Shown here: piece after piece, positions 1 to 64,000 of the stretch | Layout of the letters: the number at the start of each line of letters is the position of its first letter | How positions within the stretch are numbered: the first letter of the stretch is position 1 | NCBI RefSeq assembly: GCF_000507245.1 | Contig: NC_023035.1 | Location: 3,329,570 to 3,393,569, forward strand | DNA length: 64,000 bases | Origin: Salinispira pacifica | Lineage (GTDB): Bacteria > Spirochaetota > Spirochaetia > DSM-27196 > Salinispiraceae | Reading direction: 5' to 3' | Made by a program: the position numbers and the translations under genes | The notes under the pieces: generated by a model | Databases searched by the model: none | What the model saw: the letters and a program-made list of their open reading frames with translations, nothing else | What the model was told of the DNA's origin: nothing

Positions 1-784
1 TTGATGACGGAGGAACCATAGAAGGATGCGCAAATTAAAGATTTTCATTGCAGCATTAATGTTGTTGTTAATAAGCGGCGGATTACTCTCGGCCCAGAAT
101 ACCATTACAGTAAGGTTCAGAAGTGCGCAGCAAAACACCACCCTGAGAAAAACCATCAGATATTTCACCTTTAATTTCAATGCCGATGGAAGACTAGTGG
201 AATGCCGGATTGAGGAACAGCGTGAGGACCAGCCAAGAAATCTTCGAAGGCATGAGACATTTCAGGACCAGGATGATCATATTCTGTATATGAGAGACGA
301 TTATTTCCAAAACCAAATCACCAAAGATGAACAGCTAGTCATCCTCAGCAGAGAAGACGGCTATTCGGTGATCCGGTCGGGGAACCCAGAGGGCACAGCC
401 GACCTTTTTTTCATAAAATCGGGGGCATCAAGCTTTACTCAAATATATAAAGATATGGAAATATACTCAATTGATTTCTCAGGTCACATCCTTGCTGTAC
501 ACCACATTTACCACGATGCACCGAGCATTCTGCATCATTACAACAATGAGCGTCTGGATTACGGAATGCACGGAGAGCAACTGTTTTATGAGGCCGAATA
601 CACAGAAGAATATATTCATGTCACCTACCCCACACCGGACATGGGAGATGGGAATATTTACGTCTACATAGGTGACGACTATGTCCCCCCAGCCGACGAT
701 ATGATCCGGGCCTTCAATGCATTTCTCATGCCCGGAGAGTATCAAGGCTACCTGCTGCCCTTTGTGGTGGGGTATTTTTGACGG
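1..784 (+). repeat. Tandem duplication, copy 1
   Basis: This is the first of two direct repeats about 951 bp apart. Identity starts at or before the first base of the window and runs through the ribosome-binding site and the whole gene, ending 3 bases after the stop codon. Bases 1-288 and 493-784 are nearly identical to the second copy, while bases 289-492 are strongly diverged but of the same length. The left end of the unit may lie outside the window. Confidence 0.9.
26..781 (+). CDS. Secreted protein of unknown function, duplicate copy 1
   Basis: I do not recognise a family. The 251-residue product starts with a clear signal peptide (basic MRKLK, hydrophobic core, cleavage near LLSAQ-N), so it is exported, probably to the periplasm or outer surface. 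There is no lipobox cysteine. The mature part is rich in charged and aromatic residues, with alternating beta-like segments and no transmembrane helix. A GGAGG/GAAGG-type ribosome-binding site lies just before the ATG. The paralogue at 977 is nearly identical in residues 1-88 and 156-251 but differs strongly in residues about 89-155. That pattern suggests a conserved scaffold with a variable block, or recent gene conversion of the flanks. It lies upstream of Wzi-like barrel genes, but a functional link is only an inference. Confidence 0.8.
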   Translation: MRKLKIFIAALMLLLISGGLLSAQNTITVRFRSAQQNTTLRKTIRYFTFNFNADGRLVECRIEEQREDQPRNLRRHETFQDQDDHILYMRDDYFQNQITKDEQLVILSREDGYSVIRSGNPEGTADLFFIKSGASSFTQIYKDMEIYSIDFSGHILAVHHIYHDAPSILHHYNNERLDYGMHGEQLFYEAEYTEEYIHVTYPTPDMGDGNIYVYIGDDYVPPADDMIRAFNAFLMPGEYQGYLLPFVVGYF

Positions 785-951
785 GTTTGAAAATCATGCT
801 ACTAATCCAGATGCCGCTACCAAAAGCTATGGAAGCCATTTCACCAGTGGCGATCCCATGGAGAAAAGCAACCCCGACGATACTACCCGGGGATGCGGCC
901 GACATTCAACCAGAGATAACATTATGCTGGCAAGGTTATTCAAGGAAGTGT

Positions 952-1735
952 TAGATGACGGAGGAACCATAGAAGGATGTGCAAATTAAAGATTTTCATT
1001 GCAGCATTGATGTTGATGTTAGTGAGCAGCGGATTACTCACGGCCCAGAATACCATTACAGTAAGGTTCAGGAGTGCGCAGCAAAACACCACTCTGAGAA
1101 AAACCGTCAGATATTTCACCTTTAATTTCAATGCCGATGGAAGACTAGTGGAATGCCGGATTGAGGAACAGCGTGAGGACCAACCAAGAAATCTTCGAAG
1201 GCATGAGACATTTCAGGACCAGGATGACCACATATTGTATACGAGAGAAGATTTTTCACAGGGCGAACTGACCAAAAAAGAGCGTCGAATCATCCTCAGC
1301 AAAGAAGACGGCTATTCAGTGATCCGTTCCGCAGACCCCGGAGGAACACCTGACCTGTTCTTTAATAGAAGGGGAGAAGATGATTTTATTAAGATCTATA
1401 AAAATATGGAGATAAGTTCGATAGAATTTACTACAGATGAATTAGCTGTACACCACATTTACCACGATGCACCGAGCATTCTGCATCATTACAACAATGA
1501 GCGTCTGGATTACGGAATGCACGGAGAGCAACTGTTTTATGAGGCCGAATACACAGAAGAATATATTCATGTCACCTACCCCACACCGGACATGGGAGAT
1601 GGGAATATTTATGTCTACATCGGCGACGATTACGTCCCACCTGCCGACGATATGATCCGGGCCTTCAATGCATTTCTCATGCCAGGGGAATATAGAGGCT
1701 ACCTGCTGCCCTTTGTGGTGGGGTATTTTTGACGG
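952..1735 (+). repeat. Tandem duplication, copy 2
   Basis: Second copy of the unit that begins the window, including the same leader and ribosome-binding site and the full gene. The diverged block is 1240-1443, exactly the same length (204 bp) as in copy 1, with no visible insertions or deletions. Flanking identity on both sides is close to complete. Confidence 0.9.
977..1732 (+). CDS. Secreted protein of unknown function, duplicate copy 2
   Basis: Paralogue of the preceding gene: 251 residues, with a signal peptide that has a Met/Leu-rich core and cleaves near LLTAQ-N. The C-terminal about 96 residues match copy 1 except for one Gln-to-Arg change near the end. The central block (about residues 89-155) keeps only scattered identities, such as the EDGYSVIRS and DLFF motifs. 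The same start codon context and ribosome-binding site are present. The 195-bp spacer between copies has no convincing gene; a reading frame runs through it but lacks its own start signal. Function is unknown. Equal length of the diverged blocks argues against decay and for a retained fold. Confidence 0.8.
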   Translation: MCKLKIFIAALMLMLVSSGLLTAQNTITVRFRSAQQNTTLRKTVRYFTFNFNADGRLVECRIEEQREDQPRNLRRHETFQDQDDHILYTREDFSQGELTKKERRIILSKEDGYSVIRSADPGGTPDLFFNRRGEDDFIKIYKNMEISSIEFTTDELAVHHIYHDAPSILHHYNNERLDYGMHGEQLFYEAEYTEEYIHVTYPTPDMGDGNIYVYIGDDYVPPADDMIRAFNAFLMPGEYRGYLLPFVVGYF

Positions 1736-1807
1736 TGGCCGGATAATCGTCGGGGGAAAACCCGGCGGAGGGTCGTTTTCCCAGGGCATTCAGGATATTA
1801 TGTTTCC

Positions 1808-3442
1808 ATGAACACGCCTAACTTTCGCCCGGTTTTCGCCGTACTGGTACTCATGCTGCTGGCGGTGCCGGCGCTGAGCGCTCAGCAGAAAATGGTTCCT
1901 CTTTCCTCGGATGCATACGATACAGTTGAACAGGAATTCATCCGGCAGGGAATTGCACCTCCGTTTAATGCCAGACCCTGGTCCGTTGAGGAGTTTCGTT
2001 TTTATTACCGGCAGATTGGGGCCGATATTCCGGCGGAGTTGATGCAGGAACCGGATTATCATGAGCCGGGTCTTTCTGTCGGGTTTATTCCTTCGGTGAA
2101 CCTGGAAGCCTATGCGAAGACTAACCCGGATGGTGATGAGGATTATGAATTGCCGTGGCTATACGGGTTCGGCAGCCGCACTCCGGTTGTGGAGTTGGGG
2201 CTGGATATGTTCATTTTGGAATCCGCCTACCTGGGCGGGGACGTGGAGCTTCGCCAGGAATACTTTGCAACAGACAAACAGGGGAATCCTTCAAATGTAA
2301 ATGCTGATTTCGGATTCTATGATGTACAGTTCCCGTTTACTGCCTACGGTACAGTGGGAGGACCCCACTGGACGCTTTTGGCCGGGCGAAATGATCTTGC
2401 GCTGGGACCGGGACGGTTCGAGCAGCTGATTGTTTCCGATTCACCTCACTGGCTTGATCAGCTTAGGCTATCGGCCTGGTGGAAGAATTTCAAATACAGC
2501 ATGGCGCTTATTTATGTGCAGCCGTACCTCACCGGAAGCGAGCGGCAGGCTGCGGCCGATTACACCACCACTGACGGCGATTCGTCGAATATTTTTCCTT
2601 CCAAGTATTTCATATTCCATCGTTTCGATATGAAATTTTTTCAGCGCTGGAATTTTGCCATCACCGAGGGACTGAGCTGGGGCGGCCGCCCCCTGGACCT
2701 GCGTTTTCTGAATCCGGTGGGAATTATGCACAATTTTTATGAGTGGGATTATGCCGCCAGCATGCTGAGTCTGGATACGGAGGTTGTACCGGTCAAAAAT
2801 CTTCTACTGTATGGTCAGTTCATGTTCAATTCCATACAGTCCTCCTATGAAAAGCAGCGGTATACCGACGCTGCCATTCCTTCGGCCATGGGATGGATGG
2901 CGGGTATTCAGTTCGAGCCCCGGATTGAAGGCGCAGCAGAGGGATTGAGCGTCGGATTTGAATATATCCACAGCGACCCTTGGCTGTATATCCGGGAGCA
3001 CAGCCTCAATTCATTCTTCTGGAGGCGAAAGGCGTTGAGCAATCTGGAAGGAGGAAACCCGCTGATCAGCGAGCCCCTGGGGTTCAGCTGGGGTCCGGAC
3101 ACTGTTTCCTACACTTTTTGGACAGACATCCAGGGTATTGCCGGTGTGAGGAATTTAGATCTGGATCTTCGCTTCAGCATAGTCGAGGACGGCGAACAGG
3201 ATATCCTCACCCCCTACGATACCGGCGAGGAAGCCGTAACCATGCGGACACCCACGGGCACCCCTGAATTATGGCGCATTTTGAATATTCAACCTTCATA
3301 CAGGCTGCCTGAAAGAACCTGGGGACGCCTTTCTTTTTGGATAAATACTGATATATTATGGCTGAATAATGCATTTCACGATCCCGGCCGCCGTGAGTTT
3401 GATATGCAAATGACATTCGGCGCCGGCTGGAGTTTACAATGA
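1808..3442 (+). CDS. Wzi-like outer-membrane beta-barrel protein
   Basis: This 544-residue protein has a signal peptide (cleavage near ALSAQ-Q). A short helical N-terminal stretch, common in Wzi-type barrels, is followed by many alternating amphipathic strands and a C-terminal segment rich in aromatic residues. Segments such as AGRNDLALGPGRF and LRFLNPVGIMHNFYEW resemble the capsule-assembly Wzi family, which binds and anchors surface polysaccharide at the outer membrane. Length fits the family (450-600). It overlaps the next gene by 4 bp (ATGA), so the two are translationally coupled. The ribosome-binding site is weak and distant (AGGA about 12 bases upstream). A role in surface glycan attachment is an inference; a general porin is the alternative. 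Confidence 0.7.
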   Translation: MNTPNFRPVFAVLVLMLLAVPALSAQQKMVPLSSDAYDTVEQEFIRQGIAPPFNARPWSVEEFRFYYRQIGADIPAELMQEPDYHEPGLSVGFIPSVNLEAYAKTNPDGDEDYELPWLYGFGSRTPVVELGLDMFILESAYLGGDVELRQEYFATDKQGNPSNVNADFGFYDVQFPFTAYGTVGGPHWTLLAGRNDLALGPGRFEQLIVSDSPHWLDQLRLSAWWKNFKYSMALIYVQPYLTGSERQAAADYTTTDGDSSNIFPSKYFIFHRFDMKFFQRWNFAITEGLSWGGRPLDLRFLNPVGIMHNFYEWDYAASMLSLDTEVVPVKNLLLYGQFMFNSIQSSYEKQRYTDAAIPSAMGWMAGIQFEPRIEGAAEGLSVGFEYIHSDPWLYIREHSLNSFFWRRKALSNLEGGNPLISEPLGFSWGPDTVSYTFWTDIQGIAGVRNLDLDLRFSIVEDGEQDILTPYDTGEEAVTMRTPTGTPELWRILNIQPSYRLPERTWGRLSFWINTDILWLNNAFHDPGRREFDMQMTFGAGWSLQ

Positions 3443-5244
3443 CCATTTCCCGGATTTTATCCTCGCTTTATAAAGTGATTGCCGCAGCAGTGGTAATTTC
3501 GGCTTCGGCGGCCCCGCTTCTTCACTCACAGCAGGCACTGGCCGATATTTCTCTTTCGGACCTGGAGTCGCCCATATATGCGGATCTGCAGATGTGGGAG
3601 GAAGCCGGTTTCATTCCCGGGCTTCCCATTATGCGCCCATACAGTTATCAGCAGGTGCTTTATGCACTGCAGCATGTGATAGCCAAGGCAGACAGTAACT
3701 CAGAGGCAGCAGTTAAGGCCGGTGAGTATTACCGGAAACTGAATACCCCCGATCCTCGGTATGCATTCTCCTTTACACCTCAATTCCGGGTGTCCGGCGA
3801 CGGTGAAGAGGACGGGTTCTATACCAACACCCCTCCCGGGCTGGGTTTTGCATGGAACATTCAGGAGTCCGATCGGGGAAAAACCTGGGCGGAACTTCAC
3901 TACGAAGCCCAGATGCTGGATTCGGAAAACGCAAGTGCCCTTCCGGCAGGAGTACGGGAAACATCTGACTATATTCCCGACTGGTCGGATATCGATCTGT
4001 TCGGCCGGAATATCAGCATTCGTCAGTTTGTCTACAGCCTGCTGGATATCAGCAGGATGAGCATGGACGGCAGGGCGGCAACCAATTTCAGGGTGGGAAC
4101 CCACCGAAGCAGCGCCGGTCCCTTCCATAACGACGGCATTCTGATATCTCCCGACGCACCCGCCGCTGGCCATTTTTCTCTGAATTACGGCAGACAGTTC
4201 GGAAAACCTGACTCCGAAGGGTTTTCCCCGGGGATGAATTATGCATCACAGCTGAGCATCCTTTCCGCCACAGACGATAACGGAGAAGGCCGGTACGGCG
4301 GAAAGTACATGATGTTTCATATGTTGAGAGTACAGGCCGCTGACTGGCTGAGCCTCGGTATTATCGAATCGGTTGTTTGGGGCGAGCGGCTTGAGCTGTA
4401 CTATCTCATCCCCCTTTCAAGCTACTTTCTGAATCAGGGGCTTACCGGTTTCGGCGATAACTCCCTGCTGGGTGTGGAGGCCATCTTCACCCCCGCAGCG
4501 TCTATCAAAATACCAGTGCAGATTTATGCGGATGATGTTCATTTCAACGATATTATCCGTTTCGAGTTCAACACCAAATACAAGTTCGCCGCCCAGACCG
4601 GTATCAGCTGGACGCCGCTGGTGCCCTGGCTGCAGAGGCTCTCTTTTGACTACAGCGCAGTGATGCCCTATATGTACACCCACTGGGACGAACGGACTCA
4701 GGTCTTCGACAGCAGCCGCGGGGGAGATGCAAACTACAGCAACTACACCCACCGGGGTGAAAATATCGGCCCGGGACTGGATCCCAACAGCGACCGATGG
4801 AGGCTTGAGTGGAAGGCAGAACCCATCTCCGGATCGAACAACTTCCTCCCCGGACTGGAGCTGGGGCTGAACAGCGCCATTCAGTATATGCGCCACGGGA
4901 ACGCCAGCGCCGGGATCATCGACGGAGCTTCCGGCGACATTTTCGATCCGGGCTACATAGGCCGCACGCCCACCTTTCAAGCCCCGTATCCTGAAGAACA
5001 ACTTAACGGGCAACCTTACACACGCTTTCTCACCCAGGATGTACTTGAGCATACCCTGCAGCTTTCCCTGGAAACTGATGTGAGACTGCGCAGCGTCTCT
5101 GCCGAAAAGCCCGCATACCGGGGACCGGCGCTGAACATGGGGCTGGGCTACACCCTGGAGCGAATCTGGAACCGGGATTTAATTGCCGGTGACAATAGCT
5201 GGGGTCACTATTTCAGGGTGGATTTCACTATTTCTTTCCCCTGA
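3439..5244 (+). CDS. Second Wzi-like outer-membrane beta-barrel protein
   Basis: A 601-residue exported protein with a signal peptide (residues 1 to about 35) and a helical region of about 60 residues, with YADLQMWEEAGFIPGLP followed by a PYSYQQVLYAL stretch. That arrangement is typical of the N-terminus of Wzi-like proteins. The rest is beta-rich with frequent Gly, Tyr and Trp, and the last residues (FRVDFTISFP) look like a closing barrel strand. The start ATG overlaps the stop of the upstream barrel gene, so both should be produced together, perhaps as partners. It is weakly similar in layout to the upstream protein, not a recent duplicate. The nearest glycan locus in this window is 35 kb away. 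Confidence 0.7.
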   Translation: MTISRILSSLYKVIAAAVVISASAAPLLHSQQALADISLSDLESPIYADLQMWEEAGFIPGLPIMRPYSYQQVLYALQHVIAKADSNSEAAVKAGEYYRKLNTPDPRYAFSFTPQFRVSGDGEEDGFYTNTPPGLGFAWNIQESDRGKTWAELHYEAQMLDSENASALPAGVRETSDYIPDWSDIDLFGRNISIRQFVYSLLDISRMSMDGRAATNFRVGTHRSSAGPFHNDGILISPDAPAAGHFSLNYGRQFGKPDSEGFSPGMNYASQLSILSATDDNGEGRYGGKYMMFHMLRVQAADWLSLGIIESVVWGERLELYYLIPLSSYFLNQGLTGFGDNSLLGVEAIFTPAASIKIPVQIYADDVHFNDIIRFEFNTKYKFAAQTGISWTPLVPWLQRLSFDYSAVMPYMYTHWDERTQVFDSSRGGDANYSNYTHRGENIGPGLDPNSDRWRLEWKAEPISGSNNFLPGLELGLNSAIQYMRHGNASAGIIDGASGDIFDPGYIGRTPTFQAPYPEEQLNGQPYTRFLTQDVLEHTLQLSLETDVRLRSVSAEKPAYRGPALNMGLGYTLERIWNRDLIAGDNSWGHYFRVDFTISFP

Positions 5245-5292
5245 TCGTGAGCCGGCTCAGCGGAAGAACCACAAAAACTTGGAGTGCATACC

Positions 5293-6402
5293 ATGAGCAG
5301 GATGAGTCTGAAGATGAAGATAATTACCGCCGTTTCAGGGGCAGTTGCAGCAGCAATCATACTTACCGTTCTGCTTGTGCCTTCCCGGTTTCGCGTCGGG
5401 GCGGCGGGCCTTCCTTCAGAATTTACTTCGGTAATTGAAACGGCCATGGATTCTGTTGTCAGCGGCAATATGAGTCTGGGGGAAAACAGGGCTGACCTCC
5501 ACCTCACCGCCCCGTCCCCGGCAATCATTCCCGCAGCTCCCATGAATGCGCCGGCGGGAGAGCATCTGTTCGCCGCGCTGGATCCCATGGTGTGGATTCA
5601 CAACGAAAATCTGATTCCCCGGCAGCCGGGCGGTCGTGTGCTGGAAGACTATCCCCTTGAAGAAATGGCTGACGCACTGACTCCCTTTGTTTCTTCTGAA
5701 GATCGTTTTTACCCCGTGGCCATCCCCGGAGATTACCCGGAATTGTTTCTCCCCGTTCTGGTGATGCTCAGTGAATCTCTGCAGGGGTTTGTGAATGAGG
5801 AAGTGTTTGATTCCTGGGATGAGCTACTTGCGAACCCCCGAACCTGGCGGGATTCGGGCTACTTTGACCGTGCATACGAGCTGCTTGATGACTGGGCGAA
5901 CCGGGGCATTATTTCCCCCCAGTGGTGGGACATGGATGAACCGGCGTACCGGGACGCAGCCCTGGAAGGCCGGGCGGGGCTGTTCCCCCATTATCTCAGC
6001 TGGAAGCGGCTGGCGCCGGCGGAAGAGCGTTTCTACTGGAAGGTTATCCCCGCCGTCTCCGGCAGGGGCGTACGCACAATCCGGCCGGTTACCCGTGCAG
6101 CAGTCTGGAGCGCCGGCAGCCGCAGTACTGCCTTAATTGAGAGTTCTCCATCCGGTTCTCCATCCGGTTCGGCATCCCCTTCTCCGGCCTCAACCGCCGG
6201 GCTGCTGGAGAAGCTCCCCGAAAAGCACAGAGAAACGGCCTCCAGGCTCATTCGGGCCGTGCAGGGGCGGACTTCCCGGGAGAGGATCGTTACTCATACC
6301 GGCTGGACGCCGGCAATTTCGGGCAGCAGTGTAGTAAATAAAGAGGACCGGGATGCCAGAACCATGCTGGCCTCCGCGGATTTCTGGATTATTGTGCGCT
6401 GA
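5293..6402 (+). CDS. Membrane-anchored protein resembling a solute-binding lobe
   Basis: I chose the ATG at 5293 because a TTGGAG ribosome-binding site lies about 8 bases upstream; a GTG at 5284 in the same frame overlaps that site. The product begins with a single hydrophobic segment (about residues 9-28) that is either an uncleaved anchor or a signal peptide. Residues 90-270 contain short segments (RVLEDYPLEEMADAL, NPRTWRDSGYFDRAYELLDDW) reminiscent of family 1 extracellular solute-binding proteins, but the usual N-terminal lobe is absent. A Ser/Pro/Gly-rich tract (about residues 285-305), encoded by a short DNA repeat, separates the last about 70 residues. It follows the two barrel genes closely and is probably in their operon. 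Function is uncertain. Confidence 0.55.
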   Translation: MSRMSLKMKIITAVSGAVAAAIILTVLLVPSRFRVGAAGLPSEFTSVIETAMDSVVSGNMSLGENRADLHLTAPSPAIIPAAPMNAPAGEHLFAALDPMVWIHNENLIPRQPGGRVLEDYPLEEMADALTPFVSSEDRFYPVAIPGDYPELFLPVLVMLSESLQGFVNEEVFDSWDELLANPRTWRDSGYFDRAYELLDDWANRGIISPQWWDMDEPAYRDAALEGRAGLFPHYLSWKRLAPAEERFYWKVIPAVSGRGVRTIRPVTRAAVWSAGSRSTALIESSPSGSPSGSASPSPASTAGLLEKLPEKHRETASRLIRAVQGRTSRERIVTHTGWTPAISGSSVVNKEDRDARTMLASADFWIIVR

Positions 6403-6523
6403 GCCGGCAGTCTGTCTCAACAATTCGCCTAGTGAAGGCTCTCCGTTCAAAGGATATTCTTTCCAAAAAAGCACCTGTCGCCAATAGACTCTTCAGCAAC
6501 GTACCTGGCGGCACATCACAAAT

Positions 6524-6554
6524 AACGGGGCGGCGCAAGACTGCCGCCCCGTTT
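6524..6554. terminator. Strong bidirectional intrinsic terminator
   Basis: A perfect 11-bp inverted repeat, AACGGGGCGGC (6524-6534) and its complement (6543-6553), with an 8-base loop. It is followed by T residues on the + strand and by a T-rich stretch on the - strand. It sits between two convergent operons, downstream of the + strand gene ending at 6402 and of the - strand giant gene ending at 6640, and can serve both. Confidence 0.85.
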
Positions 6555-6639
6555 CTAAACTTGCAGAGCACTGTTAGAAACCGTATCTGCGTCGGTACTC
6601 TTTCCCGGCAGTACCTTATACGGTGCCGCCGGGGAAGGC

Positions 6640-9600
6640 CTACTCTTCATCTTCCAGTATCACCAGATCATAATTCCCGCTTCCGTAGCCGATGGCCACT
6701 TTACCTGCAGTGGATGTGACCCAGGCTCCGCTGGTAGGCCGGGCCACGATACTTGTTCTCTGGCTGTTTACAATGGAATTGGTGGCAACCACTCCGTACT
6801 CCCAGGCTCCAAGGGTACTGTCGTAGTAGGCCATTTTCAGTCCGGAGAAGGTTCCAATACCGTTTCCTGTCAGATATGACACATAGGGAGTGTCCCCGGC
6901 CAGATCCATATCGGCCCATGATCCCACCGCTCCTTCGCTGTCAATAATCTCACTGGTCTGGAATGTGTAGCTTCCGGTACCATCGATGTTCGGTGCATAA
7001 AGGTACAGAAGGTCGCCAGTGGATACACGGTGAGCCACCGCATGAATATTGCCCGATGCATCGAGCTTCATATCCACATAATATCCTGCAGTATCATCGT
7101 TGGTGTCTGCTGCCGGGAATACATCGGTGACAGTCCATTCGCTGCTGTTGGCAGGTTCGGGAGTGTTTCCCCGGGCAATCTGCAGAGTACGCTGGGTGGT
7201 GTTGTAAAAGATGATTACCGGGCGTACATCGGTTGCGTCGGATCCGCCGATGCTGTCCACTGCAATGCTGGACCAAACACCCACATCCTCTCCGCTGCTG
7301 GTGGGAGAAGCGGTTGTGTCCTCCACACCTGCAACCACCGTAGCACCGCTGGTTTCGTTTCCTCCGTTGGTGGCTACGATTTCGTTGGCGCCGTCGGTTA
7401 TGGCATATTTCAGCGTCTTGGAATAGGCATCATAATACGACACATAGTTTCTGCCGTTCACTTCGTCGCGAACAATTCTGGGATTCTGAAACTGATACAG
7501 AGTTTCATCTTCACCGTCGGCATAATTAGGCGTATCGGCATCTCCGTTACCCAAGCGTTCGATATAAGCCACATTTCCATTATTATTCTCAGTCACCAGA
7601 TACCCCCAGGCGTTTCCGCCGTTGTAATAATTCTGGAGATAGGTGATATGTCTGCTTCCGTCGGGGGCCACAAGAATATCGGTCCATTCCGGCGGGTCAT
7701 AGATGGAGAAATAGCTGGTCCGGTTCACTACAGGTCCCATTGCTGCGCTATACATGTCGGAGGTTGCATAGTATGACCATGAGGCCCACAACTGCCATGT
7801 ATTCCGGTCAGCCTCCATGGCGGGATGCACCGGTGAAAGGCTCTGATCAAAGCTGCCTTCATAGTTCCACATCTGCACATAGCGGTCGTCGGTCCAGAGA
7901 GTGGATGCCAGTCCGCTCCCATCGTCTTCCTTTTGCCAGTCCCTGCTGCTTCCATTTCTGTTATTTATGCTCTCAATCCCGTTTACCATTACGCTCAGCC
8001 ATCCGGAATGGGTAAGATTGGATGAGTCGGTTATGCTGATATGCGTGGCCTCCGTATTTGCACTGTAGTTTGCAGCCCCAAGGTCGTCATTGGCAGATCG
8101 GTCGTCATTGTACACACGTACCCAGGATGTTCCGGTTTCGGCCAGGTTGTATCCGGTTATCAGAATTTCCCGTCCTGCCTGAGCTTCGTTTTCCCTGAGG
8201 ATAAACTTTCCGAACCGGCTTCTGAAGGTATTCTCCGCACCGTCGGGTCTGATAATTGAGCTAATGTACGGCACCACATCCACCTGCATGGTCCGATTTA
8301 CGCTGTTTCCGCCGGCATCAAAAATATCAAAGCTCAGAACCACATTATTCTCAGCCACATTGGCTATCCGGGAGCTGTCGAATTCAAAGTCCCAGTTAAA
8401 CACATTGCCCGTATCTTCATTCAGATACTCACTGCCGTCTACGGTAAAACTCCAGTCCGGGCTGGTTCCTGCTCCGCTTCCGAATACGGTGAACGCAGTT
8501 CCGCCGTTGTACCCGGGTATGCTCACATCGATCCGGTCGATAATCTGGTTATCCCATGCCTTACCCTGAATAATAACCCGGCCTGAAATATCCGCATCCG
8601 TGCCGTCATGAAGGCTGTCTGCGGCATATTCCACATGCCCAAGTCGGGTATCACCTGACATGGCGATATTTTCTTCATAGTCAGTCACCGGCTGAAGAGC
8701 TTTTTGTGTATCATCAGCATCTTCATTATAGCCTTGACCGAAGGGAGCAATATCCAAATTCGGAGCTGTATCATCCACGTTATCTATGGTCAGCCCCAGG
8801 GTCACCGCTGCGCTGAGTTCATCCGTAGAGTCCGCATCGTCGCTGGTGGTGCTGTCATACACGGTTATCTCAATCGTCTGATCGTTATCGCTGCTGCTTT
8901 CGGTGAATGCACTGGTATCAATTTCCACCGCCGAGTCTGTAAGCGCACCATTCTGTTCCGTGCCGTTATACACAATAGAGTAGCGCAGCGTACCGTTTCC
9001 TCCGGCGCTGTTCACAGCGATGTAAAGCAAGTCGTTCCGGGCGGTAAAGTTTGAGCTTCCGTATCCGCTGGAGATGGTGGTGCCCTGCTCATCTGCTTCA
9101 ACTGTTCCGCTGGCATCCAGATCGGTACCCAGCACCAGGGAGTTGATGGCAGGCTTGTTGTTGGCAATAAACGCAGCCTGGGCGGCTTCAGAAAAGTTGC
9201 CGGCAAAATCCACCGCTCTGCTGTGGAGGGTTACTGCACCGTCATTCACAGCGGTGGAGTCGAAGAGGGCAGACCACTGATAAGTTCCGGCACTCAGGGC
9301 AAGCCGTTCGTCAAATCCGTCCCCGTCCCCTGAGGGAAGGCCGTCGGATCCGGCGGCTCCGCTTTCCAGCTCGTTGTCTATTACAATCCGGTAATCGTCG
9401 AATGCCGGGTTGTCAAGATCGTAGACGTCGGCCGCCGTGAAGCTGGATGTGGTCCCGCTGCCGTTTTTCAGCTGTATGAGATCGCCGTTCCGGTCGGTAA
9501 GATACAATACTACCCGGTCGATTCCCGCAACGGTTCCCGTATCCCGAACGGTACCCTGCAGTTCCGCAGCCGTACCGATTATTTCCGTACTTCCGGTAAC

Positions 9601-12600
9601 CGCCAGATCTGAGGGGGTAATGTTATCCACACTGAAGCTGATGAGGTTTTGGTTGGTGAAGGGACTGGGGCTTGTGGTATCTTCCGCAGTCACTTTCACA
9701 CTCATGGAGCCTGCTCCGTTGTTATACAGGCCGGCAGCTTCGGTGTTGATTGGAATGCTGATGCGGTAACTTCCCGGGAATGCCCCATCGTAGTCAGGAT
9801 CGCCGGTTCCCAGCAGTTCCACGGTAATTCCTTCCGCCGCCGCTGCAGCTGTCTCAAGACCTGTGGTGTTGGCAGCTCCCGGGGGCAGAAGTCCGCCGGG
9901 ATTGTCGAAGATTACCGTATTATCCAGCAGAGGTCCTTCGTTGGAGAAAATGATCCGGTCAATGTCCGTTTCATCCCGGACCAGTCCGCTGAGCAGATAG
10001 GTTCCGCTCACCGTGTCGCCGCTCACCAGAGTCATTCCTTCAAACTGGGGAAAGTCCTTATTGAAGGTGATGCTGATCTCTTCTTCCGCACCATAAATTC
10101 CGTCGCCGGGAGTCTGTTTGTAATCCTTGGCCCGTACTCGGATACCGATGGTCCGGGTGCTTCCCACACTGGGGTCAAACTCGCTGTTTTCATTCAGATT
10201 GATATTCCAGCTGTCGGTGCCGTTCACCTGGTACCAGTTCACGCCGTCAGATGTTTCATCCAGGGTTCCCTCGCTCCAGCTGTCGTTGGTATAGTCGCCG
10301 TCGTTGTCTGCGTCGATTGCAATCTGCACCTTCTCCACGAACTGACTGTCAAATGCCGAGCCGAATACCCGTACGAAACCTCCCACCGTCGCCCCGTCGT
10401 CGGGAGACAGGATGGTCACTTCCGGCCGGTCCCGTTTGGGGTCGATCTGAAGGGTGTAGCTTGTAAGATAATTTACGTTGCCGTCACCGGAAAGACCTGC
10501 ACTGTCCTCCGCCCTCACGTACACGGTGAAGTCCCAGAGATCGGTCCATGTTTCCCCCGCATCTTCCACGCCGTCGCCGTCAAGGTCGCCGGTGTTCACC
10601 GCAAAAGTGCTGTTGGCATAGTCGTTGATGTTCAGGAAGGAGTAGGACCAGCTGGTTGTTCCGCCGGTATCGATCCAGGTGCTTGCTTCAAGAGTGGATG
10701 CATTGGTGGGGTCGATCTGTTTGCCCAGCCCGATGGATACGTTGTCCACACCGGCTCCTCCGGAGTTATCCGCAGTGGTTCCCCCTATGGTCAGAGGACC
10801 GAATACCGCTGAACCGTCTGCGGGGCTGGTGATGCTGATTGAAGGCGCGGTTTTATCCACAGTGAATGCCCGGGAAGCGATTCTGGTGTTGCCCACCCCG
10901 TCGGTTGCCTGTATGTACACGGTGTGAGCGCCGTCAGCCAGACTTCCCTGGGCTACGCTGAAACTCCAGTTGTCGTAGGGGGTGGAAATCAGGGTCGTTC
11001 CGCTGGAGAGATCGCTGTCGTCAAATTTATATTTCAGAGATACGATTCCCGATTCATCACCGCTGGTTCCGGCAAAATCGAAGCTGTCATTGGACGACCA
11101 GATCGTGCCGTTGGCCGGTCCGCTGACCGCCGCATCCGGCAGTTCGGTATCCAGACTGAAATCGATGCGTCCCGTGTCGGTTCTGGAATAGTCCATGGCC
11201 GAATAATCGCTTCCGTTGTTATCAACCGTATCTACCGAACGGACTCTGATCCCGCGCACGCCGTTTTCCGTATTTGAAAGGGTAATTTCCCAGTCCACGG
11301 TTTCTGCTCCATAGCCTGCACCGGTGAGGGTAACCGTCTCGCTTGTTACACTGTCATCCACCGCGTAGCTGTCGATGATGATCTGGGAGACCCCGTCATC
11401 ATCGCTCACCGTGCCGGAAATAACCGGACTGGTCACACTGGATGATCCGTCAAAGGCGATTCCGTCGATGCTCACCTGGGGTGCGTCGCTGCTTTGATCG
11501 ATGGTGAAGGTCAGGTCGTCCGTGCCTGAGGTGGAATATGCATTTCCCGCCTCATCTTCTGCACGTACTCTCAGGGTCAACTCGTACTGACCGCCGCCCA
11601 GGTCAAGGGCATAATTCAGCAGGGTGGAGTTTCTGGTATCCAGATTACTCAGGGTCCACAGGGTGGTACCGCTCACCGTGCCGGTGGGAAGGGGCATTTC
11701 CGCCCCTGCGTTATTCACATCCACAACCACAACATCCAGGTTCTGCACCCCGTATGCGTCGCTGCTGCTTCCGTTAATGCTGATACTATTGTTCTGATCC
11801 ACACTGCCGAAATCGGTGGTGAACTCTGCAGTTGGAGCGGTGGTATCCACATACACCTGCCGGCTGTCTTCACGGGTATTTCCGCCCAAATCCTGGCTGC
11901 GGAGAATCACCTGATACAAACCGTCACCCGCTGAAGTATCAACAGTATAGTCAAAATCCCTGCTGGCATCCCCGGAGGAACCGGTCAAACTGGTGGAAGT
12001 GAAGGCCTGGATTTCCACATTGTCCCGAAGAATGCGGATGTCCACCGTATCCACCCCATTGCTGTCGTCTGCGGTTCCGCTGACAGTAAAATCGCCGTTC
12101 TGATAACTGAAGTTGGCCGGTGTAAGGCCGCTTAAGGTGGGTGCACCGGTGTCCTGGGTGAAACTTCGGGTAAATACATCCGAGTTCACCGGGGTTGGGT
12201 TGTTGTCTTCCGCCCTGAGCTCGATTGCCTTGGGCCCGTCGGTGGCGCTGCTGAATGAAAAACTGAAGGAGCGGTCGGTTACCGATCCTGTGGTGCTCAC
12301 ATTGGTCCAGCTCCCCCAGGTTCCGCCGCCGTCGCTGGAGAACCGGTACTGAACTGAGTCGGCGTTCACACCCACTCCATCGTCATCGCTCACCGTACCG
12401 CTTACATTGATGGTTTGGCTGCTGATGGTTTCCCCGTCTGTGGGAGCGCTGATGTTCAGAACAGGTTTGTCGCTATCCTGATACACCCGGAGGGTCTGCG
12501 TTGAGCTGGCACTGTTTCCATTGCGGTCTATGGCACGAACGCTCACATCGAGATCGCTTCCGTCCGCAACTGCGCTGCTGTCCACTCCGGTAATGTCGAA

Positions 12601-15600
12601 GGTACTGCCCAGAGTAAGGGCCGTCCAGCTGCCGCCCCCGTCAATTGAGTACTCAAGACTGCTGAGATTTCCCACCCCGCCGTTCTCGGTGATTGATCCG
12701 GAGATATCCATCTCCCCGTTGGCGTATATTCTCCCCGCCTGGGGTAGAGGGTCCCCATCAAAACTGTCAATATAGGGGTCGGGGTTATTGAAACTGATGG
12801 ATGGAGCCACCCGGTCAAGATTCACATCCTTTTCCACCACTGCGGTTTTTCCCGCAGCGTCATAGACGGTAAATCGGTAGGTATAGACGTCGTCGCTGTC
12901 GCCGCCGTCGATGGTTCTGGTATAACTCCAGTCTCCGGTGCCTGAATCGAAGCTGGCGGTTCCCGCTGAACTGTATGTTCCCGCCCCGATTTTCTCTTCC
13001 ACTTCTATGCGGTCCACAGCATTGCTGTCCGCCGCATCTCCAGAAATGCTGAAGCCCGCATTGCGGTACATGGTGCTCAGTCCGCCGTCAATGCTTATGG
13101 TAGGCGCATTCTGATCAATACCGAAATCATGAGTGGTCATGGCGGACTGGTTGCCCGAATTATCCACGGCGATCACAAAAAGACTGCGCTCCCCTTCTCC
13201 GCTTAAGGAAATGGTGGCGTTCCAGCTCGTGGTGCCGCTGGCCGGCTGCCAGCCTGAATCGCTCAAGTCGGTGGTGGGGCTGCTTCCCCGGGCACCAACA
13301 CGGTAGTATACCGAATCGATACCTGCTGCACCGTTATCCGTTGCGCTGCCCTGCACCGCGTAGCTGGACCCGCTGAGCCACTGATCCGCAGCCGGATCGC
13401 TCACTCCGGGAGCATTCGGCGCACTGCTGTCCACAACAATTTCTTTCTGCACCGAATTCTGCCGCCCCACGCTGTCAGTGAGAGTAATTACATACACATA
13501 GGAGCCCTCGCCGGCGGATATGTCTGTGTCTACCGACCAGGTTCGCGAACTGTCACCATCGGCCCCGTTGAGAACCCCGGTTGCGCTGAAAATATCCGCG
13601 GCAGCACCGCCGTCCTTGGACTGGGTGACCGCCACCGAGCTCACCCCGTTGGTGTCGTTGGCCGTACCGCTGATGGTAAAGTCAGCCGCCTTGTAGAGGA
13701 TTACATCGCCCCAGTCGGCCCCGCCGTCTTCTTCCAGATTGGAGACAAAGGGTGCTGACTGATCCACTACGAAAATCTGTTCAACCGCCGGGGCAAGATT
13801 CCCCGCCTTGTCCCGTGCCCGGACCCAGGCGCTATGAGATCCTTCAGCCAGGCCGGTGTCTGCGCCGGCTCCGTCAATATCAAGATCCACGGAAAAATTC
13901 CAGGACGAAGGCGATCCGGAAACCGCCGACCAGCTGCCGTCTGTTCCGTCTGTGCTGTCCAGGGAGTATTCCACGCCGCCGGACCCCAGTGACGCCAGGC
14001 CGCTGCCGCTGTCGCCGGCGCTTCCCAGAAGGCTTACCACATTCCCGGAGACATAATCTCCCGGATCATCGAAGCTCAAGGATTCGGGTGCGGTTTCATC
14101 GATCACCACCGTCCGGGTGAGCTCTGTTGTCCGGCCGGCCACATCTTCTGCGGTGAGGGTGTAGACCCATTCACCGTCGTCTGTGCCGTCTCCCGGAAGA
14201 GTTACCGGATGGCTGAACGCTCCGGAGCCTGCTGTGGTGAAAATCACTCCCTGATCCGCACCATCTTTTTCGGCACGTATTTCAAGGGATCCAAAGGCGT
14301 TGGTATCGCTTGCCGAACCGCTGAGGGTGAAATCCGTGTTGGTTTCCCCCGGGGCTCCGCTTTCGCTGAGAACCGGATCAGCTGTGTCATAGAAGAAATC
14401 TACTTCTGCAAGACTCGGATCGTTCAAGCCGTCACTTGCCCGCACCCACAGGGTTTTGGCTCCCTGTCCCCCTGAAGAGAAATCCACGTCGGCCACAGTC
14501 CAGTTCAGGCCGCCCAGGGAAATGGGAGTCCATGTTCCGTCGGACCCGTCACTGCTGTCCAGGGAATATTCCAGGCTGTCCACACCTGCACCGCCGTTAT
14601 CGGTAATCTGACCGCGGATATCGTAATCGGTTATTTCAACATATTCACCATTCACCGGATTGGTAACCACCAGTTCGGGACTGAGGGTATCGATGGTGAA
14701 CTGGCGGGTTTCGCTGTTGGTTTTTGTCGGTCCTGTTGTGAAGTCATCGGCCTGCACTTCCATGCTGTAGTCGCCGTCGTCGCTGTTAGCTGCCCGGTCC
14801 ACCGGCATTTCATAGCGCCAGGTAACCACATCGTCACCGTAGCTTCCGCTGACGATTTCAAGGTTTCCGGTTCCCGCCGGAATTTCCACGCTGTCAATAT
14901 AGAGTCGCACCTCTTCTATGCCGTTGGGGTCCGAGGCGGTACCGGTGATTACCAGCTCGTAGTTTCCGTCGGAATCTCCGTCGCTGCCGTTGCTCACCGC
15001 AGCCGGAACCGGAGAAGTAATAATAATGCTGGGAGGACCGAAATCCAGAGTGAAGGGGATCCATGCGCTGCTTTGCCCGACTGTTCCATTAATATCTTCT
15101 GAACGCACCTGAAAGCTGTGAACGCCCTGGGGAAGATTTTCAAGAGAATGGGCCCAGGTTACTTCTCCGCCGTCAACATCAGGCTGATTGCTCACATTGA
15201 CCCAGTCTTCGCTTTCATTGGTATCCAGAATATCCCCGTCGGAGGTAATATCTTCACCGTCCAGGGGCGCGCCGTCATTATACACATCAATACGGATCTG
15301 TACGGTGTCCGCATCCACCGCATCGTCATCGTTCACCTTTCCAAAAATGCTGGCTCCGTTGCCTAATATGTTGTCTGCAGCGGTTCCGCCGGATTGGATA
15401 TTGGAATAGCTGATCACCGGAATGTCGGAGCTTTGATCCACCCGTATGTGGCGAACCGATGAGGATGAATCGCTTACGTTGCCTGCTGCATCAACGACAA
15501 AAAATCGGAGAGTGTAATCCCCGTCCCCGTCAGGAAAGAGGGCCGGATCAGTGGTGTCTATACCGGTGCGGGTCCAGTTGGCAAGTCCCGAAGGTGTTAA

Positions 15601-17322
15601 CCAGCTTCCGTCAAAACTTGCCGGCGCCGGCTGTGCGGCCTGAATGCCGCTCTCGATTTTTCCGTATACCGCCTTCAGAGGATTCAGTCCGTCGTCGGCA
15701 ATCCCGCTGATGCTGATAATTCCGTTCACCGCGTCGCTTGGCTGGGAATACTCGTTGGGATAGGTAAGGCTCATGGTGGGCTGTACGGTATCTCCCACAA
15801 AGCTGTAGGTGCTCTGCCCCCAGCCTCCGTCCACACCGGCGCGAATCTTGAATGACTGGGATCCGTTTCCAAGGGTAAAATCTGTTCCGGCGGTAATGCT
15901 GGTTTCATAAGTTCCGTTCACAGCATTTCCTGATGTCAGATAAGCAGATGCCGGATCAAGTTCTATTGCATCGCTCCAGTCGTCATCTCCCGGGGTTACA
16001 TCAATTTCTATCCGTCCTGAGTTCAGATTGGTAATATCAAACTGGAAATCCAGGGTTTCGCCGGTTCCCACATACTTTCCCTGCTGAGGTGACTGAATCA
16101 CCAGACCGGGAACTCCCTCGGGCACACTGAAACGTACCGGCTGACTTGTAGCCTCTAAACCGTTTATGTCCGTTGCCCGGAGCTGAATATAGTAATCGTT
16201 GCCGCTGGGCAGATCCGATTCATAGCTCCAGTTGCTGCCCTCAAGGGTTAACGGAGAATCCTCCACGAGCCCGCCGGCATCATCGTAATTCACGTAACTT
16301 GTATATTCAAAGATCTTCACTTCCGCAGAGGCCACAGGTCCGTCGTCGTCCTCCACAAATCCGTTAAAACGCTGGGGGGAGGCGAAGGGATTGCTGCCGG
16401 TCTCCGACGGACTGTAAAACCCGAATTGGGGCATGTCCGAGTCGGGGTTCACATTGAGCATCAGATGATCCGCCGGATCGGCGTCATGCCGCAGACTTGC
16501 CAGGCTAACATTCAAGGTTCCAGGGAGAGTTTCTCCCCCGTACTCATAGGCGTTAATGTCTTCAATATTGGGCAGATCGCTTACATCGTCGGCATTGGTT
16601 CTGATATCCGCAAAATGATAAAACCAGGGATTGAAGTTTCCCGAGTTATCATATGCCCGGACTATCAGGTAATACTCGCCGTTCAGACCGCCGTCCAGAG
16701 AGGATGCATCGAAGCTGTAGTACCAGCTGGAGGTTCCGGTGGCCTTCACATCGGTGAAAACGGCGGAATCATCCGAACGGTCATAGAGGGAGAGGAGGAC
16801 CTCTTTGACCCGGGTGGTATCCGCAGCTTCTCCCTTTATGGTGACCACATTGTTGAACTCTGCATCGTTTCCATACAAATCCGGGGTGGTGACCAGCACC
16901 GTGGGAGGATTGTTGTCCACGGTGAGAAGGAGGTTAATGCTTGCATTCTTTCCTGAAGCATCTGTAACATTGAGCTGATAATCCACGTCCCCGTCGTTCA
17001 GGGAGCTGCTGTCGATTTTCACCGACCAGGTCTCGCCGTCAAGAGCTGCATTGAATGTATCGGTGCCGTCGCTGACGGTCACCGAATCAACCCGGAAGTC
17101 GTCTTCAACGGTTCCCGAAAGGGTGAAACTTCCCCCCACGTAATCGCCGTTGCTGTGACTCTCCACGCTGATCTTGGGAGGATCAATATCCACCTCATCG
17201 CCCAGGCCGGGCTTTAAAAGATCACAGGTGCTCAGGCCGAGCACCGCCGCCGCGATAACGGCAACGTCAAATATCCGTCGAATCCTTTGCAGGGTGTGTG
17301 AACGCTTCGTATTTCCTCTCAT
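6640..17322 (-). CDS. Giant lipoprotein with about 24 Ig-like repeats and a propeller-like C-terminus
   Basis: About 3,560 residues. I prefer the ATG at 17322 over one at 17385: it has an upstream GAGAGGA site, and it places a normal basic n-region and hydrophobic core before the lipobox LGLSTC, so the mature protein is probably lipidated. From about residue 40 to 2,900 there are about 24 units of about 100-130 residues. Each opens with a D-x-x-x-P motif and a G-T/S-x-x-D core (SGTVSDDDGV, SGTADDSNGV), as in bacterial Ig-like/cadherin-like domains, and many Asp/Asn positions could bind calcium. The last about 450 residues switch to repeated segments (VAPDGSRHITYLQN, VRDEVNGRNYVSYYD) like a beta-propeller. 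It follows the barrel-anchored Ig protein in the same transcription unit. A surface adhesin, spacer or matrix component is inferred; the ligand is unknown. Confidence 0.85.
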   Translation of the reverse strand: MRGNTKRSHTLQRIRRIFDVAVIAAAVLGLSTCDLLKPGLGDEVDIDPPKISVESHSNGDYVGGSFTLSGTVEDDFRVDSVTVSDGTDTFNAALDGETWSVKIDSSSLNDGDVDYQLNVTDASGKNASINLLLTVDNNPPTVLVTTPDLYGNDAEFNNVVTIKGEAADTTRVKEVLLSLYDRSDDSAVFTDVKATGTSSWYYSFDASSLDGGLNGEYYLIVRAYDNSGNFNPWFYHFADIRTNADDVSDLPNIEDINAYEYGGETLPGTLNVSLASLRHDADPADHLMLNVNPDSDMPQFGFYSPSETGSNPFASPQRFNGFVEDDDGPVASAEVKIFEYTSYVNYDDAGGLVEDSPLTLEGSNWSYESDLPSGNDYYIQLRATDINGLEATSQPVRFSVPEGVPGLVIQSPQQGKYVGTGETLDFQFDITNLNSGRIEIDVTPGDDDWSDAIELDPASAYLTSGNAVNGTYETSITAGTDFTLGNGSQSFKIRAGVDGGWGQSTYSFVGDTVQPTMSLTYPNEYSQPSDAVNGIISISGIADDGLNPLKAVYGKIESGIQAAQPAPASFDGSWLTPSGLANWTRTGIDTTDPALFPDGDGDYTLRFFVVDAAGNVSDSSSSVRHIRVDQSSDIPVISYSNIQSGGTAADNILGNGASIFGKVNDDDAVDADTVQIRIDVYNDGAPLDGEDITSDGDILDTNESEDWVNVSNQPDVDGGEVTWAHSLENLPQGVHSFQVRSEDINGTVGQSSAWIPFTLDFGPPSIIITSPVPAAVSNGSDGDSDGNYELVITGTASDPNGIEEVRLYIDSVEIPAGTGNLEIVSGSYGDDVVTWRYEMPVDRAANSDDGDYSMEVQADDFTTGPTKTNSETRQFTIDTLSPELVVTNPVNGEYVEITDYDIRGQITDNGGAGVDSLEYSLDSSDGSDGTWTPISLGGLNWTVADVDFSSGGQGAKTLWVRASDGLNDPSLAEVDFFYDTADPVLSESGAPGETNTDFTLSGSASDTNAFGSLEIRAEKDGADQGVIFTTAGSGAFSHPVTLPGDGTDDGEWVYTLTAEDVAGRTTELTRTVVIDETAPESLSFDDPGDYVSGNVVSLLGSAGDSGSGLASLGSGGVEYSLDSTDGTDGSWSAVSGSPSSWNFSVDLDIDGAGADTGLAEGSHSAWVRARDKAGNLAPAVEQIFVVDQSAPFVSNLEEDGGADWGDVILYKAADFTISGTANDTNGVSSVAVTQSKDGGAAADIFSATGVLNGADGDSSRTWSVDTDISAGEGSYVYVITLTDSVGRQNSVQKEIVVDSSAPNAPGVSDPAADQWLSGSSYAVQGSATDNGAAGIDSVYYRVGARGSSPTTDLSDSGWQPASGTTSWNATISLSGEGERSLFVIAVDNSGNQSAMTTHDFGIDQNAPTISIDGGLSTMYRNAGFSISGDAADSNAVDRIEVEEKIGAGTYSSAGTASFDSGTGDWSYTRTIDGGDSDDVYTYRFTVYDAAGKTAVVEKDVNLDRVAPSISFNNPDPYIDSFDGDPLPQAGRIYANGEMDISGSITENGGVGNLSSLEYSIDGGGSWTALTLGSTFDITGVDSSAVADGSDLDVSVRAIDRNGNSASSTQTLRVYQDSDKPVLNISAPTDGETISSQTINVSGTVSDDDGVGVNADSVQYRFSSDGGGTWGSWTNVSTTGSVTDRSFSFSFSSATDGPKAIELRAEDNNPTPVNSDVFTRSFTQDTGAPTLSGLTPANFSYQNGDFTVSGTADDSNGVDTVDIRILRDNVEIQAFTSTSLTGSSGDASRDFDYTVDTSAGDGLYQVILRSQDLGGNTREDSRQVYVDTTAPTAEFTTDFGSVDQNNSISINGSSSDAYGVQNLDVVVVDVNNAGAEMPLPTGTVSGTTLWTLSNLDTRNSTLLNYALDLGGGQYELTLRVRAEDEAGNAYSTSGTDDLTFTIDQSSDAPQVSIDGIAFDGSSSVTSPVISGTVSDDDGVSQIIIDSYAVDDSVTSETVTLTGAGYGAETVDWEITLSNTENGVRGIRVRSVDTVDNNGSDYSAMDYSRTDTGRIDFSLDTELPDAAVSGPANGTIWSSNDSFDFAGTSGDESGIVSLKYKFDDSDLSSGTTLISTPYDNWSFSVAQGSLADGAHTVYIQATDGVGNTRIASRAFTVDKTAPSISITSPADGSAVFGPLTIGGTTADNSGGAGVDNVSIGLGKQIDPTNASTLEASTWIDTGGTTSWSYSFLNINDYANSTFAVNTGDLDGDGVEDAGETWTDLWDFTVYVRAEDSAGLSGDGNVNYLTSYTLQIDPKRDRPEVTILSPDDGATVGGFVRVFGSAFDSQFVEKVQIAIDADNDGDYTNDSWSEGTLDETSDGVNWYQVNGTDSWNINLNENSEFDPSVGSTRTIGIRVRAKDYKQTPGDGIYGAEEEISITFNKDFPQFEGMTLVSGDTVSGTYLLSGLVRDETDIDRIIFSNEGPLLDNTVIFDNPGGLLPPGAANTTGLETAAAAAEGITVELLGTGDPDYDGAFPGSYRISIPINTEAAGLYNNGAGSMSVKVTAEDTTSPSPFTNQNLISFSVDNITPSDLAVTGSTEIIGTAAELQGTVRDTGTVAGIDRVVLYLTDRNGDLIQLKNGSGTTSSFTAADVYDLDNPAFDDYRIVIDNELESGAAGSDGLPSGDGDGFDERLALSAGTYQWSALFDSTAVNDGAVTLHSRAVDFAGNFSEAAQAAFIANNKPAINSLVLGTDLDASGTVEADEQGTTISSGYGSSNFTARNDLLYIAVNSAGGNGTLRYSIVYNGTEQNGALTDSAVEIDTSAFTESSSDNDQTIEITVYDSTTSDDADSTDELSAAVTLGLTIDNVDDTAPNLDIAPFGQGYNEDADDTQKALQPVTDYEENIAMSGDTRLGHVEYAADSLHDGTDADISGRVIIQGKAWDNQIIDRIDVSIPGYNGGTAFTVFGSGAGTSPDWSFTVDGSEYLNEDTGNVFNWDFEFDSSRIANVAENNVVLSFDIFDAGGNSVNRTMQVDVVPYISSIIRPDGAENTFRSRFGKFILRENEAQAGREILITGYNLAETGTSWVRVYNDDRSANDDLGAANYSANTEATHISITDSSNLTHSGWLSVMVNGIESINNRNGSSRDWQKEDDGSGLASTLWTDDRYVQMWNYEGSFDQSLSPVHPAMEADRNTWQLWASWSYYATSDMYSAAMGPVVNRTSYFSIYDPPEWTDILVAPDGSRHITYLQNYYNGGNAWGYLVTENNNGNVAYIERLGNGDADTPNYADGEDETLYQFQNPRIVRDEVNGRNYVSYYDAYSKTLKYAITDGANEIVATNGGNETSGATVVAGVEDTTASPTSSGEDVGVWSSIAVDSIGGSDATDVRPVIIFYNTTQRTLQIARGNTPEPANSSEWTVTDVFPAADTNDDTAGYYVDMKLDASGNIHAVAHRVSTGDLLYLYAPNIDGTGSYTFQTSEIIDSEGAVGSWADMDLAGDTPYVSYLTGNGIGTFSGLKMAYYDSTLGAWEYGVVATNSIVNSQRTSIVARPTSGAWVTSTAGKVAIGYGSGNYDLVILEDEE

Positions 17323-17415
17323 ATTTTTCAATCCTCTCTTTACTGCCGCGGGAAAAATCTTTCCCATTTCCATGGAAAGGTTCATCCCTGTTTTCCAGGC
17401 CGGTTTAGCCAGCGC

Positions 17416-20400
17416 CTAGAACAGATTTATCCGCATTCCGAAGGCCAGGCGGTATTTAATTCCTCCCTGGATATCGGATGAAATAAACCAGAACTGGTTT
17501 TCCACATACGCCGCATAGGCGTTCATTGCATTCCATTTTTCAATTTCAACTTTCAGAAGTTCAAGCTGGACGATTACCGCCCCCAGCACCAGACCGTCGG
17601 CTTCCGTGCTTCCCTGGGACGTTGAAGAATCCATGGTGAAATACTGGAAAGCCGATCCCACCGCAAGGCTGCTGGAGAGAAATTCCCAGTCCGGTCCGAA
17701 CAGAAATCCGTAGGGCAGACTGGCCACGTTGGCAAGAAGCTTCAGCCCCAGCACGTTACCGTTGAACCTGCCCTCCGGGGCCTGCCCCCCCAGCACCTGG
17801 AGCTTTACGTTGTTGTCGAAGAAGGTAAGTCCCAGCCCCGCTTCCCAGTAGGTGGCACCCAGAACATGAAGATCCACATACAGCCCCTGAATGAACTGGG
17901 GCACTTCATAGCTGTTCTTGCTCCTGGGGCGGAGGGTGAGCTGCACATCTTTCAGCCCGTTTGCATCCCAGGCGGTTCCGCTTACCTCCAGCTCTTCGTT
18001 CAGTGCGATATTTTCCTCGGGGGTAATGATGCTCACACTGGGAAGGGTGTCATCCACCCGGGTGAAGATCCGGCTCACTGCAGTCTCCCCGGATGCAAAT
18101 CGGGAGCGAACCATGACGCTCAACGGGCCGTCATTCAGATCCTGGGTTTCCAGCCGGAACTTCCATTCCTCCCGTGGCCGCATGGAGGTGAAACTGCTTC
18201 CGTTATCCAGTGAGTATTCAAGACTCACCAGCTCATACTGCTTTTCCAGCTCCCGCTGTTCCTTCCGGCTCATCTCATCTGCTTCCGATGCACCGTCCGG
18301 TCCGGACTCCCGGAAATACCCGGTGCGCCCGCTGATCCAGGGGCGCTGACTGGCAAAATCGCCGGTCCCCATGGAATCGATGCTCACCCAGGGACCTTCC
18401 GCCCGGTAGTCGATTCTGCTCCGGGGGATGAGACCTCCGTTTTCACTGTCAGCGGATGAGGCGGTATCCGGCAGAATTCTGAACAGATGAGATCCGTCGG
18501 CGATTTCACCGGGTTCAAAGCTCCGGCTGAAATAGCCGTTGTCGTCGGTTTTCAGTACATCAAAAGATGATCCGTCCATGGTGAGAACCACCTGGGACGG
18601 GATTTCTCCGTCCACCGCGTATGCCCGGCCTTCCAGGGTGAAGTGACCTGAAACCCTGCTTCCGTCAAAAGGATGCAGCAGGGCAAGCCGCCCCTCATTC
18701 TCGGGAATCACTCTGATAATATCCCGGGAAACCATGCTCTCATTCTCCGCATCATCCCGGGCGAAAATGCTCAGGTTGTACAATCCGGGCTCAAGGCCGG
18801 AAATATCAATCTGTTCCAGAACAACCCGCCGGGGTTCAAAATATCCCCCGAGCATGGTCTCACCGCCGACCTGTTGTTCCTGTGCGTTCCCGTCATCATC
18901 TGCAGCTGCCGCTGTGTCCGTTGTTGCGTCAGGCAGCAGCCGGGTAATCTGATACCGGATATCTGCAACCGTCAGCTCGTCGCTTACCCGAAGCTGAACC
19001 GGCAGACTGTACTCAACCTCACTGCCCTCCCGGGGAAGGGAAAGTTCCATTGCCGGAGGAGTGTTATCCAGGGTGATAATGCTTGAAGAAACCGATTCCA
19101 CGCCGTAGCCGTCAACCGCCTTTATGAGCATGAGATAGCTTCGATCCACCAGAATGCTGCTGTCCAGATCATAACTCCAGGTTTCCCCGCCCCGGGTCTG
19201 CTGGAAGCTGTTGCCCCCGTCCAGGGAAATCCAGACGCTCTCTATGCCGTTGGCATCCGATGCGCTTCCTTCAAGGGTCACAGTCCCGCCGTTGGTGCTG
19301 CCCAGCTCAGGTGAAAGCAGCTGCGCCCGGGGTTTTTCCCGGCTCACCCGGAATGGCGTTGAAAGCACATCGCTTTCCACACCGTATATATCCACTGCGA
19401 TAACATCCAGAACATGTTCGTTATCTTCCAGCTCTTCGAAGGGGATACGAATCTCAAAACTGTTGGCCCCCTCCACCGTGTCCGCCCGACGGTATTCTCC
19501 GTCATCCAGCCGGTAGCGGATAGAATCTACACCATCGTCGTCAATCACCGTACCGCTGAACAATGCGTCGGACTCAAACAGGGCATCTTCTTCGGGAAAT
19601 TCCATGCTGATCTTCGGCTTGTCCGAGGCGGGGTCAAAGTTCAGATCCACGTCCCGCCTCCGGGTATTTCCTGCGCTGTCACTCAGCTCAAGATATACTT
19701 GCCGGGGAAATTCGGCGTAGGGAGACAGATCAAGAAGATGCTCCAGCACGCCGTGTTCGCTCTGTTTCTCTTCAAATTTCAGTTCAATCTCATCGGCGGC
19801 TTCTTCTGAGGTTTCTTCTGCGGCGTCTTCGGGGGCCTCATCGCCTGCCTCGGCACCGTCGCTTTCACCGTTACCTGCAGCAGGCACGGCCAGGGCGAAC
19901 CGCCCGCCCGGCTCATGGCTGAACTGATCCCACACCAGGAAAAAGAGGGAATTACGACCGTTCACCACCTCATCACCCGGAAGAATCTGCTCAATTTCCG
20001 GGCCTTCAGTATCCAGCGTAAGAAGTCTGCGCACCGTGGTGAAATTGCCGGAGGCATCCTCAGCCCGTACCGTCAGTTCAAGGGGACCCTGATCGGCGCC
20101 GGCCTTTATCAGCTCTTCAGCACCAATTGCGAAGGAGAACGCACCTCTCCGCCCGGCATTCCGGTCTGCGGCTGCCGGATCATTTTCCCCGGTGGATGCA
20201 CCATTATCCGGAGAACCCGATGGAAAGACCGCCGAATCCTGTGTGAGGACCCGGAAATTATTGCCGTTCAGGCTGTAGCTGAGCACCGGCAGACCGCCGG
20301 TATTCTGGCTGGTTTTTCGGCCGCTACTTGCGCTGGCGTCATTTTCTTCGGCGGCAATACCAAAGGCGTCATTATCCGCAGCAGTTCCGGATATCCGAAG

Positions 20401-23400
20401 CACGTTGAGGTTTTCCCCTTCAACAGGGGTATTCAGGATGAGTTCCGGAGCAAGGGTATCGAAGCTTACCCCGTCTATTGTTCTGTCAAAAACCTGGCCG
20501 TCAACGGTTTCCAGTTCCAGCTTCAGCTCTTCCCAGCGGAGAACCTCTGCTGGAGTGAGGCGGACGATCCATGAACTTCCCGCCTGATCCACCCCGGCCG
20601 CGGGAAGACCCGCAGGCCTTGCAGTATCGGCCCCGTCGACATTCACGCTACCATCCCCTGAAGCGGATGCAGTTGCCGTTCTCGCGGCTTCCGGAGGTCG
20701 GCCGTTAAACAGATAGATGTAGCTGCCCGGCTTCTCTTCAACAGGATACCAGCCTTCCCGGTCGTCAATAATCCGGTTCTCCGTCGATTCCCTGAGGTGG
20801 AAATCCAGAAAACCGGTGACTTCTCGACCGAACTCATCGCTTATCCGCAGGCTGATGCCATGCCGCCCCGCCCTGAGACTGCGGTCCCGGTTTTCCAGGG
20901 GAACGGCAAAAGCGTACCCGCCGGCATCCCGGGAGCTGAGGTTCAGCTCTATCTCTTCACCGCCGTCCAGTACGTATACGGCCTCTTCAATTTTTCCGTC
21001 ATAGTCGAATGTTCCCGTTATTGCCGCCGGCTCTTCGCCGGAAAAGCGGGGGATTTCTTCCAGCTGCCTGTCAGCGAACACCAGCGTGCCGGTTTCCGGG
21101 GCGATGGTGAAGCTCACGCTTGCGGAAACGCTTCGCTCTCTGCCCTCATCATCCCCTTCACGAAATTCAATATAGGGCAGTTCGGCTTTCAGCTGATGCT
21201 GCCCTGCACCGGGAAAGGGAAACTCTGTGAATGCTTCAGGTCCGCCGGATATGCTTCGGGGTTCGCCGCCGTTCAGGGAGATGAGAATATTCCCGGCATA
21301 CTCAAATCTGCCGTTCCCGCTTCCCTTGGACACAACCCCCACCGGCAGAGCCTGGCTATCGCCGTGGAGATCACGGGGAAGGAGCCCTGCGTCAGATGAG
21401 AAAAAGGGAATAACCAGCCGCATGTTCATACCGGCTTCTTCCGGAGCCGCCCCGCCGGATACCAAAAGGGACCGGGACGCAATCCGCCCTGCGGCATCTT
21501 CGGCATAGACGGTGATCATGCTTCCGGGGTATACGATTTCGGAATCGGGGACGCTGATCTCAAAGCTGCCGTCGCCGTCCAGGGCAACCGCTGTGCCCCC
21601 GTTCTCTTGGTTTGTTTGGCCATTTGTTTGGCCGGCTGCATCGGCAGATACATACCACAGACGCCGGATTTCCGTATCGTCCTCTGCGGTTCCTCTCACC
21701 ACGCCGGAGGATGCGGCAGTATCTTCAAGGCTGATATCAGGAGCATCCAGGTCCGATATGATCACCGGCAGATCCCGGGTGTACTGTGTACCCCGGTCGG
21801 TAGTAATGCGTACTGCGGCTCCCCGGAGAATCCCTGAGGTCCGGGCAGAGATGCTCAGCCTGTTTCCCCGGCTCCTGAGGCGGAAATCCGAAGCTGCGGC
21901 GGCATTGTCATCTCCGGCTTCGTCGTTTTCCGGATTGTCGTTTCCACCGGGGAGAGTTAATTCTGCCGACTCCACGTCCTGTCCGAAAAATACAAGGTCA
22001 AATACTTCCCCGGCCCCAAGAACCACCGCCTCGCCGGTAGGGACGGCTGCTCCGGAAGCCATTTCGGTCGCTTCTATGGGAAGCTGGAGCCGGGGTTCGC
22101 CGGTATACACGCTGAGGTTTTCAATCCACAGGGGAAAAATATTTTCAGACACAGAACCAAGCTCATCTATGGCCCGGATCTTCACCGGCACATATCCATA
22201 GGGAAGGGACGTATCTGTCGAATCGGCAAGAGGAAGAGTGAACTTCCACTGTGTTCCCGGGCTGTCATTTCTGCTCTCTGTGGGCCCGCTCTCTGTCGAA
22301 TCTCTTTCGGGCCCGCTCGCTGTCGATTCACTTTCAACGGCTTCCAGCTTCAGCTCCAGGTCATCCCGGCCGGGAATGCTGGCCACGATTCGGCCTTTTC
22401 CGCTGTGAAAGTTCACATATCCTTCAAGCCCTGCATACTCATCGCTTCGGAATCCGATTCCCGGTTCATAGGCCAGTTCGCCCGCCGGCTGCCGGCTGCC
22501 GGGCTCCCCGGCGTCGGAACTCCGGACACCGGTATTTCCGCCATTCTCTGCTGCACGGGGCAGCACTTTCGCCATTTCAACCCGGGGATTCCGGGGTTTC
22601 AACAGAAAATCACGGCTCAGCTCTTCGCCTTGAAGCCCGTAGATATCTTCCGCCCGGATACGAAGCTCATGCTCTCCCGGCGGAAGATCTGAAATATCAA
22701 TGGTAAAGCTCCGGGGCGTGTCGATTCGCACTTCTTCTCCCCGGTTCAGACTGTAGATAACCGCACCGGGAGCATCGTCGTCCAGCACCCAGCCGCTGAT
22801 CTGCTCACCCAGGCGGTAGGAGGGCAGTTCGTCTTCCCCCGTTTGATCCGGCTCTTCTCCCGGAGATTGTGTTTCACCCAGGGCTCCGGCAAAGCTGATG
22901 CGGGGGCGGTCGGCCTGAACGTTCAGCTCTTTGCGATAGCGGATATTGGTGCTGTTACCGGCGGGATCGGTGAGGACGAACTCCAGATCCAGTTCATCGG
23001 CTCCGCTGAGCTCCACCGGCGCCTGCCAGTAGGGGTTGCCGGGCTCCATCGCGATTTCCGTCGCTTCTTCTCCGCGGTAGGCCCAGCTGAGACTCTCAAT
23101 GCCGTTATCGTCCCGGGCGCGGCCCAGTACGCTGAAATTGCCATCGGCCTGGAGATCTTCAGTGGGATACACAATCTCCAGTTCGGGGGGAGTGTTGTCA
23201 ACAAACAGAAGGAGTGATGCCCTGGACCTGGAACCCTGACTGTCTTCTGCGCGGAACACCAGAACCCGGGGCCCGTCTTCCATTTCCCGGGTATCCACAT
23301 CCAGTGCGAAACTGCGCTCACCGGCGCCGTCCCTGCCTTTCAGCCGGATCTCATCCCACTGGTCGCCGCTTCGGATATGCATGGCCGCTACGCCGTTAGA

Positions 23401-24108
23401 ATCGCTCAACGTGCCGCTGACCTTCAGCCGGCCGCTCACCAGTCTGCCGTTCTCATGACTCTCGATGGTTATTTCAGGGATATTTCTGTCCAGAATAAAG
23501 GAAACCGCAGTTTCCGGACCGGTGAGACCGTTCACATCCACCGCCCTGCTCACAATGGTGTAGGGTCCGTCTTCCAGATCGGATACATCAATTGACGCTG
23601 ACCAGAATTCCTTCCCTTCGGCTCCATTGAAGCCTGATGCATCCGCGTCCCGGGGATCGTCTCCGGGGATCAGCTGATATTCCACGGAAGAAACCGCATC
23701 ATCATCCACCGCAGAACCAAGCGCGGAAAAATTCCCGGCCACCCGTTCGTTCAATGCGGGAAAGGTGACAGAAGAGCGGGGAAGATCAGATTCGGGATCC
23801 ACCCTGATATCCACAGGAGGGGCTTCAAGAATATTACCCGCCTCGTCCTCTGCTGTCACAAGCAGATTGTAGCGGCCGGGATCAAGCCCGCTCAAATCCA
23901 ACTGTTTGCGCCACTGCAGCAGGCCGTCCACCTGCCGGGGGACATTCAACAGCTCCTGCTCTTCTCCGGCTGAACCACCCTCTGAACCCACTGGATCCGC
24001 GGGAGTTGGAGAATCGCCGGGTGCCCCGGCTTCTTCCTGTGCGTGCACAGGCCATGTCAGCAAAACGAGAAAAATACACGATGTCAGAACGGTCTTGAAT
24101 GCCTTCAC
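17416..24108 (-). CDS. Giant Ig-like repeat protein with a C-terminal outer-membrane barrel
   Basis: About 2,230 residues. The GTG at 24108 is preferred because a GGGGTG ribosome-binding site lies 6 bases upstream and the protein then starts with a clean signal peptide (cleavage near PVHAQ-E). An upstream ATG at 24210 would add a non-signal leader. After an acidic linker come many Ig-like units similar to those of the downstream lipoprotein. The last about 160 residues differ: they contain about eight amphipathic beta segments and end in MRINLF, the terminal Phe expected of an outer-membrane barrel. The layout is therefore signal peptide, long Ig stalk, C-terminal barrel. Whether the stalk faces the periplasm or the outside cannot be read directly. 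It ends about 90 bp before the lipoprotein start, so the two should be co-expressed. Confidence 0.8.
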   Translation of the reverse strand: MKAFKTVLTSCIFLVLLTWPVHAQEEAGAPGDSPTPADPVGSEGGSAGEEQELLNVPRQVDGLLQWRKQLDLSGLDPGRYNLLVTAEDEAGNILEAPPVDIRVDPESDLPRSSVTFPALNERVAGNFSALGSAVDDDAVSSVEYQLIPGDDPRDADASGFNGAEGKEFWSASIDVSDLEDGPYTIVSRAVDVNGLTGPETAVSFILDRNIPEITIESHENGRLVSGRLKVSGTLSDSNGVAAMHIRSGDQWDEIRLKGRDGAGERSFALDVDTREMEDGPRVLVFRAEDSQGSRSRASLLLFVDNTPPELEIVYPTEDLQADGNFSVLGRARDDNGIESLSWAYRGEEATEIAMEPGNPYWQAPVELSGADELDLEFVLTDPAGNSTNIRYRKELNVQADRPRISFAGALGETQSPGEEPDQTGEDELPSYRLGEQISGWVLDDDAPGAVIYSLNRGEEVRIDTPRSFTIDISDLPPGEHELRIRAEDIYGLQGEELSRDFLLKPRNPRVEMAKVLPRAAENGGNTGVRSSDAGEPGSRQPAGELAYEPGIGFRSDEYAGLEGYVNFHSGKGRIVASIPGRDDLELKLEAVESESTASGPERDSTESGPTESRNDSPGTQWKFTLPLADSTDTSLPYGYVPVKIRAIDELGSVSENIFPLWIENLSVYTGEPRLQLPIEATEMASGAAVPTGEAVVLGAGEVFDLVFFGQDVESAELTLPGGNDNPENDEAGDDNAAAASDFRLRSRGNRLSISARTSGILRGAAVRITTDRGTQYTRDLPVIISDLDAPDISLEDTAASSGVVRGTAEDDTEIRRLWYVSADAAGQTNGQTNQENGGTAVALDGDGSFEISVPDSEIVYPGSMITVYAEDAAGRIASRSLLVSGGAAPEEAGMNMRLVIPFFSSDAGLLPRDLHGDSQALPVGVVSKGSGNGRFEYAGNILISLNGGEPRSISGGPEAFTEFPFPGAGQHQLKAELPYIEFREGDDEGRERSVSASVSFTIAPETGTLVFADRQLEEIPRFSGEEPAAITGTFDYDGKIEEAVYVLDGGEEIELNLSSRDAGGYAFAVPLENRDRSLRAGRHGISLRISDEFGREVTGFLDFHLRESTENRIIDDREGWYPVEEKPGSYIYLFNGRPPEAARTATASASGDGSVNVDGADTARPAGLPAAGVDQAGSSWIVRLTPAEVLRWEELKLELETVDGQVFDRTIDGVSFDTLAPELILNTPVEGENLNVLRISGTAADNDAFGIAAEENDASASSGRKTSQNTGGLPVLSYSLNGNNFRVLTQDSAVFPSGSPDNGASTGENDPAAADRNAGRRGAFSFAIGAEELIKAGADQGPLELTVRAEDASGNFTTVRRLLTLDTEGPEIEQILPGDEVVNGRNSLFFLVWDQFSHEPGGRFALAVPAAGNGESDGAEAGDEAPEDAAEETSEEAADEIELKFEEKQSEHGVLEHLLDLSPYAEFPRQVYLELSDSAGNTRRRDVDLNFDPASDKPKISMEFPEEDALFESDALFSGTVIDDDGVDSIRYRLDDGEYRRADTVEGANSFEIRIPFEELEDNEHVLDVIAVDIYGVESDVLSTPFRVSREKPRAQLLSPELGSTNGGTVTLEGSASDANGIESVWISLDGGNSFQQTRGGETWSYDLDSSILVDRSYLMLIKAVDGYGVESVSSSIITLDNTPPAMELSLPREGSEVEYSLPVQLRVSDELTVADIRYQITRLLPDATTDTAAAADDDGNAQEQQVGGETMLGGYFEPRRVVLEQIDISGLEPGLYNLSIFARDDAENESMVSRDIIRVIPENEGRLALLHPFDGSRVSGHFTLEGRAYAVDGEIPSQVVLTMDGSSFDVLKTDDNGYFSRSFEPGEIADGSHLFRILPDTASSADSENGGLIPRSRIDYRAEGPWVSIDSMGTGDFASQRPWISGRTGYFRESGPDGASEADEMSRKEQRELEKQYELVSLEYSLDNGSSFTSMRPREEWKFRLETQDLNDGPLSVMVRSRFASGETAVSRIFTRVDDTLPSVSIITPEENIALNEELEVSGTAWDANGLKDVQLTLRPRSKNSYEVPQFIQGLYVDLHVLGATYWEAGLGLTFFDNNVKLQVLGGQAPEGRFNGNVLGLKLLANVASLPYGFLFGPDWEFLSSSLAVGSAFQYFTMDSSTSQGSTEADGLVLGAVIVQLELLKVEIEKWNAMNAYAAYVENQFWFISSDIQGGIKYRLAFGMRINLF

Positions 24109-24351
24109 TTCAATCACCCCACAATCAGCCTTACGAGAATCAACAAACAGATGTACTTTTTTACAATGATGCAGTTTTACATAGATGCAGAATCCGGAGC
24201 AGTTTTCCACAACACCGCTTTTTATCCGGATATCCCCGATTATTATTATCGGGTTATAATATAGCTCTGTATAGTAAGAACCCCTCTAGGATAATGGCTT
24301 CTTTGGAGATATTGGTTTACAAATTTTCATTGATGTATGCTGATTGAATTG

Positions 24352-24370
24352 GCTATGCATTTTGCATAGC
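24352..24370. promoter_or_regulatory. Palindrome, possible operator
   Basis: GCTATGCA and TGCATAGC form a perfect 8-bp inverted repeat around a TTT spacer, in the middle of the divergent intergenic region. The symmetry and position suggest a regulator-binding site acting on one or both of the divergent transcription units. A small RNA hairpin is the alternative. There is no T-tract, so it is not a terminator. Confidence 0.4.
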
Positions 24371-24427
24371 GCAAGATGATTTCAATCATCCCCTCACCCT
24401 CACCAGCTCTATTTTCAGAAAAAAAAC

Positions 24428-24455
24428 TTGCCTAATTTCTGTCCGTGATTATAAT
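24428..24455 (+). promoter_or_regulatory. Predicted sigma-70-type promoter for the chemoreceptor
   Basis: TTGCCT (24428-24433) and a consensus TATAAT (24450-24455) are separated by 16 bp, about 80 bp upstream of the ATG at 24536. The surrounding sequence is AT-rich. This is a match to consensus only; no experimental signal can be seen in sequence. Confidence 0.5.
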
Positions 24456-24535
24456 TTATTAACAGAACAGCAGCGGGTATCCATGCTGCCCATATATCAA
24501 AATATCCTGCATCTCAGGATCCAACAGAGGTAGGC

Positions 24536-26386
24536 ATGACTGACTATTCATCTCTTCGTCGCAAGATTATTGGGAGAATCGTATTCGCATTTCTTACTCC
24601 CCCGTTTATCGCCGTTCTCACGGCGTTTTTTGCAGGTTTTATTCAATGGCCGGATGCAATTGCCGTGCTGAGCAGCCCCGTCGCAGTTCTGCAACTGGCA
24701 TTGATGACTGGAATTGCTCTGATACTGGGGATGGTACTGGTATCTGTGTTGCAAAAGAGCAGAGAGCACGAGAAGCATCAGACTGCTGCCATTTCAGCTC
24801 TGAAAGGATTTATCCCCCTGTTCCTGCTTATTTCCCTTATCCACCTGTTAACAGGCGGTATGGTATTCATTCATGCTGCAGGAATCGAGTCTCAGCTCAT
24901 GGGAACTGCCATCAGGATTATCCTCCTGGCCCAAATCGGATTAATTAGTCTGCCGGCGGGAGCAATGATCGACACCATTCTCATTCCCTACGCCACACAT
25001 CTCCCTCTGGACCGAAAATCGTTTTCCGTCCCCCTGAAAGCCAAGCTTGCGCTCATTATTTCATTTGTCTCGGTCTCCGCCTACCTCTACCCCATGGGCC
25101 TGCGAATTGGAGATCAGGCCATGGCAGGAATTGAAATGGGTGTCTTTGACCTGCTGGGCTCCAACATCGTTCCTCTGGTAAACCTCGTACTTGGCCTCGC
25201 ACTCAGCCTCAGTGTATTGAACAGCGCCATAACCAAACCGATTATCGCTCTCACACAGCGGATTCATGTTGCCAAAAACCACGACTACCGAATGGCCGAC
25301 AACCCTATTTTCCGGGATGAACTGGGACTTGCGGAGAACGAGTTCAATGAACTCATGAGAACCATCTCAGACAATATGTCTTCAAGCAAGGTGTTTCTCC
25401 ATGAGCTGGAAAACAGCAGTCACTCTCTTACATCAATGGTCAACGAAATAACCGCATCAGTGGTTCAGATCACCGCCAGCATCCAATCCATCGATCATCA
25501 GATGACTGACCAAAGCGCTCACGTAACCGAAACAAGCGCAGCAGTGGAACAGATTGCAAAAAATGTGGAAAGTCTCTCGGCAAACATTGACCTCCAGGTA
25601 GAAAATGTCAGCGAATCTTCAACCGCCGTTGAAGAAATGATTGCGAATATTTCCTCAATTTCTAAAATCAGCAGCGATGCCAAGGATTTGAGCAACGATT
25701 TGGAAACCACCTCCAGAAACGGTCTGGATCAGATAAGTGATTTACGACAGACCATGGACAGAATTGCAGCCAATTCCGAGAGTCTCCAGGAGGCAAACAA
25801 ACTCATTTCGGATGTTGCAGGCCAGACAAATCTTCTGGCCATGAATGCGGCAATAGAAGCAGCCCATGCCGGTGATTCGGGAAGAGGGTTCAGCGTAGTG
25901 GCCGACGAAATCCGCAAACTGGCCGAGACCTCCGCCGAACAGTCAAAGACCATCTCCAATAACCTGAAAGCGGAAGCGGACAGTGTTAACACCGGGGTGC
26001 TTCAGACAGAATCCGCCGAACATGCTCTAGTGGATATCTCTGCAGCGGGAAAAAAGGTTCTATCCATCGTGGACTCTATCGAAACTGCCCTGCATGAGCA
26101 ATCCAGCGGAAGCAAGGTCATTCTTCAGTCCCTGAATAGTGTGGATGAAATTTCAACCCAGGTGCGCTCCGGTGCTGCAGAAATGAAATCCGGCGCAGGA
26201 GAAATTGTCACTTCAATTCGAAGCCTCTCGGATATCTCCGAACGCATTACCCTCTCCACCGGGGAAATGTCCGAAGCGCTGAAAGAGATTCAACAGGCAA
26301 TGCAGGATATTCAGGAGCAGGCTAACAGCAACAACGAAGAAGTTCAGATTCTCAGCAGAGAATACGACAAATACACCCTCTCCTGA
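24536..26386 (+). CDS. Methyl-accepting chemotaxis protein with six membrane segments
   Basis: 616 residues. The N-terminal about 230 residues contain about six hydrophobic segments with very short loops and no periplasmic ligand domain, so sensing is probably within or through the membrane. A HAMP-like stretch follows (about residues 228-285). The rest is a long coiled-coil signalling domain with the conserved hairpin tip [16 protein letters not shown] and [20 protein letters not shown], which contacts CheA and CheW. Glu/Gln-rich flanking helices offer methylation sites. A GAGG ribosome-binding site lies just before the ATG, and a promoter-like sequence lies about 80 bp further up. The gene is monocistronic and converges on the histidine kinase next door, with only 26 bp between their stops. 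Confidence 0.93.
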
Positions 26387-26412
26387 CATTCTTCCATTGT
26401 GGGTGGATGGAT

Positions 26413-28277
26413 TTACCCGTCCCGGGGCAGCTTCAGGGTAAAACAGGTCTGTTCATCCCCGCTTTCCAGGTCGATACTTCCTCCATGGCGCTCAACCACG
26501 ATGTCCCGGGCGATGCTCAGTCCCAGCCCGGTTCCCTGGCCGTTCTGCTGCCCGAGTCTTTGGTGGTGAAAAAGGGCTCGAAGATCTGTTCCCGGATTTC
26601 CTCAGGAATGGCCGAGCCGTTGTTGCAGATCCGGCAGCCCACCGTGTCATTATCGTAGAACGTCTCAATGCTGATTCGGGGGGGACGTTCACTGTTATCC
26701 TGGACGGCATGAACCGCATTGGTGATCAGGTTCAAAATCACCTGATTGATTTCTCCGGAATAAGCTGATACCGGGGGCAGTTCGGCATACCGGGCCTCCA
26801 GGTCAATCCGGCGGCTTGCCTGCATCAGCTCTCGGGTAATCTCCAGCGTACTGCGGATGCCCCGGTTCAGGTCATACAGCTCCATCTCCTCCCTCTTCCC
26901 CGGCCGGGAGAAGTGGAGCAGATTGTCCACAACAGCCAGAATACGCTGGAACCCCTCCTCTGAATCCTGGAGAAGTTCGCGAATTGTCAACAGCTGATCC
27001 GAGGGGATCTCGTTTTCAAATTGTACGCCCAGGGCTTCAAGCTTTTTGCGCAGGACCCGGAAGTTGCTCTGGAGGTAGCCCACCGGATTACGCATCTCGT
27101 GGGCAAGGCCGGCGGAGATCTGCCCGATGGATGCCAGCTTCTCCCGGTGGATCAGGCGCATTTGGGTCTCTTTCAGTTCTTCGTTGGCCCGGCGGGCATC
27201 GTCCAGGAGGGCCAGACGCTCCAGGGACAGGAGCACCTCTTCGCTTATGTCGGAAATCATCACCAGGGTGCCCACCTCCGAGGATGCAGATGCGGCAACG
27301 CTTCGCCCGGGCAGGCTGCGGATTGGGCGGACATACACATCGAAGTGCCGTTCTCTGCCGTCCATCTCAAGCTGCCTCTCAAAACTGCGGCTCCGGTTCA
27401 AATCGGTATCTCCCAAAAGAGCCACCAGCAGGGGAATCTCGTTGCGCTGCAGACCCAGGTTCTTTCCGGAAACATTCAACAGAGCTTCCGATGCGGAATT
27501 AATATCAACCAGCACACCCCCGGTATCAAAAATAAGCACCGCCTGATCCATGGAATCGATCACCAGATTCCTGGCCCGGGGAACAATTTGAAGCATTCTC
27601 TGCCAGAACACGCCGATGAAGAAAAACACCCCGGTGACCGCAAATGCAATGGGGGTGAAATCCTTGTAGCGCAGAAAGCTCAGGGGGAGCAGATACAGCA
27701 TATTCACCACAAGGGGAAGGGACACCCCGGCTATGACCCAGAATGCACGGTTGGCATACACCCTGTCGGAAAGAATAATGTAGCGGATGATGATCAATGC
27801 ACCGAACAGGAGCAGAGCATAGTGAAAAGCCCCATTGAACCAGAACCACAGACCGTATTCCGGTTCAACCGTGGAAACCCCGAACCGTGTCAGGTAATCC
27901 ACCGACACATAAATGAGCCCGTGCTGCCTTGCGCTGAGCACCAGCAGGGTGGACAGCACCGGCACCACCGAAAGGAATCCCCACAAAAGCCTCTTTCGGG
28001 ATATTCTTGCCTGAGTAAAGGAAAACGCAAAATGAAGCCACACAACCGGCAGCGCCGAATAAAACGGGAACTGGGCCACCGCCCAGTTATAGGTCCAGGT
28101 CTCCGACTCGGCGATCAGCTCCAGAATATTGGTGATCACCAGCAGCGCCGCCAGGACAAAATACACCATCAGCGCCTTTCCCACCGCTTCCCGGCGGTAA
28201 CGCCACAGCACCACCTGGGTAACGATGATAATCCCCAGAGCTATGGGGGCAAGAATCAGAAACATGGTGTATTCCAT
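26413..28277 (-). pseudogene. 7TM sensor histidine kinase, frameshifted in the ATP-binding domain
   Basis: The open frame (stop at 26517) gives 586 residues: seven N-terminal membrane segments (to about residue 230), a PAS domain (about 235-350), a HisKA dimerisation domain with the phospho-acceptor His in GLAHEMRNPVG, and the N box (NLITNAVHAV), G1 region and F box (FEPFFTTK) of the ATPase. It then breaks into a short nonsense tail. Shifting frame by one base at the CCC run 26551-26553 restores the missing G2 box (GQGTGLGLSIARDIV) and a normal C-terminus ending at a TAA at 26413-26415. One base has therefore been lost inside the ATP lid. This means a recent pseudogene, a sequencing error or, less likely, recoding. 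No partner response regulator is adjacent. Confidence 0.8.
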
Positions 28278-28451
28278 GAGGTCCTCCTGATGAAACTTTT
28301 GGAGAAAGGTCCTAGCAATTGCTCATATGTAGGGCCTCCTGAAAAAACCCTATGCTGCAATTCTACCATACCCCGGAATATGTCAACATAGATTTCGCCT
28401 GGAGTTGAGCTGAATCAGCATACTCCAGAGTACGAGATGTATGGAGATTCC

Positions 28452-28769
28452 ATGAGGTATGGAAGAGCAATTAAAGAGTCGGTTCTCAAGAGGGTTCTGC
28501 CACCGAATGCTGAAAGTATACGGTCTGTTAGTATCGATGTCGGGATTGCCCAGCAGACAACTCGCAACTGGATGGCAAAGAGCGATCAAGGTATACTCGG
28601 TGATGATGTTCAGCTTGGTCCCCGACAACTGGGTGCCTCGGAAAAGTTCGCACTCATTCTTGAAGCCGCCAGTCTCAACGAAGAAGATCGCGGCCCCTGG
28701 ATTCGGAAAAAGGATTGCACTCTGAGCATTTACAATTGGTCGAGCACCTCCGGATGTCAGAAAACCTGA
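28452..28769 (+). pseudogene. IS3-type orfA transposase remnant
   Basis: The first about 85 residues (MRYGRAIKESVLKRVLPP, then a helix-turn-helix ending in TTRNWMAK) match the small DNA-binding OrfA found with IS3-type transposases. The ATG at 28452 has a GGAG site upstream. Near 28705 the frame is lost: the typical continuation KGLHSEHLQLVEHLRMSEN is present in the next frame, which fits loss of one G. No orfB follows, so this is a dead fragment. Downstream bases 28770-29006 contain nothing I can assign. Confidence 0.7.
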
Positions 28770-29018
28770 TTTTCAAACAATCTGATCTCATGTTCCTATC
28801 CGTAGCGGCGTTGTATCCAAACACATATCATATTCTCTTAAATTAAATGGCTGCAGCATACCTTTCTGCGAAAGATATGGCATTCAATATCCTTCTCGTC
28901 TGGAAGTAACTGAGTTCACTTCGATTCAACGGTTTTTACAAGTTTTCCCGTAGACTTTTCTTCGCGTACCCACCACAACTCTTGCGCTCCGGTATAACTT
29001 TTCCACTATGTTTATTTG

Positions 29019-30191
29019 TCAAGCAGCATCTCGCTCTTTCTTGCATTCCTCCAGTGTTTTTTGATACTCGACGAGTTTTCGCCGATATAGTTCCTCCTTT
29101 AACCAGTGAAATCGTTCTCCCTGGAGTAACATCCGGCGCATCACGCCGCATAGCCGCCGGATCATCGCGATCCGCGCTCGCCCACTGCCGCGTCGAGCTT
29201 TGAGCTCTTCGTAGTCGCGCTCCCATCCCGGCGTTCCTTTGATCGTCTGGTAAATCGACTGCGTGAGGATCGTCCGGCTGAGCTTCCGTGATTCTCGGGT
29301 GATATGCCCGGGACGACTCTTGCCGCCCGAATCATGACATCGCGGTACCAAACCGAGATAGGCGTTCATGCGCCGCAGGCTCGGGAAACGGTGAACATCT
29401 CCAACGTCAGCTAGAAAGGCTGCGGCGGTCAGTGGCGTGATGCCGGGGATAGTAATCAAAAGCTGGATCTGCTCATCCAGTGGAGTACTCGCCTCCACGA
29501 TTTTCCGGCTGAGCCGCTCTTTCGATTCAGTGATAGTCCATAGCAGATCAACTTGGATCTGCAGCGCATCAACGATGACCTCCCAGATGTGTCGATCAGC
29601 GAGGATCTCGGCGACGGACTCTTTCCCCTTGAAGAGTCGCGATCGTTCGGTTGAACTCACGGTTACCCCGTCCTCGGCGAGCATCGCCTGGATAGTATTC
29701 TTCAACATGCGAATCTGGCGATTAAAGAGGTTGTAAACGGCAAACAGCCTCCGCGGCGTCCGGATCGTCTCACTCGGCTTGTACACCGTTGGGATACCGA
29801 ACTCACACGGATGCATGGCCGACCAGGCCCGATGACCAGATAGACCCATAGCGCTTTAGCCATGTTGCGTGCATCCTGCCGATCGGTCTTATTCCAGGAA
29901 TCGGTGATGATGCGAAATCGCATCGGATCCAGCACGAAGCACTTAGCCCCCTGAGCCTCGACACGGTCGGCCCCGGTTTCATGGGCGAGCAATGAGCGCC
30001 AGCGAATGACCAGCCAAATAGAAAATTCCGCAGGACGCCTCGATTACAACCGCGTCGTCCGGACCCAGCTCAGCGAGATACGCCTCCATCTGACATGATC
30101 TAAGAAACCGCATCTCGCGCCCGCCACGATCAAGCACAGATACTGTCGAGTACCTCTTATGCTGATCGATACCATGAAAACGTGTAACCAT
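29019..30191 (-). pseudogene. IS110-family transposase with two frameshifts
   Basis: Three pieces in different frames add up to one transposase. The ATG at 30191 follows an AGGAGGA ribosome-binding site. The first piece has the DEDD-domain start (FHGIDQHKRYSTVSVLD) and VVIEASCG. After a frameshift near 29985 the second piece carries TDRQDARNMAKALWVY. After another near 29830 the third piece holds the coiled-coil linker and the C-terminal Transposase_20 domain (LLITIPGITPLTAAAFLADVGD and the conserved Ser-containing end). All landmarks are present in order, so inactivation is recent, by small indels. Orientation and the short 3' end put the noncoding segment upstream of the gene. Confidence 0.8.
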
Positions 30192-30592
30192 CGTCTCCTC
30201 CTCGTTCTCCTGAAAGCGAGAGAGCAGAGTACCGATGTCGGTTATGCGTTCCATTCCACTATTGAGGTTGCATACCCGAGCAGGTTCCGAAGAAACCGAC
30301 CAGGGCAGCATCGCGCCCTGGTCGTGCTATTCTGTTGGTACGTATGCGGCCGGTGGCCTGCCGGGGATGCATGGCGAGCAGGTTCCGGAGGCACCGACCA
30401 GCCAAACCTATCAACGTGGTCGCAACCCGCTTCAGCAGGACGCCACAGAAAAGTTATAGGCCATCGACCGTCCTGATCTCTGCGCTTCCGGATTGCTTGT
30501 GATCAGGAGTAGTCTAACACCCACGGTTGCAGGGCCGAGCAGGCGGCGATAGCCGCCGTCCAGCCATCGACCGCGTAATGCGCCTAACCGAC
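30192..30592 (-). ncRNA. Structured noncoding end of the IS110-type element, bridge-RNA candidate
   Basis: This 401-bp segment lies between the transposase start and the terminal repeat and has no gene. It holds a 10-bp stem (30297-30306 with 30315-30324), a GGCGGC/GCCGCC hairpin (30542-30557), a 27-base direct repeat (30277-30303 and 30375-30401, 24 of 27 identical) and an 11-base repeat (GCCATCGACCG). IS110-group elements encode a two-loop bridge RNA in the noncoding end upstream of the transposase, so a similar RNA is plausible here. Strand and exact ends are inferred. Bases 30611-30763 beyond the element hold only the leader of the next gene. Confidence 0.35.
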
Positions 30593-30763
30593 GCTTGACA
30601 AATAAACATAACAACCTATCATTGAAACACATGGGGTTCCCAGGAATGCCCGAACCTAGCGCATATCCCCCGCGGCACCTTTCATTGCCCTATCCAATAC
30701 ATAGAGGTAAAATCGAATTAGCATCCGAAGCCGTACGCATACCGGAATGCTGGAGGGTTTGAT

Positions 30764-31552
30764 ATGGCCCCGCGAACCACTGAATTGTACTATTTCACTG
30801 GAACCGGTAATTCCCTTTCAATCGCGAAGGACCTCGCTGCCGAAATTGATGGAGCTTCAATTCATTCAATGAGTCGTCACCGAGGTACCATTGAAGCAGA
30901 TTCCATCGGATTGATATTTCCCATCTACTTCGCCCAGGCTCCGGTCTTTGTACAGGAGTTCATCGATCGAGCAGATTTTGGAGAGATAGGGTATCTGTTT
31001 CTCATCGCCAACGGCGGGGGCTTGTTCGATGGTGCGTTGAACATGGCGGAAGATCAGTTATCCCGGAAAGGCATCAAGGTCAATGCCGGCTTCACCATCA
31101 GGATGCCGGGGAACCACCCGATGATCTCTGCGATACAGACCAGAGCGCACGAGAAATTCTATCGAAGGGAAGCGCTGAAGGTAAAGCGAATCTCCCGGAT
31201 AATATCCGATAGGGAGTCGCGAAAGGTGGAAGGCAACTTTCGTCTGTTCGGCCGCGGGACATTTCAGCGCATTTTCCGCGAGCCATTGCAACTCTCCAAA
31301 GCCCATCGGCTTGACGAAGTTTTCTCTGTGAACTCCAGCTGCAATGGCTGCGGCATTTGCGAGCAGTTTTGCCCGGTGGGCAACATCCAAATCCTCAAAC
31401 CGGAAGGAAGACCCACCTGGAATCATCACTGCGTGAATTGCGCAGGGTGCTATCATCATTGTCCGGAAGAAGCCATTGAGTTTACCGGCATGAGGCATCA
31501 GATGAAACGGTATCGACATCCCGATGTTACGTTTCATGAGCTTATATCATAA
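30764..31552 (+). CDS. EFR1-family ferredoxin with flavodoxin-like domain
   Basis: 262 residues, no signal peptide, so cytoplasmic. The N-terminal half is flavodoxin-like with an FMN phosphate loop (YYFTGTGNSLSIAKDL). The C-terminal part (from about residue 195) has two 4Fe-4S cluster motifs, CNGCGICEQFCPVGNI and CVNCAGCYHHCPEEAI. The combination is that of the EFR1 family, proposed to pass electrons between flavin and iron-sulfur clusters. The physiological partner is not known and no redox gene is adjacent. A strong GGAGGG ribosome-binding site precedes the ATG. It stands alone between an IS remnant and a convergent HipA gene. Confidence 0.88.
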   Translation: MAPRTTELYYFTGTGNSLSIAKDLAAEIDGASIHSMSRHRGTIEADSIGLIFPIYFAQAPVFVQEFIDRADFGEIGYLFLIANGGGLFDGALNMAEDQLSRKGIKVNAGFTIRMPGNHPMISAIQTRAHEKFYRREALKVKRISRIISDRESRKVEGNFRLFGRGTFQRIFREPLQLSKAHRLDEVFSVNSSCNGCGICEQFCPVGNIQILKPEGRPTWNHHCVNCAGCYHHCPEEAIEFTGMRHQMKRYRHPDVTFHELIS

Positions 31553-31654
31553 AATCTATCGTCGGCTTGGATGCCGAAGCCGGTTTGCAGCACAACATCG
31601 AATCTATCGGACCCGGAAGCTGAGCAGATCTTCGTTTCCGATCCAACCTTCGGA

Positions 31655-32848
31655 CTACTTACAGCCCCTATCCTCACGAGTATGCGAATCGTCGATTCGG
31701 GGAATCCTTATTGATTCAAGATGCAGTGACTTTCGAATTGCCTTTACCCAGCGCAAAATTGCATTGGCAAGATTAGAAACCATCCCTCGTTTTTTCACAA
31801 ACTGATGTTGCTCGTAAAAGGAAATAACACTATCTGTCATGCGGTTAATTGCCAATTGGGTAAGCTTCTCAGATTGCTCCATTACTAAAGCGGGTCTCAC
31901 GCCAAGACTTCGCGCTATAAACGCGATGTCTTGTGTGTTGGGAACTTTTCGTGTTTCGTCCGGACTAATAGGAAAAGCATAGCGCTGGTCCAGGAGCTTG
32001 CCAAACAGAAGTGTACTGGTTAAATCATACAGTGGAGAAAGCGTAGGCCCCGAAGCTGTATACAATATCGAGAGGTTTTTACCATGAGCATCGGTGTTTC
32101 CGGTAATAATATTTGCTAACTGCCGTTGTAGCAGGACATTGATATCGTGAACGGGCCGATAGCTATGAGAACGAAGAATTTTGGCAATTTCACTAAGCTG
32201 AATTCCACCAGAGATACCATATTTTTCATGGGAAGAATATCCTGATGCCTGCAGGAAATCTTCCTGGTGAACGCGGGCAATCGTGCCGTCAGCTAGGGTC
32301 TTGCGATCATAGCGGGATGAAAGTACATAGTCATTGTATGCAGTGGTCGTAATCACCGGAAGCTCAAGGTCCCCCAAAAATCTCGTACAAAAGGCTTCGT
32401 TTAATGGAAGATTATTCACCGCTGAATGCGGGAATTTGATAATGTGGGAACTCACCCCGCTGCCATGAGGCCAATGCAAAGTACCGATTTGATCTCGATA
32501 TACAGCCCATTTATGCTGGGCACCAGCTAATGATAGACGCACCGGGGTTTCGCCGGTGAAGGGGAGATAATAGCCCTTGGATGCAATCACATCGCGGATG
32601 GCCTGTTCGCCGATTTCCTGGTACCAAGCCTGTTCGGCTATTGGTGGTTCGGGGGTATCTGTAATACTCAAGGCTCCCGCACAGTCTCTGCCGATATCAG
32701 CAAGGAGGGCAAAATCATCTCCGTGATGGATTTTCTTCGAGTGCTCAAGCTCTCGGCGCACAATGCCCTTGGGTAGGAGATTAGAGAAAAAATGTCGGTC
32801 CTGAATTCCAGGCTCCACGTAAAACTTATCAGATTTTGGTCTGGACAA
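31655..32848 (-). CDS. HipA-like serine/threonine kinase toxin with damaged N-terminus
   Basis: 397 residues read from a TTG at 32848. The kinase core is intact by motif: the SLAGAQHKWAV loop near residue 105, the catalytic NTDAHGKN and the metal-binding LSPLYDL. HipA toxins phosphorylate translation factors such as glutamyl-tRNA synthetase and are normally paired with HipB. The usual first about 40 residues are missing. A HipA-like start (NEALVVELDDGRTVS, about 32890-32859) lies just upstream in another frame, and joining it to the current frame at PLSRPKSD would need about 25 further codons. A small deletion in the 5' part is therefore likely. No HipB-type helix-turn-helix gene is adjacent. 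It may be inactive or a decaying orphan; the 59 residues after the core are of low similarity. Confidence 0.75.
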   Translation of the reverse strand: MSRPKSDKFYVEPGIQDRHFFSNLLPKGIVRRELEHSKKIHHGDDFALLADIGRDCAGALSITDTPEPPIAEQAWYQEIGEQAIRDVIASKGYYLPFTGETPVRLSLAGAQHKWAVYRDQIGTLHWPHGSGVSSHIIKFPHSAVNNLPLNEAFCTRFLGDLELPVITTTAYNDYVLSSRYDRKTLADGTIARVHQEDFLQASGYSSHEKYGISGGIQLSEIAKILRSHSYRPVHDINVLLQRQLANIITGNTDAHGKNLSILYTASGPTLSPLYDLTSTLLFGKLLDQRYAFPISPDETRKVPNTQDIAFIARSLGVRPALVMEQSEKLTQLAINRMTDSVISFYEQHQFVKKRGMVSNLANAILRWVKAIRKSLHLESIRIPRIDDSHTREDRGCK

Positions 32849-33087
32849 AGGGCTCAGCTTACTGTTCGACCATCATCCAGCTCTACAACGAGAGCTTCAT
32901 TATTTATGTTTACTCAAACAGCATTTGAAAACCCATGGCTATTCCGAAGCCGTCTATTCTAAGTATAGTAGGCGTGGAATAATTATATACCCACTTGATT
33001 TTAAGAGTAATAAGCTCCGGATACCATATTTAATTAATCATCACATATGCTCCGCACTTGACCGCCCTCACACGCTTCAATAGGCTT

Positions 33088-34254
33088 ATGGATGATATGA
33101 ACGGTCAAAAAGAAATCCTCTGTATTGTAGATGACGAACCCCAGGTGCTCAAAGCCCTGAGCCGTGAGCTGGAAGATTTTTGCAGCGGCTTGAACCTGGA
33201 GTTGCGGACATACAAGGGCCCGGGAGCCTGCAAGAAAGCGCTTGCTGAAGATGCATCCCGCACAGCTGTGCTGATCTCCGATCTGCGGATGGCCGAGCAG
33301 TCGGGAAGCGACTTCCTGCTGGAGGTTCACCGGGATTATCCTGATATCGAACTCATGCTCCTTACTGCGTACAACGATATTCAGGAGATTCAGAAAGCCA
33401 TTTCCGCAACCCTCCGAGCGCTGATCACAAAACCCTGGAACCCGGAAATTCTGGAGGCGGAGATTGAGAACGCCCTTTCCATCCGCCGGATGAGACAGGA
33501 TAACCGGGAGTACATTCATAAATTGAACCGACATCTCGATATTGCGGCGGACTTCCAGAAAAACCTCCTGGAAACCCGCATTCCCGATGTAAAAAATGCA
33601 CGGCTCGAGCTGAGTTACATGCCCCACCAGGCCCTGCGCATCGGCGGAGATTATTATGATGTTATCAAACTGGATGATAACCGTTTCATCGCCATGCTGG
33701 GGGATGTTACCGGACAGGGAATCCGGCCGTCTTTCGTTACCGCCATGCTCAAGGTCATCAGCCTGTCACTGGGCAGCCCCAGGCAGGGAGACCAGGTAAC
33801 CACCGGAGGCCTCATGACCTTCATGAACAAACGGCTGTGCCAGGTACTTCAGAACGCATCGGATATTCTCATAACTTTCAGCATAATTCTTATAGATACC
33901 GAGCATATGAGTCTGAGCATATCCAACGCAGGCCACCTGCCGGTTTACACCATCAATTCCGGCGGCGTTACGGAGCACAAAATTGAGGGGCCTGCCATGG
34001 GGTTTTCCTCAGGGGTACAGTATCAGCAGAAAGATATTCCCCTGAAGCATGGAGACGCCGTGGCGGTCTACACCGACGGTCTTTTGGAAACCAAATCCAA
34101 ACAATCCAAAATCAACTCCGAGGTGATTAAGAAATTTTTCCGTATGGCAGTGATGGATGAAGATTTCAACGAAACTTTCCTCAAACAGCTCAAACTGGTA
34201 CGGGGAGAAGAAGATTTTCATGACGATGTGACACTTTTGTCGGTGCGGGTGTAG
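33088..34254 (+). CDS. Response regulator with PP2C/SpoIIE phosphatase output
   Basis: I chose the ATG at 33088 over an upstream TTG (33058); an ATG at 33097 is also possible. The N-terminal receiver domain has acidic residues in IVDDEPQ, the phospho-acceptor Asp in LISDLRMA and the Lys in ITKPW. A helical linker (about residues 125-160) leads to a SpoIIE-type PP2C phosphatase with the metal ligands of GGDYYDV, GDVTGQG and DDVTLL. Such proteins turn phosphorylation of the receiver into dephosphorylation of an anti-sigma antagonist or similar target. It lies upstream of a binding protein and a histidine kinase in the same direction, so the kinase at 35183 is a plausible partner. No anti-sigma factor or antagonist is visible in the window. 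Confidence 0.88.
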   Translation: MDDMNGQKEILCIVDDEPQVLKALSRELEDFCSGLNLELRTYKGPGACKKALAEDASRTAVLISDLRMAEQSGSDFLLEVHRDYPDIELMLLTAYNDIQEIQKAISATLRALITKPWNPEILEAEIENALSIRRMRQDNREYIHKLNRHLDIAADFQKNLLETRIPDVKNARLELSYMPHQALRIGGDYYDVIKLDDNRFIAMLGDVTGQGIRPSFVTAMLKVISLSLGSPRQGDQVTTGGLMTFMNKRLCQVLQNASDILITFSIILIDTEHMSLSISNAGHLPVYTINSGGVTEHKIEGPAMGFSSGVQYQQKDIPLKHGDAVAVYTDGLLETKSKQSKINSEVIKKFFRMAVMDEDFNETFLKQLKLVRGEEDFHDDVTLLSVRV

Positions 34255-34406
34255 CGTTGCAGTCAGTGCGTAGCTTCTGCAGCCGGGTTGATTACGCTTT
34301 TTTTGCAAACGGGAACCGCTCCTATGAAGAAATTATGACCTTGGTTGAAACATATTATGTACAATAGTTTTTTGTATTATCTGTTAACATCACCTAATAT
34401 GGAACT

Positions 34407-35147
34407 ATGAAGTGCGCAAAGGTTCTGTTCAGTTTATTGTATCTGGGAGCCGCCCTGGGATTGGTTGGAGCGCAGGATATTACCCTGGTTGCAGTGGTGG
34501 AAGTCTGGCCTCCTTACCGGATTGAAGCAGAAGAGGAGCTGACCGGTATAGACATTGATCTTCTTCAGGCCATTGAGTATGAGCTGGATGTGAAGATCGA
34601 AATACAGCGCCGTCCCTTCGCCCGGGCTCTTGAGATGATCAGAAGCGGGAATGCGGATATTATTCCCGGCATCGCCTACACAGAAGAACGGGACGAGTAC
34701 ATCCGCTACTCTGCCAGCAGCTACTCTGTGGTGCAACCGGTGTTTTATGCCCGCCGGGATGCGGCTCCACAAATTCGGAAATACGAAGATCTGTATAATT
34801 ACCGCATCGGGTACTCCCTGAACTCGGCATATTTCGAACCATTCAACTCCGATGAAGAACTTACCAAGCTGGGGCTTTCAACCGAGGCTCAGGTTTTGAA
34901 GATGCTAGAGCTGGGCAGGGTGGATGTAATCATCGGCACCGACCCAAACCTCGCATACGACATTGCCCGGGCAAATCTCAGCGGAGAGCTCTCGCAGACA
35001 GCATACGTTCCCGAACCGAACACACCCCTCTACCTGGGTTTTCCGGATAACGGGGAACACCCTGAACTGTACCGTCGCATTGATGACATACTGCAAATGC
35101 TGATCCGTGAAGGGCGCGTTCAATCAATTTTGGAATCGTACCGATAG
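34407..35147 (+). CDS. Periplasmic amino-acid-type solute-binding protein
   Basis: 246 residues with a signal peptide (cleavage near LVGAQ-D) and a family 3 binding-protein fold: VVEVWPPYRIE, the ligand-binding lead-in GIDIDLLQAIE, and ADIIPGIAYTEERDEYIRYS at the hinge. No transporter permease or ATPase follows. Instead a histidine kinase starts 35 bp downstream, so the protein probably delivers ligand information to that sensor rather than substrate to a transporter. The stop region is duplicated: AATCGTA-CGATAGAGG occurs at 35134-35150 and, with one change, at 35160-35176. Confidence 0.88.
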   Translation: MKCAKVLFSLLYLGAALGLVGAQDITLVAVVEVWPPYRIEAEEELTGIDIDLLQAIEYELDVKIEIQRRPFARALEMIRSGNADIIPGIAYTEERDEYIRYSASSYSVVQPVFYARRDAAPQIRKYEDLYNYRIGYSLNSAYFEPFNSDEELTKLGLSTEAQVLKMLELGRVDVIIGTDPNLAYDIARANLSGELSQTAYVPEPNTPLYLGFPDNGEHPELYRRIDDILQMLIREGRVQSILESYR

Positions 35148-35182
35148 AGGCTCTTTGAGAATCGTAGCGATAGAGGATCCCG

Positions 35183-36673
35183 GTGAAACGCAATTTACTA
35201 ATCGAAACGGCCATCATTCTCACCATTATTGCCATCCTTTCGGTAATCATGTTCGGAATAATTACCCTCATGCTCTCCAACAGCTACCTGATCAATCAGT
35301 TGAAAGATACCTCCCATGAGACCGCAGACAGACTGCAGGAGATTCTTATAACCCCTCTCTACACCCTAAGCGATGAAACCGCAATAAACATCGTCCAGGC
35401 ATATCTTGGCTCCGGGGTTCTGGAAGGGATTATTCTGGAATCCAGCGCCAATGGTATTTTATTGAATCAGGAGCCGGAGAGTTCCTCGTACATCGGCCCC
35501 TTCATGCGGGAGATCAGTTTTGAAAATCTTGAGCTCGGCCGGGTAACCCTGTGGTTTTCCAACCGGCAGATAATCAGCACTCAGCGGCAGCTGATGTTGA
35601 TCATCAGCATTACCGTTGTGGCCATGTCTGGCGTATTGCTCTTAAGCATATTCCTCCTGAGCCGATTTAAAATCAAAAAAACACTCACCGGTGTAATATA
35701 CGGCATCGGGCAATTAAGCAAAGGGAACTACAGCTGCCGAATTGAGCGCGAACAATATAGGGATGTTAACCTCTTCATCGACCGCCTGAATGCCATGGCC
35801 GAGCATATTGAGGAAAAGGAGCAATCCCTCCTGGAGCTCAATGAAAATCTTGAGCACAAGGTGGCCGAACGCACCCGGGAGGTGGAAGAAACCTCCCAGC
35901 GCCTGCGAAACGCCGAACGTCTGGTATCTCTCGGGAATCTGGTGGTGGGGATATCCCATGAGCTTAATACCCCCCTGGGAAATGCTCTCACCACGGTAAG
36001 CTATCTGGAAAATCTGGCACAGAAGATGCAGGAAGGCAACGAACCGGCACATCCCCGGATGCTCAGCGAACCCATCGCAATTATACAGAAAAGCCTGAAC
36101 AAAGCCATACGGCTCATTAGAAGTTTTCGGCAAATTACCATCCCCCAGGAGGACAAGCCGCCCGCACGGATCTATGTAAAAAAATACCTGCAAGATGTAG
36201 CGGAACTCACTGAAAGTCAAATGGAAGGAAAGAATGTCAGTGTCACGGTGGACGGTCCTGAGTTTGAACTTACCATATCACCGGCAGTTCTCTACCCCAT
36301 CATCTTTAACCTTATCGCCAATGCCGCAGAACACGGGTATGAAACCGAGTATGAATCCGGTGCTGAAACATCAGCCCAACAAACATCGACCCAACAAACT
36401 ACTGATCCGGTAGAATTCCAGCTGGAACGGCAGGATGGCAACATTTTTATTACATGCACAGACCATGGAACAGGCATTGATCCCGCAATTCTCCCGAAGG
36501 TATTCGAACCCTTTTTTACCACCAAACGGGGAGAAGGAAAAACCGGCCTGGGACTCTACATTGTCAATTCCGTAGTCACCACCCAGCTCCAGGGCTGGGT
36601 GGAACTGAGATCAACCCCGGGCAGAGGAACCACGGTACTCATCTCGTTTCCAGTCCCACCTGTATCCGGTTAG
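35183..36673 (+). CDS. Membrane sensor histidine kinase
   Basis: 496 residues from a GTG with a GAGG site about 7 bases upstream. Layout: a membrane segment (about 6-32), a periplasmic sensor of about 105 residues, a second membrane segment (about 138-160), a HAMP-like region, a coiled coil (about 215-245), HisKA with the phospho-acceptor His in GISHELNTPLGN, and an ATPase domain with N box (NLIANAAEHG), G1 (DHGTGID), F box (FEPFFTTK) and G2 (GKTGLGLYIV). All catalytic boxes are intact. A Gln/Thr-rich insert (AQQTSTQQTT) sits after the N box. Together with the binding protein just upstream it looks like a ligand-sensing two-component input. The REC-PP2C gene 0.9 kb upstream is a candidate output. 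Confidence 0.9.
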   Translation: MKRNLLIETAIILTIIAILSVIMFGIITLMLSNSYLINQLKDTSHETADRLQEILITPLYTLSDETAINIVQAYLGSGVLEGIILESSANGILLNQEPESSSYIGPFMREISFENLELGRVTLWFSNRQIISTQRQLMLIISITVVAMSGVLLLSIFLLSRFKIKKTLTGVIYGIGQLSKGNYSCRIEREQYRDVNLFIDRLNAMAEHIEEKEQSLLELNENLEHKVAERTREVEETSQRLRNAERLVSLGNLVVGISHELNTPLGNALTTVSYLENLAQKMQEGNEPAHPRMLSEPIAIIQKSLNKAIRLIRSFRQITIPQEDKPPARIYVKKYLQDVAELTESQMEGKNVSVTVDGPEFELTISPAVLYPIIFNLIANAAEHGYETEYESGAETSAQQTSTQQTTDPVEFQLERQDGNIFITCTDHGTGIDPAILPKVFEPFFTTKRGEGKTGLGLYIVNSVVTTQLQGWVELRSTPGRGTTVLISFPVPPVSG

Positions 36674-36749
36674 CCGCCGCCCGGCCCCGGGGTGTATTAC
36701 CAAAGTCACCGCCAGTAAGGCGAAGCAGCTTGAAAAGAACAAATTATGG

Positions 36750-36791
36750 GAGTACACTCCAACTATATAGCTATAAATCAGGAGTGTATTC
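36750..36791 (+). promoter_or_regulatory. Leader hairpin burying the ribosome-binding site of the DUF4143 gene
   Basis: In RNA, GAGUACACUCC (36750-36760) can pair over 11 bp (one G-U) with GGAGUGUAUUC (36781-36791), closing a 20-base AT-rich loop. The GGAG ribosome-binding site (36781-36784) lies entirely in the 3' arm, and the ATG begins on the very next base (36792). The loop contains the palindrome TATAGCTATA. Alternatively the dyad is a DNA operator over a promoter. Confidence 0.6.
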
Positions 36792-38000
36792 ATGATTGAG
36801 AAGATGTTCTCAACATATAAGAGGCTGTTAGGGCATACACATTTCAAATATCATAGGTATGTGTATAAAGATTTCAACCTGAATAACCGGTTAACAGGGT
36901 TAATCGGGCCAAGAGGCACGGGTAAAACCACCCTTTTATTACAATATATAAAAGAAAACCTGAACATTGATGACTGCATCTATGCATCACTGGACAATAT
37001 CTATTTCTCTCAAAAGAAGGTATTTGATTTTGTACATGAATTATATGAGATCTACGGTATTCGATACTATTTCTTTGATGAAGCACATAAATATCCCGGT
37101 TGGAACCAGGAGATCAAAAACATCTATGATTCCTTTCCGGATATGAGAATTGTTTTTTCAGGGAGCTCAAGTCTGGATCTGATCAAAGGTTCTTACGACT
37201 TGTCGAGACGGGGGGGTATATATAGAATCGGCGGCTTATCATTCAGAGAATATCTCATGTTCAATAACATAGCCGTTGTAGAACCTTTTTCTTTAGAGCA
37301 ATTATTGCAAGACAAGACCAGAATCGAAGCAGAAATTGCAGCCATACCCAAACTGTTAGTTCATTTTAAGCAATATATGGGCTCAGGATATTATCCATTC
37401 GTCCTTGAGGATCCAGATTCCTATGGTCATAAGATTCAGCGAATAGTTGAAAAAACAATATATGAAGATATTTCCAATCACTATAAGCTGAAAACAGAGA
37501 ATCTCATACACTTTAAACGAATCCTCTCCTATATGGCCACAATACCGCCAGGCTCCTTGAATACCAACAATATTGCAAAAAACATCGGGCTGGATAATAA
37601 GACCATACAGAATTATCTGGATATATTGCATGAGACAGGCCTGATTCAGTTAATCCCCAAAAATACAGCAGGCAGCAATCTGCTGAAGAAAACTGAAAAG
37701 ATATTTCTAGATAATCCGGATATATATGCATCTGTCTGCGACGAAATCGGGTTCGAAGCGTCTAATGGAACACTGAGAGAAATTTTCTTTATCAAGATGA
37801 TTATGAATTCAGGGAAAACGCTGCATTACAGCGACATCGGGGGCTACACAGTTGGCGGGAAAAATTTTGAATTAGGCGGCCGGAACAAAAGCTTAAAACA
37901 AATACAAGAACATTTGGAAAACTCATATCTGGTAAAAGACGATATTCTCCATGGAAGCAGATATGAGATACCCCTGTACCTTTTTGGGTTTTTATACTGA
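36792..38000 (+). CDS. AAA ATPase with DUF4143 domain
   Basis: 402 residues. Near residue 38 there is a Walker A motif (GPRGTGKTT), then a Walker B-like YYFFDEAHKYPGW and a sensor segment IVFSGSSSLDL, which define the AAA_14 family. The second half matches DUF4143, with a winged-helix-like stretch (NTNNIAKNIGLDNKTIQNY) and a nuclease-fold-like C-terminus. Members are scattered in bacteria and often travel in accessory regions; their function is not established and a regulatory or defence role is only a guess. Sequence is more AT-rich than the sensor genes upstream, which fits horizontal transfer. Translation is likely controlled by the leader hairpin directly before the start codon. Confidence 0.85.
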   Translation: MIEKMFSTYKRLLGHTHFKYHRYVYKDFNLNNRLTGLIGPRGTGKTTLLLQYIKENLNIDDCIYASLDNIYFSQKKVFDFVHELYEIYGIRYYFFDEAHKYPGWNQEIKNIYDSFPDMRIVFSGSSSLDLIKGSYDLSRRGGIYRIGGLSFREYLMFNNIAVVEPFSLEQLLQDKTRIEAEIAAIPKLLVHFKQYMGSGYYPFVLEDPDSYGHKIQRIVEKTIYEDISNHYKLKTENLIHFKRILSYMATIPPGSLNTNNIAKNIGLDNKTIQNYLDILHETGLIQLIPKNTAGSNLLKKTEKIFLDNPDIYASVCDEIGFEASNGTLREIFFIKMIMNSGKTLHYSDIGGYTVGGKNFELGGRNKSLKQIQEHLENSYLVKDDILHGSRYEIPLYLFGFLY

Positions 38001-38074
38001 GAAGCTATTTCAGCCTTTCATAGTGCCCCCACAATTAGTTATTTTTCCGTGGGAAGTAGCGGTACAGCTTGGTG

Positions 38075-38356
38075 TCAGCGGTTCTCATAAACAGCAGCGT
38101 GATTTCCCACATTAACAGGAACGATTGTATCTTCACGTACAATAAATTCCATGGTAATTCTGTAACCGGTATTTATGAATACACTATGAAGGTCAGATAA
38201 TTTTCCCTTTAGGCGATGAAGACGCAGTGATGGATGGTGCAGGTTCATTTCCAGTAATTGCAGGGTTTTTACATACTGACCTCGAAGCTCTGGATGACGG
38301 AGCAGGAATTTTTCTGCACGTTTTTCATAGCTATGGGTAAATACCAATTTAGGCAT
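38075..38356 (-). CDS. RelE/YafQ-type mRNA interferase toxin
   Basis: 93 residues from the ATG at 38356; a TTG two codons upstream is less likely. The compact basic protein has the RelE/ParE fold pattern: an N-terminal helical pair (SYEKRAEKFLLRHPEL), the segment LHRLKGKLSDLHSVFINTGYRITMEF, and a C-terminal strand ending NHAAVYEN, typical of YafQ/RelE-type ribosome-dependent nucleases. The start overlaps the antitoxin stop by 8 bp, so it is translationally coupled to its antitoxin. The pair should be functional, as both frames are intact. Confidence 0.85.
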   Translation of the reverse strand: MPKLVFTHSYEKRAEKFLLRHPELRGQYVKTLQLLEMNLHHPSLRLHRLKGKLSDLHSVFINTGYRITMEFIVREDTIVPVNVGNHAAVYENR

Positions 38357-38603
38357 GATCAATTCTATTTAAATGAGCGCTGATTCCATCTGTGTACATA
38401 TTTCCGGAATCAAGATCCTTCCGGGTTTCATTCAGCGCGGCTTCCAGCTCGCATTCACGAAGATAATTATACTTTTCAAGGCTCATCACCACGTATGTGT
38501 CTTTGCCCCTTACGGTAATAATGGCTTCGCTATCTTCTGTATCATTCAGCTTTATAGCAGACGCACCCTTCGTCTTCAACTCGTTTGCGCTAATATGCAG
38601 CAT
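38349..38603 (-). CDS. Phd/YefM-type antitoxin
   Basis: 84 residues from the ATG at 38603, chosen for a near-perfect AGGAGGT site upstream. The N-terminal sequence MLHISANELKTKGASAI and the following AIITVRGKDTYVVMSLEKYNYL are characteristic of the Phd/YefM fold, which binds its own promoter and neutralises the toxin with its C-terminal tail. The toxin gene follows with an 8-bp overlap. Autoregulation through the dyad at 38620-38650 is likely. Confidence 0.88.
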   Translation of the reverse strand: MLHISANELKTKGASAIKLNDTEDSEAIITVRGKDTYVVMSLEKYNYLRECELEAALNETRKDLDSGNMYTDGISAHLNRIDHA

Positions 38604-38619
38604 TGTACACCTCCTACCA

Positions 38620-38650
38620 CTATTGGTACTTTTAATAGTACGACTAATAG
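38620..38650 (-). promoter_or_regulatory. Probable operator of the toxin-antitoxin operon
   Basis: Two nested imperfect dyads lie directly upstream of the antitoxin start: CTATTGGT (38620-38627) with ACTAATAG (38643-38650), and GTACTTTT with AATAGTAC inside it. AT-rich palindromes at this spot are the usual binding sites of Phd/YefM antitoxin-toxin complexes. Confidence 0.5.
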
Positions 38651-38819
38651 GTTTATAGATCAATGCGCGTTCAGCTGATTGTACCCTCTGTGTCAAGATA
38701 GTTTTCGGCATGCACTTTCATATGTGGTGCCCCGCCAGGCTTTGATTTGCCCTTTAATATCAGCATCCACTTTTGTTGATTTGTGTCCTCATATTTCGTA
38801 AAATATTGGAGGGAAACTC

Positions 38820-39092
38820 ATGAAAAATAAAGCCTCGGTATTAACACTTCGCATTCCTGAAGAGTTAAAGCATAGCATTAAGAATATGGCCGATCAGCAG
38901 GGTGTTTCGATAAACCAGCTCGCCTTATACGCTCTTACGAAAGAAATACAGGAAATGAAAACACACAGCCTGCTGAAAACATACTGGGCCCAACGGGATG
39001 AAAAAGAGATCTCAGAAAACTTCACTAAGTTATTAGAAAAAGTGAAAGAGAAAAATAACGCCGAAACAGTGCCTGACTGGGATGCAATTTAG
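38820..39092 (+). CDS. Ribbon-helix-helix antitoxin-like protein, orphan
   Basis: 90 residues. An N-terminal ribbon-helix-helix DNA-binding motif (SVLTLRIPEELKHSIKNMA, then GVSINQLALYALTKEI) is followed by an acidic tail that could wrap a toxin. A GGAGGG site precedes the ATG. TTGATT and TAAAAT spaced by 17 bp (38776-38804) resemble a promoter, but the start point would sit very close to the ATG. No HicA-like or other toxin gene follows, so it is an orphan. Its last about 12 codons and the bases after its stop are repeated at 39840-39925. Confidence 0.75.
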   Translation: MKNKASVLTLRIPEELKHSIKNMADQQGVSINQLALYALTKEIQEMKTHSLLKTYWAQRDEKEISENFTKLLEKVKEKNNAETVPDWDAI

Positions 39093-39143
39093 AACTCAAG
39101 GAGTCCCGTTATTCACCGGGATGATTTATCGTGGCCAGTTTCC
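39063..39143. repeat. Direct repeat copy A around the DUF2442/DUF4160 pair
   Basis: Begins in the last codons of the ribbon-helix-helix gene (encoding ETVPDWDAI) and continues past its stop. It is repeated at 39840-39925, with near identity over the first about 38 bases and clear similarity again over a stretch like GGATGATTTATCGTGGCCAG. The two copies bracket the DUF2442/DUF4160 genes. Confidence 0.75.
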
Positions 39144-39204
39144 ACACGTGGGCGGCTCAACGGATTTCAGAAAGACTGGTAGATACTTTCTTGGTCTTCA
39201 AACT

Positions 39205-39501
39205 TCACGATGAAATATGCTGATGGTTTTCCAGAGGATCATCAACCTCTATGCTCTCTGCAAACAATTGGATCGGGTCAAGATCCAGGCATTCTTCTGG
39301 ATTCATAGTTCTTTTAACATCCCAAGCCAAAGTGTTATTCATTACGGTACAGGTCTCCATAAATACTTTTATATCAGACAATTGCTGGAAGACACCTCTT
39401 CGAGTCAATTTAGACGCATCATATAGCTTTATATGACCATCAGAAAAATATACGTATACATGAAAGTCTTCCCTGGGAATTACTTGCAATACACTATTCA
39501 T
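39205..39501 (-). CDS. DUF2442 family protein
   Basis: 98 residues, cytoplasmic. The pattern HVYVYFSDGHIKLYD, followed by LAWDVKRTMNPEECLDLDPIQL with only small changes from family consensus, marks DUF2442. These small proteins are commonly encoded next to DUF4160 proteins, as here, with only 8 bp between the two genes. The pairing, size and mobility resemble toxin-antitoxin modules, but this role is an inference and no activity is established. Confidence 0.85.
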   Translation of the reverse strand: MNSVLQVIPREDFHVYVYFSDGHIKLYDASKLTRRGVFQQLSDIKVFMETCTVMNNTLAWDVKRTMNPEECLDLDPIQLFAESIEVDDPLENHQHISS

Positions 39502-39509
39502 ACTAATTC

Positions 39510-39770
39510 CTACTGCAGCGGTTTGATTTTGTGGATCTCACCATGCTGCTCAGCTATAAGCCAATTCTCCATGAGCTCTGATTTGTGTATTTCGCACCAG
39601 GCCAAGACCAATTTCAGTTGCCTGTTGGGGAGCATCCCTTCAATTACAACACCATCCTGGATTGAAATCAGAGCTTTAAGATCGTTATATTCTGCATGGA
39701 AATGCGGAGGATTATGGTCATTCCAATACATGAAAATTCGAATACCGAAAAACTCACTGATCTTAGGCAT
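39510..39770 (-). CDS. DUF4160 family protein
   Basis: 86 residues with the family signature FFGIRIFMYWNDHNPPHFH and AEYNDLKALISIQDG, then WCEIHKSELMENW near the end. A GAGG site lies 6 bases before the ATG. It is the upstream gene of a two-gene unit with DUF2442. The His/Asn-rich N-terminal motif could bind metal or RNA, but function is unknown. The unit is bracketed by direct repeats, which suggests it moved in as a cassette. Confidence 0.87.
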   Translation of the reverse strand: MPKISEFFGIRIFMYWNDHNPPHFHAEYNDLKALISIQDGVVIEGMLPNRQLKLVLAWCEIHKSELMENWLIAEQHGEIHKIKPLQ

Positions 39771-39839
39771 ATTAACCTCATTCGATTATTGAACTCTATA
39801 TAAGTGTAATATAACAGACAAAAAATCGATCATAAAGTC

Positions 39840-39925
39840 GAAACAGTGCCTGATTGGGATGCAATATAGAACTCAGGAATATGCTGTGTATTGAAAAGGA
39901 TAATTTATAGTGCCCAGTTTTCCAG
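39840..39925. repeat. Direct repeat copy B around the DUF2442/DUF4160 pair
   Basis: Second copy of the repeat at 39063-39143. Its first part is a detached 3' end of a ribbon-helix-helix gene (encoding ETVPDWDAI and a stop), and its second part is the 3' end of the VapB-like pseudogene on the other strand. Confidence 0.75.
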
Positions 39926-40187
39926 TTGCAATTTCTCAAATCGTGATGAATTGTTTCTTGAAATTCGGATGTCATTTATAATTTCATCAGCGGAACGCTC
40001 ATCGACCCAGCTTCCTTTTAATGCCAGGAAATCTTTTGTTGGATTTTCTCAAACTGATCAGGCGAGGATAAATATTTTTCAATTATTAGTACTACTTCCT
40101 GACTTACAGATCTTCTTTCTGATGCAGCACGCTGCTTTAGTGAATCATATAGTGAATCGTCCATATCCTTAACTTGGAAATTTGCAT
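39905..40187 (-). pseudogene. VapB-like antitoxin with two frameshifts
   Basis: Read from 40187 the start is one base short. Adding one G after the ATG gives MANFQVKDMDDSLYDSLKQ followed by RAASERRSVSQEVV, a typical VapB-type ribbon-helix-helix start. The frame breaks again near 40035, where the next frame supplies the tail KDFLALKGSWVDERSADEII through LENWAL and a TAA at 39905-39907. Every part is present, so the gene decayed by two small indels. The expected VapC nuclease gene is absent downstream. Confidence 0.75.
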
Positions 40188-40257
40188 TTAATGACGCTCC
40201 TGAATTTTTCGTTCATGAATAACGAATGCTTTTTTATCCACTAATGGTATCGCGAAT

Positions 40258-40279
40258 TTCTTTCAGGTCAATGAAAGAA
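40258..40279 (-). terminator. Weak hairpin after the WecA-like gene
   Basis: TTCTTTCA and TGAAAGAA form a perfect 8-bp inverted repeat around a 6-base loop, 9 bp beyond the stop of the WecA-like gene that ends the polysaccharide operon. It lacks a T-tract, so it is only a possible terminator or RNA-end stabiliser. Confidence 0.35.
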
Positions 40280-40287
40280 CACCTGCG

Positions 40288-41394
40288 TCACGCCAGCTTC
40301 TTCCGGGCCTTGTTGGCAAAGTGCAGCCAGGTGAAAAGTGATGCGGCAATCAGCCAGGCGACGAGAATGAAGAGGTCGGCTGCCAGGAGGCTGCCTTCAT
40401 TGCGGATGGCCAGGCTGCGCCCGATTACCGACAGCGCCATGAGAAGGTTCACTGCGTGGATCATTGCCAGAATCTGCCCGGTGGAGAACCCGAAGGCCAG
40501 AAGTTTATGGTGGAGGTGTTCCTTGTCCGGATGATGAATGGGTTTGCGCTCCCGAATTCTGCGCATAATTGCCGCAACCATATCGATTATGGGAACAATC
40601 AGAACGGTTATGGTAACAATAAAGCCCGCCTGAAAGTGGCTGGGGTCGGCAGCTCCGTCCCCGGCGCCGATGAAGGCCAGAGCCCCCAGAGCGAACCCCA
40701 GAAAGAGGCTTCCCGAATCCCCCATAAACACCTTCGCCTTGGGCTTGTTGAATACCAGAAATGCCAGGAGCGCACCGAACAGCATAAACGAAAAGAGCGC
40801 ACCGCTGAGGTTGCCGTTAATCACATGGACCGTACCGATTCCCGCTGATGCGATGAGTCCCGTGCCGCCGGCAAGGCCGTCCAGGCCGTCGATAAGGTTC
40901 ACCGCGTTGGATATGGATATGAGCCAGAAAATGGTGATGGCCCCGCTCATGGGTCCCAAAGGAAGCACCCACCGAACCCCGGGAAGATAAATTCCGTCTA
41001 TGAGGGCACCGCCAACGGCAACCAGGGCCCCGGCAACAATCTGCCCGATCAGCTTGTAGATAGCCCTGATATTCACAAAATCATCCACCAGACCCAGCCC
41101 GTGGACAATAAAAAAGCCCAGAAAGAGGAGAATATTCTTGTTTGAGAAAAACCGTGTGGTGGTAAAAGAGGAATCCAGAAGGGGGAGGAGAATAGTGAGG
41201 ATAAATGCAGTGAGAAGGAAGGAAAGGAAAAAGCCCACACCGCCCAGCCGGGGGGTGTCTTCGGTATGAATCTTTCGATGATCCAGCTGGTCATACCAGT
41301 TGTTTCGATGGCTGATCCGGATAATCACCGGAGTAAGAATCAGATTTATCAGAAAGGCGATACCTGCCCCGGGCAGGATAAGACTCAGCTGCAT
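40288..41394 (-). CDS. WecA/TagO-type undecaprenyl-phosphate sugar-1-phosphate transferase
   Basis: 368 residues with about 11 membrane segments. Family motifs are all present: HTEDTPRLGGVG, the Asp-rich GLVDDFVNIRA, NAVNLIDGLDGLAGG, KVFMGDSGSLFLGF and the C-terminal cytoplasmic HLHHKLL histidines. The enzyme would transfer a HexNAc-1-phosphate (GlcNAc in WecA) to undecaprenyl phosphate at the inner membrane, the first step of O-antigen-type glycan assembly. It is the last gene of the - strand polysaccharide locus, 83 bp after the barrel gene. Its start codon and ribosome-binding site lie inside a long leader hairpin, which suggests separate translational control. Confidence 0.93.
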   Translation of the reverse strand: MQLSLILPGAGIAFLINLILTPVIIRISHRNNWYDQLDHRKIHTEDTPRLGGVGFFLSFLLTAFILTILLPLLDSSFTTTRFFSNKNILLFLGFFIVHGLGLVDDFVNIRAIYKLIGQIVAGALVAVGGALIDGIYLPGVRWVLPLGPMSGAITIFWLISISNAVNLIDGLDGLAGGTGLIASAGIGTVHVINGNLSGALFSFMLFGALLAFLVFNKPKAKVFMGDSGSLFLGFALGALAFIGAGDGAADPSHFQAGFIVTITVLIVPIIDMVAAIMRRIRERKPIHHPDKEHLHHKLLAFGFSTGQILAMIHAVNLLMALSVIGRSLAIRNEGSLLAADLFILVAWLIAASLFTWLHFANKARKKLA

Positions 41395-41465
41395 GGATAT
41401 TCCTCTGTTTTTCCGTATCTCTCAATATAGCTATAACTATATCAGAACGGAAAAGGAATATCCAT
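41393..41465 (-). promoter_or_regulatory. Long leader hairpin containing the WecA-like start codon
   Basis: In the mRNA, AUGGAUAUUCC (41465-41455) pairs perfectly over 11 bp with GGAAUAUCCAU (41403-41393), which includes the AUG start and part of the AGAGGA site. Further in, UUUUCCGU pairs with ACGGAAAA (8 bp), and AUAUAG with CUAUAU closes a 6-base loop. The whole forms one 73-nt imperfect hairpin filling the gap after the barrel gene. The apical part contains TATAGCTATA, also found in the leader hairpin at 36750. Confidence 0.65.
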
Positions 41466-41477
41466 TAGGCAGAAGTA

Positions 41478-42896
41478 TTAGAAACTGCGACTTAAGCTGA
41501 GCTGTACCACCAGGGAGACTACCCGGCCGGCAGGGTCTTCGTTGTTTTGCCGGTAGTAGGACCAGGACTGTCCGTAGGTCACCGGCAGCCCGATATTGAT
41601 GTTCAACAAGGGGGCAATTGACCCAGTGAGCCCGAAAACGATTTGTCCCGAATGGTCGTTATATTGATGATACCAGCGCACCGCCGGCTTCAGTCCGAAG
41701 ATCCGGGCATCGGTGAACACGATCCCCAGACCGCTTCGGTGCACGCCGTTCTCCGCCCATACAAGATTGGTATCCGCAGCGGACTCTTCTGCGGGCACGG
41801 GCCCGATCCGGGTTGTAATTTCCGGCCCGTATGAGAACCGGTATTCACCGATCAGCTGCAGGCCGATATCTGAGCTTTCCCAGAACATGTGAACCAGGGC
41901 CTGGGTTGTGGGCCAGAGGTACGAGGGTCCTATACCCCACGCTGTTCCGGCATCGCCTTTTGCAGGATACACATCAAAATCACCCCGTCCTTCAAGAGCA
42001 ATATCCACCCCCAGTACATTTGTCTTCACATACATGTTGCCGATGAGGGACTGTTCCAGATTCCGATTGAACTTGCCGGAGAAGCCGAGGGTGAAGGGAC
42101 CTGCAGAGGTTTCAAACAGGGAGGCGTAGGCAAAATCCAGGGGGCTGGGGCTTGCAGTTGAGGCAAGCCAGCCGTCTTTTACATAGATCACAGAAGTGAG
42201 TCCGTTCACCCCCAGGGGCATGAACATCTTTACCGCAATGCCGTCCTTCACATCTGATACCAGGTCGCCGGGATTGCTCAACAACTGCGCCTGTCCCCAA
42301 CTCATGGACTGCTTCCCCACCCGGAAAAAGTAGCGTTCAGCCAGGGTATAATCGATGAATAATTCTGATACTGAAGGGGTGGGAAAACTGAACCGGCTTT
42401 CATCCATGGAAGTGGAAAGTTTGGCAAAATACCGAAAATAGGGCAGCGGCCGGGCATCCACCGACACAGACGAACTCATATCATAGTACACCGATGCATC
42501 AAACTCTTCCCAGAGTATGTCGCCGTAAGGAGCCCCTTCCTCAGGAACGGGCCAATCGAGAAAGCCGCCTGCTATGGAGCCGGAAAGGCTAACAGTACCC
42601 TTAACAGTCGGTTTATCCCGGGTGGTGAGGGCGTCCAAGTCTATAGCGTCCTCGCCATTTTCGTCTGCGCCGTCATCCGCTACATCCGATTCGGAGTTTT
42701 CGGCATCATCTTCGGTGTCTGTGTCACCGCTTTCAGATTCACTTTCAGAATCGTTTTGAGATTCCACCGTTTCATCCGGCACGGCAAACAGATCATCCAC
42801 GTCATCCTGGGCATACAGCATGGAGGGGAAAAGGAGCAGGAAAGCAAGTGCGAATGCGGCGGCACCGTTACGAGGGAGAAGGCGGTTCACATTCAT
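41478..42896 (-). CDS. Outer-membrane beta-barrel protein with acidic N-terminal linker
   Basis: 472 residues: signal peptide (cleavage near LYAQ-D), an unusual Asp/Glu/Ser-rich linker (about residues 30-88) that begins with DDVDDLFAVP, then alternating amphipathic strands to a closing SLSRSF with terminal Phe. The barrel has about 16 strands by eye. The start overlaps the stop of the LolA-like gene, so the two are coupled. Context (LolA-like protein and FtsX-type permeases upstream) suggests part of an envelope trafficking module. A transporter barrel or a lipoprotein/glycan receptor are both possible. Confidence 0.75.
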   Translation of the reverse strand: MNVNRLLPRNGAAAFALAFLLLFPSMLYAQDDVDDLFAVPDETVESQNDSESESESGDTDTEDDAENSESDVADDGADENGEDAIDLDALTTRDKPTVKGTVSLSGSIAGGFLDWPVPEEGAPYGDILWEEFDASVYYDMSSSVSVDARPLPYFRYFAKLSTSMDESRFSFPTPSVSELFIDYTLAERYFFRVGKQSMSWGQAQLLSNPGDLVSDVKDGIAVKMFMPLGVNGLTSVIYVKDGWLASTASPSPLDFAYASLFETSAGPFTLGFSGKFNRNLEQSLIGNMYVKTNVLGVDIALEGRGDFDVYPAKGDAGTAWGIGPSYLWPTTQALVHMFWESSDIGLQLIGEYRFSYGPEITTRIGPVPAEESAADTNLVWAENGVHRSGLGIVFTDARIFGLKPAVRWYHQYNDHSGQIVFGLTGSIAPLLNINIGLPVTYGQSWSYYRQNNEDPAGRVVSLVVQLSLSRSF

Positions 42897-43657
42897 TATT
42901 CGCTCACCCGCTCAAGGTAGGCCTGGGTGAACACAAGATCGGGCAGATCATTCAGACTGGGCTTTGCAACGGTGATGATGGTTCGCTCATTTCGGAACTG
43001 ACCGTTCACATTGCGGCCTGCAAGGGCGTCGATGATCACGATCTGCACCGGAACAAAGCGTTCGCCAACAGCCTGGTAGCGGGGTATTGCAGTTGTCCGC
43101 ATGAGCTGGCCGGAAAGGCTGTAGTCCTCGTACTTGCGCACCAGGTTGTTCTCATCCACCCAGATTTTCATGGCAGGATAAGTCACCGAATCGTTGGTGG
43201 CTTCAAGGTCCAGTACACGGGTGCTGTATGCCCCCAGCTGCGCACTGCTTCTGCCTACGATACGGTAGTCGGCGGCTAAGGTGGACTGGGTGAAGTCTGA
43301 ATTCCGGGCGTTGGAGTTCTGGAAGCGGTCCCGGGCGCTTGTTACATTAAAGCGGCGGCTCACCGGGTCGTAGAGCCAGAGATTATTGCCGATTTTGAGG
43401 TAGCCTTTGCCTCTGTCCACCGAGGGCTCAAGAATAAGAATGAGGTATTTATCTTCAGAGTCACGGCGGAACATGGCAGCCTTGGTTACTGATGTGCCCT
43501 GCCCGGGCTTATCCTGGGTGATGGTGTACTCGGCGGAGAAATCGTTCTCTGTAAAGGAGACCAGGGAGTCGATTTGTTCAAGGAGATCCTGGGCAAACAG
43601 GGGAGAAGCAACAGTGAGCGCTGCAAACACAAATATCAGCATAACGAATTTTTTCAT
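42896..43657 (-). CDS. LolA-like outer-membrane lipoprotein-sorting protein
   Basis: 253 residues from the ATG at 43657, chosen over 43723 because AAAGGA lies 8 bases upstream and the protein then begins with a normal signal peptide (MKKFVMLIFVF to LFAQ-D). The mature chain is a half-barrel-type sequence (AEYTITQDKPGQGTS, YLKIGNNLWLYDPVSRRF, WVDENNLVRKYEDY) typical of the LolA-like family that carries lipids or lipoproteins across the periplasm. It sits between FtsX-type permeases and an outer-membrane barrel, a natural path from inner to outer membrane. Confidence 0.85.
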   Translation of the reverse strand: MKKFVMLIFVFAALTVASPLFAQDLLEQIDSLVSFTENDFSAEYTITQDKPGQGTSVTKAAMFRRDSEDKYLILILEPSVDRGKGYLKIGNNLWLYDPVSRRFNVTSARDRFQNSNARNSDFTQSTLAADYRIVGRSSAQLGAYSTRVLDLEATNDSVTYPAMKIWVDENNLVRKYEDYSLSGQLMRTTAIPRYQAVGERFVPVQIVIIDALAGRNVNGQFRNERTIITVAKPSLNDLPDLVFTQAYLERVSE

Positions 43658-43747
43658 ATACAGTCCTTTTAAAATGGATGGGTTCTTTCCGGTCTTATTC
43701 CTGACACATGGCACTCGCTTCACTTGCCGCGCTGCGGCATTGGCGTC

Positions 43748-45034
43748 TCATTCCTGACGCATAGCGTCAACTGGGGCAAGACGGCTGGCATCTATGGAAG
43801 GCCTCAATGCCCCCACAAGACTGGCAGCCAGTGTGATAAGAGCTATGGAGACGAGCCATACTGCCGGCAGTTTCCATGCCACCCTTCCGTTTTCCAGGAA
43901 GAGGGTTGCAAAGCCTGCGAAGGAGAAGTCCAGCCAGGCATGGATTGCCGAAAGAACCAACACTCCCATAAACATCCCCAGCAGGAGTGAGGTTACACCC
44001 AGGAAGCCCGCTTCACCCAGAAAGAGGGCGACGGTTTTGTTCCGGGTAAGGCCGATGGCTCTAAGGGTTCCGATTTCTTTTATGCGCTCATAGACGATCA
44101 TGGAGTAGGTGTTTGATACTCCGATTACAACAATCAGCAAAAAGAGGAAAATCACCCCCACAGCGACTATTGTTATGGCATCCACCAGGTCTTTGATTTC
44201 CGCAAGCTGGGCATCCAGGGTAAGAAGCATGATCGTGGGCTCTTCTATGCTGCTTCGGGCAGTGTCTCTGGCTTCCCTGCTTTGAAGGATTCGGTGTGAG
44301 ATACCCGACTGCTCAAGGCTATGGCGAAGTTCTTCTATGCCGGTTCTCTGAAGGCGGGGTGTTGTAAAGTACACCCCCATTTCGTTCACCCGTTCAGCCG
44401 GAACATTCATAATAGAGTTGAGGGTTTGCCGCTGCATGTAGGATGTGTAGCCGAAGAAGCTGCTTTCGTTAAAGATTCCCCGAACGATGAGGGAGGCGGT
44501 GTTTGACTGCCCTCGGCTGGTTTTCAGGCTGATAATTACTCTGTCGCCCACCCGGGCATTCAGCCGTTCGGCGGTGGCGGTTGATATGAGCACCCCATCG
44601 GGATCGTAGTCCGAGGGAACAGTTCCGGAGGTGATGTTAAGCTCCGCCAGAACTTCAGCTTCGCGGTTCCATTCCACTCCCACAAGGCGGCGCTGACGGG
44701 CATAGTAGCCGTTGTAGAAGATACTGGCGTTGCTTTGGTAATACACACTTCGGCGGGAGACGGCTTGGACGCCGTTCAGGTCATCCACAAGATCTTCGAT
44801 ACTCCCGGAATCAGTGATGACAGATCGAACTCCCGCCCTGCTGAACTCCTGAAATGCTATGTGGCCGGCAAAGTAGCGGGCAGCCTTTTTCTCCACCGAG
44901 GAACTTATTCCCATGAGAAGTCCCAGCACAACAACCATGGCTGCGGTTGCAAGCACCATGGACATGATGAGGATGCGGTAGCGGGAGAGGTTTCGTGTGA
45001 AGTTTCTGAAGGAGAGCTTGAGAACCCGAATCAT
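43748..45034 (-). CDS. FtsX/LolE-type ABC transporter permease
   Basis: 428 residues. One N-terminal membrane segment (about 20-42), a large periplasmic domain (about 45-290) and three C-terminal membrane segments with the FtsX signature region (YERIKEIGTLRAIGLTRNK) are the layout of MacB/LolCE permeases. These extract or push periplasmic substrates rather than move them through a pore. The start overlaps the previous permease by 4 bp, and the two probably form a heterodimer. No ATP-binding subunit is encoded nearby. Confidence 0.88.
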   Translation of the reverse strand: MIRVLKLSFRNFTRNLSRYRILIMSMVLATAAMVVVLGLLMGISSSVEKKAARYFAGHIAFQEFSRAGVRSVITDSGSIEDLVDDLNGVQAVSRRSVYYQSNASIFYNGYYARQRRLVGVEWNREAEVLAELNITSGTVPSDYDPDGVLISTATAERLNARVGDRVIISLKTSRGQSNTASLIVRGIFNESSFFGYTSYMQRQTLNSIMNVPAERVNEMGVYFTTPRLQRTGIEELRHSLEQSGISHRILQSREARDTARSSIEEPTIMLLTLDAQLAEIKDLVDAITIVAVGVIFLFLLIVVIGVSNTYSMIVYERIKEIGTLRAIGLTRNKTVALFLGEAGFLGVTSLLLGMFMGVLVLSAIHAWLDFSFAGFATLFLENGRVAWKLPAVWLVSIALITLAASLVGALRPSIDASRLAPVDAMRQE

Positions 45035-46515
45035 TGCATCGCCCTTACCGGTGAGAGCCCGAGGATTTTTTTCAGAGGATATATAAGAGATATGACAGAA
45101 ACAAGCAGTGCGGCTCCAATGTGAAAGACCAAAAGTTCAGAAGTTATTTGTCCGCGAATGGAGGAGCCGCCGAATAATAACTGTAAATAGTAGTTGTCAG
45201 GTCTTGGCTGGAGGGAGTTCACTATGCCCACCCCCGCGACAGAGAGCACTATGCCAAGAAGAGCGGATCCCAGAATGACAATACCGACTTCGTAGGAAAT
45301 GAGGGTGGCAACCTTTGACTTTGGAGCACCCATTGCACGCATGGTGCCAATTTCATTTTTCCGCTCCAGGACCGATAAAACAATGGCGTTCATACTTACC
45401 GATGAAGCTCCAACTATGACAAAGATGATGCCTATATTAATGAGGATGCGCAAAAACCAGACGATGAGTACATTTCCTCCAATGCTCCGTCTCCAGTCCC
45501 GTACATCATGTTCAATCTCAGGCATCTTTTGAGCGAGCAGACTGTCGATGCGCTGCACGCCCCGGGTCTCGCTTACCCTGCCGGCAAAGCGCAGAAGGAC
45601 AAAGTTCCAGGCGTTACTTACCGGTCTGGCACTTTCAGCAATGGATTCATTGTTACTGAACAGTGAGTCTATTTCAGACAAGATTCCGTCAGCGGAGGCT
45701 GTGGAGCCGGTTTCATCAGTTACAGCAGAATCAGGTTGAGGGGAGGCAAAGAGGTCATCCACCGAAGAGTCGATGAGACCCTGCTGACTGTCTTCCAATA
45801 CCGATGTTTCACTTGCACCGTACACGTAGCCATTCAGCCCCCGGGCTGTGTCGGCATCCACCAGGGCCACTCTGTTGAGAAGATCATCATCCACCGGATA
45901 CTCATATACTCCCGCCAAAGGCACTTCACGGATTGTGAAGCTTGACTCATAGGCAACGGTGAGGGTTACAGGCTCTCCAATGAGGGAGTCTTTTCCACTT
46001 CGCTCAACAAACTGATCATAGAGATTTTTTTGAATGAGGATTCCCGATGTTCCTGGATGAGGATATGAACCATGAACCAGTTGAACATGAGGGAAAAAGG
46101 ATGCGTAGCTGTCAAAATCCACTCCGAAGAGGGACCTTGCTGAAGACTGTCCGGCAGTTTTCAGCTGGGCTGCACTGCTTACAACCGGGAGTGTGGAGGA
46201 GAGCAGCTCCTCCTCCCCTGTTGTTTCATTCAGCGCATCATTCAGACGTTCATAGTCGTCGAACACAGGAGGGATGAGGTACTCACCCACCAGGAGAGCT
46301 TCTGATCCAAAGAGGGTAAAGCTGTTCTCGCTTTCGGGTGAGATACTCGCCTGACCGCTTACATTATCCACATATGCAGAGGAAAAGGATGCATCTATGA
46401 AGGCAAGAATGCTGTTCACCCCGAAGAGCAGGAAAAACGAAAGACCCATGATAATAATCATGGGTCTCATCCGTTTCATGTTTCGTTGTATATTTCTGAA
46501 GGCAAGAATGAACAA
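45031..46515 (-). CDS. FtsX/LolC-type ABC transporter permease with periplasmic insert
   Basis: 494 residues, with the same topology as its partner: an N-terminal membrane segment (about 18-38), a large periplasmic domain and three C-terminal segments, with VLERKNEIGTMRAMGAPKSK matching the FtsX signature. The periplasmic domain has a low-complexity acidic insert (about residues 240-295) containing SSVDDLFASPQ and SEIDSLFSN. The first motif also opens the mature barrel protein at 41478. The start lies 3 bp after the Wzz-like gene, so it is part of the same transcript. Confidence 0.87.
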   Translation of the reverse strand: MFILAFRNIQRNMKRMRPMIIIMGLSFFLLFGVNSILAFIDASFSSAYVDNVSGQASISPESENSFTLFGSEALLVGEYLIPPVFDDYERLNDALNETTGEEELLSSTLPVVSSAAQLKTAGQSSARSLFGVDFDSYASFFPHVQLVHGSYPHPGTSGILIQKNLYDQFVERSGKDSLIGEPVTLTVAYESSFTIREVPLAGVYEYPVDDDLLNRVALVDADTARGLNGYVYGASETSVLEDSQQGLIDSSVDDLFASPQPDSAVTDETGSTASADGILSEIDSLFSNNESIAESARPVSNAWNFVLLRFAGRVSETRGVQRIDSLLAQKMPEIEHDVRDWRRSIGGNVLIVWFLRILINIGIIFVIVGASSVSMNAIVLSVLERKNEIGTMRAMGAPKSKVATLISYEVGIVILGSALLGIVLSVAGVGIVNSLQPRPDNYYLQLLFGGSSIRGQITSELLVFHIGAALLVSVISLIYPLKKILGLSPVRAMQ

Positions 46516-46518
46516 ATT

Positions 46519-47400
46519 CTATTTCCTCTTCCAGTTCCAGGCCCGGCGGATTTTCTCCATCTCTTCAGGATCGCTTTTCACTTTGTCTGCATATTCCAGA
46601 ATGAAGGCGATAAACACAGCAAGGAAGACAACCGCCATTACAATTACTACAAGGAGGACAGAGCGGGATGTACCTTCACTGTCTTCATAGATTACAGGAT
46701 CGTCCATGCTCCAGGGGAAATCGTTACGATTCATGAGGACCCTCATTCGGGCAAGATCATTCTGTAGCTCTGCCAAGGGGGTAATGTCTGACTGGCGGAC
46801 ATTGTCCAGGGCGGACAGCTGTTGAAGTGTGGATTCGGATGCAAGACTTACAGCTGTCTGGGCGTCGCTGTGACCCCGGGTGTATTCGTTGAGAAGTCGT
46901 GCCCTGGCCTTCGTAGCAACGTCATTAAGAAATCGTTCAGCATCATCCTTATTCTGGTGGGTAAAGCGCAGGGTTGCGGTACCCTGTTTGGCATCGAAAT
47001 TATAGACCAGCTGTTTACCGAGAACATTCTCCCGGAGGAATGATGCATATGCTGTGGCACTCATTCCGTTTTTGTCTTCCATGACATCTTCGTACTCTGA
47101 GGCTATGAATGCAGGGTCTGCAAACATTACTGAAACCCGCTGCTCGGGAACCAAGGGTATATAATTTTTCAGGTCTTCAGATACTACAGGGAGCTGGATG
47201 ATGCGTTCAGCAGTGTAGCGGGTTCCGGGATCATAAAGGTACACATTAAACAAGGGAAAAATATAGAGCACCAGAATGGAGAGGAAAATGGCAAGACTTG
47301 CACTGGCAACCAGTAATCTTCTCCGTTTTATAAAAACAACTATAATGTCTACAAGACTTATTTCATCCGGCTGAGGGTTGTTAACAGGCTGTGTATCCAT
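46519..47400 (-). CDS. Wzz-type polysaccharide chain-length determinant
   Basis: 293 residues. A cytoplasmic N-terminus of about 30 residues is followed by a membrane segment (RRRLLVASASLAIFLSILV), a periplasmic domain of about 190 residues with helical stretches, a second membrane segment (VLLVVIVMAVVFLAVFIAF) and a short basic tail. This is the Wzz/polysaccharide co-polymerase layout, controlling the modal length of chains made by Wzy. There is no tyrosine-kinase domain, so it is the O-antigen (PCP-1) type rather than the capsule kinase type. Confidence 0.87.
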   Translation of the reverse strand: MDTQPVNNPQPDEISLVDIIVVFIKRRRLLVASASLAIFLSILVLYIFPLFNVYLYDPGTRYTAERIIQLPVVSEDLKNYIPLVPEQRVSVMFADPAFIASEYEDVMEDKNGMSATAYASFLRENVLGKQLVYNFDAKQGTATLRFTHQNKDDAERFLNDVATKARARLLNEYTRGHSDAQTAVSLASESTLQQLSALDNVRQSDITPLAELQNDLARMRVLMNRNDFPWSMDDPVIYEDSEGTSRSVLLVVIVMAVVFLAVFIAFILEYADKVKSDPEEMEKIRRAWNWKRK

Positions 47401-47455
47401 AATGATGGGTTCCTTTAATTACAGTGTACAGCTACACAGGCAGTAAGAATTTTTC

Positions 47456-48622
47456 CTAGTCCCTGTTGTAGAGATCCCGAGTATATACCTTATCTTTTAC
47501 GTTTTCCAGCTCTGAATTCAGTCTGTTGGAAACAATGACATCGCTTACACTTTTAAATTCTTCAATGTCGCGGATTACCCGTGAATTAAAGAATTCATCC
47601 TCAGCCAGGGCAGGCTCATACACCACAACTTCAACACCCTTTGCCTTAATCCGCTTCATAATGCCCTGAACAGCAGAAGAACGGAAATTGTCAGAATTTG
47701 ATTTCATGGTAAGGCGGTAAATGCCCACAATTTCCGGTTTCTTTGCCAGGATACGCTCTGCAATGTAGTCTTTTCGAGTTCTGTTTGCGTCAACTATGGC
47801 CTTAATGATGTTGTTCGGAACCTGTTCGTAATTGGCAAGAAGCTGCTTTGTATCTTTTGGTAGACAATAACCGCCGTAGCCGAAGCTGGGGTTATTGTAA
47901 TAATCCCCAATCCGGGGATCCAGGGAGACCCCTTGGATTATTTCCTTGGTATTCAGCCCATGTGATTCAGCATAGCTGTCCAGTTCGTTAAAGTAGGCGA
48001 CACGCAGGGCAAGGAAGGTATTGGCGAACAACTTCACTGCTTCTGCTTCTGTGGAACTTGTGAAGAGAGTGGGAATATCCTCTTTTATAGCCCCTTGTTT
48101 CAGCAGGTTTGCAAAGGTTTCTGCCCGTTCTGATTTTTCACCCACGATAATCCTGGACGGGTATAAGTTGTCATAGAGTGCCCTGCCTTCCCGCAGGAAT
48201 TCAGGAGAGAAGATGATATTATCAGTGCTGTATTTCACCTTCATGCTTTTAGTGAACCCCACAGGCACGGTGGATTTTATTACCATTACTGCATTCGGAT
48301 TGATCTCCAAGACGTCCTGAATAACAGACTCGACAGTTGATGTGTTGAAGTAGTTGGTTTTGGGGTCATAGTCGGTGGGAGTTGAAATGATCACGAAGTC
48401 TGCATCTGAATAGGCAGTTACTTTGTCTGTAGTGGCAGTAAGGTTCAGTTCCTTTGTTGAAAGGAAATCCTGAAGCTCCTGATCGACAATCGGCGACTGC
48501 TTCTTATTAATAAGTTCAACTTTCTCTTTTTGTATGTCCAATGCTTTAACTTCGTTGATCTGAGCTAAAAGCACTGCGTTGGATAGACCGACGTATCCGG
48601 TTCCTGCTATTGATATTTTCAT
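47456..48622 (-). CDS. ugd: UDP-glucose 6-dehydrogenase-type nucleotide-sugar dehydrogenase
   Basis: 388 residues, the length of the short Ugd type. It has an N-terminal Rossmann fold ([17 protein letters not shown]), the [14 protein letters not shown] segment, and the catalytic Cys in [15 protein letters not shown], followed by a C-terminal UDP-binding domain. It would oxidise C6 of a UDP-hexose to the uronic acid using two NAD. Similarity to the Ugd group favours UDP-glucose, but UDP-GlcNAc cannot be excluded; a UDP-HexNAc uronate is needed by the WbpB/E/D-like genes upstream. Confidence 0.9.
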
Positions 48623-48640
48623 ATTTTCCTCGATGGTAAG

Positions 48641-49642
48641 TTATTCACTATAAAATAAGACCTGACCCTCAGGTTGAGGATCTATAAACTCATATTTTAT
48701 CGTTCTTTCTAATCCTTCTTTCAGAGAAACAGGAGGTTTGAATCCTGTAGTTAATTTACGTTCTGAAGCAAACTGTGTTGTTGCTGTAAATTTTTTTACT
48801 CTAATCGCGGAAATTGGAAATTCCTTCTTCGTGACTTTGCTTACAAAATCGAAAAATAACCCACCAAGGTAGCCTATCCAATAAGGTATTTGCATTTTCA
48901 CCTTATCTTGCTTACCTTCGACTTCCTTTACCAAAGATACAAGCTGATTCATTGATAGATCTGGTTTATCGACGTAGTTATATGTATGAATACCTGGACC
49001 GAAAGTGGTTGCATGCTGAATAAAAGCCACAACGTTTTCCACATACGCCATCGATTTTGTGTTTTGCCCATTGCCTATCATCATAAAGAAACCAGATGTT
49101 ATCTGTTTAAGGAGATTATATACATTGCCTCTGTTTCGTTCACCAAAAACTACTGTTGGACGTATAATTGTAAGGCTTCTATTGTCAGGGTCCTTTTTTT
49201 GCCAGTCAGTAAAGACTTCTTCTGCCTCCATTTTCGTACGACCGTAGTCATTGAATGGATTAAATTTCCCATCTTCATCTGTATCTGCAGGGGCAAAGCC
49301 ATAAACAGCAACACTTGAAGTAAAAATAATTTTCTGGATATTTAGTGATGTTGCTATAGAAGTGAGATTCCGAGCGCCTTCCACATTAACTTCATCATAG
49401 AGGCTCACAGGATTCACATTATCCTTATGCTCTGCTGCTAAATTTATGAGTATGTCTGGTGCGGATAATTTAATTTTTTCCTCCAATTCACCTACATTGC
49501 GAATATCGGCAATATAGGTTCTATCCGGAAAAAATCGACTTTGTTGCTTATCAATAATCGAAAAACTAGAATTTTCTTTGCTTAAATGAGAACTGAGTCT
49601 TGATCCAATAAAACCTGAGCCACCAACAATACAAATTTTCAT
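48641..49642 (-). CDS. NAD-dependent nucleotide-sugar epimerase/dehydratase
   Basis: 333 residues, extended short-chain dehydrogenase. NAD-binding CIVGGSGFIGSRL opens the protein, and the active-site TSSVAVYG and YGRTK (Y-x-x-x-K) are both present. The C-terminal part is rich in hydrophobic residues, as in membrane-associated members that act with glycan loci. The substrate cannot be read from sequence; a UDP-sugar C4 epimerisation or similar is most likely. It lies between Ugd and a glycosyltransferase, with gaps of 18 and 9 bp. Confidence 0.87.
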   Translation of the reverse strand: MKICIVGGSGFIGSRLSSHLSKENSSFSIIDKQQSRFFPDRTYIADIRNVGELEEKIKLSAPDILINLAAEHKDNVNPVSLYDEVNVEGARNLTSIATSLNIQKIIFTSSVAVYGFAPADTDEDGKFNPFNDYGRTKMEAEEVFTDWQKKDPDNRSLTIIRPTVVFGERNRGNVYNLLKQITSGFFMMIGNGQNTKSMAYVENVVAFIQHATTFGPGIHTYNYVDKPDLSMNQLVSLVKEVEGKQDKVKMQIPYWIGYLGGLFFDFVSKVTKKEFPISAIRVKKFTATTQFASERKLTTGFKPPVSLKEGLERTIKYEFIDPQPEGQVLFYSE

Positions 49643-49651
49643 AACACCTCT

Positions 49652-50815
49652 TTATGCAAGAACCTTAGAATGGACCATTTCAACATATTTTTGCGCCAAT
49701 ACTGGACGGTAATACCGACTTGCAAAATGAATCGCAGCTTCTGCCATTTTGTTGTAGACCGATTTATTTAACACAGTGTTTTCAATAGCATTACAGATTG
49801 ATTCAACTTCATCATTGTCAAAAACATAACCAGCACCTGTCTGATGGACCTCACTACCAAAGGGGCTTACAGGCGTAATTATTACAGGGATACCCGCGCT
49901 ACAATAATCAAAAATCTTTACAGGGTATGCCATCATAGATAAGCGATCCCGATTACGGAAAGAAAGCCCCAAGTGACAAGTAGATAGTTTTGAATTCAAT
50001 TCGCTCATCGGAAGTAAGCCCTCTATATTAAAGCAATCTTCAAGCCGTCTTTCTTGAATTTCTTCAATTAAATTTAGTTTTTCTTTTCCATCAGATATGT
50101 TTAATTGAATAAGTACCTTCTTTTCCCTGCTTTTGAACCATTCAGCGACATTTAGTAGCAACATAGAATCCTGAAAGCGCCCAAGAGTGCCATGCATAAA
50201 AAGTCGGATCCCATGATCAAGACCTTTGTTACCAATCGGTGCATTCGCAATGCTTTCGGCGCCATTAGGTAAGAAGTAAAACTTCGCCTCAAACTCTGGG
50301 TATTCGGATTTCAGATCTTCTTTCATCTCCCGGGTCACAACAGAGATAATCTCTGCTTGATTATAAATAAACCGTTCAACTTTTTTTAAAATTTTGAACA
50401 GAGGATGGGACTCCTTTAGGATTCCACTTTCTGCTAATGCCAGGGGATATACATCACGAATATCTACTAGTAGAGGTATATTATTTTTCTTTGCAATTAA
50501 AGAAATAATTGCTGCAAATGAAAAGGGAGGCGAAGAAATAAATATTAGGTCTGGATTTAGCTTTTGTATGTAATATGGGAGCTTCACAACTTTTTTAAGC
50601 TCCAGAAAGATTCGCTGGAAGATCCCGCCTCTTTTCACAGAACTACCTAAAGTAATATGCTTGGATATTTGAGATTCTGGTTCTAAAGACCCTGGACTTA
50701 TTAATGTAACTTGAAAATGGCTCTCTATAAAAGCGCTAATTATATAACGTAGGCGGACTGATGCTGCTTTGAGTTCACTAGGTGCATAATCACTTGCGAT
50801 TAGTAGTCTTTTCAT
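49652..50815 (-). CDS. Glycosyltransferase family 4
   Basis: 387 residues from the ATG at 50815 (a TTG four codons upstream is possible). Two Rossmann-like halves of a GT-B fold are visible: N-terminal ASDYAPSELKAASVRLRYI, the connecting FLPNGAE, and a C-terminal donor site with MAYPVKIFDYCSAGIPVI. Similar to WbuB/WcaI-type enzymes that add amino-deoxy or other sugars to lipid-linked intermediates. Donor and acceptor are not known. Genes on both sides are glycosyltransferase or sugar-nucleotide genes of the same operon. Confidence 0.87.
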   Translation of the reverse strand: MKRLLIASDYAPSELKAASVRLRYIISAFIESHFQVTLISPGSLEPESQISKHITLGSSVKRGGIFQRIFLELKKVVKLPYYIQKLNPDLIFISSPPFSFAAIISLIAKKNNIPLLVDIRDVYPLALAESGILKESHPLFKILKKVERFIYNQAEIISVVTREMKEDLKSEYPEFEAKFYFLPNGAESIANAPIGNKGLDHGIRLFMHGTLGRFQDSMLLLNVAEWFKSREKKVLIQLNISDGKEKLNLIEEIQERRLEDCFNIEGLLPMSELNSKLSTCHLGLSFRNRDRLSMMAYPVKIFDYCSAGIPVIITPVSPFGSEVHQTGAGYVFDNDEVESICNAIENTVLNKSVYNKMAEAAIHFASRYYRPVLAQKYVEMVHSKVLA

Positions 50816-50829
50816 TCTGTTCTTCAATC

Positions 50830-51909
50830 CTAAACTCTATCTATCGACTTTAAAACATTTTCTATTTGCTTGTTATATACTCGAGATGTCTCGTTAAGCG
50901 AAAAATTTGCTACTACGAATTTCCGTCCAGCTCGCCCCAATTCGCTGCAATGATCCGGATTCTCAAGTATTGAATTCATTATCTTTGGAATTTGGTCTAA
51001 CTCACTTTCAGGTACTATATAGCCAGTAGTACCATCAACCACAACTTCAGGTAATCCACCGACTTCAGTTACAATAACAGGAACTTCACAAGCAGATGCC
51101 TCAAGTACAGCTACTCCAAAACTTTCGCTCCTGGAGAGAGCAAAATAGATGCTGAGTGAGGATAGAAACTTTGGCACCTCATATTGCGAAATTCTGCCAA
51201 CGAACTCAACTGAATTTTCTATTCCAAGCTCCACGCACAGATCATACAAACTGACTGCTTTTGATCCATCCCCAGCAATACGCAGCAACAAATCTCCGTT
51301 ATATTGCTTTTTCCATTTTGCAAAAACTCTAATAAGCCTGTCTATCCCATAAACATCTTCTAGTCCTTTTACTGTACCTATTGCCTTTGAAGTCACATTC
51401 TTTACATTTACACGTTGAAAAAGGCGAGTATTAATACCGAAGGGCGTAATATGGACAGGTTTATTACACAAATTACGTGCTGATGTTTCAAGTATTTTGC
51501 TGGTAGCAAATATAGCATCTGCTGAATCCAGGATATATCTACTTAAAAAAAGATGAAGCCTGCTACGATGGGGAAACAGCAAAAGATCAGAGCCCCAAAC
51601 TGAAATTATCCGAACACAGTTCTTTCTATATAAGGTAGATATAAATCCGTAACTGGTTGCATAGTGTGCATTTATGATATCTGGCGATACTTTTAATGAA
51701 ACTAATAGGAATTTTATCGCTATTGCAAGATATGATAATTTCCCGCGGAATTTAGAAGTATAAAGAAAAACATGGCTGGGATATAAGCCAACTGGTTTAT
51801 TTCGAGACCCGCCGACTACAAACACTTTATATTTTGACTTATCTAAACCTGCAACAACTTTTTGAAGATGGATACTATCCAAATTTCCTAATAATAATAT
51901 TTTTTGCAT
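50830..51909 (-). CDS. Glycosyltransferase family 4
   Basis: 359 residues from the ATG at 51909. The GT-B fold is clear: NAHYATSYGFIS and VWGSDLLLFP in the acceptor half, HITPFGINTRLF at the junction, and the E-x7-E motif in SESFGVAVLEASACEVPVI of the donor half. This is a retaining GT4 enzyme, probably acting on lipid-linked sugars at the inner face of the inner membrane. Specificity is unknown. Adjacent GT4 genes suggest sequential additions. Confidence 0.88.
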   Translation of the reverse strand: MQKILLLGNLDSIHLQKVVAGLDKSKYKVFVVGGSRNKPVGLYPSHVFLYTSKFRGKLSYLAIAIKFLLVSLKVSPDIINAHYATSYGFISTLYRKNCVRIISVWGSDLLLFPHRSRLHLFLSRYILDSADAIFATSKILETSARNLCNKPVHITPFGINTRLFQRVNVKNVTSKAIGTVKGLEDVYGIDRLIRVFAKWKKQYNGDLLLRIAGDGSKAVSLYDLCVELGIENSVEFVGRISQYEVPKFLSSLSIYFALSRSESFGVAVLEASACEVPVIVTEVGGLPEVVVDGTTGYIVPESELDQIPKIMNSILENPDHCSELGRAGRKFVVANFSLNETSRVYNKQIENVLKSIDRV

Positions 51910-51934
51910 CAACCCATAACCTACTTAAACATAT

Positions 51935-53059
51935 TCAATTAAAAGGTTTTATGGATTTTATCGCTTCAACAACCTCATCTATCTGCATACTCGTCATTTC
52001 TGGCCACAGTGGTAGGCTTAGACACTGAGCTGCATTCTTCTCTGCAATCGGGAAGTCACCAACCTTATAACCATTTTCTCTATATGCTGGCTGAAATGGT
52101 AAACAGATAGGGTAATGCACTCCTGTTGCAATCCCTTTATCTCGTAGGAATTTTTGTAGCTGATCTCTTTGATTACTATGAATAACGAAAAGATGGTAAA
52201 CTTGACGATTCTCATCTACACTGGGAAGAGAAATATTCTCCACTTCAGACAAAGCAGTCATGTATCGTTCGGCTATAGTAATACGCCTGTTAGTAGCATC
52301 TTGTAGATATTTTAACTTGATTCGCAAAATCGCAGCTTGGATACTATCTATTCTTCTATTAGCACCCTCAAATTGGTGCTCGTATTTTTGACCAACTTCT
52401 CTTCCATGGTTCACAAATGATTTAGAATAGCTGTAAGTATCTTTATCGTTACAAACTATTGCACCTGCATCTCCAAATGCCCCCAAATTTTTTCCTGGGT
52501 AAAATGAAAAAGTCGCAGCATCCCCCCAACATCCAGGCCCTTGATTTTCGTATGTAGCACCATGCGCTTGAGCTGAATCTTCGATTAGATAGACATCAAA
52601 AGCATCACAGATCCTTCTAAGTTGATCCATCCGTGCCATCTTGCCGTACAGATGAACTGCAAGGACAGCTTTGACATTGGATCCTTTTTCTGACTTTAAA
52701 TAGCTTTCTACTTCAACTGGATTTATTGTCCATTCACCATCAATGACATCCACAAAATCCACTTCAGCACCTGTCAATGTAACGGCTTCAGAACTGGCGA
52801 TAAAACTATTTGCTGGCACAAGAACTTTATCACCAGTACCTATGCCAAATGCTCTCATTACTACCTCTAGGGCATCTGTACCATTAGAACAACCAACAGC
52901 ATAGGTGGTACCACAAAAGTCTGCAAATTCCTGTTCGAATGATGCAACTTCATCACCTCCAATAAACTGAGTTTTTTCAATAAGAGTTTGAAGCTTCGAA
53001 AAAATCTCATCCTTGTAGGGAGCAAATCCATCATATAAATTCATAAAAGGTATTTTCAT
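51935..53059 (-). CDS. DegT/DnrJ/EryC1-type sugar aminotransferase (WbpE/FdtB-like)
   Basis: 374 residues. PLP-binding features include GCSNGTDALEVVMRA, LIEDSAQAHGATY and the Schiff-base Lys in FSFYPGKNLGAFGDAG. The enzyme would transfer an amino group from glutamate to a 3-keto or 4-keto nucleotide sugar. It overlaps the acetyltransferase gene by 4 bp, and a Gfo/Idh oxidoreductase is next. That trio matches the WbpB-WbpE-WbpD steps that make 3-amino uronic acids, so a 3-keto UDP-sugar is the favoured substrate. Confidence 0.9.
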   Translation of the reverse strand: MKIPFMNLYDGFAPYKDEIFSKLQTLIEKTQFIGGDEVASFEQEFADFCGTTYAVGCSNGTDALEVVMRAFGIGTGDKVLVPANSFIASSEAVTLTGAEVDFVDVIDGEWTINPVEVESYLKSEKGSNVKAVLAVHLYGKMARMDQLRRICDAFDVYLIEDSAQAHGATYENQGPGCWGDAATFSFYPGKNLGAFGDAGAIVCNDKDTYSYSKSFVNHGREVGQKYEHQFEGANRRIDSIQAAILRIKLKYLQDATNRRITIAERYMTALSEVENISLPSVDENRQVYHLFVIHSNQRDQLQKFLRDKGIATGVHYPICLPFQPAYRENGYKVGDFPIAEKNAAQCLSLPLWPEMTSMQIDEVVEAIKSIKPFN

Positions 53060-53688
53060 TTTCTATACCCCTCCTTATCTTCTACCCTTGATATCTTTCT
53101 TGCTGGATTCCCGACATATATAGCTCCAGAATCAGCATTATGGACAACTACTGACCCAGAGCCAATCAGCGATTTCTTCCCGATTTTTATTCCTGGCAAG
53201 ACTGTAACATTGGCACCGATCATCGCCGATTCCTCCACAATTACGCCTGATAATTTTTCTTTAACGTTTTTACTCCGAGGATACTTGGCATTGGTCAGTA
53301 CTACATTGGGCCCTATCCAAGAAGAATCTTCCAGTATTGTAAATTCAGGAATAAATACCTGACTATGGATGCGTACTCCATTTGCAATTGATATGTGATG
53401 TTCTACACAGCTTTGAGATCCAATTGAAACATCATCTCCAATTGTATTTAATTCTCGTATCATGACGTGATGGCCAGTGTTAAAGTTATTCCCAATCTGA
53501 TTCCCAGCATAAATGATACTGTGGCTTCTTATCTTCGCGTTATTACCGATTATGGTCCGAATTTGTGATTCGCTGCCTTGGAATGGTTCACCGATTATGC
53601 AGTATGCCCCAACTTCAACATTATCGCCCATAATCACATTATCATAAATTATGGCAGTATTATGAATTTTACTCTGCTTCGTATTCAT
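53056..53688 (-). CDS. Left-handed beta-helix N-acetyltransferase (WbpD/FdtC-like)
   Basis: 210 residues built from hexapeptide repeats (IIYDNVIMGDNVEVGAY, VTVLPGIKIGKKSLIG and others), a left-handed beta-helix, ending with the VYVGNPAR-type acceptor strand (IYVGNPARKIS). It would acetylate the 3-amino group of a nucleotide sugar using acetyl-CoA. It pairs by overlap with the aminotransferase. The 247 bp upstream (53689-53935) hold no gene but carry a short direct repeat, TTCCAATAA-CTTAC, twice. Confidence 0.9.
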   Translation of the reverse strand: MNTKQSKIHNTAIIYDNVIMGDNVEVGAYCIIGEPFQGSESQIRTIIGNNAKIRSHSIIYAGNQIGNNFNTGHHVMIRELNTIGDDVSIGSQSCVEHHISIANGVRIHSQVFIPEFTILEDSSWIGPNVVLTNAKYPRSKNVKEKLSGVIVEESAMIGANVTVLPGIKIGKKSLIGSGSVVVHNADSGAIYVGNPARKISRVEDKEGYRK

Positions 53689-53935
53689 GTTCTAGTTCGC
53701 TCAATATATTACTCAAATTTATCTGAAGTGAGAAAGCTTTCGACCAAAGTTTCAATAAGGCATTGATTGTGTTTGAGTCAAATAGTTACATGATGGAAAG
53801 ATTAAAATAAATAATGTGTACACATTTTTTGGTTGAAAGTTAAGAACTTGTATTTCCATCTGGCTTCCAATAAGCTTACACACACAACAATGTCAATATT
53901 CCAATAAACTTACTTTACTGTCATTATCAGTTCCA

Positions 53936-55000
53936 TTATATCTTACTTCTACCCAGTTTGCTTTTCTTTGGATCAAAATGAAGGAAGACTTCTTTTCCAG
54001 TTTCTGCAGATTCATAAATTGCATTAATTAGTTCAATGGATTTCCTGCCTTCTAGCCCATCAACTAGTGCTTGAGTCCCATTCTCTATTGAATAAATTAC
54101 ATGCTCTATATATCTCTTATGCCCGAACCCATAAACATTTGGAGGTGTCTCCTGGAATTTCTTCAGAATGGCAGTATTTTCTTCTTCTGGAACATCGCTG
54201 AAATTCCACACATCCATTTTATTAACTGCAAAACCTCCGATAACAACAGAACCCTTCTCACCAAGAATGGATAATGACCCTTCTAAATCTTTTGGACGCG
54301 TGGCTGTTGTTGCCTCTACTATACCCATTGCACCATTCTTAAATTTTATGATGGCAGCTCCTGTGTCTTCCACTTCGATATTGCTGAGCATAGTTTCTGT
54401 TCGCGCGTAAACCGAAACAGGCTCGCCCAACATCCACTCAAGTAGATCGATATGATGACTTGCTTGATTCGTTAATGCACCACCATCCATTTCCCATGTA
54501 CCTCTCCAGGAATCCTGATCATAGTACTCCTGAGGCCTGCACCACCGAACACGGACCGTACCTAAAACTAACTTCCCAAACCTTCCTGAATCTATTGCTT
54601 CACGTAATTTACTAACAGGCAAATTGTATCGATTTTGCTTTACAACAAATAATCTAACCCCATGCTGATCACATACTCTTATCATTTCATCAGCATCATC
54701 GAGTCGTAAAGACATAGGCTTCTCGACAATAATATGCTTCTTGTATTTTTTCACAATATCTATCGTGTGACGAGCGTGATTCCCACTCTCAGTTAAGACA
54801 TTAACAACATCTATTTCTTCATTTTGTAGCATGTGATCATAATCAGTATAATATGGAATGGAACCAGCATACATTGCCTGTTTTTTTGCTCGATCCTCCT
54901 GCAAATCACATACTGCGACTAATTCAGCTTTTTCGATTTCATTTATTGCATCGATATGCTTCTTACTAATCCTACCACAACCAATTATTGCAAATTTCAT
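53936..55000 (-). CDS. Gfo/Idh/MocA-type oxidoreductase (WbpB-like)
   Basis: 354 residues. N-terminal NAD-binding fold (FAIIGCGRISKKHIDAINE), then the conserved EKPMSLRLDDAD with the EKP motif and QASHHIDLLEWMLGEP near the active site, followed by a beta-sheet dimer domain. In WbpB the enzyme oxidises C3 of UDP-GlcNAcA to the 3-keto sugar for WbpE. Genomic context with an aminotransferase and acetyltransferase supports this role. Other Gfo/Idh functions remain possible, as the family is broad. Confidence 0.85.
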   Translation of the reverse strand: MKFAIIGCGRISKKHIDAINEIEKAELVAVCDLQEDRAKKQAMYAGSIPYYTDYDHMLQNEEIDVVNVLTESGNHARHTIDIVKKYKKHIIVEKPMSLRLDDADEMIRVCDQHGVRLFVVKQNRYNLPVSKLREAIDSGRFGKLVLGTVRVRWCRPQEYYDQDSWRGTWEMDGGALTNQASHHIDLLEWMLGEPVSVYARTETMLSNIEVEDTGAAIIKFKNGAMGIVEATTATRPKDLEGSLSILGEKGSVVIGGFAVNKMDVWNFSDVPEEENTAILKKFQETPPNVYGFGHKRYIEHVIYSIENGTQALVDGLEGRKSIELINAIYESAETGKEVFLHFDPKKSKLGRSKI

Positions 55001-55017
55001 AATTACAACCTCTTAAT

Positions 55018-56295
55018 TTAATTTTTATGCTCTTTATAACTATAGGTAATTGGCTGAGACCAATTTTTAATATTAGTTAGGCCAATTCCGAGTCCCAACA
55101 CAATATACAACGGGATAAAATAATACCCCGTACTAATGGATACTATTGCTGGAATCGTAATCACGAGAGTTTCAACCATAAGAACATTCATGCTACGATT
55201 AAATTTTCTATGATACATCCGTTCCTTAGATAGTAAGCTATTTATGATTATTGCTAGCATTAAGACAAATAAGAAGAGGGATATCATACCACTTTCAACC
55301 AACATTTCTATAAAAAAATTGTGAATTGATAGAATTGAGAATCCGTTTTCTTCAAAAACCTTTTTTGACGCGCCAATACCTATCCCTAAAGGATTTTGCT
55401 GAAACAATTTAATAGACTCTTCAGTTAATAATAATCGGTTAGAAATTGAATTATCGGCACCTACACTACCAAACACGTAGTTCTTGAATATAATAAAAGA
55501 GGCTGTAATCCTCTTGGCTATTAATGAACCAAAATCAGGGGATACAACAAATATAATGAGTGATGATATTACCGATGTAATAACTATTTTAATTTTCTTT
55601 ACCGTGTTTTGATTAACCAAGAAATAGTAAAATAAGTAGCCAGAAAGAACAATCAAATTCCCTCTACTTTGAGCAAAAAAAACAATTATAAGTATTAATA
55701 AAATTATTAGATACTTCCATTTATATTTTAAAGACAAAACAAATGGAGCGGCCATCAAAAGCACTGTTGTCAGATTATTTGGATTTCCACGAAAACCAGT
55801 AGGTATAAATGTAGCTGCAAAACGATTATTATACCCGACCTCAAATGGCCATCTAAATGTTGTAATAATCTCAATGCATGCTATAGCAATCTCAATTAAA
55901 AATACAAAAGCCAGAAGGTTGAATAATGGCACAATGTGATTACAATCCGAGGACATTACCATTGTCAAATATAGAACGAAAGAACCTATAGAGATAATGA
56001 TGAAAGTATTAATGGAATAGTTTAGTTCCCATGACCATAACAGAGTAAAGAAATTATATAATACCCAAAGCAGGTATATAGCAATCTTATAATCCCAATA
56101 ACCAATTTTATACTTTGCTGGTCTTATTAATAATACAAACAGGCTTATAGCCAACATTATATGTAAGAGATAGACACTCCCGAATGAAACACCACCACTA
56201 ATATAGCCAGCAGCTATTGTAATAAGAAATACTTTATCCCAAATGGGTAATTTTTTGAATTTTGGAGAAATCATGTAATGATTATTCAGGCCCAT
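55018..56295 (-). CDS. Wzy-like O-antigen polymerase/ligase
   Basis: 425 residues from the ATG at 56295, with about 10-12 hydrophobic membrane segments. The large periplasmic loop carries NPLGIGIGASKKVF and SIHNFFIEMLVESG, features of the Wzy_C/O-antigen ligase family. It would polymerise lipid-linked repeat units on the periplasmic side. A ligase role cannot be separated from sequence, but position among Wzx and Wzz genes favours a polymerase. Confidence 0.8.
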   Translation of the reverse strand: MGLNNHYMISPKFKKLPIWDKVFLITIAAGYISGGVSFGSVYLLHIMLAISLFVLLIRPAKYKIGYWDYKIAIYLLWVLYNFFTLLWSWELNYSINTFIIISIGSFVLYLTMVMSSDCNHIVPLFNLLAFVFLIEIAIACIEIITTFRWPFEVGYNNRFAATFIPTGFRGNPNNLTTVLLMAAPFVLSLKYKWKYLIILLILIIVFFAQSRGNLIVLSGYLFYYFLVNQNTVKKIKIVITSVISSLIIFVVSPDFGSLIAKRITASFIIFKNYVFGSVGADNSISNRLLLTEESIKLFQQNPLGIGIGASKKVFEENGFSILSIHNFFIEMLVESGMISLFLFVLMLAIIINSLLSKERMYHRKFNRSMNVLMVETLVITIPAIVSISTGYYFIPLYIVLGLGIGLTNIKNWSQPITYSYKEHKN

Positions 56296-56331
56296 CAATA
56301 CTTTATTCCTAACACCGGAAACACCTTTTTA

Positions 56332-57477
56332 TCAGTCACCCAAGATTGAGTTTATATATGACACAAGCAGTTCTGATTGACTTTTCCTCGAATACTGACC
56401 TATATCAATACTCTTGGGATACAATTTTTCTTCGTTACCGTCCACTAAATCTACAATTGCCTTAGTTATGTCGTTTTGCATCCTGGCTCTTCGGTATCCT
56501 GGAAATCTTTCTAAAAGTTTATGAATTCCGTAATCTGGATTAACCATTCCAATAATTGGCTTATTTAGATAAATGTAATCATAAGTCTTCGTCCCCAGTG
56601 CATATTTGGTACGATGATTAACAATCATGATGTCTGCCATAGTTGCTTTACTAAGCATCTCCTCATATCTAACTCTACCGAAATTGATGTATCGATCGGG
56701 AATGCCAAAGTGATCAAAATAATATGCAATTTCAGATTCATATTCTCCAAATTGCCATAACACGGTACGTTTTTTTGAATTCAATTCTTTTATTGCTTTT
56801 GCAAGCTCAATGCAGTCAGTTGAAGAATAGTACGCCAACTTTCCTAAAACTACTATTTTAATACTTTGCAACTCGTCATGGATTACTAGTTGTGAAGGAT
56901 GTAACTTCATTGGAATATAGCCGTTGCGTATAGTAATAAACTTGCTAAAATCATTTTTTCCTAATTTGCCATATAACTTCTTATAAGCATCAGTAATTTC
57001 ATCTTGCACGTTGATTACAAGGATAGCAAACCTCATCGAGATATTCTGTAATAAAAATAAAATCCTCTGCCGCAAACCTATAATACAGTTTATTTCAGGT
57101 ACAATCCATGGATCTCTAAAGTCAAGCACGCATGGTATATTGAATATTTTGGATAATGTAGCTGCTATGGGAAAATAAAAGAAAGGTCCCCCTGAACAAA
57201 AACACAAATCGTAGGAACCTTTTGAAAATACTTTAATAAGAGTAAGGATCCATCTCAATATATTTAAAATTTTACTATTACTATATGTAATAATATACTC
57301 AGAATATGCCGGAGTATATTTTTCCTTTGAGATACTCTTATACGATTTTGCGCAGTCCCTCACCACTTCAACTGTATATCCTGTAGCAGATAATTCACGG
57401 ATGAAAAAATCTGATCTAAGTGCTGCGACACTTAATGATGGTGATGTATGAGAAGCAATAAAAAGGATTCTTTTCAT
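56332..57477 (-). CDS. Glycosyltransferase, GT4-like
   Basis: 381 residues. The opening ILFIASHTSPSLSVAALRSDFF, CVLDFRDPWIVP in the acceptor half and a donor half with ALGTKTYDYIYLNKPIIG indicate a GT-B fold related to family 4; the E-x7-E motif is less clear than in the other copies. It probably adds one sugar of the repeat unit. The sugar and linkage are unknown. Confidence 0.78.
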   Translation of the reverse strand: MKRILFIASHTSPSLSVAALRSDFFIRELSATGYTVEVVRDCAKSYKSISKEKYTPAYSEYIITYSNSKILNILRWILTLIKVFSKGSYDLCFCSGGPFFYFPIAATLSKIFNIPCVLDFRDPWIVPEINCIIGLRQRILFLLQNISMRFAILVINVQDEITDAYKKLYGKLGKNDFSKFITIRNGYIPMKLHPSQLVIHDELQSIKIVVLGKLAYYSSTDCIELAKAIKELNSKKRTVLWQFGEYESEIAYYFDHFGIPDRYINFGRVRYEEMLSKATMADIMIVNHRTKYALGTKTYDYIYLNKPIIGMVNPDYGIHKLLERFPGYRRARMQNDITKAIVDLVDGNEEKLYPKSIDIGQYSRKSQSELLVSYINSILGD

Positions 57478-57502
57478 TTATGTTTTCCAAGCAAGCCTAC
57501 AA

Positions 57503-58960
57503 TTAGGATTTTTCAAACATTTTTGTAATTATTGCAGTAAAATTTTCATTCCACCTACGCTTAAAGTATTGTGATGGATCGACTTGATTCATGCGGCCTT
57601 CATAATAAAGAACCTCTTGAGGATATTGAACTAAATGCACATTTTGCATTTTAAAAAAATACTCCATATGCTCTACCCCTGGCAAGTCCACGAGAAAAAG
57701 TTTACACCCAAGCCCAAGAGCCTCAATTAGAGCTGTGGAATATACTCCGATAACAAATTCTGACTCCTGCATTAATTCATACAATCCAATGTGGTCATCC
57801 TCAATGACCTTCACATCACCCTTTTCGCTCGCCTGCTTAAGCTCAGGGTATCTACTTTTCCAACCACGGATTTCTCCAGGATGCAGCTTATAAACCACAG
57901 TGATATTTTTTAATAGGCTTTTTTGCATCTCTACGGCAAATTCAGATAATTCTTTCCCGATAGTCCCTTGTGATATAAATAGAGCTTGTGACTTTCTTTC
58001 AATCTTCGTTGAAGGAATGCTTTTTTCAAAATAAGGGAATCCAAGTACATGTACATTTTCTTCAGGTATTGGAAAGGAAATTCCTGACTTCCAATAGTTG
58101 CCAAACAGTAACAACGAATCTGGAAATAAGGTTTTAGTGTTGAATCCTGGAAATGAATAACCAAGATGATTTTGAGTTATTGTTCCGTGTTGAATCTCTG
58201 TTAGGGGAATCGATTGCTTTTTTGATGCTTTTATCAGCCCTTCTTTCCCATATGAACAGACCACGAAAATACGAGCTGGTCTTAAATGACTAAACATTAA
58301 CTTATAGGCCAGATAACTGGATCTTATTTGCAATAGTGAAGTAGTTAGTATCTGTCGAATATTGATATGATGAACGCCAATGTTTTCTTTTAAATAGGTG
58401 TCCAAACTTCGAGTTAGGGTTATCATTTCATCATTCAGCTCTGCCAACCACCTCTTACCCAATACTCTCTTGAAAATGATTGAGATAAAAATAGAAAGAT
58501 CATCATAATAGACTTTGTTAGGCGTTGGTGAATAGTGTTGCCAATACAAGGGTTGCTCCACTAAAAGTACTCTGTGACCTTGTTCTTTTAAGGTATCCAC
58601 GATGTAATCAGTATATATATCGTTAAAGACACCATTTGGTAATTTCTTTCTTCTGGGGTTCTGAAAGATTAGAACATCTGGTCTTCTTCTGACGAACCAC
58701 CAGCCCTTTTTTACTATATGAAAAATTACGAGGAATACTTTTTTTATTGGTGAATAGTGCTGCCCAGATCCACTACTCTGAGATTCACCATAGCCTAACA
58801 ACTCTCGCTTCAGCTGTTCACCTAAACCAACGCGGGCCATTTCCCATGTATCAACAATCCATTCGGACCACTTTTCCCTATCTAATAGGCCAAGAGAGTC
58901 CTCCATTTTTATAATAATAGAGGTGATATCAGAAACAGATATACTTTTCTTATTGATCAT
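57503..58960 (-). CDS. Probable GT-B-type glycosyltransferase, capsule-synthesis-like
   Basis: 485 residues, no signal peptide. I do not recognise the exact family. The C-terminal half has features of GT-B polysaccharide enzymes: TEIQHGTITQNHLGYSFPG, VVYKLHPGEIRGW and EFVIGVYSTALIEALGLGC, similar to those found in sialyltransferase-like and CDP-glycerol transferase-like proteins. The ATG follows the Wzx stop immediately. Location right after the CMP-sugar synthetase and flippase suggests it could be the nonulosonic-acid transferase, but this is an inference. Confidence 0.65.
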   Translation of the reverse strand: MINKKSISVSDITSIIIKMEDSLGLLDREKWSEWIVDTWEMARVGLGEQLKRELLGYGESQSSGSGQHYSPIKKVFLVIFHIVKKGWWFVRRRPDVLIFQNPRRKKLPNGVFNDIYTDYIVDTLKEQGHRVLLVEQPLYWQHYSPTPNKVYYDDLSIFISIIFKRVLGKRWLAELNDEMITLTRSLDTYLKENIGVHHINIRQILTTSLLQIRSSYLAYKLMFSHLRPARIFVVCSYGKEGLIKASKKQSIPLTEIQHGTITQNHLGYSFPGFNTKTLFPDSLLLFGNYWKSGISFPIPEENVHVLGFPYFEKSIPSTKIERKSQALFISQGTIGKELSEFAVEMQKSLLKNITVVYKLHPGEIRGWKSRYPELKQASEKGDVKVIEDDHIGLYELMQESEFVIGVYSTALIEALGLGCKLFLVDLPGVEHMEYFFKMQNVHLVQYPQEVLYYEGRMNQVDPSQYFKRRWNENFTAIITKMFEKS

Positions 58961-60304
58961 CTAAGATACACTCACTAATTGTGTAAAGATAAAAGCTAAT
59001 GCAACTGACATTGATGATAAAACTACCCAATGCAAGGGCCAGGACACCTTATATAAACGGTTACCTATAAAAAATGCCAAAACTGACTGCATCACATGTG
59101 AAATAATAGTAGCAATTGCAGCTCCGCTAATTCCATAGATAGGTATTAAGATGAAATTAAGAATAATATTTAGTACTGCGCTGGTTCCTGTAATAAGTGG
59201 TAAATACACAGTCTTTTTGAAGAAGAAAATAGGTGCTGAAAAAAAATAATAAAAGCTGCTTGCAAAAAAAGATATTATTATCAATGGAAAAATTTCAATG
59301 GTCCGCTGAAAGTCTGCACCGGCAAAAATACTAATAAATGGTTTTCCCAAAACAATGCCAGAAACAGCTATGAGGGTAATCAAAGCCAGCCATATTTTAA
59401 ATATCTTCAGGGTTTTTTCTGACTTATCTTCAGCAGAAGATGACATAAGTTGGAAATAACTTGGCTGATATGCCTGGTTGAATGCAGTTACCAAAATAGC
59501 CATTGCATTGCCAATGGTAAATCCAAGCGTATATATACCCAGTTCTTCTATAGATACAAACTTCTCAAGTATTACCCTGTCCAGTGCGTTGTGAATATTT
59601 GCTGCCAACAGGTGAACTACAATCGGACCGCCAAAACTAAAAGCATAAATTAGTGCAGATTTTGAAGGTTTAAAAACAAAGTTTTTTGCGTAACCTTGGA
59701 AACTGATTAACACAAAGCCTGCCATCCCAAGGAATAATCCACCTACTCTGCCTAAAGCCCCCATATCCCGAGCAAGAACCAAGTAGAGAGTGGCTCCAGT
59801 TATTAGTAAAAATCGAAATACTTGCAATACGGCGGTTATTGAGAATCGCTGTTGAGCTTTATAATAAGCCACAGCATTATTTGCCATCACTTGTAGAACA
59901 ACAGTTCCGAGTGTAAGAATCAAATAGGGATGAAACGGTATTCTTGCGCTACCTATTGTCCAATCATATTTGGAGCTTAATATGGCAAGAGGAAGCACTA
60001 CTATCAAACCAAAACCGATGGGAATCAAATTTATCGTAAAATTGAATCTTCCTATATTTTGGATGTTTGCCTTATTTTCATAGTAGTAACGAGTCTGGGC
60101 TCCATTAAATCCAAAACCGACAACTACAGTAACAATCTGTAGAATAACTTGAAGATAGCCTACTATTCCAAAATCGGCTGGTGTTAGAACTCTTGTATAT
60201 ATTGGTATAAGGAAGAATCCGGAAGCCTTTACCAGCACCTCTCCAAGAGAGTAGATAGATGCACCGGCAAAAACCTTTTTAATCGAAAACCCTGTATCAG
60301 ACAT
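58961..60304 (-). CDS. Wzx-type oligosaccharide flippase
   Basis: 447 residues with about 12-14 hydrophobic segments and the MATE-like Wzx pattern; SIKKVFAGASIYSLGEVLVK begins the first helix and PIYTRVLTPADFGIVGYLQ follows. It would flip undecaprenyl-linked repeat units to the periplasmic face for Wzy. It lies 11 bp downstream of the CMP-sugar synthetase gene and next to glycosyltransferases, as is typical. Confidence 0.9.
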   Translation of the reverse strand: MSDTGFSIKKVFAGASIYSLGEVLVKASGFFLIPIYTRVLTPADFGIVGYLQVILQIVTVVVGFGFNGAQTRYYYENKANIQNIGRFNFTINLIPIGFGLIVVLPLAILSSKYDWTIGSARIPFHPYLILTLGTVVLQVMANNAVAYYKAQQRFSITAVLQVFRFLLITGATLYLVLARDMGALGRVGGLFLGMAGFVLISFQGYAKNFVFKPSKSALIYAFSFGGPIVVHLLAANIHNALDRVILEKFVSIEELGIYTLGFTIGNAMAILVTAFNQAYQPSYFQLMSSSAEDKSEKTLKIFKIWLALITLIAVSGIVLGKPFISIFAGADFQRTIEIFPLIIISFFASSFYYFFSAPIFFFKKTVYLPLITGTSAVLNIILNFILIPIYGISGAAIATIISHVMQSVLAFFIGNRLYKVSWPLHWVVLSSMSVALAFIFTQLVSVS

Positions 60305-60315
60305 AATATGCGTTA

Positions 60316-61005
60316 CTACTTCTTTGGCAAATCTAAGATGATAGCCTGAGCAAGCTTAAAATCCAGCTCAGTATCTATATCAACAGAATTTTCGCGACTC
60401 ATTACCGACGCATAGATTTTTTCTGTTGGAAAGAAGCTTCGCTCTCGGATAAAGGAATCTATAGAAGAAATATACACAGCTCCATTCAACCTGTACCGCA
60501 CAGATGCGTCCTGACTTCTCCGGTTTAGAAAATTATTAACAAAGGGCGATAGAGAACCATCATCGGATAATTCCATAGTCCATTCGACAGGATGATCAAC
60601 TTCGCATACAGTGACAACACTATTTGCACTCTTTGAATTAAATAGCTTATAGGCGTTGTAAATATCTTCCGCGGATCTAAGCGGAGATGTTGGTTGCAGA
60701 AGCACTACTGCTGAATACGCTTCATCCAAGTGTTCAAGCACATTCAACACCACATCTACAGAACTTGCAGTGTCGCTCGCAAGTTCCGCAGCACGCTCAA
60801 TACATTCTATATTTTTCTCTCTGCATTCATTGATAATGAACTGATCATCCGTGCTTACAATTATTGTATCGAAGATATTGCTATTACGAGCAGCATCTAC
60901 CGACCACATGAATAATGGTTTTCCGCCAAGCTCAAGGGCATTTTTTCCAGGTAAGCGCTTACTACCTTTGCGCGCAGGAATTATGGCCACAATTTTTCCG
61001 CTCAT
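60316..61005 (-). CDS. CMP-nonulosonic acid synthetase (NeuA/LegF/PseF family)
   Basis: 229 residues. The N-terminal IIPARKGSKRLPGKN is the CTP-binding signature of the family; SPLRSAEDIYNAY and the late SVDIDTELDFKLAQ (Mg-binding region) are also present. The enzyme activates a nonulosonic acid with CTP. Sialic, legionaminic and pseudaminic variants cannot be told apart from this alone; the adjacent PtmE-like gene favours legionaminic acid. The start overlaps the PtmE-like stop by 4 bp. Confidence 0.9.
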   Translation of the reverse strand: MSGKIVAIIPARKGSKRLPGKNALELGGKPLFMWSVDAARNSNIFDTIIVSTDDQFIINECREKNIECIERAAELASDTASSVDVVLNVLEHLDEAYSAVVLLQPTSPLRSAEDIYNAYKLFNSKSANSVVTVCEVDHPVEWTMELSDDGSLSPFVNNFLNRRSQDASVRYRLNGAVYISSIDSFIRERSFFPTEKIYASVMSRENSVDIDTELDFKLAQAIILDLPKK

Positions 61006-62060
61006 AACAAGCGATCCAATGCAGTTTTATACTCGTCCCATTGCCCGGTATCAATAAAATCTTTCTCATTCACAGGAAAAGTAACAACCTTTTTTCCCTC
61101 TTTAATTAACCGCTCAATTAAGTGTGTCATATGGAAAAATTCACCTTCAGGAATGTACTCAAAACACTCTGAACTCAGAATATACACCCCAGTGTTTATA
61201 GGAAAAGAAAATTCCGGTTTTTCACGAAGGCCTGTTACTTCGCCACCTTCTTTAAAGTCAATCACACCATAAGGAAACTGCTCGTGTTGAATTGATGAAA
61301 TGACCGTAAGCATAGCCCCGCTTTCTTTATGAAATTCATATACTTGTGAATAGTTGGTTTTAACGATTATATCGCAATTGGAAACAATGAAATCGCGCTT
61401 AATATCTTTAATCAGTTTCAGACTTGCAGCCGTACCGTTAAACTCCTTTTCCCACACATAGTTCACTTCATAATCACGATCAATTCCATCAAAATATGCC
61501 CGAATCATTTCACCGCGATAATTGAGCGTAAAGTAAAACTGGCTGATTCCATATTCTTGAAATCCGTCAATGATTATTTCCATGATTGTGCCGTTCCCGA
61601 TGGGAATCAACGGCTTTGGCAATACATTAGTAAAGGGCTCCATGCGCGTACCCTTTCCACCCGCCATAATCACAACCGGAAGATCCAGATCACCATCTCT
61701 GTGCGCTACTTTCTTGTGAGACGATGGCAAACTGATAATATCAACAACACGATTATTCGCATTTACCCGGGGTGCGAAAGAAATATCCCTGGCTTGCATC
61801 TGTTCATACGCCTTATGCAGATCCTCAACCGGTCCAATGCTTAAACAACTTCGGTTACACATCCCGCCAACAGGTTCTTCAATAGAATAATTCTGCAGGA
61901 TGAATCGGCGAATATCTCCGTCTGAAACACTTCCAAGCAATACTTCATCATTATCTACAACAAATAATACTTTGGACGCAACCTTATCCAGCTGGCGCAT
62001 AGCTGTCTTTACAGACTGATCCTTGTTTATCAGTAAATCATCAACAATAATTTCCTGCAT
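61002..62060 (-). CDS. CBS-domain sugar nucleotidyltransferase (PtmE-like)
   Basis: 352 residues. Two CBS domains (about residues 1-115) precede a nucleotidyltransferase domain that starts with VVIMAGGKGTRMEPFTNVLP. This fusion is the layout of Campylobacter PtmE, a glucosamine-1-phosphate guanylyltransferase that opens the GDP-linked route to legionaminic acid. CBS domains may sense a nucleotide. The start overlaps the end of the epimerase gene by one base. A general sugar-1-phosphate nucleotidyltransferase is the alternative. Confidence 0.85.
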   Translation of the reverse strand: MQEIIVDDLLINKDQSVKTAMRQLDKVASKVLFVVDNDEVLLGSVSDGDIRRFILQNYSIEEPVGGMCNRSCLSIGPVEDLHKAYEQMQARDISFAPRVNANNRVVDIISLPSSHKKVAHRDGDLDLPVVIMAGGKGTRMEPFTNVLPKPLIPIGNGTIMEIIIDGFQEYGISQFYFTLNYRGEMIRAYFDGIDRDYEVNYVWEKEFNGTAASLKLIKDIKRDFIVSNCDIIVKTNYSQVYEFHKESGAMLTVISSIQHEQFPYGVIDFKEGGEVTGLREKPEFSFPINTGVYILSSECFEYIPEGEFFHMTHLIERLIKEGKKVVTFPVNEKDFIDTGQWDEYKTALDRLL

Positions 62061-63235
62061 TAGTTATCCTCACTGATTGATATGGGATAGAATTTTTTTT
62101 GCACAAGATCAGAAAATGATCTGATTTCGGAGATTATAGAAAAAATATTTTCGGAAGTTTTTCCATCTCCATAAGGATTTGAGGAAGATGTAAAAACCTG
62201 CGCAAATTCAGCTGAAAGTGCGGTATCAATAGCTTGAATGATATCACTCTTTTGACAGCTGCAATCTATTACTCCTTCGGGCCGTGTGCGTCCTTTCTGA
62301 CGATCGCCTATGTTTATCACCGGAGTAGCCAAGGCAGGAGCCTCTAATATACCGCTGGAAGAATTTCCGATCACAACATCAGCAGCTTTTACGAGACTTA
62401 AATATCTCAACACTCCAAGGGAATCAAACAAAGCCGTGGTATCAGTATGCTCTGAAACATATTTTTGCAGTGCCTTGTTGATTTTACGCCCTTCGTTATC
62501 TGCATTTGCTTTTGTAAAGACAATGAATAAATCATCCCGAGCCTGGAGTCCGGCTAGTAACTCACGAATCTGGTGCTCTACTGCCTGGGAGTTAAGTGTA
62601 ACAGGATGGTATGTGACTACGGCAACCTTCGTATTGGATGGAATGCCTAAATCTGAAAACAGTGACTGTCTGGATAACAGGTGCAGATTTTTTATGTTAT
62701 CGATCCCGATTGCACCGACATTGAAAACAGAATTTGGCTGCTCTCCCATTTGAATCACGCGGCGGCGGTACTGTTCTGTGGCAGTGAAATGCAGATGACT
62801 CAATTTTGTAATGGCATGGCGAATACTATCATCATAAGCGCCTTCTGTAATTTCCCCTCCGTGCAAATGGGCTATAGGAATTTTATGTACCAAAGCTGCT
62901 GATGCGACCGATAGCATTTCATATCTGTCGCCCAAAAGTACAAGCAAATCAGGATTGAATCTTGCCAACACTTCGCCGAATGAAATCATTCCAAGACCCA
63001 TGGCTTTCGTAACACCCACAGGACTGTCAGACGAAAGTAAAATTTCAACATCCTCACTCTCATCGAACAAATCAGCCTGTATCTCACCCTTGGTATACCC
63101 GAACTCCGGTGATAAATGCGCACCGGTTATAATCCCCTGGATCCTAAACATACCGGATGATTTAAACTTCTGTATCAAAGGAAATAAGAGACCATATTCA
63201 GCCCGGGTAGCAGTCACAAAACATATAGCTTTCAT
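62060..63235 (-). CDS. neuC: Hydrolysing UDP/GDP-sugar 2-epimerase (NeuC/LegG family)
   Basis: 391 residues. GT-B-like epimerase with LVLLGDRYEMLSVASAA, HLHGGEITEGAYDDSIRHAI and NSSSGILEAPALATPVIN, conserved in NeuC and LegG. The enzyme inverts C2 and releases the nucleotide to give ManNAc (NeuC) or 2,4-diacetamido-trideoxymannose (LegG). Next to a PtmE-like gene, LegG with a GDP-sugar is the likelier reading. The start overlaps the synthase stop by 4 bp. Confidence 0.92.
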   Translation of the reverse strand: MKAICFVTATRAEYGLLFPLIQKFKSSGMFRIQGIITGAHLSPEFGYTKGEIQADLFDESEDVEILLSSDSPVGVTKAMGLGMISFGEVLARFNPDLLVLLGDRYEMLSVASAALVHKIPIAHLHGGEITEGAYDDSIRHAITKLSHLHFTATEQYRRRVIQMGEQPNSVFNVGAIGIDNIKNLHLLSRQSLFSDLGIPSNTKVAVVTYHPVTLNSQAVEHQIRELLAGLQARDDLFIVFTKANADNEGRKINKALQKYVSEHTDTTALFDSLGVLRYLSLVKAADVVIGNSSSGILEAPALATPVINIGDRQKGRTRPEGVIDCSCQKSDIIQAIDTALSAEFAQVFTSSSNPYGDGKTSENIFSIISEIRSFSDLVQKKFYPISISEDN

Positions 63236-64000
63236 ATAAGCTCATCTTTTTTATAATCACGGGATGCTAAAGAACCAATTACCTGGTCCCAATGAATCGG
63301 CGACACACCTGTTCCAGGCCTTTTTACGGTTATATTATCCGTGGAAAACTGTTCACCTTTCTTGATGCTTGTTTTAGCAACAACCGATTTCCGGGCAGCA
63401 GGTCGATTCTTTTGCTCTGATGCACTGGGAATTTTTCTGCCGCTCCCTAATGCAGCCTCGATATTTCGGACAGACTTCACCATGTCATTCAATTCAGAAG
63501 GCTCCAATGAAGCAGCATGATCGGGTCCGGGCAACGATTTATTGAGCGTGAAGTGTTTCTCAATCACCGTCGCTCCCAGTGCTGCAGCTGCGATCGGGAT
63601 TTCAATTCCAAGAGTATGGTCCGAGTAACCAACATTTACTTTAAAGCCATTTTTAATGCTATTCATAGCCAACAGGTTAACATCGCTCATAGGAGTGGGA
63701 TATTCAGTATTACAGTGCAATACAGTCACATCGTTGCTATCAACGCCCTCATCTTCCAGGGTCTTGAGGGCAAACGCTATCTCATACATCTCAGCCATAC
63801 CGGTTGAGAGAATAATCGGCTTTTTATGTTGTGCTATCATCCTGAGATAAGGAACGTTGGTTATCTCACCTGAAGGAACTTTCCAAAACGGTACATTAAT
63901 ATCAACGAGTAATTGAAAACTCTCTTCATCGAAAGGAGTAGAACAATAATCAATACCTTTTTGGATACAGTATGCAGCCAGCTTTTTATGCTCCTCGAAA
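63232..64000 (-). CDS. neuB: Nonulosonic acid synthase (NeuB/LegI family), 5' part outside the window
   Basis: The reading frame stays open to the window edge, so the start is missing; about 256 C-terminal residues are visible. Upstream of the ATG at 63840 the frame still encodes family sequence (STPFDEES, KVPSGEITNVPYL). Further features are LSTGMAEMYEI, HCNTEYPTPMSDVNL and KHFTLNKSLPGPDHAASLEP, and a C-terminal antifreeze-like (SAF) domain from about 63420 down to 63232. The enzyme condenses phosphoenolpyruvate with a ManNAc-type sugar. Genes for the earlier steps (dehydratase, aminotransferase, acetyltransferase) would lie beyond the window. Confidence 0.93.
   Translation of the reverse strand, partial: FEEHKKLAAYCIQKGIDYCSTPFDEESFQLLVDINVPFWKVPSGEITNVPYLRMIAQHKKPIILSTGMAEMYEIAFALKTLEDEGVDSNDVTVLHCNTEYPTPMSDVNLLAMNSIKNGFKVNVGYSDHTLGIEIPIAAAALGATVIEKHFTLNKSLPGPDHAASLEPSELNDMVKSVRNIEAALGSGRKIPSASEQKNRPAARKSVVAKTSIKKGEQFSTDNITVKRPGTGVSPIHWDQVIGSLASRDYKKDELI

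Follow-up and report, generated by a model that had tools for sequence, protein, structure and literature searches.

Two giant neighbouring genes of Salinispira pacifica, a salt-mat spirochaete, raise the question of whether their products form one apparatus of the cell envelope and, if they do, on which side of the outer membrane each of them lies. The genes, here called P1 and P2, lie in a window of 64,000 nucleotides (contig NC_023035.1, positions 3,329,570 to 3,393,569), the whole stretch of DNA that was analysed. A first-pass annotation of this DNA had described two chains of related Ig-like repeats, P1 as a surface stalk on a C-terminal barrel and P2 as a lipoprotein with a propeller-like end, and had proposed that the two form a single surface apparatus.

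The two genes and their products

Both giant frames announced on the minus strand were found open upon translation (Table 1). P1, present in single copy in the genome, ends in AFGMRINLF before the stop. Its start at GTG 24108 (an in-frame GTG at 24210 could serve instead) is supported by the signal peptide that follows (MKAFKTVLTSCIFLVLLTWPVHA, then QEE). The genes are separated by 93 bp, with a Shine-Dalgarno-like GAGAGG preceding P2; a terminator scan found no terminator between them and a strong hairpin 3' of P2, signals which together make co-transcription likely.

Table 1. Features of the P1/P2 locus, with coordinates in the window
Feature	Coordinates	Strand	Basis
Candidate for a third component (372 aa, membrane anchor at the N-terminus)	5284..6402	+	best of 135 window ORFs, profile E=1e-4
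Terminator-like strong hairpin 3' of P2	6553-6524 (6524..6553)	-	terminator scan
P2 (3,560 aa), giant Ig-repeat putative lipoprotein, propeller at the C-terminus	6640..17322	-	open frame; homologues
P2 beta-propeller, residues ~3149-3560	6643..7878	-	AlphaFold2, VIA, alignment
P2 array of Ig-like domains (about 23 recognised)	8275..17172	-	Pfam, iterated profile
P2 motif after the Cys, C-x(2-8)-GLG-x2-VD (residues 33-45)	17188..17226	-	P2 homologues adjoining P1
P2 putative lipoprotein signal, residues 1-33 (LGLSTC)	17224..17322	-	sequence; lipobox-like Cys common to homologues
P1 (2,230 aa), secreted, Ig repeats followed by a C-terminal outer-membrane barrel	17416..24108	-	open frame; homologues at most loci are full length
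P1 barrel of eight strands (residues ~2072-2230, C-terminal INLF)	17419..17895	-	AlphaFold2; Foldseek; VIA
P1 N-terminal Ig domains, conserved (residues ~44-505)	22594..23979	-	homologue alignment, iterated profile
P1 signal peptide, residues 1-23 (VHA/QEE), without lipobox	24040..24108	-	sequence; secretory N-termini in homologues

Pfam confirms the Ig-like repeats, with Big_7 E values of 8e-43 (P1) and 8e-31 (P2); the P2 repeats match Big_7 and Big_13. An iterated profile recognised 16-17 units along P1 and 23 along P2, and the two proteins are built from related repeats. The NCBIfam model of an OmpL47-type repeat (NF047446, cutoff 40 bits) scored 48.0 bits on P2, above its cutoff, and 28.9 on P1; OmpL47 itself (NF047441, cutoff 250 bits) stayed below cutoff with 23.7 bits on P2 and 18.5 on P1. 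The architecture has been kept at full length in dozens of genomes and is far beyond chance.

Structure prediction closes the C-terminus of P1 into an eight-stranded barrel of OmpA type, in agreement with the barrel first read from the sequence. The strands (~2073-2228) form a closed antiparallel sheet in the AlphaFold2 model, with pLDDT mostly >90, and the best PDB matches are OmpA-type, led by OprF (4rlc, Foldseek E=6.5e-5); VIA Z values are 14.6 to 4rlc, 14.1 to NspA and 13.2 to OmpA (1bxw). The last residue of P1, F, is conserved, with L or W in some aligned homologues, and the P1 family combines Sec signal peptides with an aromatic or hydrophobic end of the C-terminal strand. NCBIfam contained no match to the barrel domain, and a profile search of PDB sequences with it returned one insignificant match (E=0.69). 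Neither the OmpA-C peptidoglycan-binding domain nor an SLH domain was found in P1 by Pfam. Homologues range from 1,040 to 2,392 aa, both ends being conserved and the middle varying in length.

The N-terminus of P2 reads ...LGLSTC-DLLKPGLGDEVD, where the T at -1 is unusual for a lipobox; a Cys after a hydrophobic stretch is common to P2 homologues. The lipobox that had been noted is present in this form, and from it we infer lipidation. The propeller-like end was confirmed as well, the last ~410 residues being modelled as a beta-propeller (AlphaFold2 pTM 0.81, pLDDT 74) with VIA Z of 27-30 to propellers over 286-328 aligned residues. The likeness to propeller lectins and glycosidases is one of fold alone, at about 10% identity. 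N-terminal to the propeller lies a conserved VVPYI...GYNL domain, modelled with lower confidence.

Co-occurrence and linkage across the Spirochaetota

P1 constitutes one conserved spirochaete family, found in 43 of 197 good Spirochaetota genomes. P2 accompanies it in all 43, and a convincing P2 occurs in none of the other 154, as judged with a propeller profile that was built from P1-adjoining P2 genes and could miss P2-like proteins of other lineages. Within one family (n=115 genomes), both genes were present in 82, neither in 27 and only one in 6 (Fisher p=8e-20 for concordance, phylogeny uncorrected); P1 stood without P2 (E<=1e-15) in four of the 115, one of which is a single contig (G302). 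Among fragmented genomes of the same order the concordance is imperfect; G008 and G018, for example, have the barrel on a short broken contig with no P2 found, and G019 has P2 with no barrel found.

The genes lie within 2.5 kb of each other in 26 of the 43 genomes, in three arrangements, and are neighbours at 30 of 58 informative loci. The latter count used profiles together with the N-terminal motif, which replaced single-sequence phmmer counts of adjacency that had missed many divergent P2 genes; loci L087 and L105 were missed even so. Since adjacency recurs in three arrangements, across this many genomes and loci, the linkage survives rearrangement. Homologues of the pair are therefore often, and by no means never, neighbours in other spirochaetes, and some genomes carry them unlinked (G209, G158).

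In three genomes, bare barrels of ~190 aa, devoid of Ig repeats, are encoded immediately upstream of a giant Ig lipoprotein, and in a fourth a bare barrel adjoins one; the propeller was weakly detected in these bare-barrel genomes. Elsewhere a single barrel is accompanied by several P2 ORFs (five in G214, four in G210), which suggests a shared partner. P2 ORFs reach ~6,200 codons, lengths which suggest a chain poorly suited to periplasm spanning.

Because almost every spirochaete with one gene has the other, P1 and P2 very probably work together, in an envelope apparatus hitherto undescribed; literature searches for a pair of this type returned nothing relevant. The earlier proposal of a single surface apparatus thus holds as regards one apparatus, given the joint presence, absence and adjacency, whereas its surface stalk of P1 does not (see below). 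The folds, conservation, co-occurrence and gene linkage are well supported. The pair is common in both free-living and host-associated spirochaetes and occurs in most sampled genomes of the Treponema family; it was not found in the treponeme genome of ~1.1 Mb in the sample (as large as that of T. pallidum) or in a family of ~1-1.8-Mb genomes resembling Borreliaceae. A link to the flagellum was rejected as an explanation of this distribution, flagellin being present in 188 of 197 genomes and the pair in 43.

Membrane sides and rival explanations

In an eight-stranded barrel with a periplasmic end to its last strand, the N-terminus is periplasmic also, and the Ig-like chain of P1 is, on this topology, probably periplasmic instead of a surface stalk. 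The eight strands and the periplasmic C-terminal Phe thus speak against the stalk of the first-pass annotation. Its reading of the anchor order was right in that the barrel is C-terminal, opposite to the inverse autotransporters of intimin/invasin type, whose N-terminal barrel precedes the Ig repeats; the order is not unusual, however, because classical autotransporters and the OmpM/SlpA tethers share it.

An autotransporter-like P1, exposing its Ig chain as an adhesin beside a second, lipidated adhesin, would agree with the N-terminal passenger and C-terminal barrel of type V secretion, and monomeric and inverse autotransporters resemble P1 in joining a barrel to a long passenger. Among the OmpA and other barrel families of Pfam, the one match was a marginal Autotransporter match in 2 of 19 members (26.1 bits versus a cutoff of 26, E=9e-6). 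Monomeric autotransporters (type Va), however, have twelve strands and a passenger route through the barrel, whereas P1 has eight, OmpA-like folds rank first among its matches, and no linker helix was modelled before the barrel. The eight-stranded OmpA barrel is too narrow for the passage of a polypeptide (PMC7553776), and the N-terminal Ig domains, which would be exposed at the tip, belong to the best-conserved parts of P1. This surface stalk is consequently unlikely. Another explanation, that two Ig-repeat genes arose or travelled together and perform separate jobs, is suggested by their related repeats and by the genomes in which they are unlinked, but it is highly improbable, given that the two are present or absent together both over the whole phylum and inside one family, that they occur in three gene orders, and that bare barrels with no Ig repeats keep the association.

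The strongest competitor, which has a lesser but appreciable probability, keeps both chains in the periplasm: P1 would tether the outer membrane in the manner of OmpM/SlpA, but with Ig domains as the spacer where those proteins have a coiled coil, and P2, anchored in the inner leaflet, would cross-link or fill the periplasmic space surrounding the flagella or cell wall. SlpA/OmpM tethers share with P1 a conserved N-terminal end, a long variable N-terminal spacer and a C-terminal barrel (PMC9388160, PMC10628300), OmpA-type topology places the P1 chain in the periplasm, and an inner-membrane-anchored neighbour would suit an envelope-spanning set. P1 differs from these tethers in having no SLH domain, in its Ig rather than coiled-coil spacer, in its linkage to a giant lipoprotein, in its restriction to a minority of spirochaetes, and in its eight strands, compared with the 30-stranded trimeric barrel of SlpA. 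Against this explanation, neither of the two wall-binding domains was detected in P1, most flagellated spirochaetes have no pair, spacer-less bare barrels still pair with P2, and P2 ORFs attain ~6,200 codons.

A possible display apparatus

The preferred reading, to which we give about an even chance, is an envelope apparatus of two core parts, in which P1, with a periplasmic arm, partners a displayed P2. P1 would be held in the outer membrane by its barrel, its Ig-like chain forming an arm whose ends are conserved and whose middle varies in length. P2 would be a giant chain, lipidated at its N-terminus, with the propeller at its far end, most likely located on the cell surface as a long fibre for binding or cell-cell contact. 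P1 would most likely serve as the common outer-membrane partner by which P2 is assembled, oriented or anchored, with the GLG-x2-VD motif after the lipidated Cys as a plausible docking site. The membrane side of each chain, the contact between P1 and P2 and the function of the pair are what we infer here.

Parts of such an arrangement have counterparts among known proteins. OmpA and OprF have, in their N-terminal barrel, the same fold, eight strands and a C-terminal end similar to a beta-signal; the P1 barrel, in contrast, is C-terminal, follows a ~2,000-residue Ig-like chain without OmpA-C, and is only about 10-15% identical. The Leptospira proteins LigA and LigB are, as P2, spirochaete lipoproteins with Ig-like repeats, although theirs are far fewer and of the Big_2 type, whereas those of P2 match Big_7 and Big_13. 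The Deinococcus HPI S-layer lipoprotein also has a lipobox Cys at its N-terminus followed by an Ig-like array (PMC10120038); HPI forms a lattice, and no propeller is described for it in that paper, whereas P2 ends in a propeller and has a barrel as its partner. In the OmpA-RcsF complex, the periplasmic part of an eight-stranded barrel protein binds an outer-membrane lipoprotein (PMC7553776). That complex is a stress sensor of small proteins without Ig repeats, and no homology with P1 and P2 is implied. A periplasmic arm of Ig domains on a barrel as small as that of OmpA would be a new design of outer-membrane connector, and P1, if a dedicated partner for the display of giant lipoproteins, would bear on the route by which spirochaete lipoproteins arrive at the cell surface.

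A gene for a membrane-anchored protein similar to solute-binding proteins recurs beside the pair in other genomes, and its product may supply the inner-membrane end of the chain. The window candidate, convergent with P2, was recognised as a divergent member of this family with a profile from one branch; hhalign with the other branch found nothing at 5284-6402, and Pfam did not match the product itself. In a speculative extension with a small probability, the display system would span the envelope in three parts and be new to biology: the inner-membrane-anchored protein would touch the Ig arm of P1, and P1 would receive one or more giant propeller-tipped P2 proteins and hold them at the surface through their GLG-x2-VD N-termini. 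The other recurrent neighbours of P1 and P2 are clade-specific or ordinary housekeeping genes.

In favour of the preferred reading, the heads of P2 are diverging faster than the barrel, with single-query identities of 24-38% versus 44-52%. This fast divergence may reflect weak constraint instead of exposure.

Two giant genes and the folds of their ends

The first-pass annotation had claimed two giant frames encoding Ig-repeat proteins, P1 with a C-terminal barrel and the lipoprotein P2 with a propeller-like end, and both were found in the window. They lie on the same strand, separated by a 93-bp gap in which no terminator-like site was reported; a strong hairpin is located 3' of P2, and the S. 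pacifica genome has one copy of each gene. Both proteins contain Ig-like domains of the Pfam families Big_7 and Big_13, and an iterated profile counted 16-17 Ig-like units in P1 and 23 in P2. The chemotaxis receptor-like gene divergent from P1 is not a recurrent neighbour elsewhere.

Features of the window (plain positions) and of loci carrying barrel homologues (L-numbers)
Feature	Position	Strand	Remark
P1	17416-24108	-	2,230 aa; cleavable signal peptide at start
P2	6640-17322	-	3,560 aa; lipobox-like LSTC at start
NF047446 match in P2	~13120-13353	-	P2 residues ~1324-1401
Solute-binding-like gene, divergent candidate member	5284-6402	+	convergent with P2
Chemotaxis receptor-like gene	24536-26386	+	
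Secreted protein, 251 aa	26-781	+	
Secreted protein, 251 aa	977-1732	+	
Secreted protein, 544 aa	1808-3442	+	
Secreted protein, 601 aa	3439-5244	+	
Solute-binding-like protein adjoining P1/P2	L033:3182-4186	-	recurrent neighbour
Solute-binding-like protein adjoining P1/P2	L054:3355-4638	-	recurrent neighbour
Solute-binding-like protein adjoining P1/P2	L056:2843-4018	-	recurrent neighbour
Solute-binding-like protein adjoining P1/P2	L070:3387-4457	+	recurrent neighbour
Solute-binding-like protein adjoining P1/P2	L117:4211-5359	-	recurrent neighbour

Of 61 related genomes, 26 have a homologue of the last 206 residues of P1, in most cases within a frame 800-2,200 codons long. The barrel is strongly conserved among 19 aligned sequences, which end in F, L or W. 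AlphaFold2, given the last 330 residues of P1 and 47 homologues, predicted eight strands at residues ~2073-2228 with pLDDT mostly >90, falling to <50 solely in the linker just N-terminal to the strands. The closest PDB match of this model was the OprF barrel (Foldseek E=6.5e-5; VIA Z=14.6, 129 residues, 2.9 A); NspA, OmpA and PagL came next among the close folds. As modelled, the C-terminal domain of P1 is a barrel, as had been claimed, and one of OmpA type rather than the autotransporter type with twelve strands. The Pfam Autotransporter family matched 2 of the 19 members, at threshold. P1 genes are duplicated in tandem at five loci (L076, L080, L092, L100, L111), most genomes having one.

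The last 551 residues of P2 could be aligned with 12 homologues, and the predicted model of this fragment (pTM 0.81, mean pLDDT 74) has a clear propeller fold from about residue 140 onward, similar to CylK and propeller lectins (VIA Z 27-30, ~10% identity) and in keeping with the initial description. P2 homologues adjoining P1 begin with a hydrophobic N-terminus and a Cys, with GLG-x2-VD within a few residues. The NCBIfam model NF047446 ('OmpL47-type beta-barrel domain') matched P2 above cutoff in a region that is an Ig-like repeat according to both Pfam and the repeat profile; 'beta-barrel' in its name may therefore be misleading.

Co-occurrence and linkage of P1 and P2

Scanning the genome collection for the barrel yielded 169 confirmed stretches; 80 loci were kept, all of them annotated as spirochaetes. 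Among 197 Spirochaetota genomes of completeness >=90%, the barrel was present in 43, all of which matched the profile of the P2 C-terminus (E<=5.3e-16). The 154 barrel-less genomes gave no match to this profile or weak ones to propeller blades only (the best, 2.4e-16, in a 696-codon frame), a zero perhaps somewhat overstated by a profile built from P1-adjacent P2 genes. In the Treponema-type family (n=115, E<=1e-15), 82 genomes had both genes, 27 neither, 4 P1 only and 2 P2 only (Fisher p=8e-20, not corrected for phylogeny). Genomes without the pair fall within genera whose other members carry it; one measures 1.1 Mb, its barrel-bearing genus-mates 2.7-3.4 Mb.

Neighbouring pairs in other spirochaetes, for which the first-pass annotation had suggested a search, were indeed observed: by contig position, 26 of the 43 genomes had P1 and P2 no more than 2.5 kb apart, 19 with P2 downstream, 4 with it upstream and 3 with it convergent. 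Among the 80 loci, P2 was found within 2.5 kb of the barrel gene in 30 of 58 cases with informative flanks (16 downstream, 14 upstream), the detector having missed at least 2 further P2 neighbours. The association persists though gene order changes, an indication that function, and not descent alone, keeps the genes together.

Topology, constant core and rival arrangements

An even-stranded antiparallel barrel has both termini on one side, and in outer-membrane proteins the C-terminal end with the beta-signal faces the periplasm. The N-terminal Ig chain of P1 should therefore be periplasmic, and its reading as a surface stalk, proposed initially, is the least consistent with an eight-stranded barrel. 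In agreement with this predicted topology, 61 aligned full-length P1 homologues share conserved ends, ~400 residues at the N-terminus and ~750 at the C-terminus, around a middle that varies in length; such a pattern would be expected of a connector that contacts a conserved partner at each end, and is unlike that of an adhesin tip.

The Ig chain is dispensable, because bare barrels accompany giant Ig lipoproteins. In three genomes (G012, G014, G042) a bare secreted barrel of ~190-200 aa, clearly homologous to that of P1, lies a few bases upstream of such a lipoprotein, and in G011 one starts beside a similar bare barrel. The constant core is thus barrel plus giant lipoprotein. Many genomes combine one barrel with several P2 frames (five in G214, of up to 6,178 codons; four in G210), which fits a single P1 serving as shared partner or anchor.

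In the favoured model, P1 would hold, assemble or orient P2 at the outer membrane, and P2 would be the part on display, which diverges fast; identity to the S. pacifica copies is 24-38% for the propeller and 44-52% for the barrel. The main rival is an OmpM/SlpA-like connector (PMC9388160, PMC10628300) with everything kept periplasmic, but the restricted distribution of the pair, the length of P2 and the bare barrels argue against it. It could also be that the two Ig chains form a layer, in the manner of HPI, an Ig lipoprotein of Deinococcus (PMC10120038). The component folds are all already known; the literature searched contained no description of their combination, in which an OmpA-type barrel bears an Ig arm and is obligately paired with giant lipoproteins tipped by a propeller.

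A candidate third gene

In many loci, a protein of 340-440 aa, anchored to the membrane by its N-terminus and lacking a lipobox, lies between or beside P1 and P2. SBP_bac_1 or SBP_bac_8 matched it at L056 (1.9e-15), L047 (5.6e-14), L054 (1.5e-12) and L117 (2.9e-9), and with profiles such a solute-binding-like neighbour was detected at 14 of the 80 loci; another five genomes (G004, G006, G015, G024, G052) have it near P1/P2. Its candidate counterpart in the window ranked first of 135 ORFs with the solute-binding-like profile (E=1e-4); Pfam gave no match for the product, which is a candidate third component. Directly 5' of it are the overlapping genes for the 544- and 601-aa secreted proteins, the former with a weak match to Wzi (capsule assembly barrel). 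The 251-aa secreted proteins, closely alike and without convincing Pfam match, are encoded in tandem.

Follow-up and report, generated by a model that had tools for sequence, protein, structure and literature searches.

The wecA leader of Salinispira pacifica: a start-site hairpin with a candidate promoter in its 5' arm and a possible role in silencing read-through messages

Introduction

In the insertion sequences IS10 and IS50 an inverted repeat conceals the ribosome-binding site of the transposase in transcripts that come from outside the element. The accounts of gene e of phage T4 describe a start site that is hidden in long early transcripts, with synthesis falling 100-fold as a result; the 5' strand of the hairpin contains late promoters whose transcripts are open, and I-TevI is described there as similar (PMC3014915, PMC2988022). 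For sigG of Bacillus subtilis, a hairpin of 20 or more base pairs has been proposed to block read-through transcripts, and according to the same report it cannot form in the transcript made from sigG's own promoter (PMC5942855).

Salinispira pacifica is described as a halophilic spirochaete that grows at 20-45 °C with an optimum of 35 °C (PMC4511686). The genome of strain L21-RPul-D2 is a single contig of 3,782,798 bases, and the window analysed here is a 64,000-nt stretch of it. A first-pass annotation of the window had placed a hairpin over the start of a wecA-like gene and proposed that it is opened by a protein, by temperature or by ribosomes arriving from the gene upstream; it gave no strand, and the hairpin belongs to the minus strand. 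As in the accounts of gene e and I-TevI, the wecA Shine-Dalgarno sequence or AUG would be paired on long transcripts and a candidate promoter lies in the 5' strand. Those are phage genes served by late promoters, whereas wecA is chromosomal and has a sigma-70-like candidate promoter. The sigG gene as reported is also chromosomal and lies 3' of a co-directional operon, the difference being that it encodes a developmental sigma factor behind a sporulation-sigma promoter, while wecA encodes an enzyme of surface-glycan synthesis behind a vegetative-type promoter. Literature searches on wecA leader hairpins and on the protection of transposase genes from read-through gave no direct match, and neither did one on read-through or long untranslated bacterial transcripts, though it surfaced the sigG paper.

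Results

The coordinates of the gene, its leader and the features within it are collected in Table 1. The wecA product also matched TIGR02380 (ECA_wecA) with an E value of 3.2e-37, under the curated cut-off of that family. Two PF00953 proteins are present in the genome, and the one other than WecA is, on reading of the translated frames, MraY, as marked by MurF-like and FtsW-like neighbours. No PF02397 protein was found in the genome by profile search. With WecA as the lone PF00953 protein apart from MraY, and PF02397 proteins absent, a route of expression that is independent of any one operon would be sensible, a point that counts for the silencer discussed below.

Table 1. Features of the wecA leader and its flanking genes, in window coordinates.
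Feature	Position	Strand	Basis
wecA-like polyprenyl-phosphate GlcNAc-phosphate transferase, 368 aa	40288..41394	-	PF00953, E 1.5e-36
wecA AUG start codon	41392..41394	-	ORF 41394-40288; start aligns with orthologues
73-nt hairpin with 30 pairs, over the start of wecA translation	41393..41465	-	RNA fold
Outer stem, 3' arm, with part of the Shine-Dalgarno sequence and the AU of AUG	41393..41404	-	inverted repeat, fold
Shine-Dalgarno AGAGGA, 5 of 6 bases paired	41401..41406	-	sequence and fold
Predicted region of the transcript start, immediately after the apical loop	41426..41431	-	predicted, 5-10 nt past the -10
Extended -10-like TATAGT preceded by TGA (TG at 41444-41443), within the 5' arm	41436..41441	-	promoter scan
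Outer stem, 5' arm	41454..41465	-	12-nt perfect inverted repeat
-35-like TGGATA, within the 5' arm	41459..41464	-	promoter scan, 9/12 matches over both hexamers
Barrel-like gene, upstream and co-directional, 472 aa	41478..42896	-	ORF; 'barrel' is the first-pass label

The genes upstream of wecA run in the same direction and encode UgdH-like, chain-length-like, two FtsX permease, LolA-like and barrel proteins, with wecA as the last of the series. The product of the barrel-like gene had no match in Pfam or NCBIfam, and 83 nt separate this gene from wecA. A scan found no terminator-like site in between, which counts in favour of read-through silencing since messages from upstream could then run into wecA. 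The hairpin itself was considered as an intrinsic terminator with a G+C-rich stem and a U run, and this was rejected: the scan lists none here and the stem is followed by GCAGCUGAG.

Folding of the minus-strand RNA gave a minimum free energy of -30.9 kcal/mol with a z score of -7.8, and none of 200 dinucleotide shuffles was at least as stable. The identical hairpin was recovered when it was folded within 201 nt of context. Both its existence and its location are shown. The outer stem consists of 12 perfect Watson-Crick pairs and one G.U pair, inside which come segments of 6 and 3 pairs and, at the apex, a stem of 8 pairs with a loop of 4 nt. The hairpin was thus where the first-pass annotation had put it; its perfect outer stem is one pair longer than the 11 bp given, and the inner stem of 8 bp and apical stem of 6 bp named there arise when the same complementary sequences pair in another register. 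The same annotation had assigned AGAGGA and the AUG to the 3' arm, which holds for five of the six Shine-Dalgarno bases and for the A and U of the start codon; the first A of AGAGGA is unpaired and the G of AUG falls just beyond the hairpin. In computed folds of a transcript from upstream, a stable hairpin takes up the Shine-Dalgarno sequence and start codon in its 3' arm.

The fold was compared with 21,310 sliding windows of 73 nt on both strands, among which the wecA hairpin had the largest G+C-corrected residual (-5.51 sd). The real window was scanned in steps of 6 nt; eight copies of it, shuffled locally and scanned every 8 nt, had best residuals from -3.83 to -5.11 sd. By itself the fold therefore surpasses the most extreme one in a shuffled 64 kb by a modest margin, and its position over a start site adds further rarity. 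The modelled cost of exposing positions -18 to +6 ranked wecA first among 195 gene starts in 264 kb, and for positions -13 to +3 the wecA value was equalled or exceeded by 8 of 259 leaders in 664 kb, the gene starts of both samples coming from a rough, purpose-written ORF caller. The stability and placement of the hairpin both count for a silencer with a promoter inside it.

The promoter-like sequence is likewise directly observed as TGGATA-17-TATAGT (41464-41436, minus strand), wholly within the 5' arm. When the 83-nt intergenic region was dinucleotide-shuffled 5000 times, a site with at least 9/12 matches and the TG of an extended -10 arose in 0.64% of the shuffles, and this rarity favours a promoter built into the hairpin. 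Counting against it are the candidate -35, which matches at only 4/6 positions, the frequency of 13% in the same shuffles when the TG condition is dropped, and the absence of any excess in a promoter scan of 3 kb (2 sites against 2.6 in shuffles). A start point at about 41429, as predicted from the -10, would delete the entire 5' arm from the transcript. The first-pass annotation had regarded a transcript start inside the hairpin as grounds for dismissing control; such a start is what the extended -10 sequence predicts, and in the reading that we tentatively favour it becomes the mechanism.

The modelled energies differ strongly between the two kinds of RNA. For positions -13 to +3 the modelled exposure cost is 14.1 kcal/mol when the RNA reads through and 4.0 kcal/mol when it starts internally, and for -18 to +6 it is 22.7 and 5.5-5.7 kcal/mol; the difference was steady across the eight start positions tried. 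The earlier suggestion that Shine-Dalgarno and AUG are sequestered is therefore well supported by the model for any transcript from upstream, and the difference of 14.1 against 4.0 kcal/mol counts for the silencer. The means of opening proposed with it fared less well. The modelled opening cost was 18.3 kcal/mol at 20 °C and 13.8 kcal/mol at 42 °C, with the Shine-Dalgarno sequence mostly paired even at 80 °C, giving no melting across the growth range; an RNA thermometer was rejected on this computed folding. The stop codon of the barrel gene ends at 41478 and the stem starts at 41465, leaving 12 nt, which by ribosome geometry is as far as a terminating ribosome reaches or farther; this speaks against opening by ribosomes leaving that gene. 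Nothing points to a protein that opens the hairpin.

With an E value of 1e-20 as the limit, 41 of 61 genomes had a wecA orthologue, Salinispira pacifica among them. Loci were obtained for 30 genomes, again with its own, and the start could be placed in 29 (L036 had no candidate). The relatives compared all lie outside the genus; the nearest, G002, is the one family member with wecA and shows 49% identity. Among the 28 other orthologous leaders no comparable hairpin was seen by inspection, so that the conservation of pairing on which the first-pass annotation had staked its proposal was not found among these relatives, which are too distant for covariation to be judged. A search of genome contigs gave only relatives from other phyla, with 29-50% identity in the best segment, and these were left out of the comparison. 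Among the 29 leaders Salinispira pacifica has the highest cost of exposing -18 to +6, and for -13 to +3 it shares the top value with L053. The G002 leader has a different hairpin with the Shine-Dalgarno sequence in its 3' arm and TATAAT in its 5' arm, which is weak (z -1.68, 15/200 shuffles as good) and in which an internal start gives little modelled relief, from 14.5 to 10.1 kcal/mol. The lack of conservation and the weakness of the G002 hairpin count against the silencer. In G007 the order of genes, named by likeness to the proteins of the window, is UgdH-like, permease, permease, wecA, LolA-like and barrel; wecA there lies between permease and LolA genes and has no such hairpin, suggesting that the hairpin goes with the different place of wecA in Salinispira pacifica, which counts for the silencer.

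No second copy of the hairpin DNA was found in the genome by sequence and pattern searches, and in 99 relatives there was no match of comparable length, only partial matches of 22-46 bp. A dispersed or mobile palindrome of the MITE type was rejected on these grounds, and IS10 and IS50 differ from the wecA hairpin in being mobile elements. A search of Rfam gave no match above the gathering score; a known leader or riboswitch was rejected since the best match scored 20.4 bits where the gathering score is 100. The motif TATAGCTATA, shared by the wecA hairpin and the hairpin at 36792, was not accepted as a motif family because the genome has four copies only, of which one falls within an ORF and another in a leader that has no inverted repeat. 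The arm pattern overall matched 37 times compared with 4 for the reversed control, an excess that was put down to codon use as a candidate cause.

Recurrence of the layout was surveyed over 664 kb in co-directional leaders with a gap of 20-300 nt, a promoter candidate near the start and a usable start point. Modelled relief of at least 5 kcal/mol was found in 4/14 co-directional leaders versus 1/13 divergent ones, and arbitrary start points gave such relief in about 5% of cases. In the first 264 kb, where the idea arose, 3 of 8 co-directional leaders reached this relief, and in the fresh 400 kb 1 of 6. Genome-wide enrichment is thus suggestive in the first part, a lead that is not established, and its lack of clarity in the fresh 400 kb counts against the silencer. 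The leaders at L095:4996, at 36792 of the window and at L133:18109 have the same modelled layout as wecA. It seems quite improbable that start-site hairpins with internal promoters are a recurring device for read-through insulation in this spirochaete; if they were, and many of the internal promoters worked, translation would depend on which transcript carries the gene.

Several leaders have structures of their own. On the plus strand at 36750-36791 there is a 42-nt quasi-palindrome (z -3.86) with a Shine-Dalgarno sequence in its 3' arm, ending just before the ATG (36792) of a 402-aa ATPase-like ORF, and a candidate promoter, TTGAAA-17-TACACT, extends into its 5' arm. The leader of a 205-aa ORF at L095:4996-5048 (minus strand) carries the extended -10 sequence TGCTATACT in the 5' arm, and its modelled exposure cost falls from 19.5 to 3.7 kcal/mol with an internal start. 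A 154-aa ORF at L088:16567 (minus strand) is preceded by a stem of 19 bp, closed by a 4-nt loop, whose end is a few bases from the ATG.

Discussion

The explanation that we tentatively favour is that the wecA hairpin silences read-through messages and at the same time contains the gene's own promoter. Messages that start upstream would run on into wecA, and in these the 73-nt hairpin would form and mask the Shine-Dalgarno sequence and AUG, preventing translation. The candidate extended -10 promoter of sigma-70 type in the 5' arm would initiate a second message, lacking that arm, whose start site would be accessible and from which wecA would be translated. The hairpin would then likely act on read-through RNA and not on wecA's own message, which is probably the only one translated, and WecA output would track its own promoter independently of the exporter operon. 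This supposes that the promoter fires, that read-through happens and that translation differs between the messages. In the model the leader shares with the gene e and sigG type a start site paired within a stable hairpin, and the published cases of gene e, I-TevI and sigG, as far as their accounts go, work likewise and count for a silencer.

Next in rank is the possibility, in our judgement rather unlikely, that a local inverted duplication left a neutral quasi-palindrome, that the promoter within it drives wecA, and that the hairpin has no selected role, read-through being minor. The arms do resemble imperfect copies of one another (the 73-bp sequence matches itself at 73%, E 6e-4 within its own genome), the hairpin is not conserved in relatives and shuffled windows are nearly as extreme. 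Against a neutral origin, the stem reaches exactly to the start codon and takes in the Shine-Dalgarno sequence, and its -18 to +6 cost is the highest of the 195 gene starts. An improbable alternative is that the start site of the long transcript is freed in trans under some condition, by a protein, a small RNA or a cut by RNase III. A start site covered by stable double-stranded RNA is a usual target of such opening or cutting, for which adhE and lambda N are precedents, and a further published one is ISPpu9, where the structure at the ribosome-binding site is reported as probably relieved by a small RNA. At wecA there is neither covariation support nor a candidate partner, and the Rfam matches, three of microRNA type with E 0.34-1, are not above chance.

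We give the same low weight to a DNA operator, in which the 12-bp arms, one on each side of the -10, would be bound by a dedicated repressor and RNA pairing would be incidental. A near-palindrome (GGAATATCC) is present within each arm and the two arms flank the -10 at about 61 bp centre to centre; an operator would not need the inner and apical stems, and there is no sign of a regulon. The genome holds no other exact copy of the outer arms, and of 35 matches with one mismatch, 17 of the 18 examined lie inside ORFs of at least 175 aa, for which reason an operator family was rejected. Opening by temperature, or coupling through ribosomes that finish the barrel gene, as first proposed, is very improbable. 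The nearness of the barrel stop codon to the stem could be cited for it, as could a 7-codon ORF in the 5' arm (ATG at 41465 to TGA at 41442), but that ORF has no Shine-Dalgarno sequence, its ATG follows automatically from pairing with the CCAT of the start region, and the modelled hairpin does not melt within 20-45 °C.

If the silencer operates as supposed, WecA is produced independently of the exporter operon upstream, and a chromosomal, non-developmental case is added to the known read-through silencers. It would also warn that gene order can mislead about operons, since a gene may lie within an mRNA and yet go unread. Undecaprenyl-linked glycans begun by the PF00953 and PF02397 families, peptidoglycan aside, would depend on WecA.

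The window contains other features outside the wecA leader. A strong hairpin of low G+C content, present on both strands at 46396-46504, lies just inside the 5' end of the ORF of the first FtsX permease, for which the TTG start at 46515 is uncertain. Two tandem and very similar ORFs of 251 aa with signal-peptide-like starts occupy 26-781 and 977-1732 on the plus strand. On the minus strand two adjacent giant ORFs of 3581 and 2264 aa (6640-17385 and 17416-24210) contain many similar repeats that resemble surface adhesin domains.
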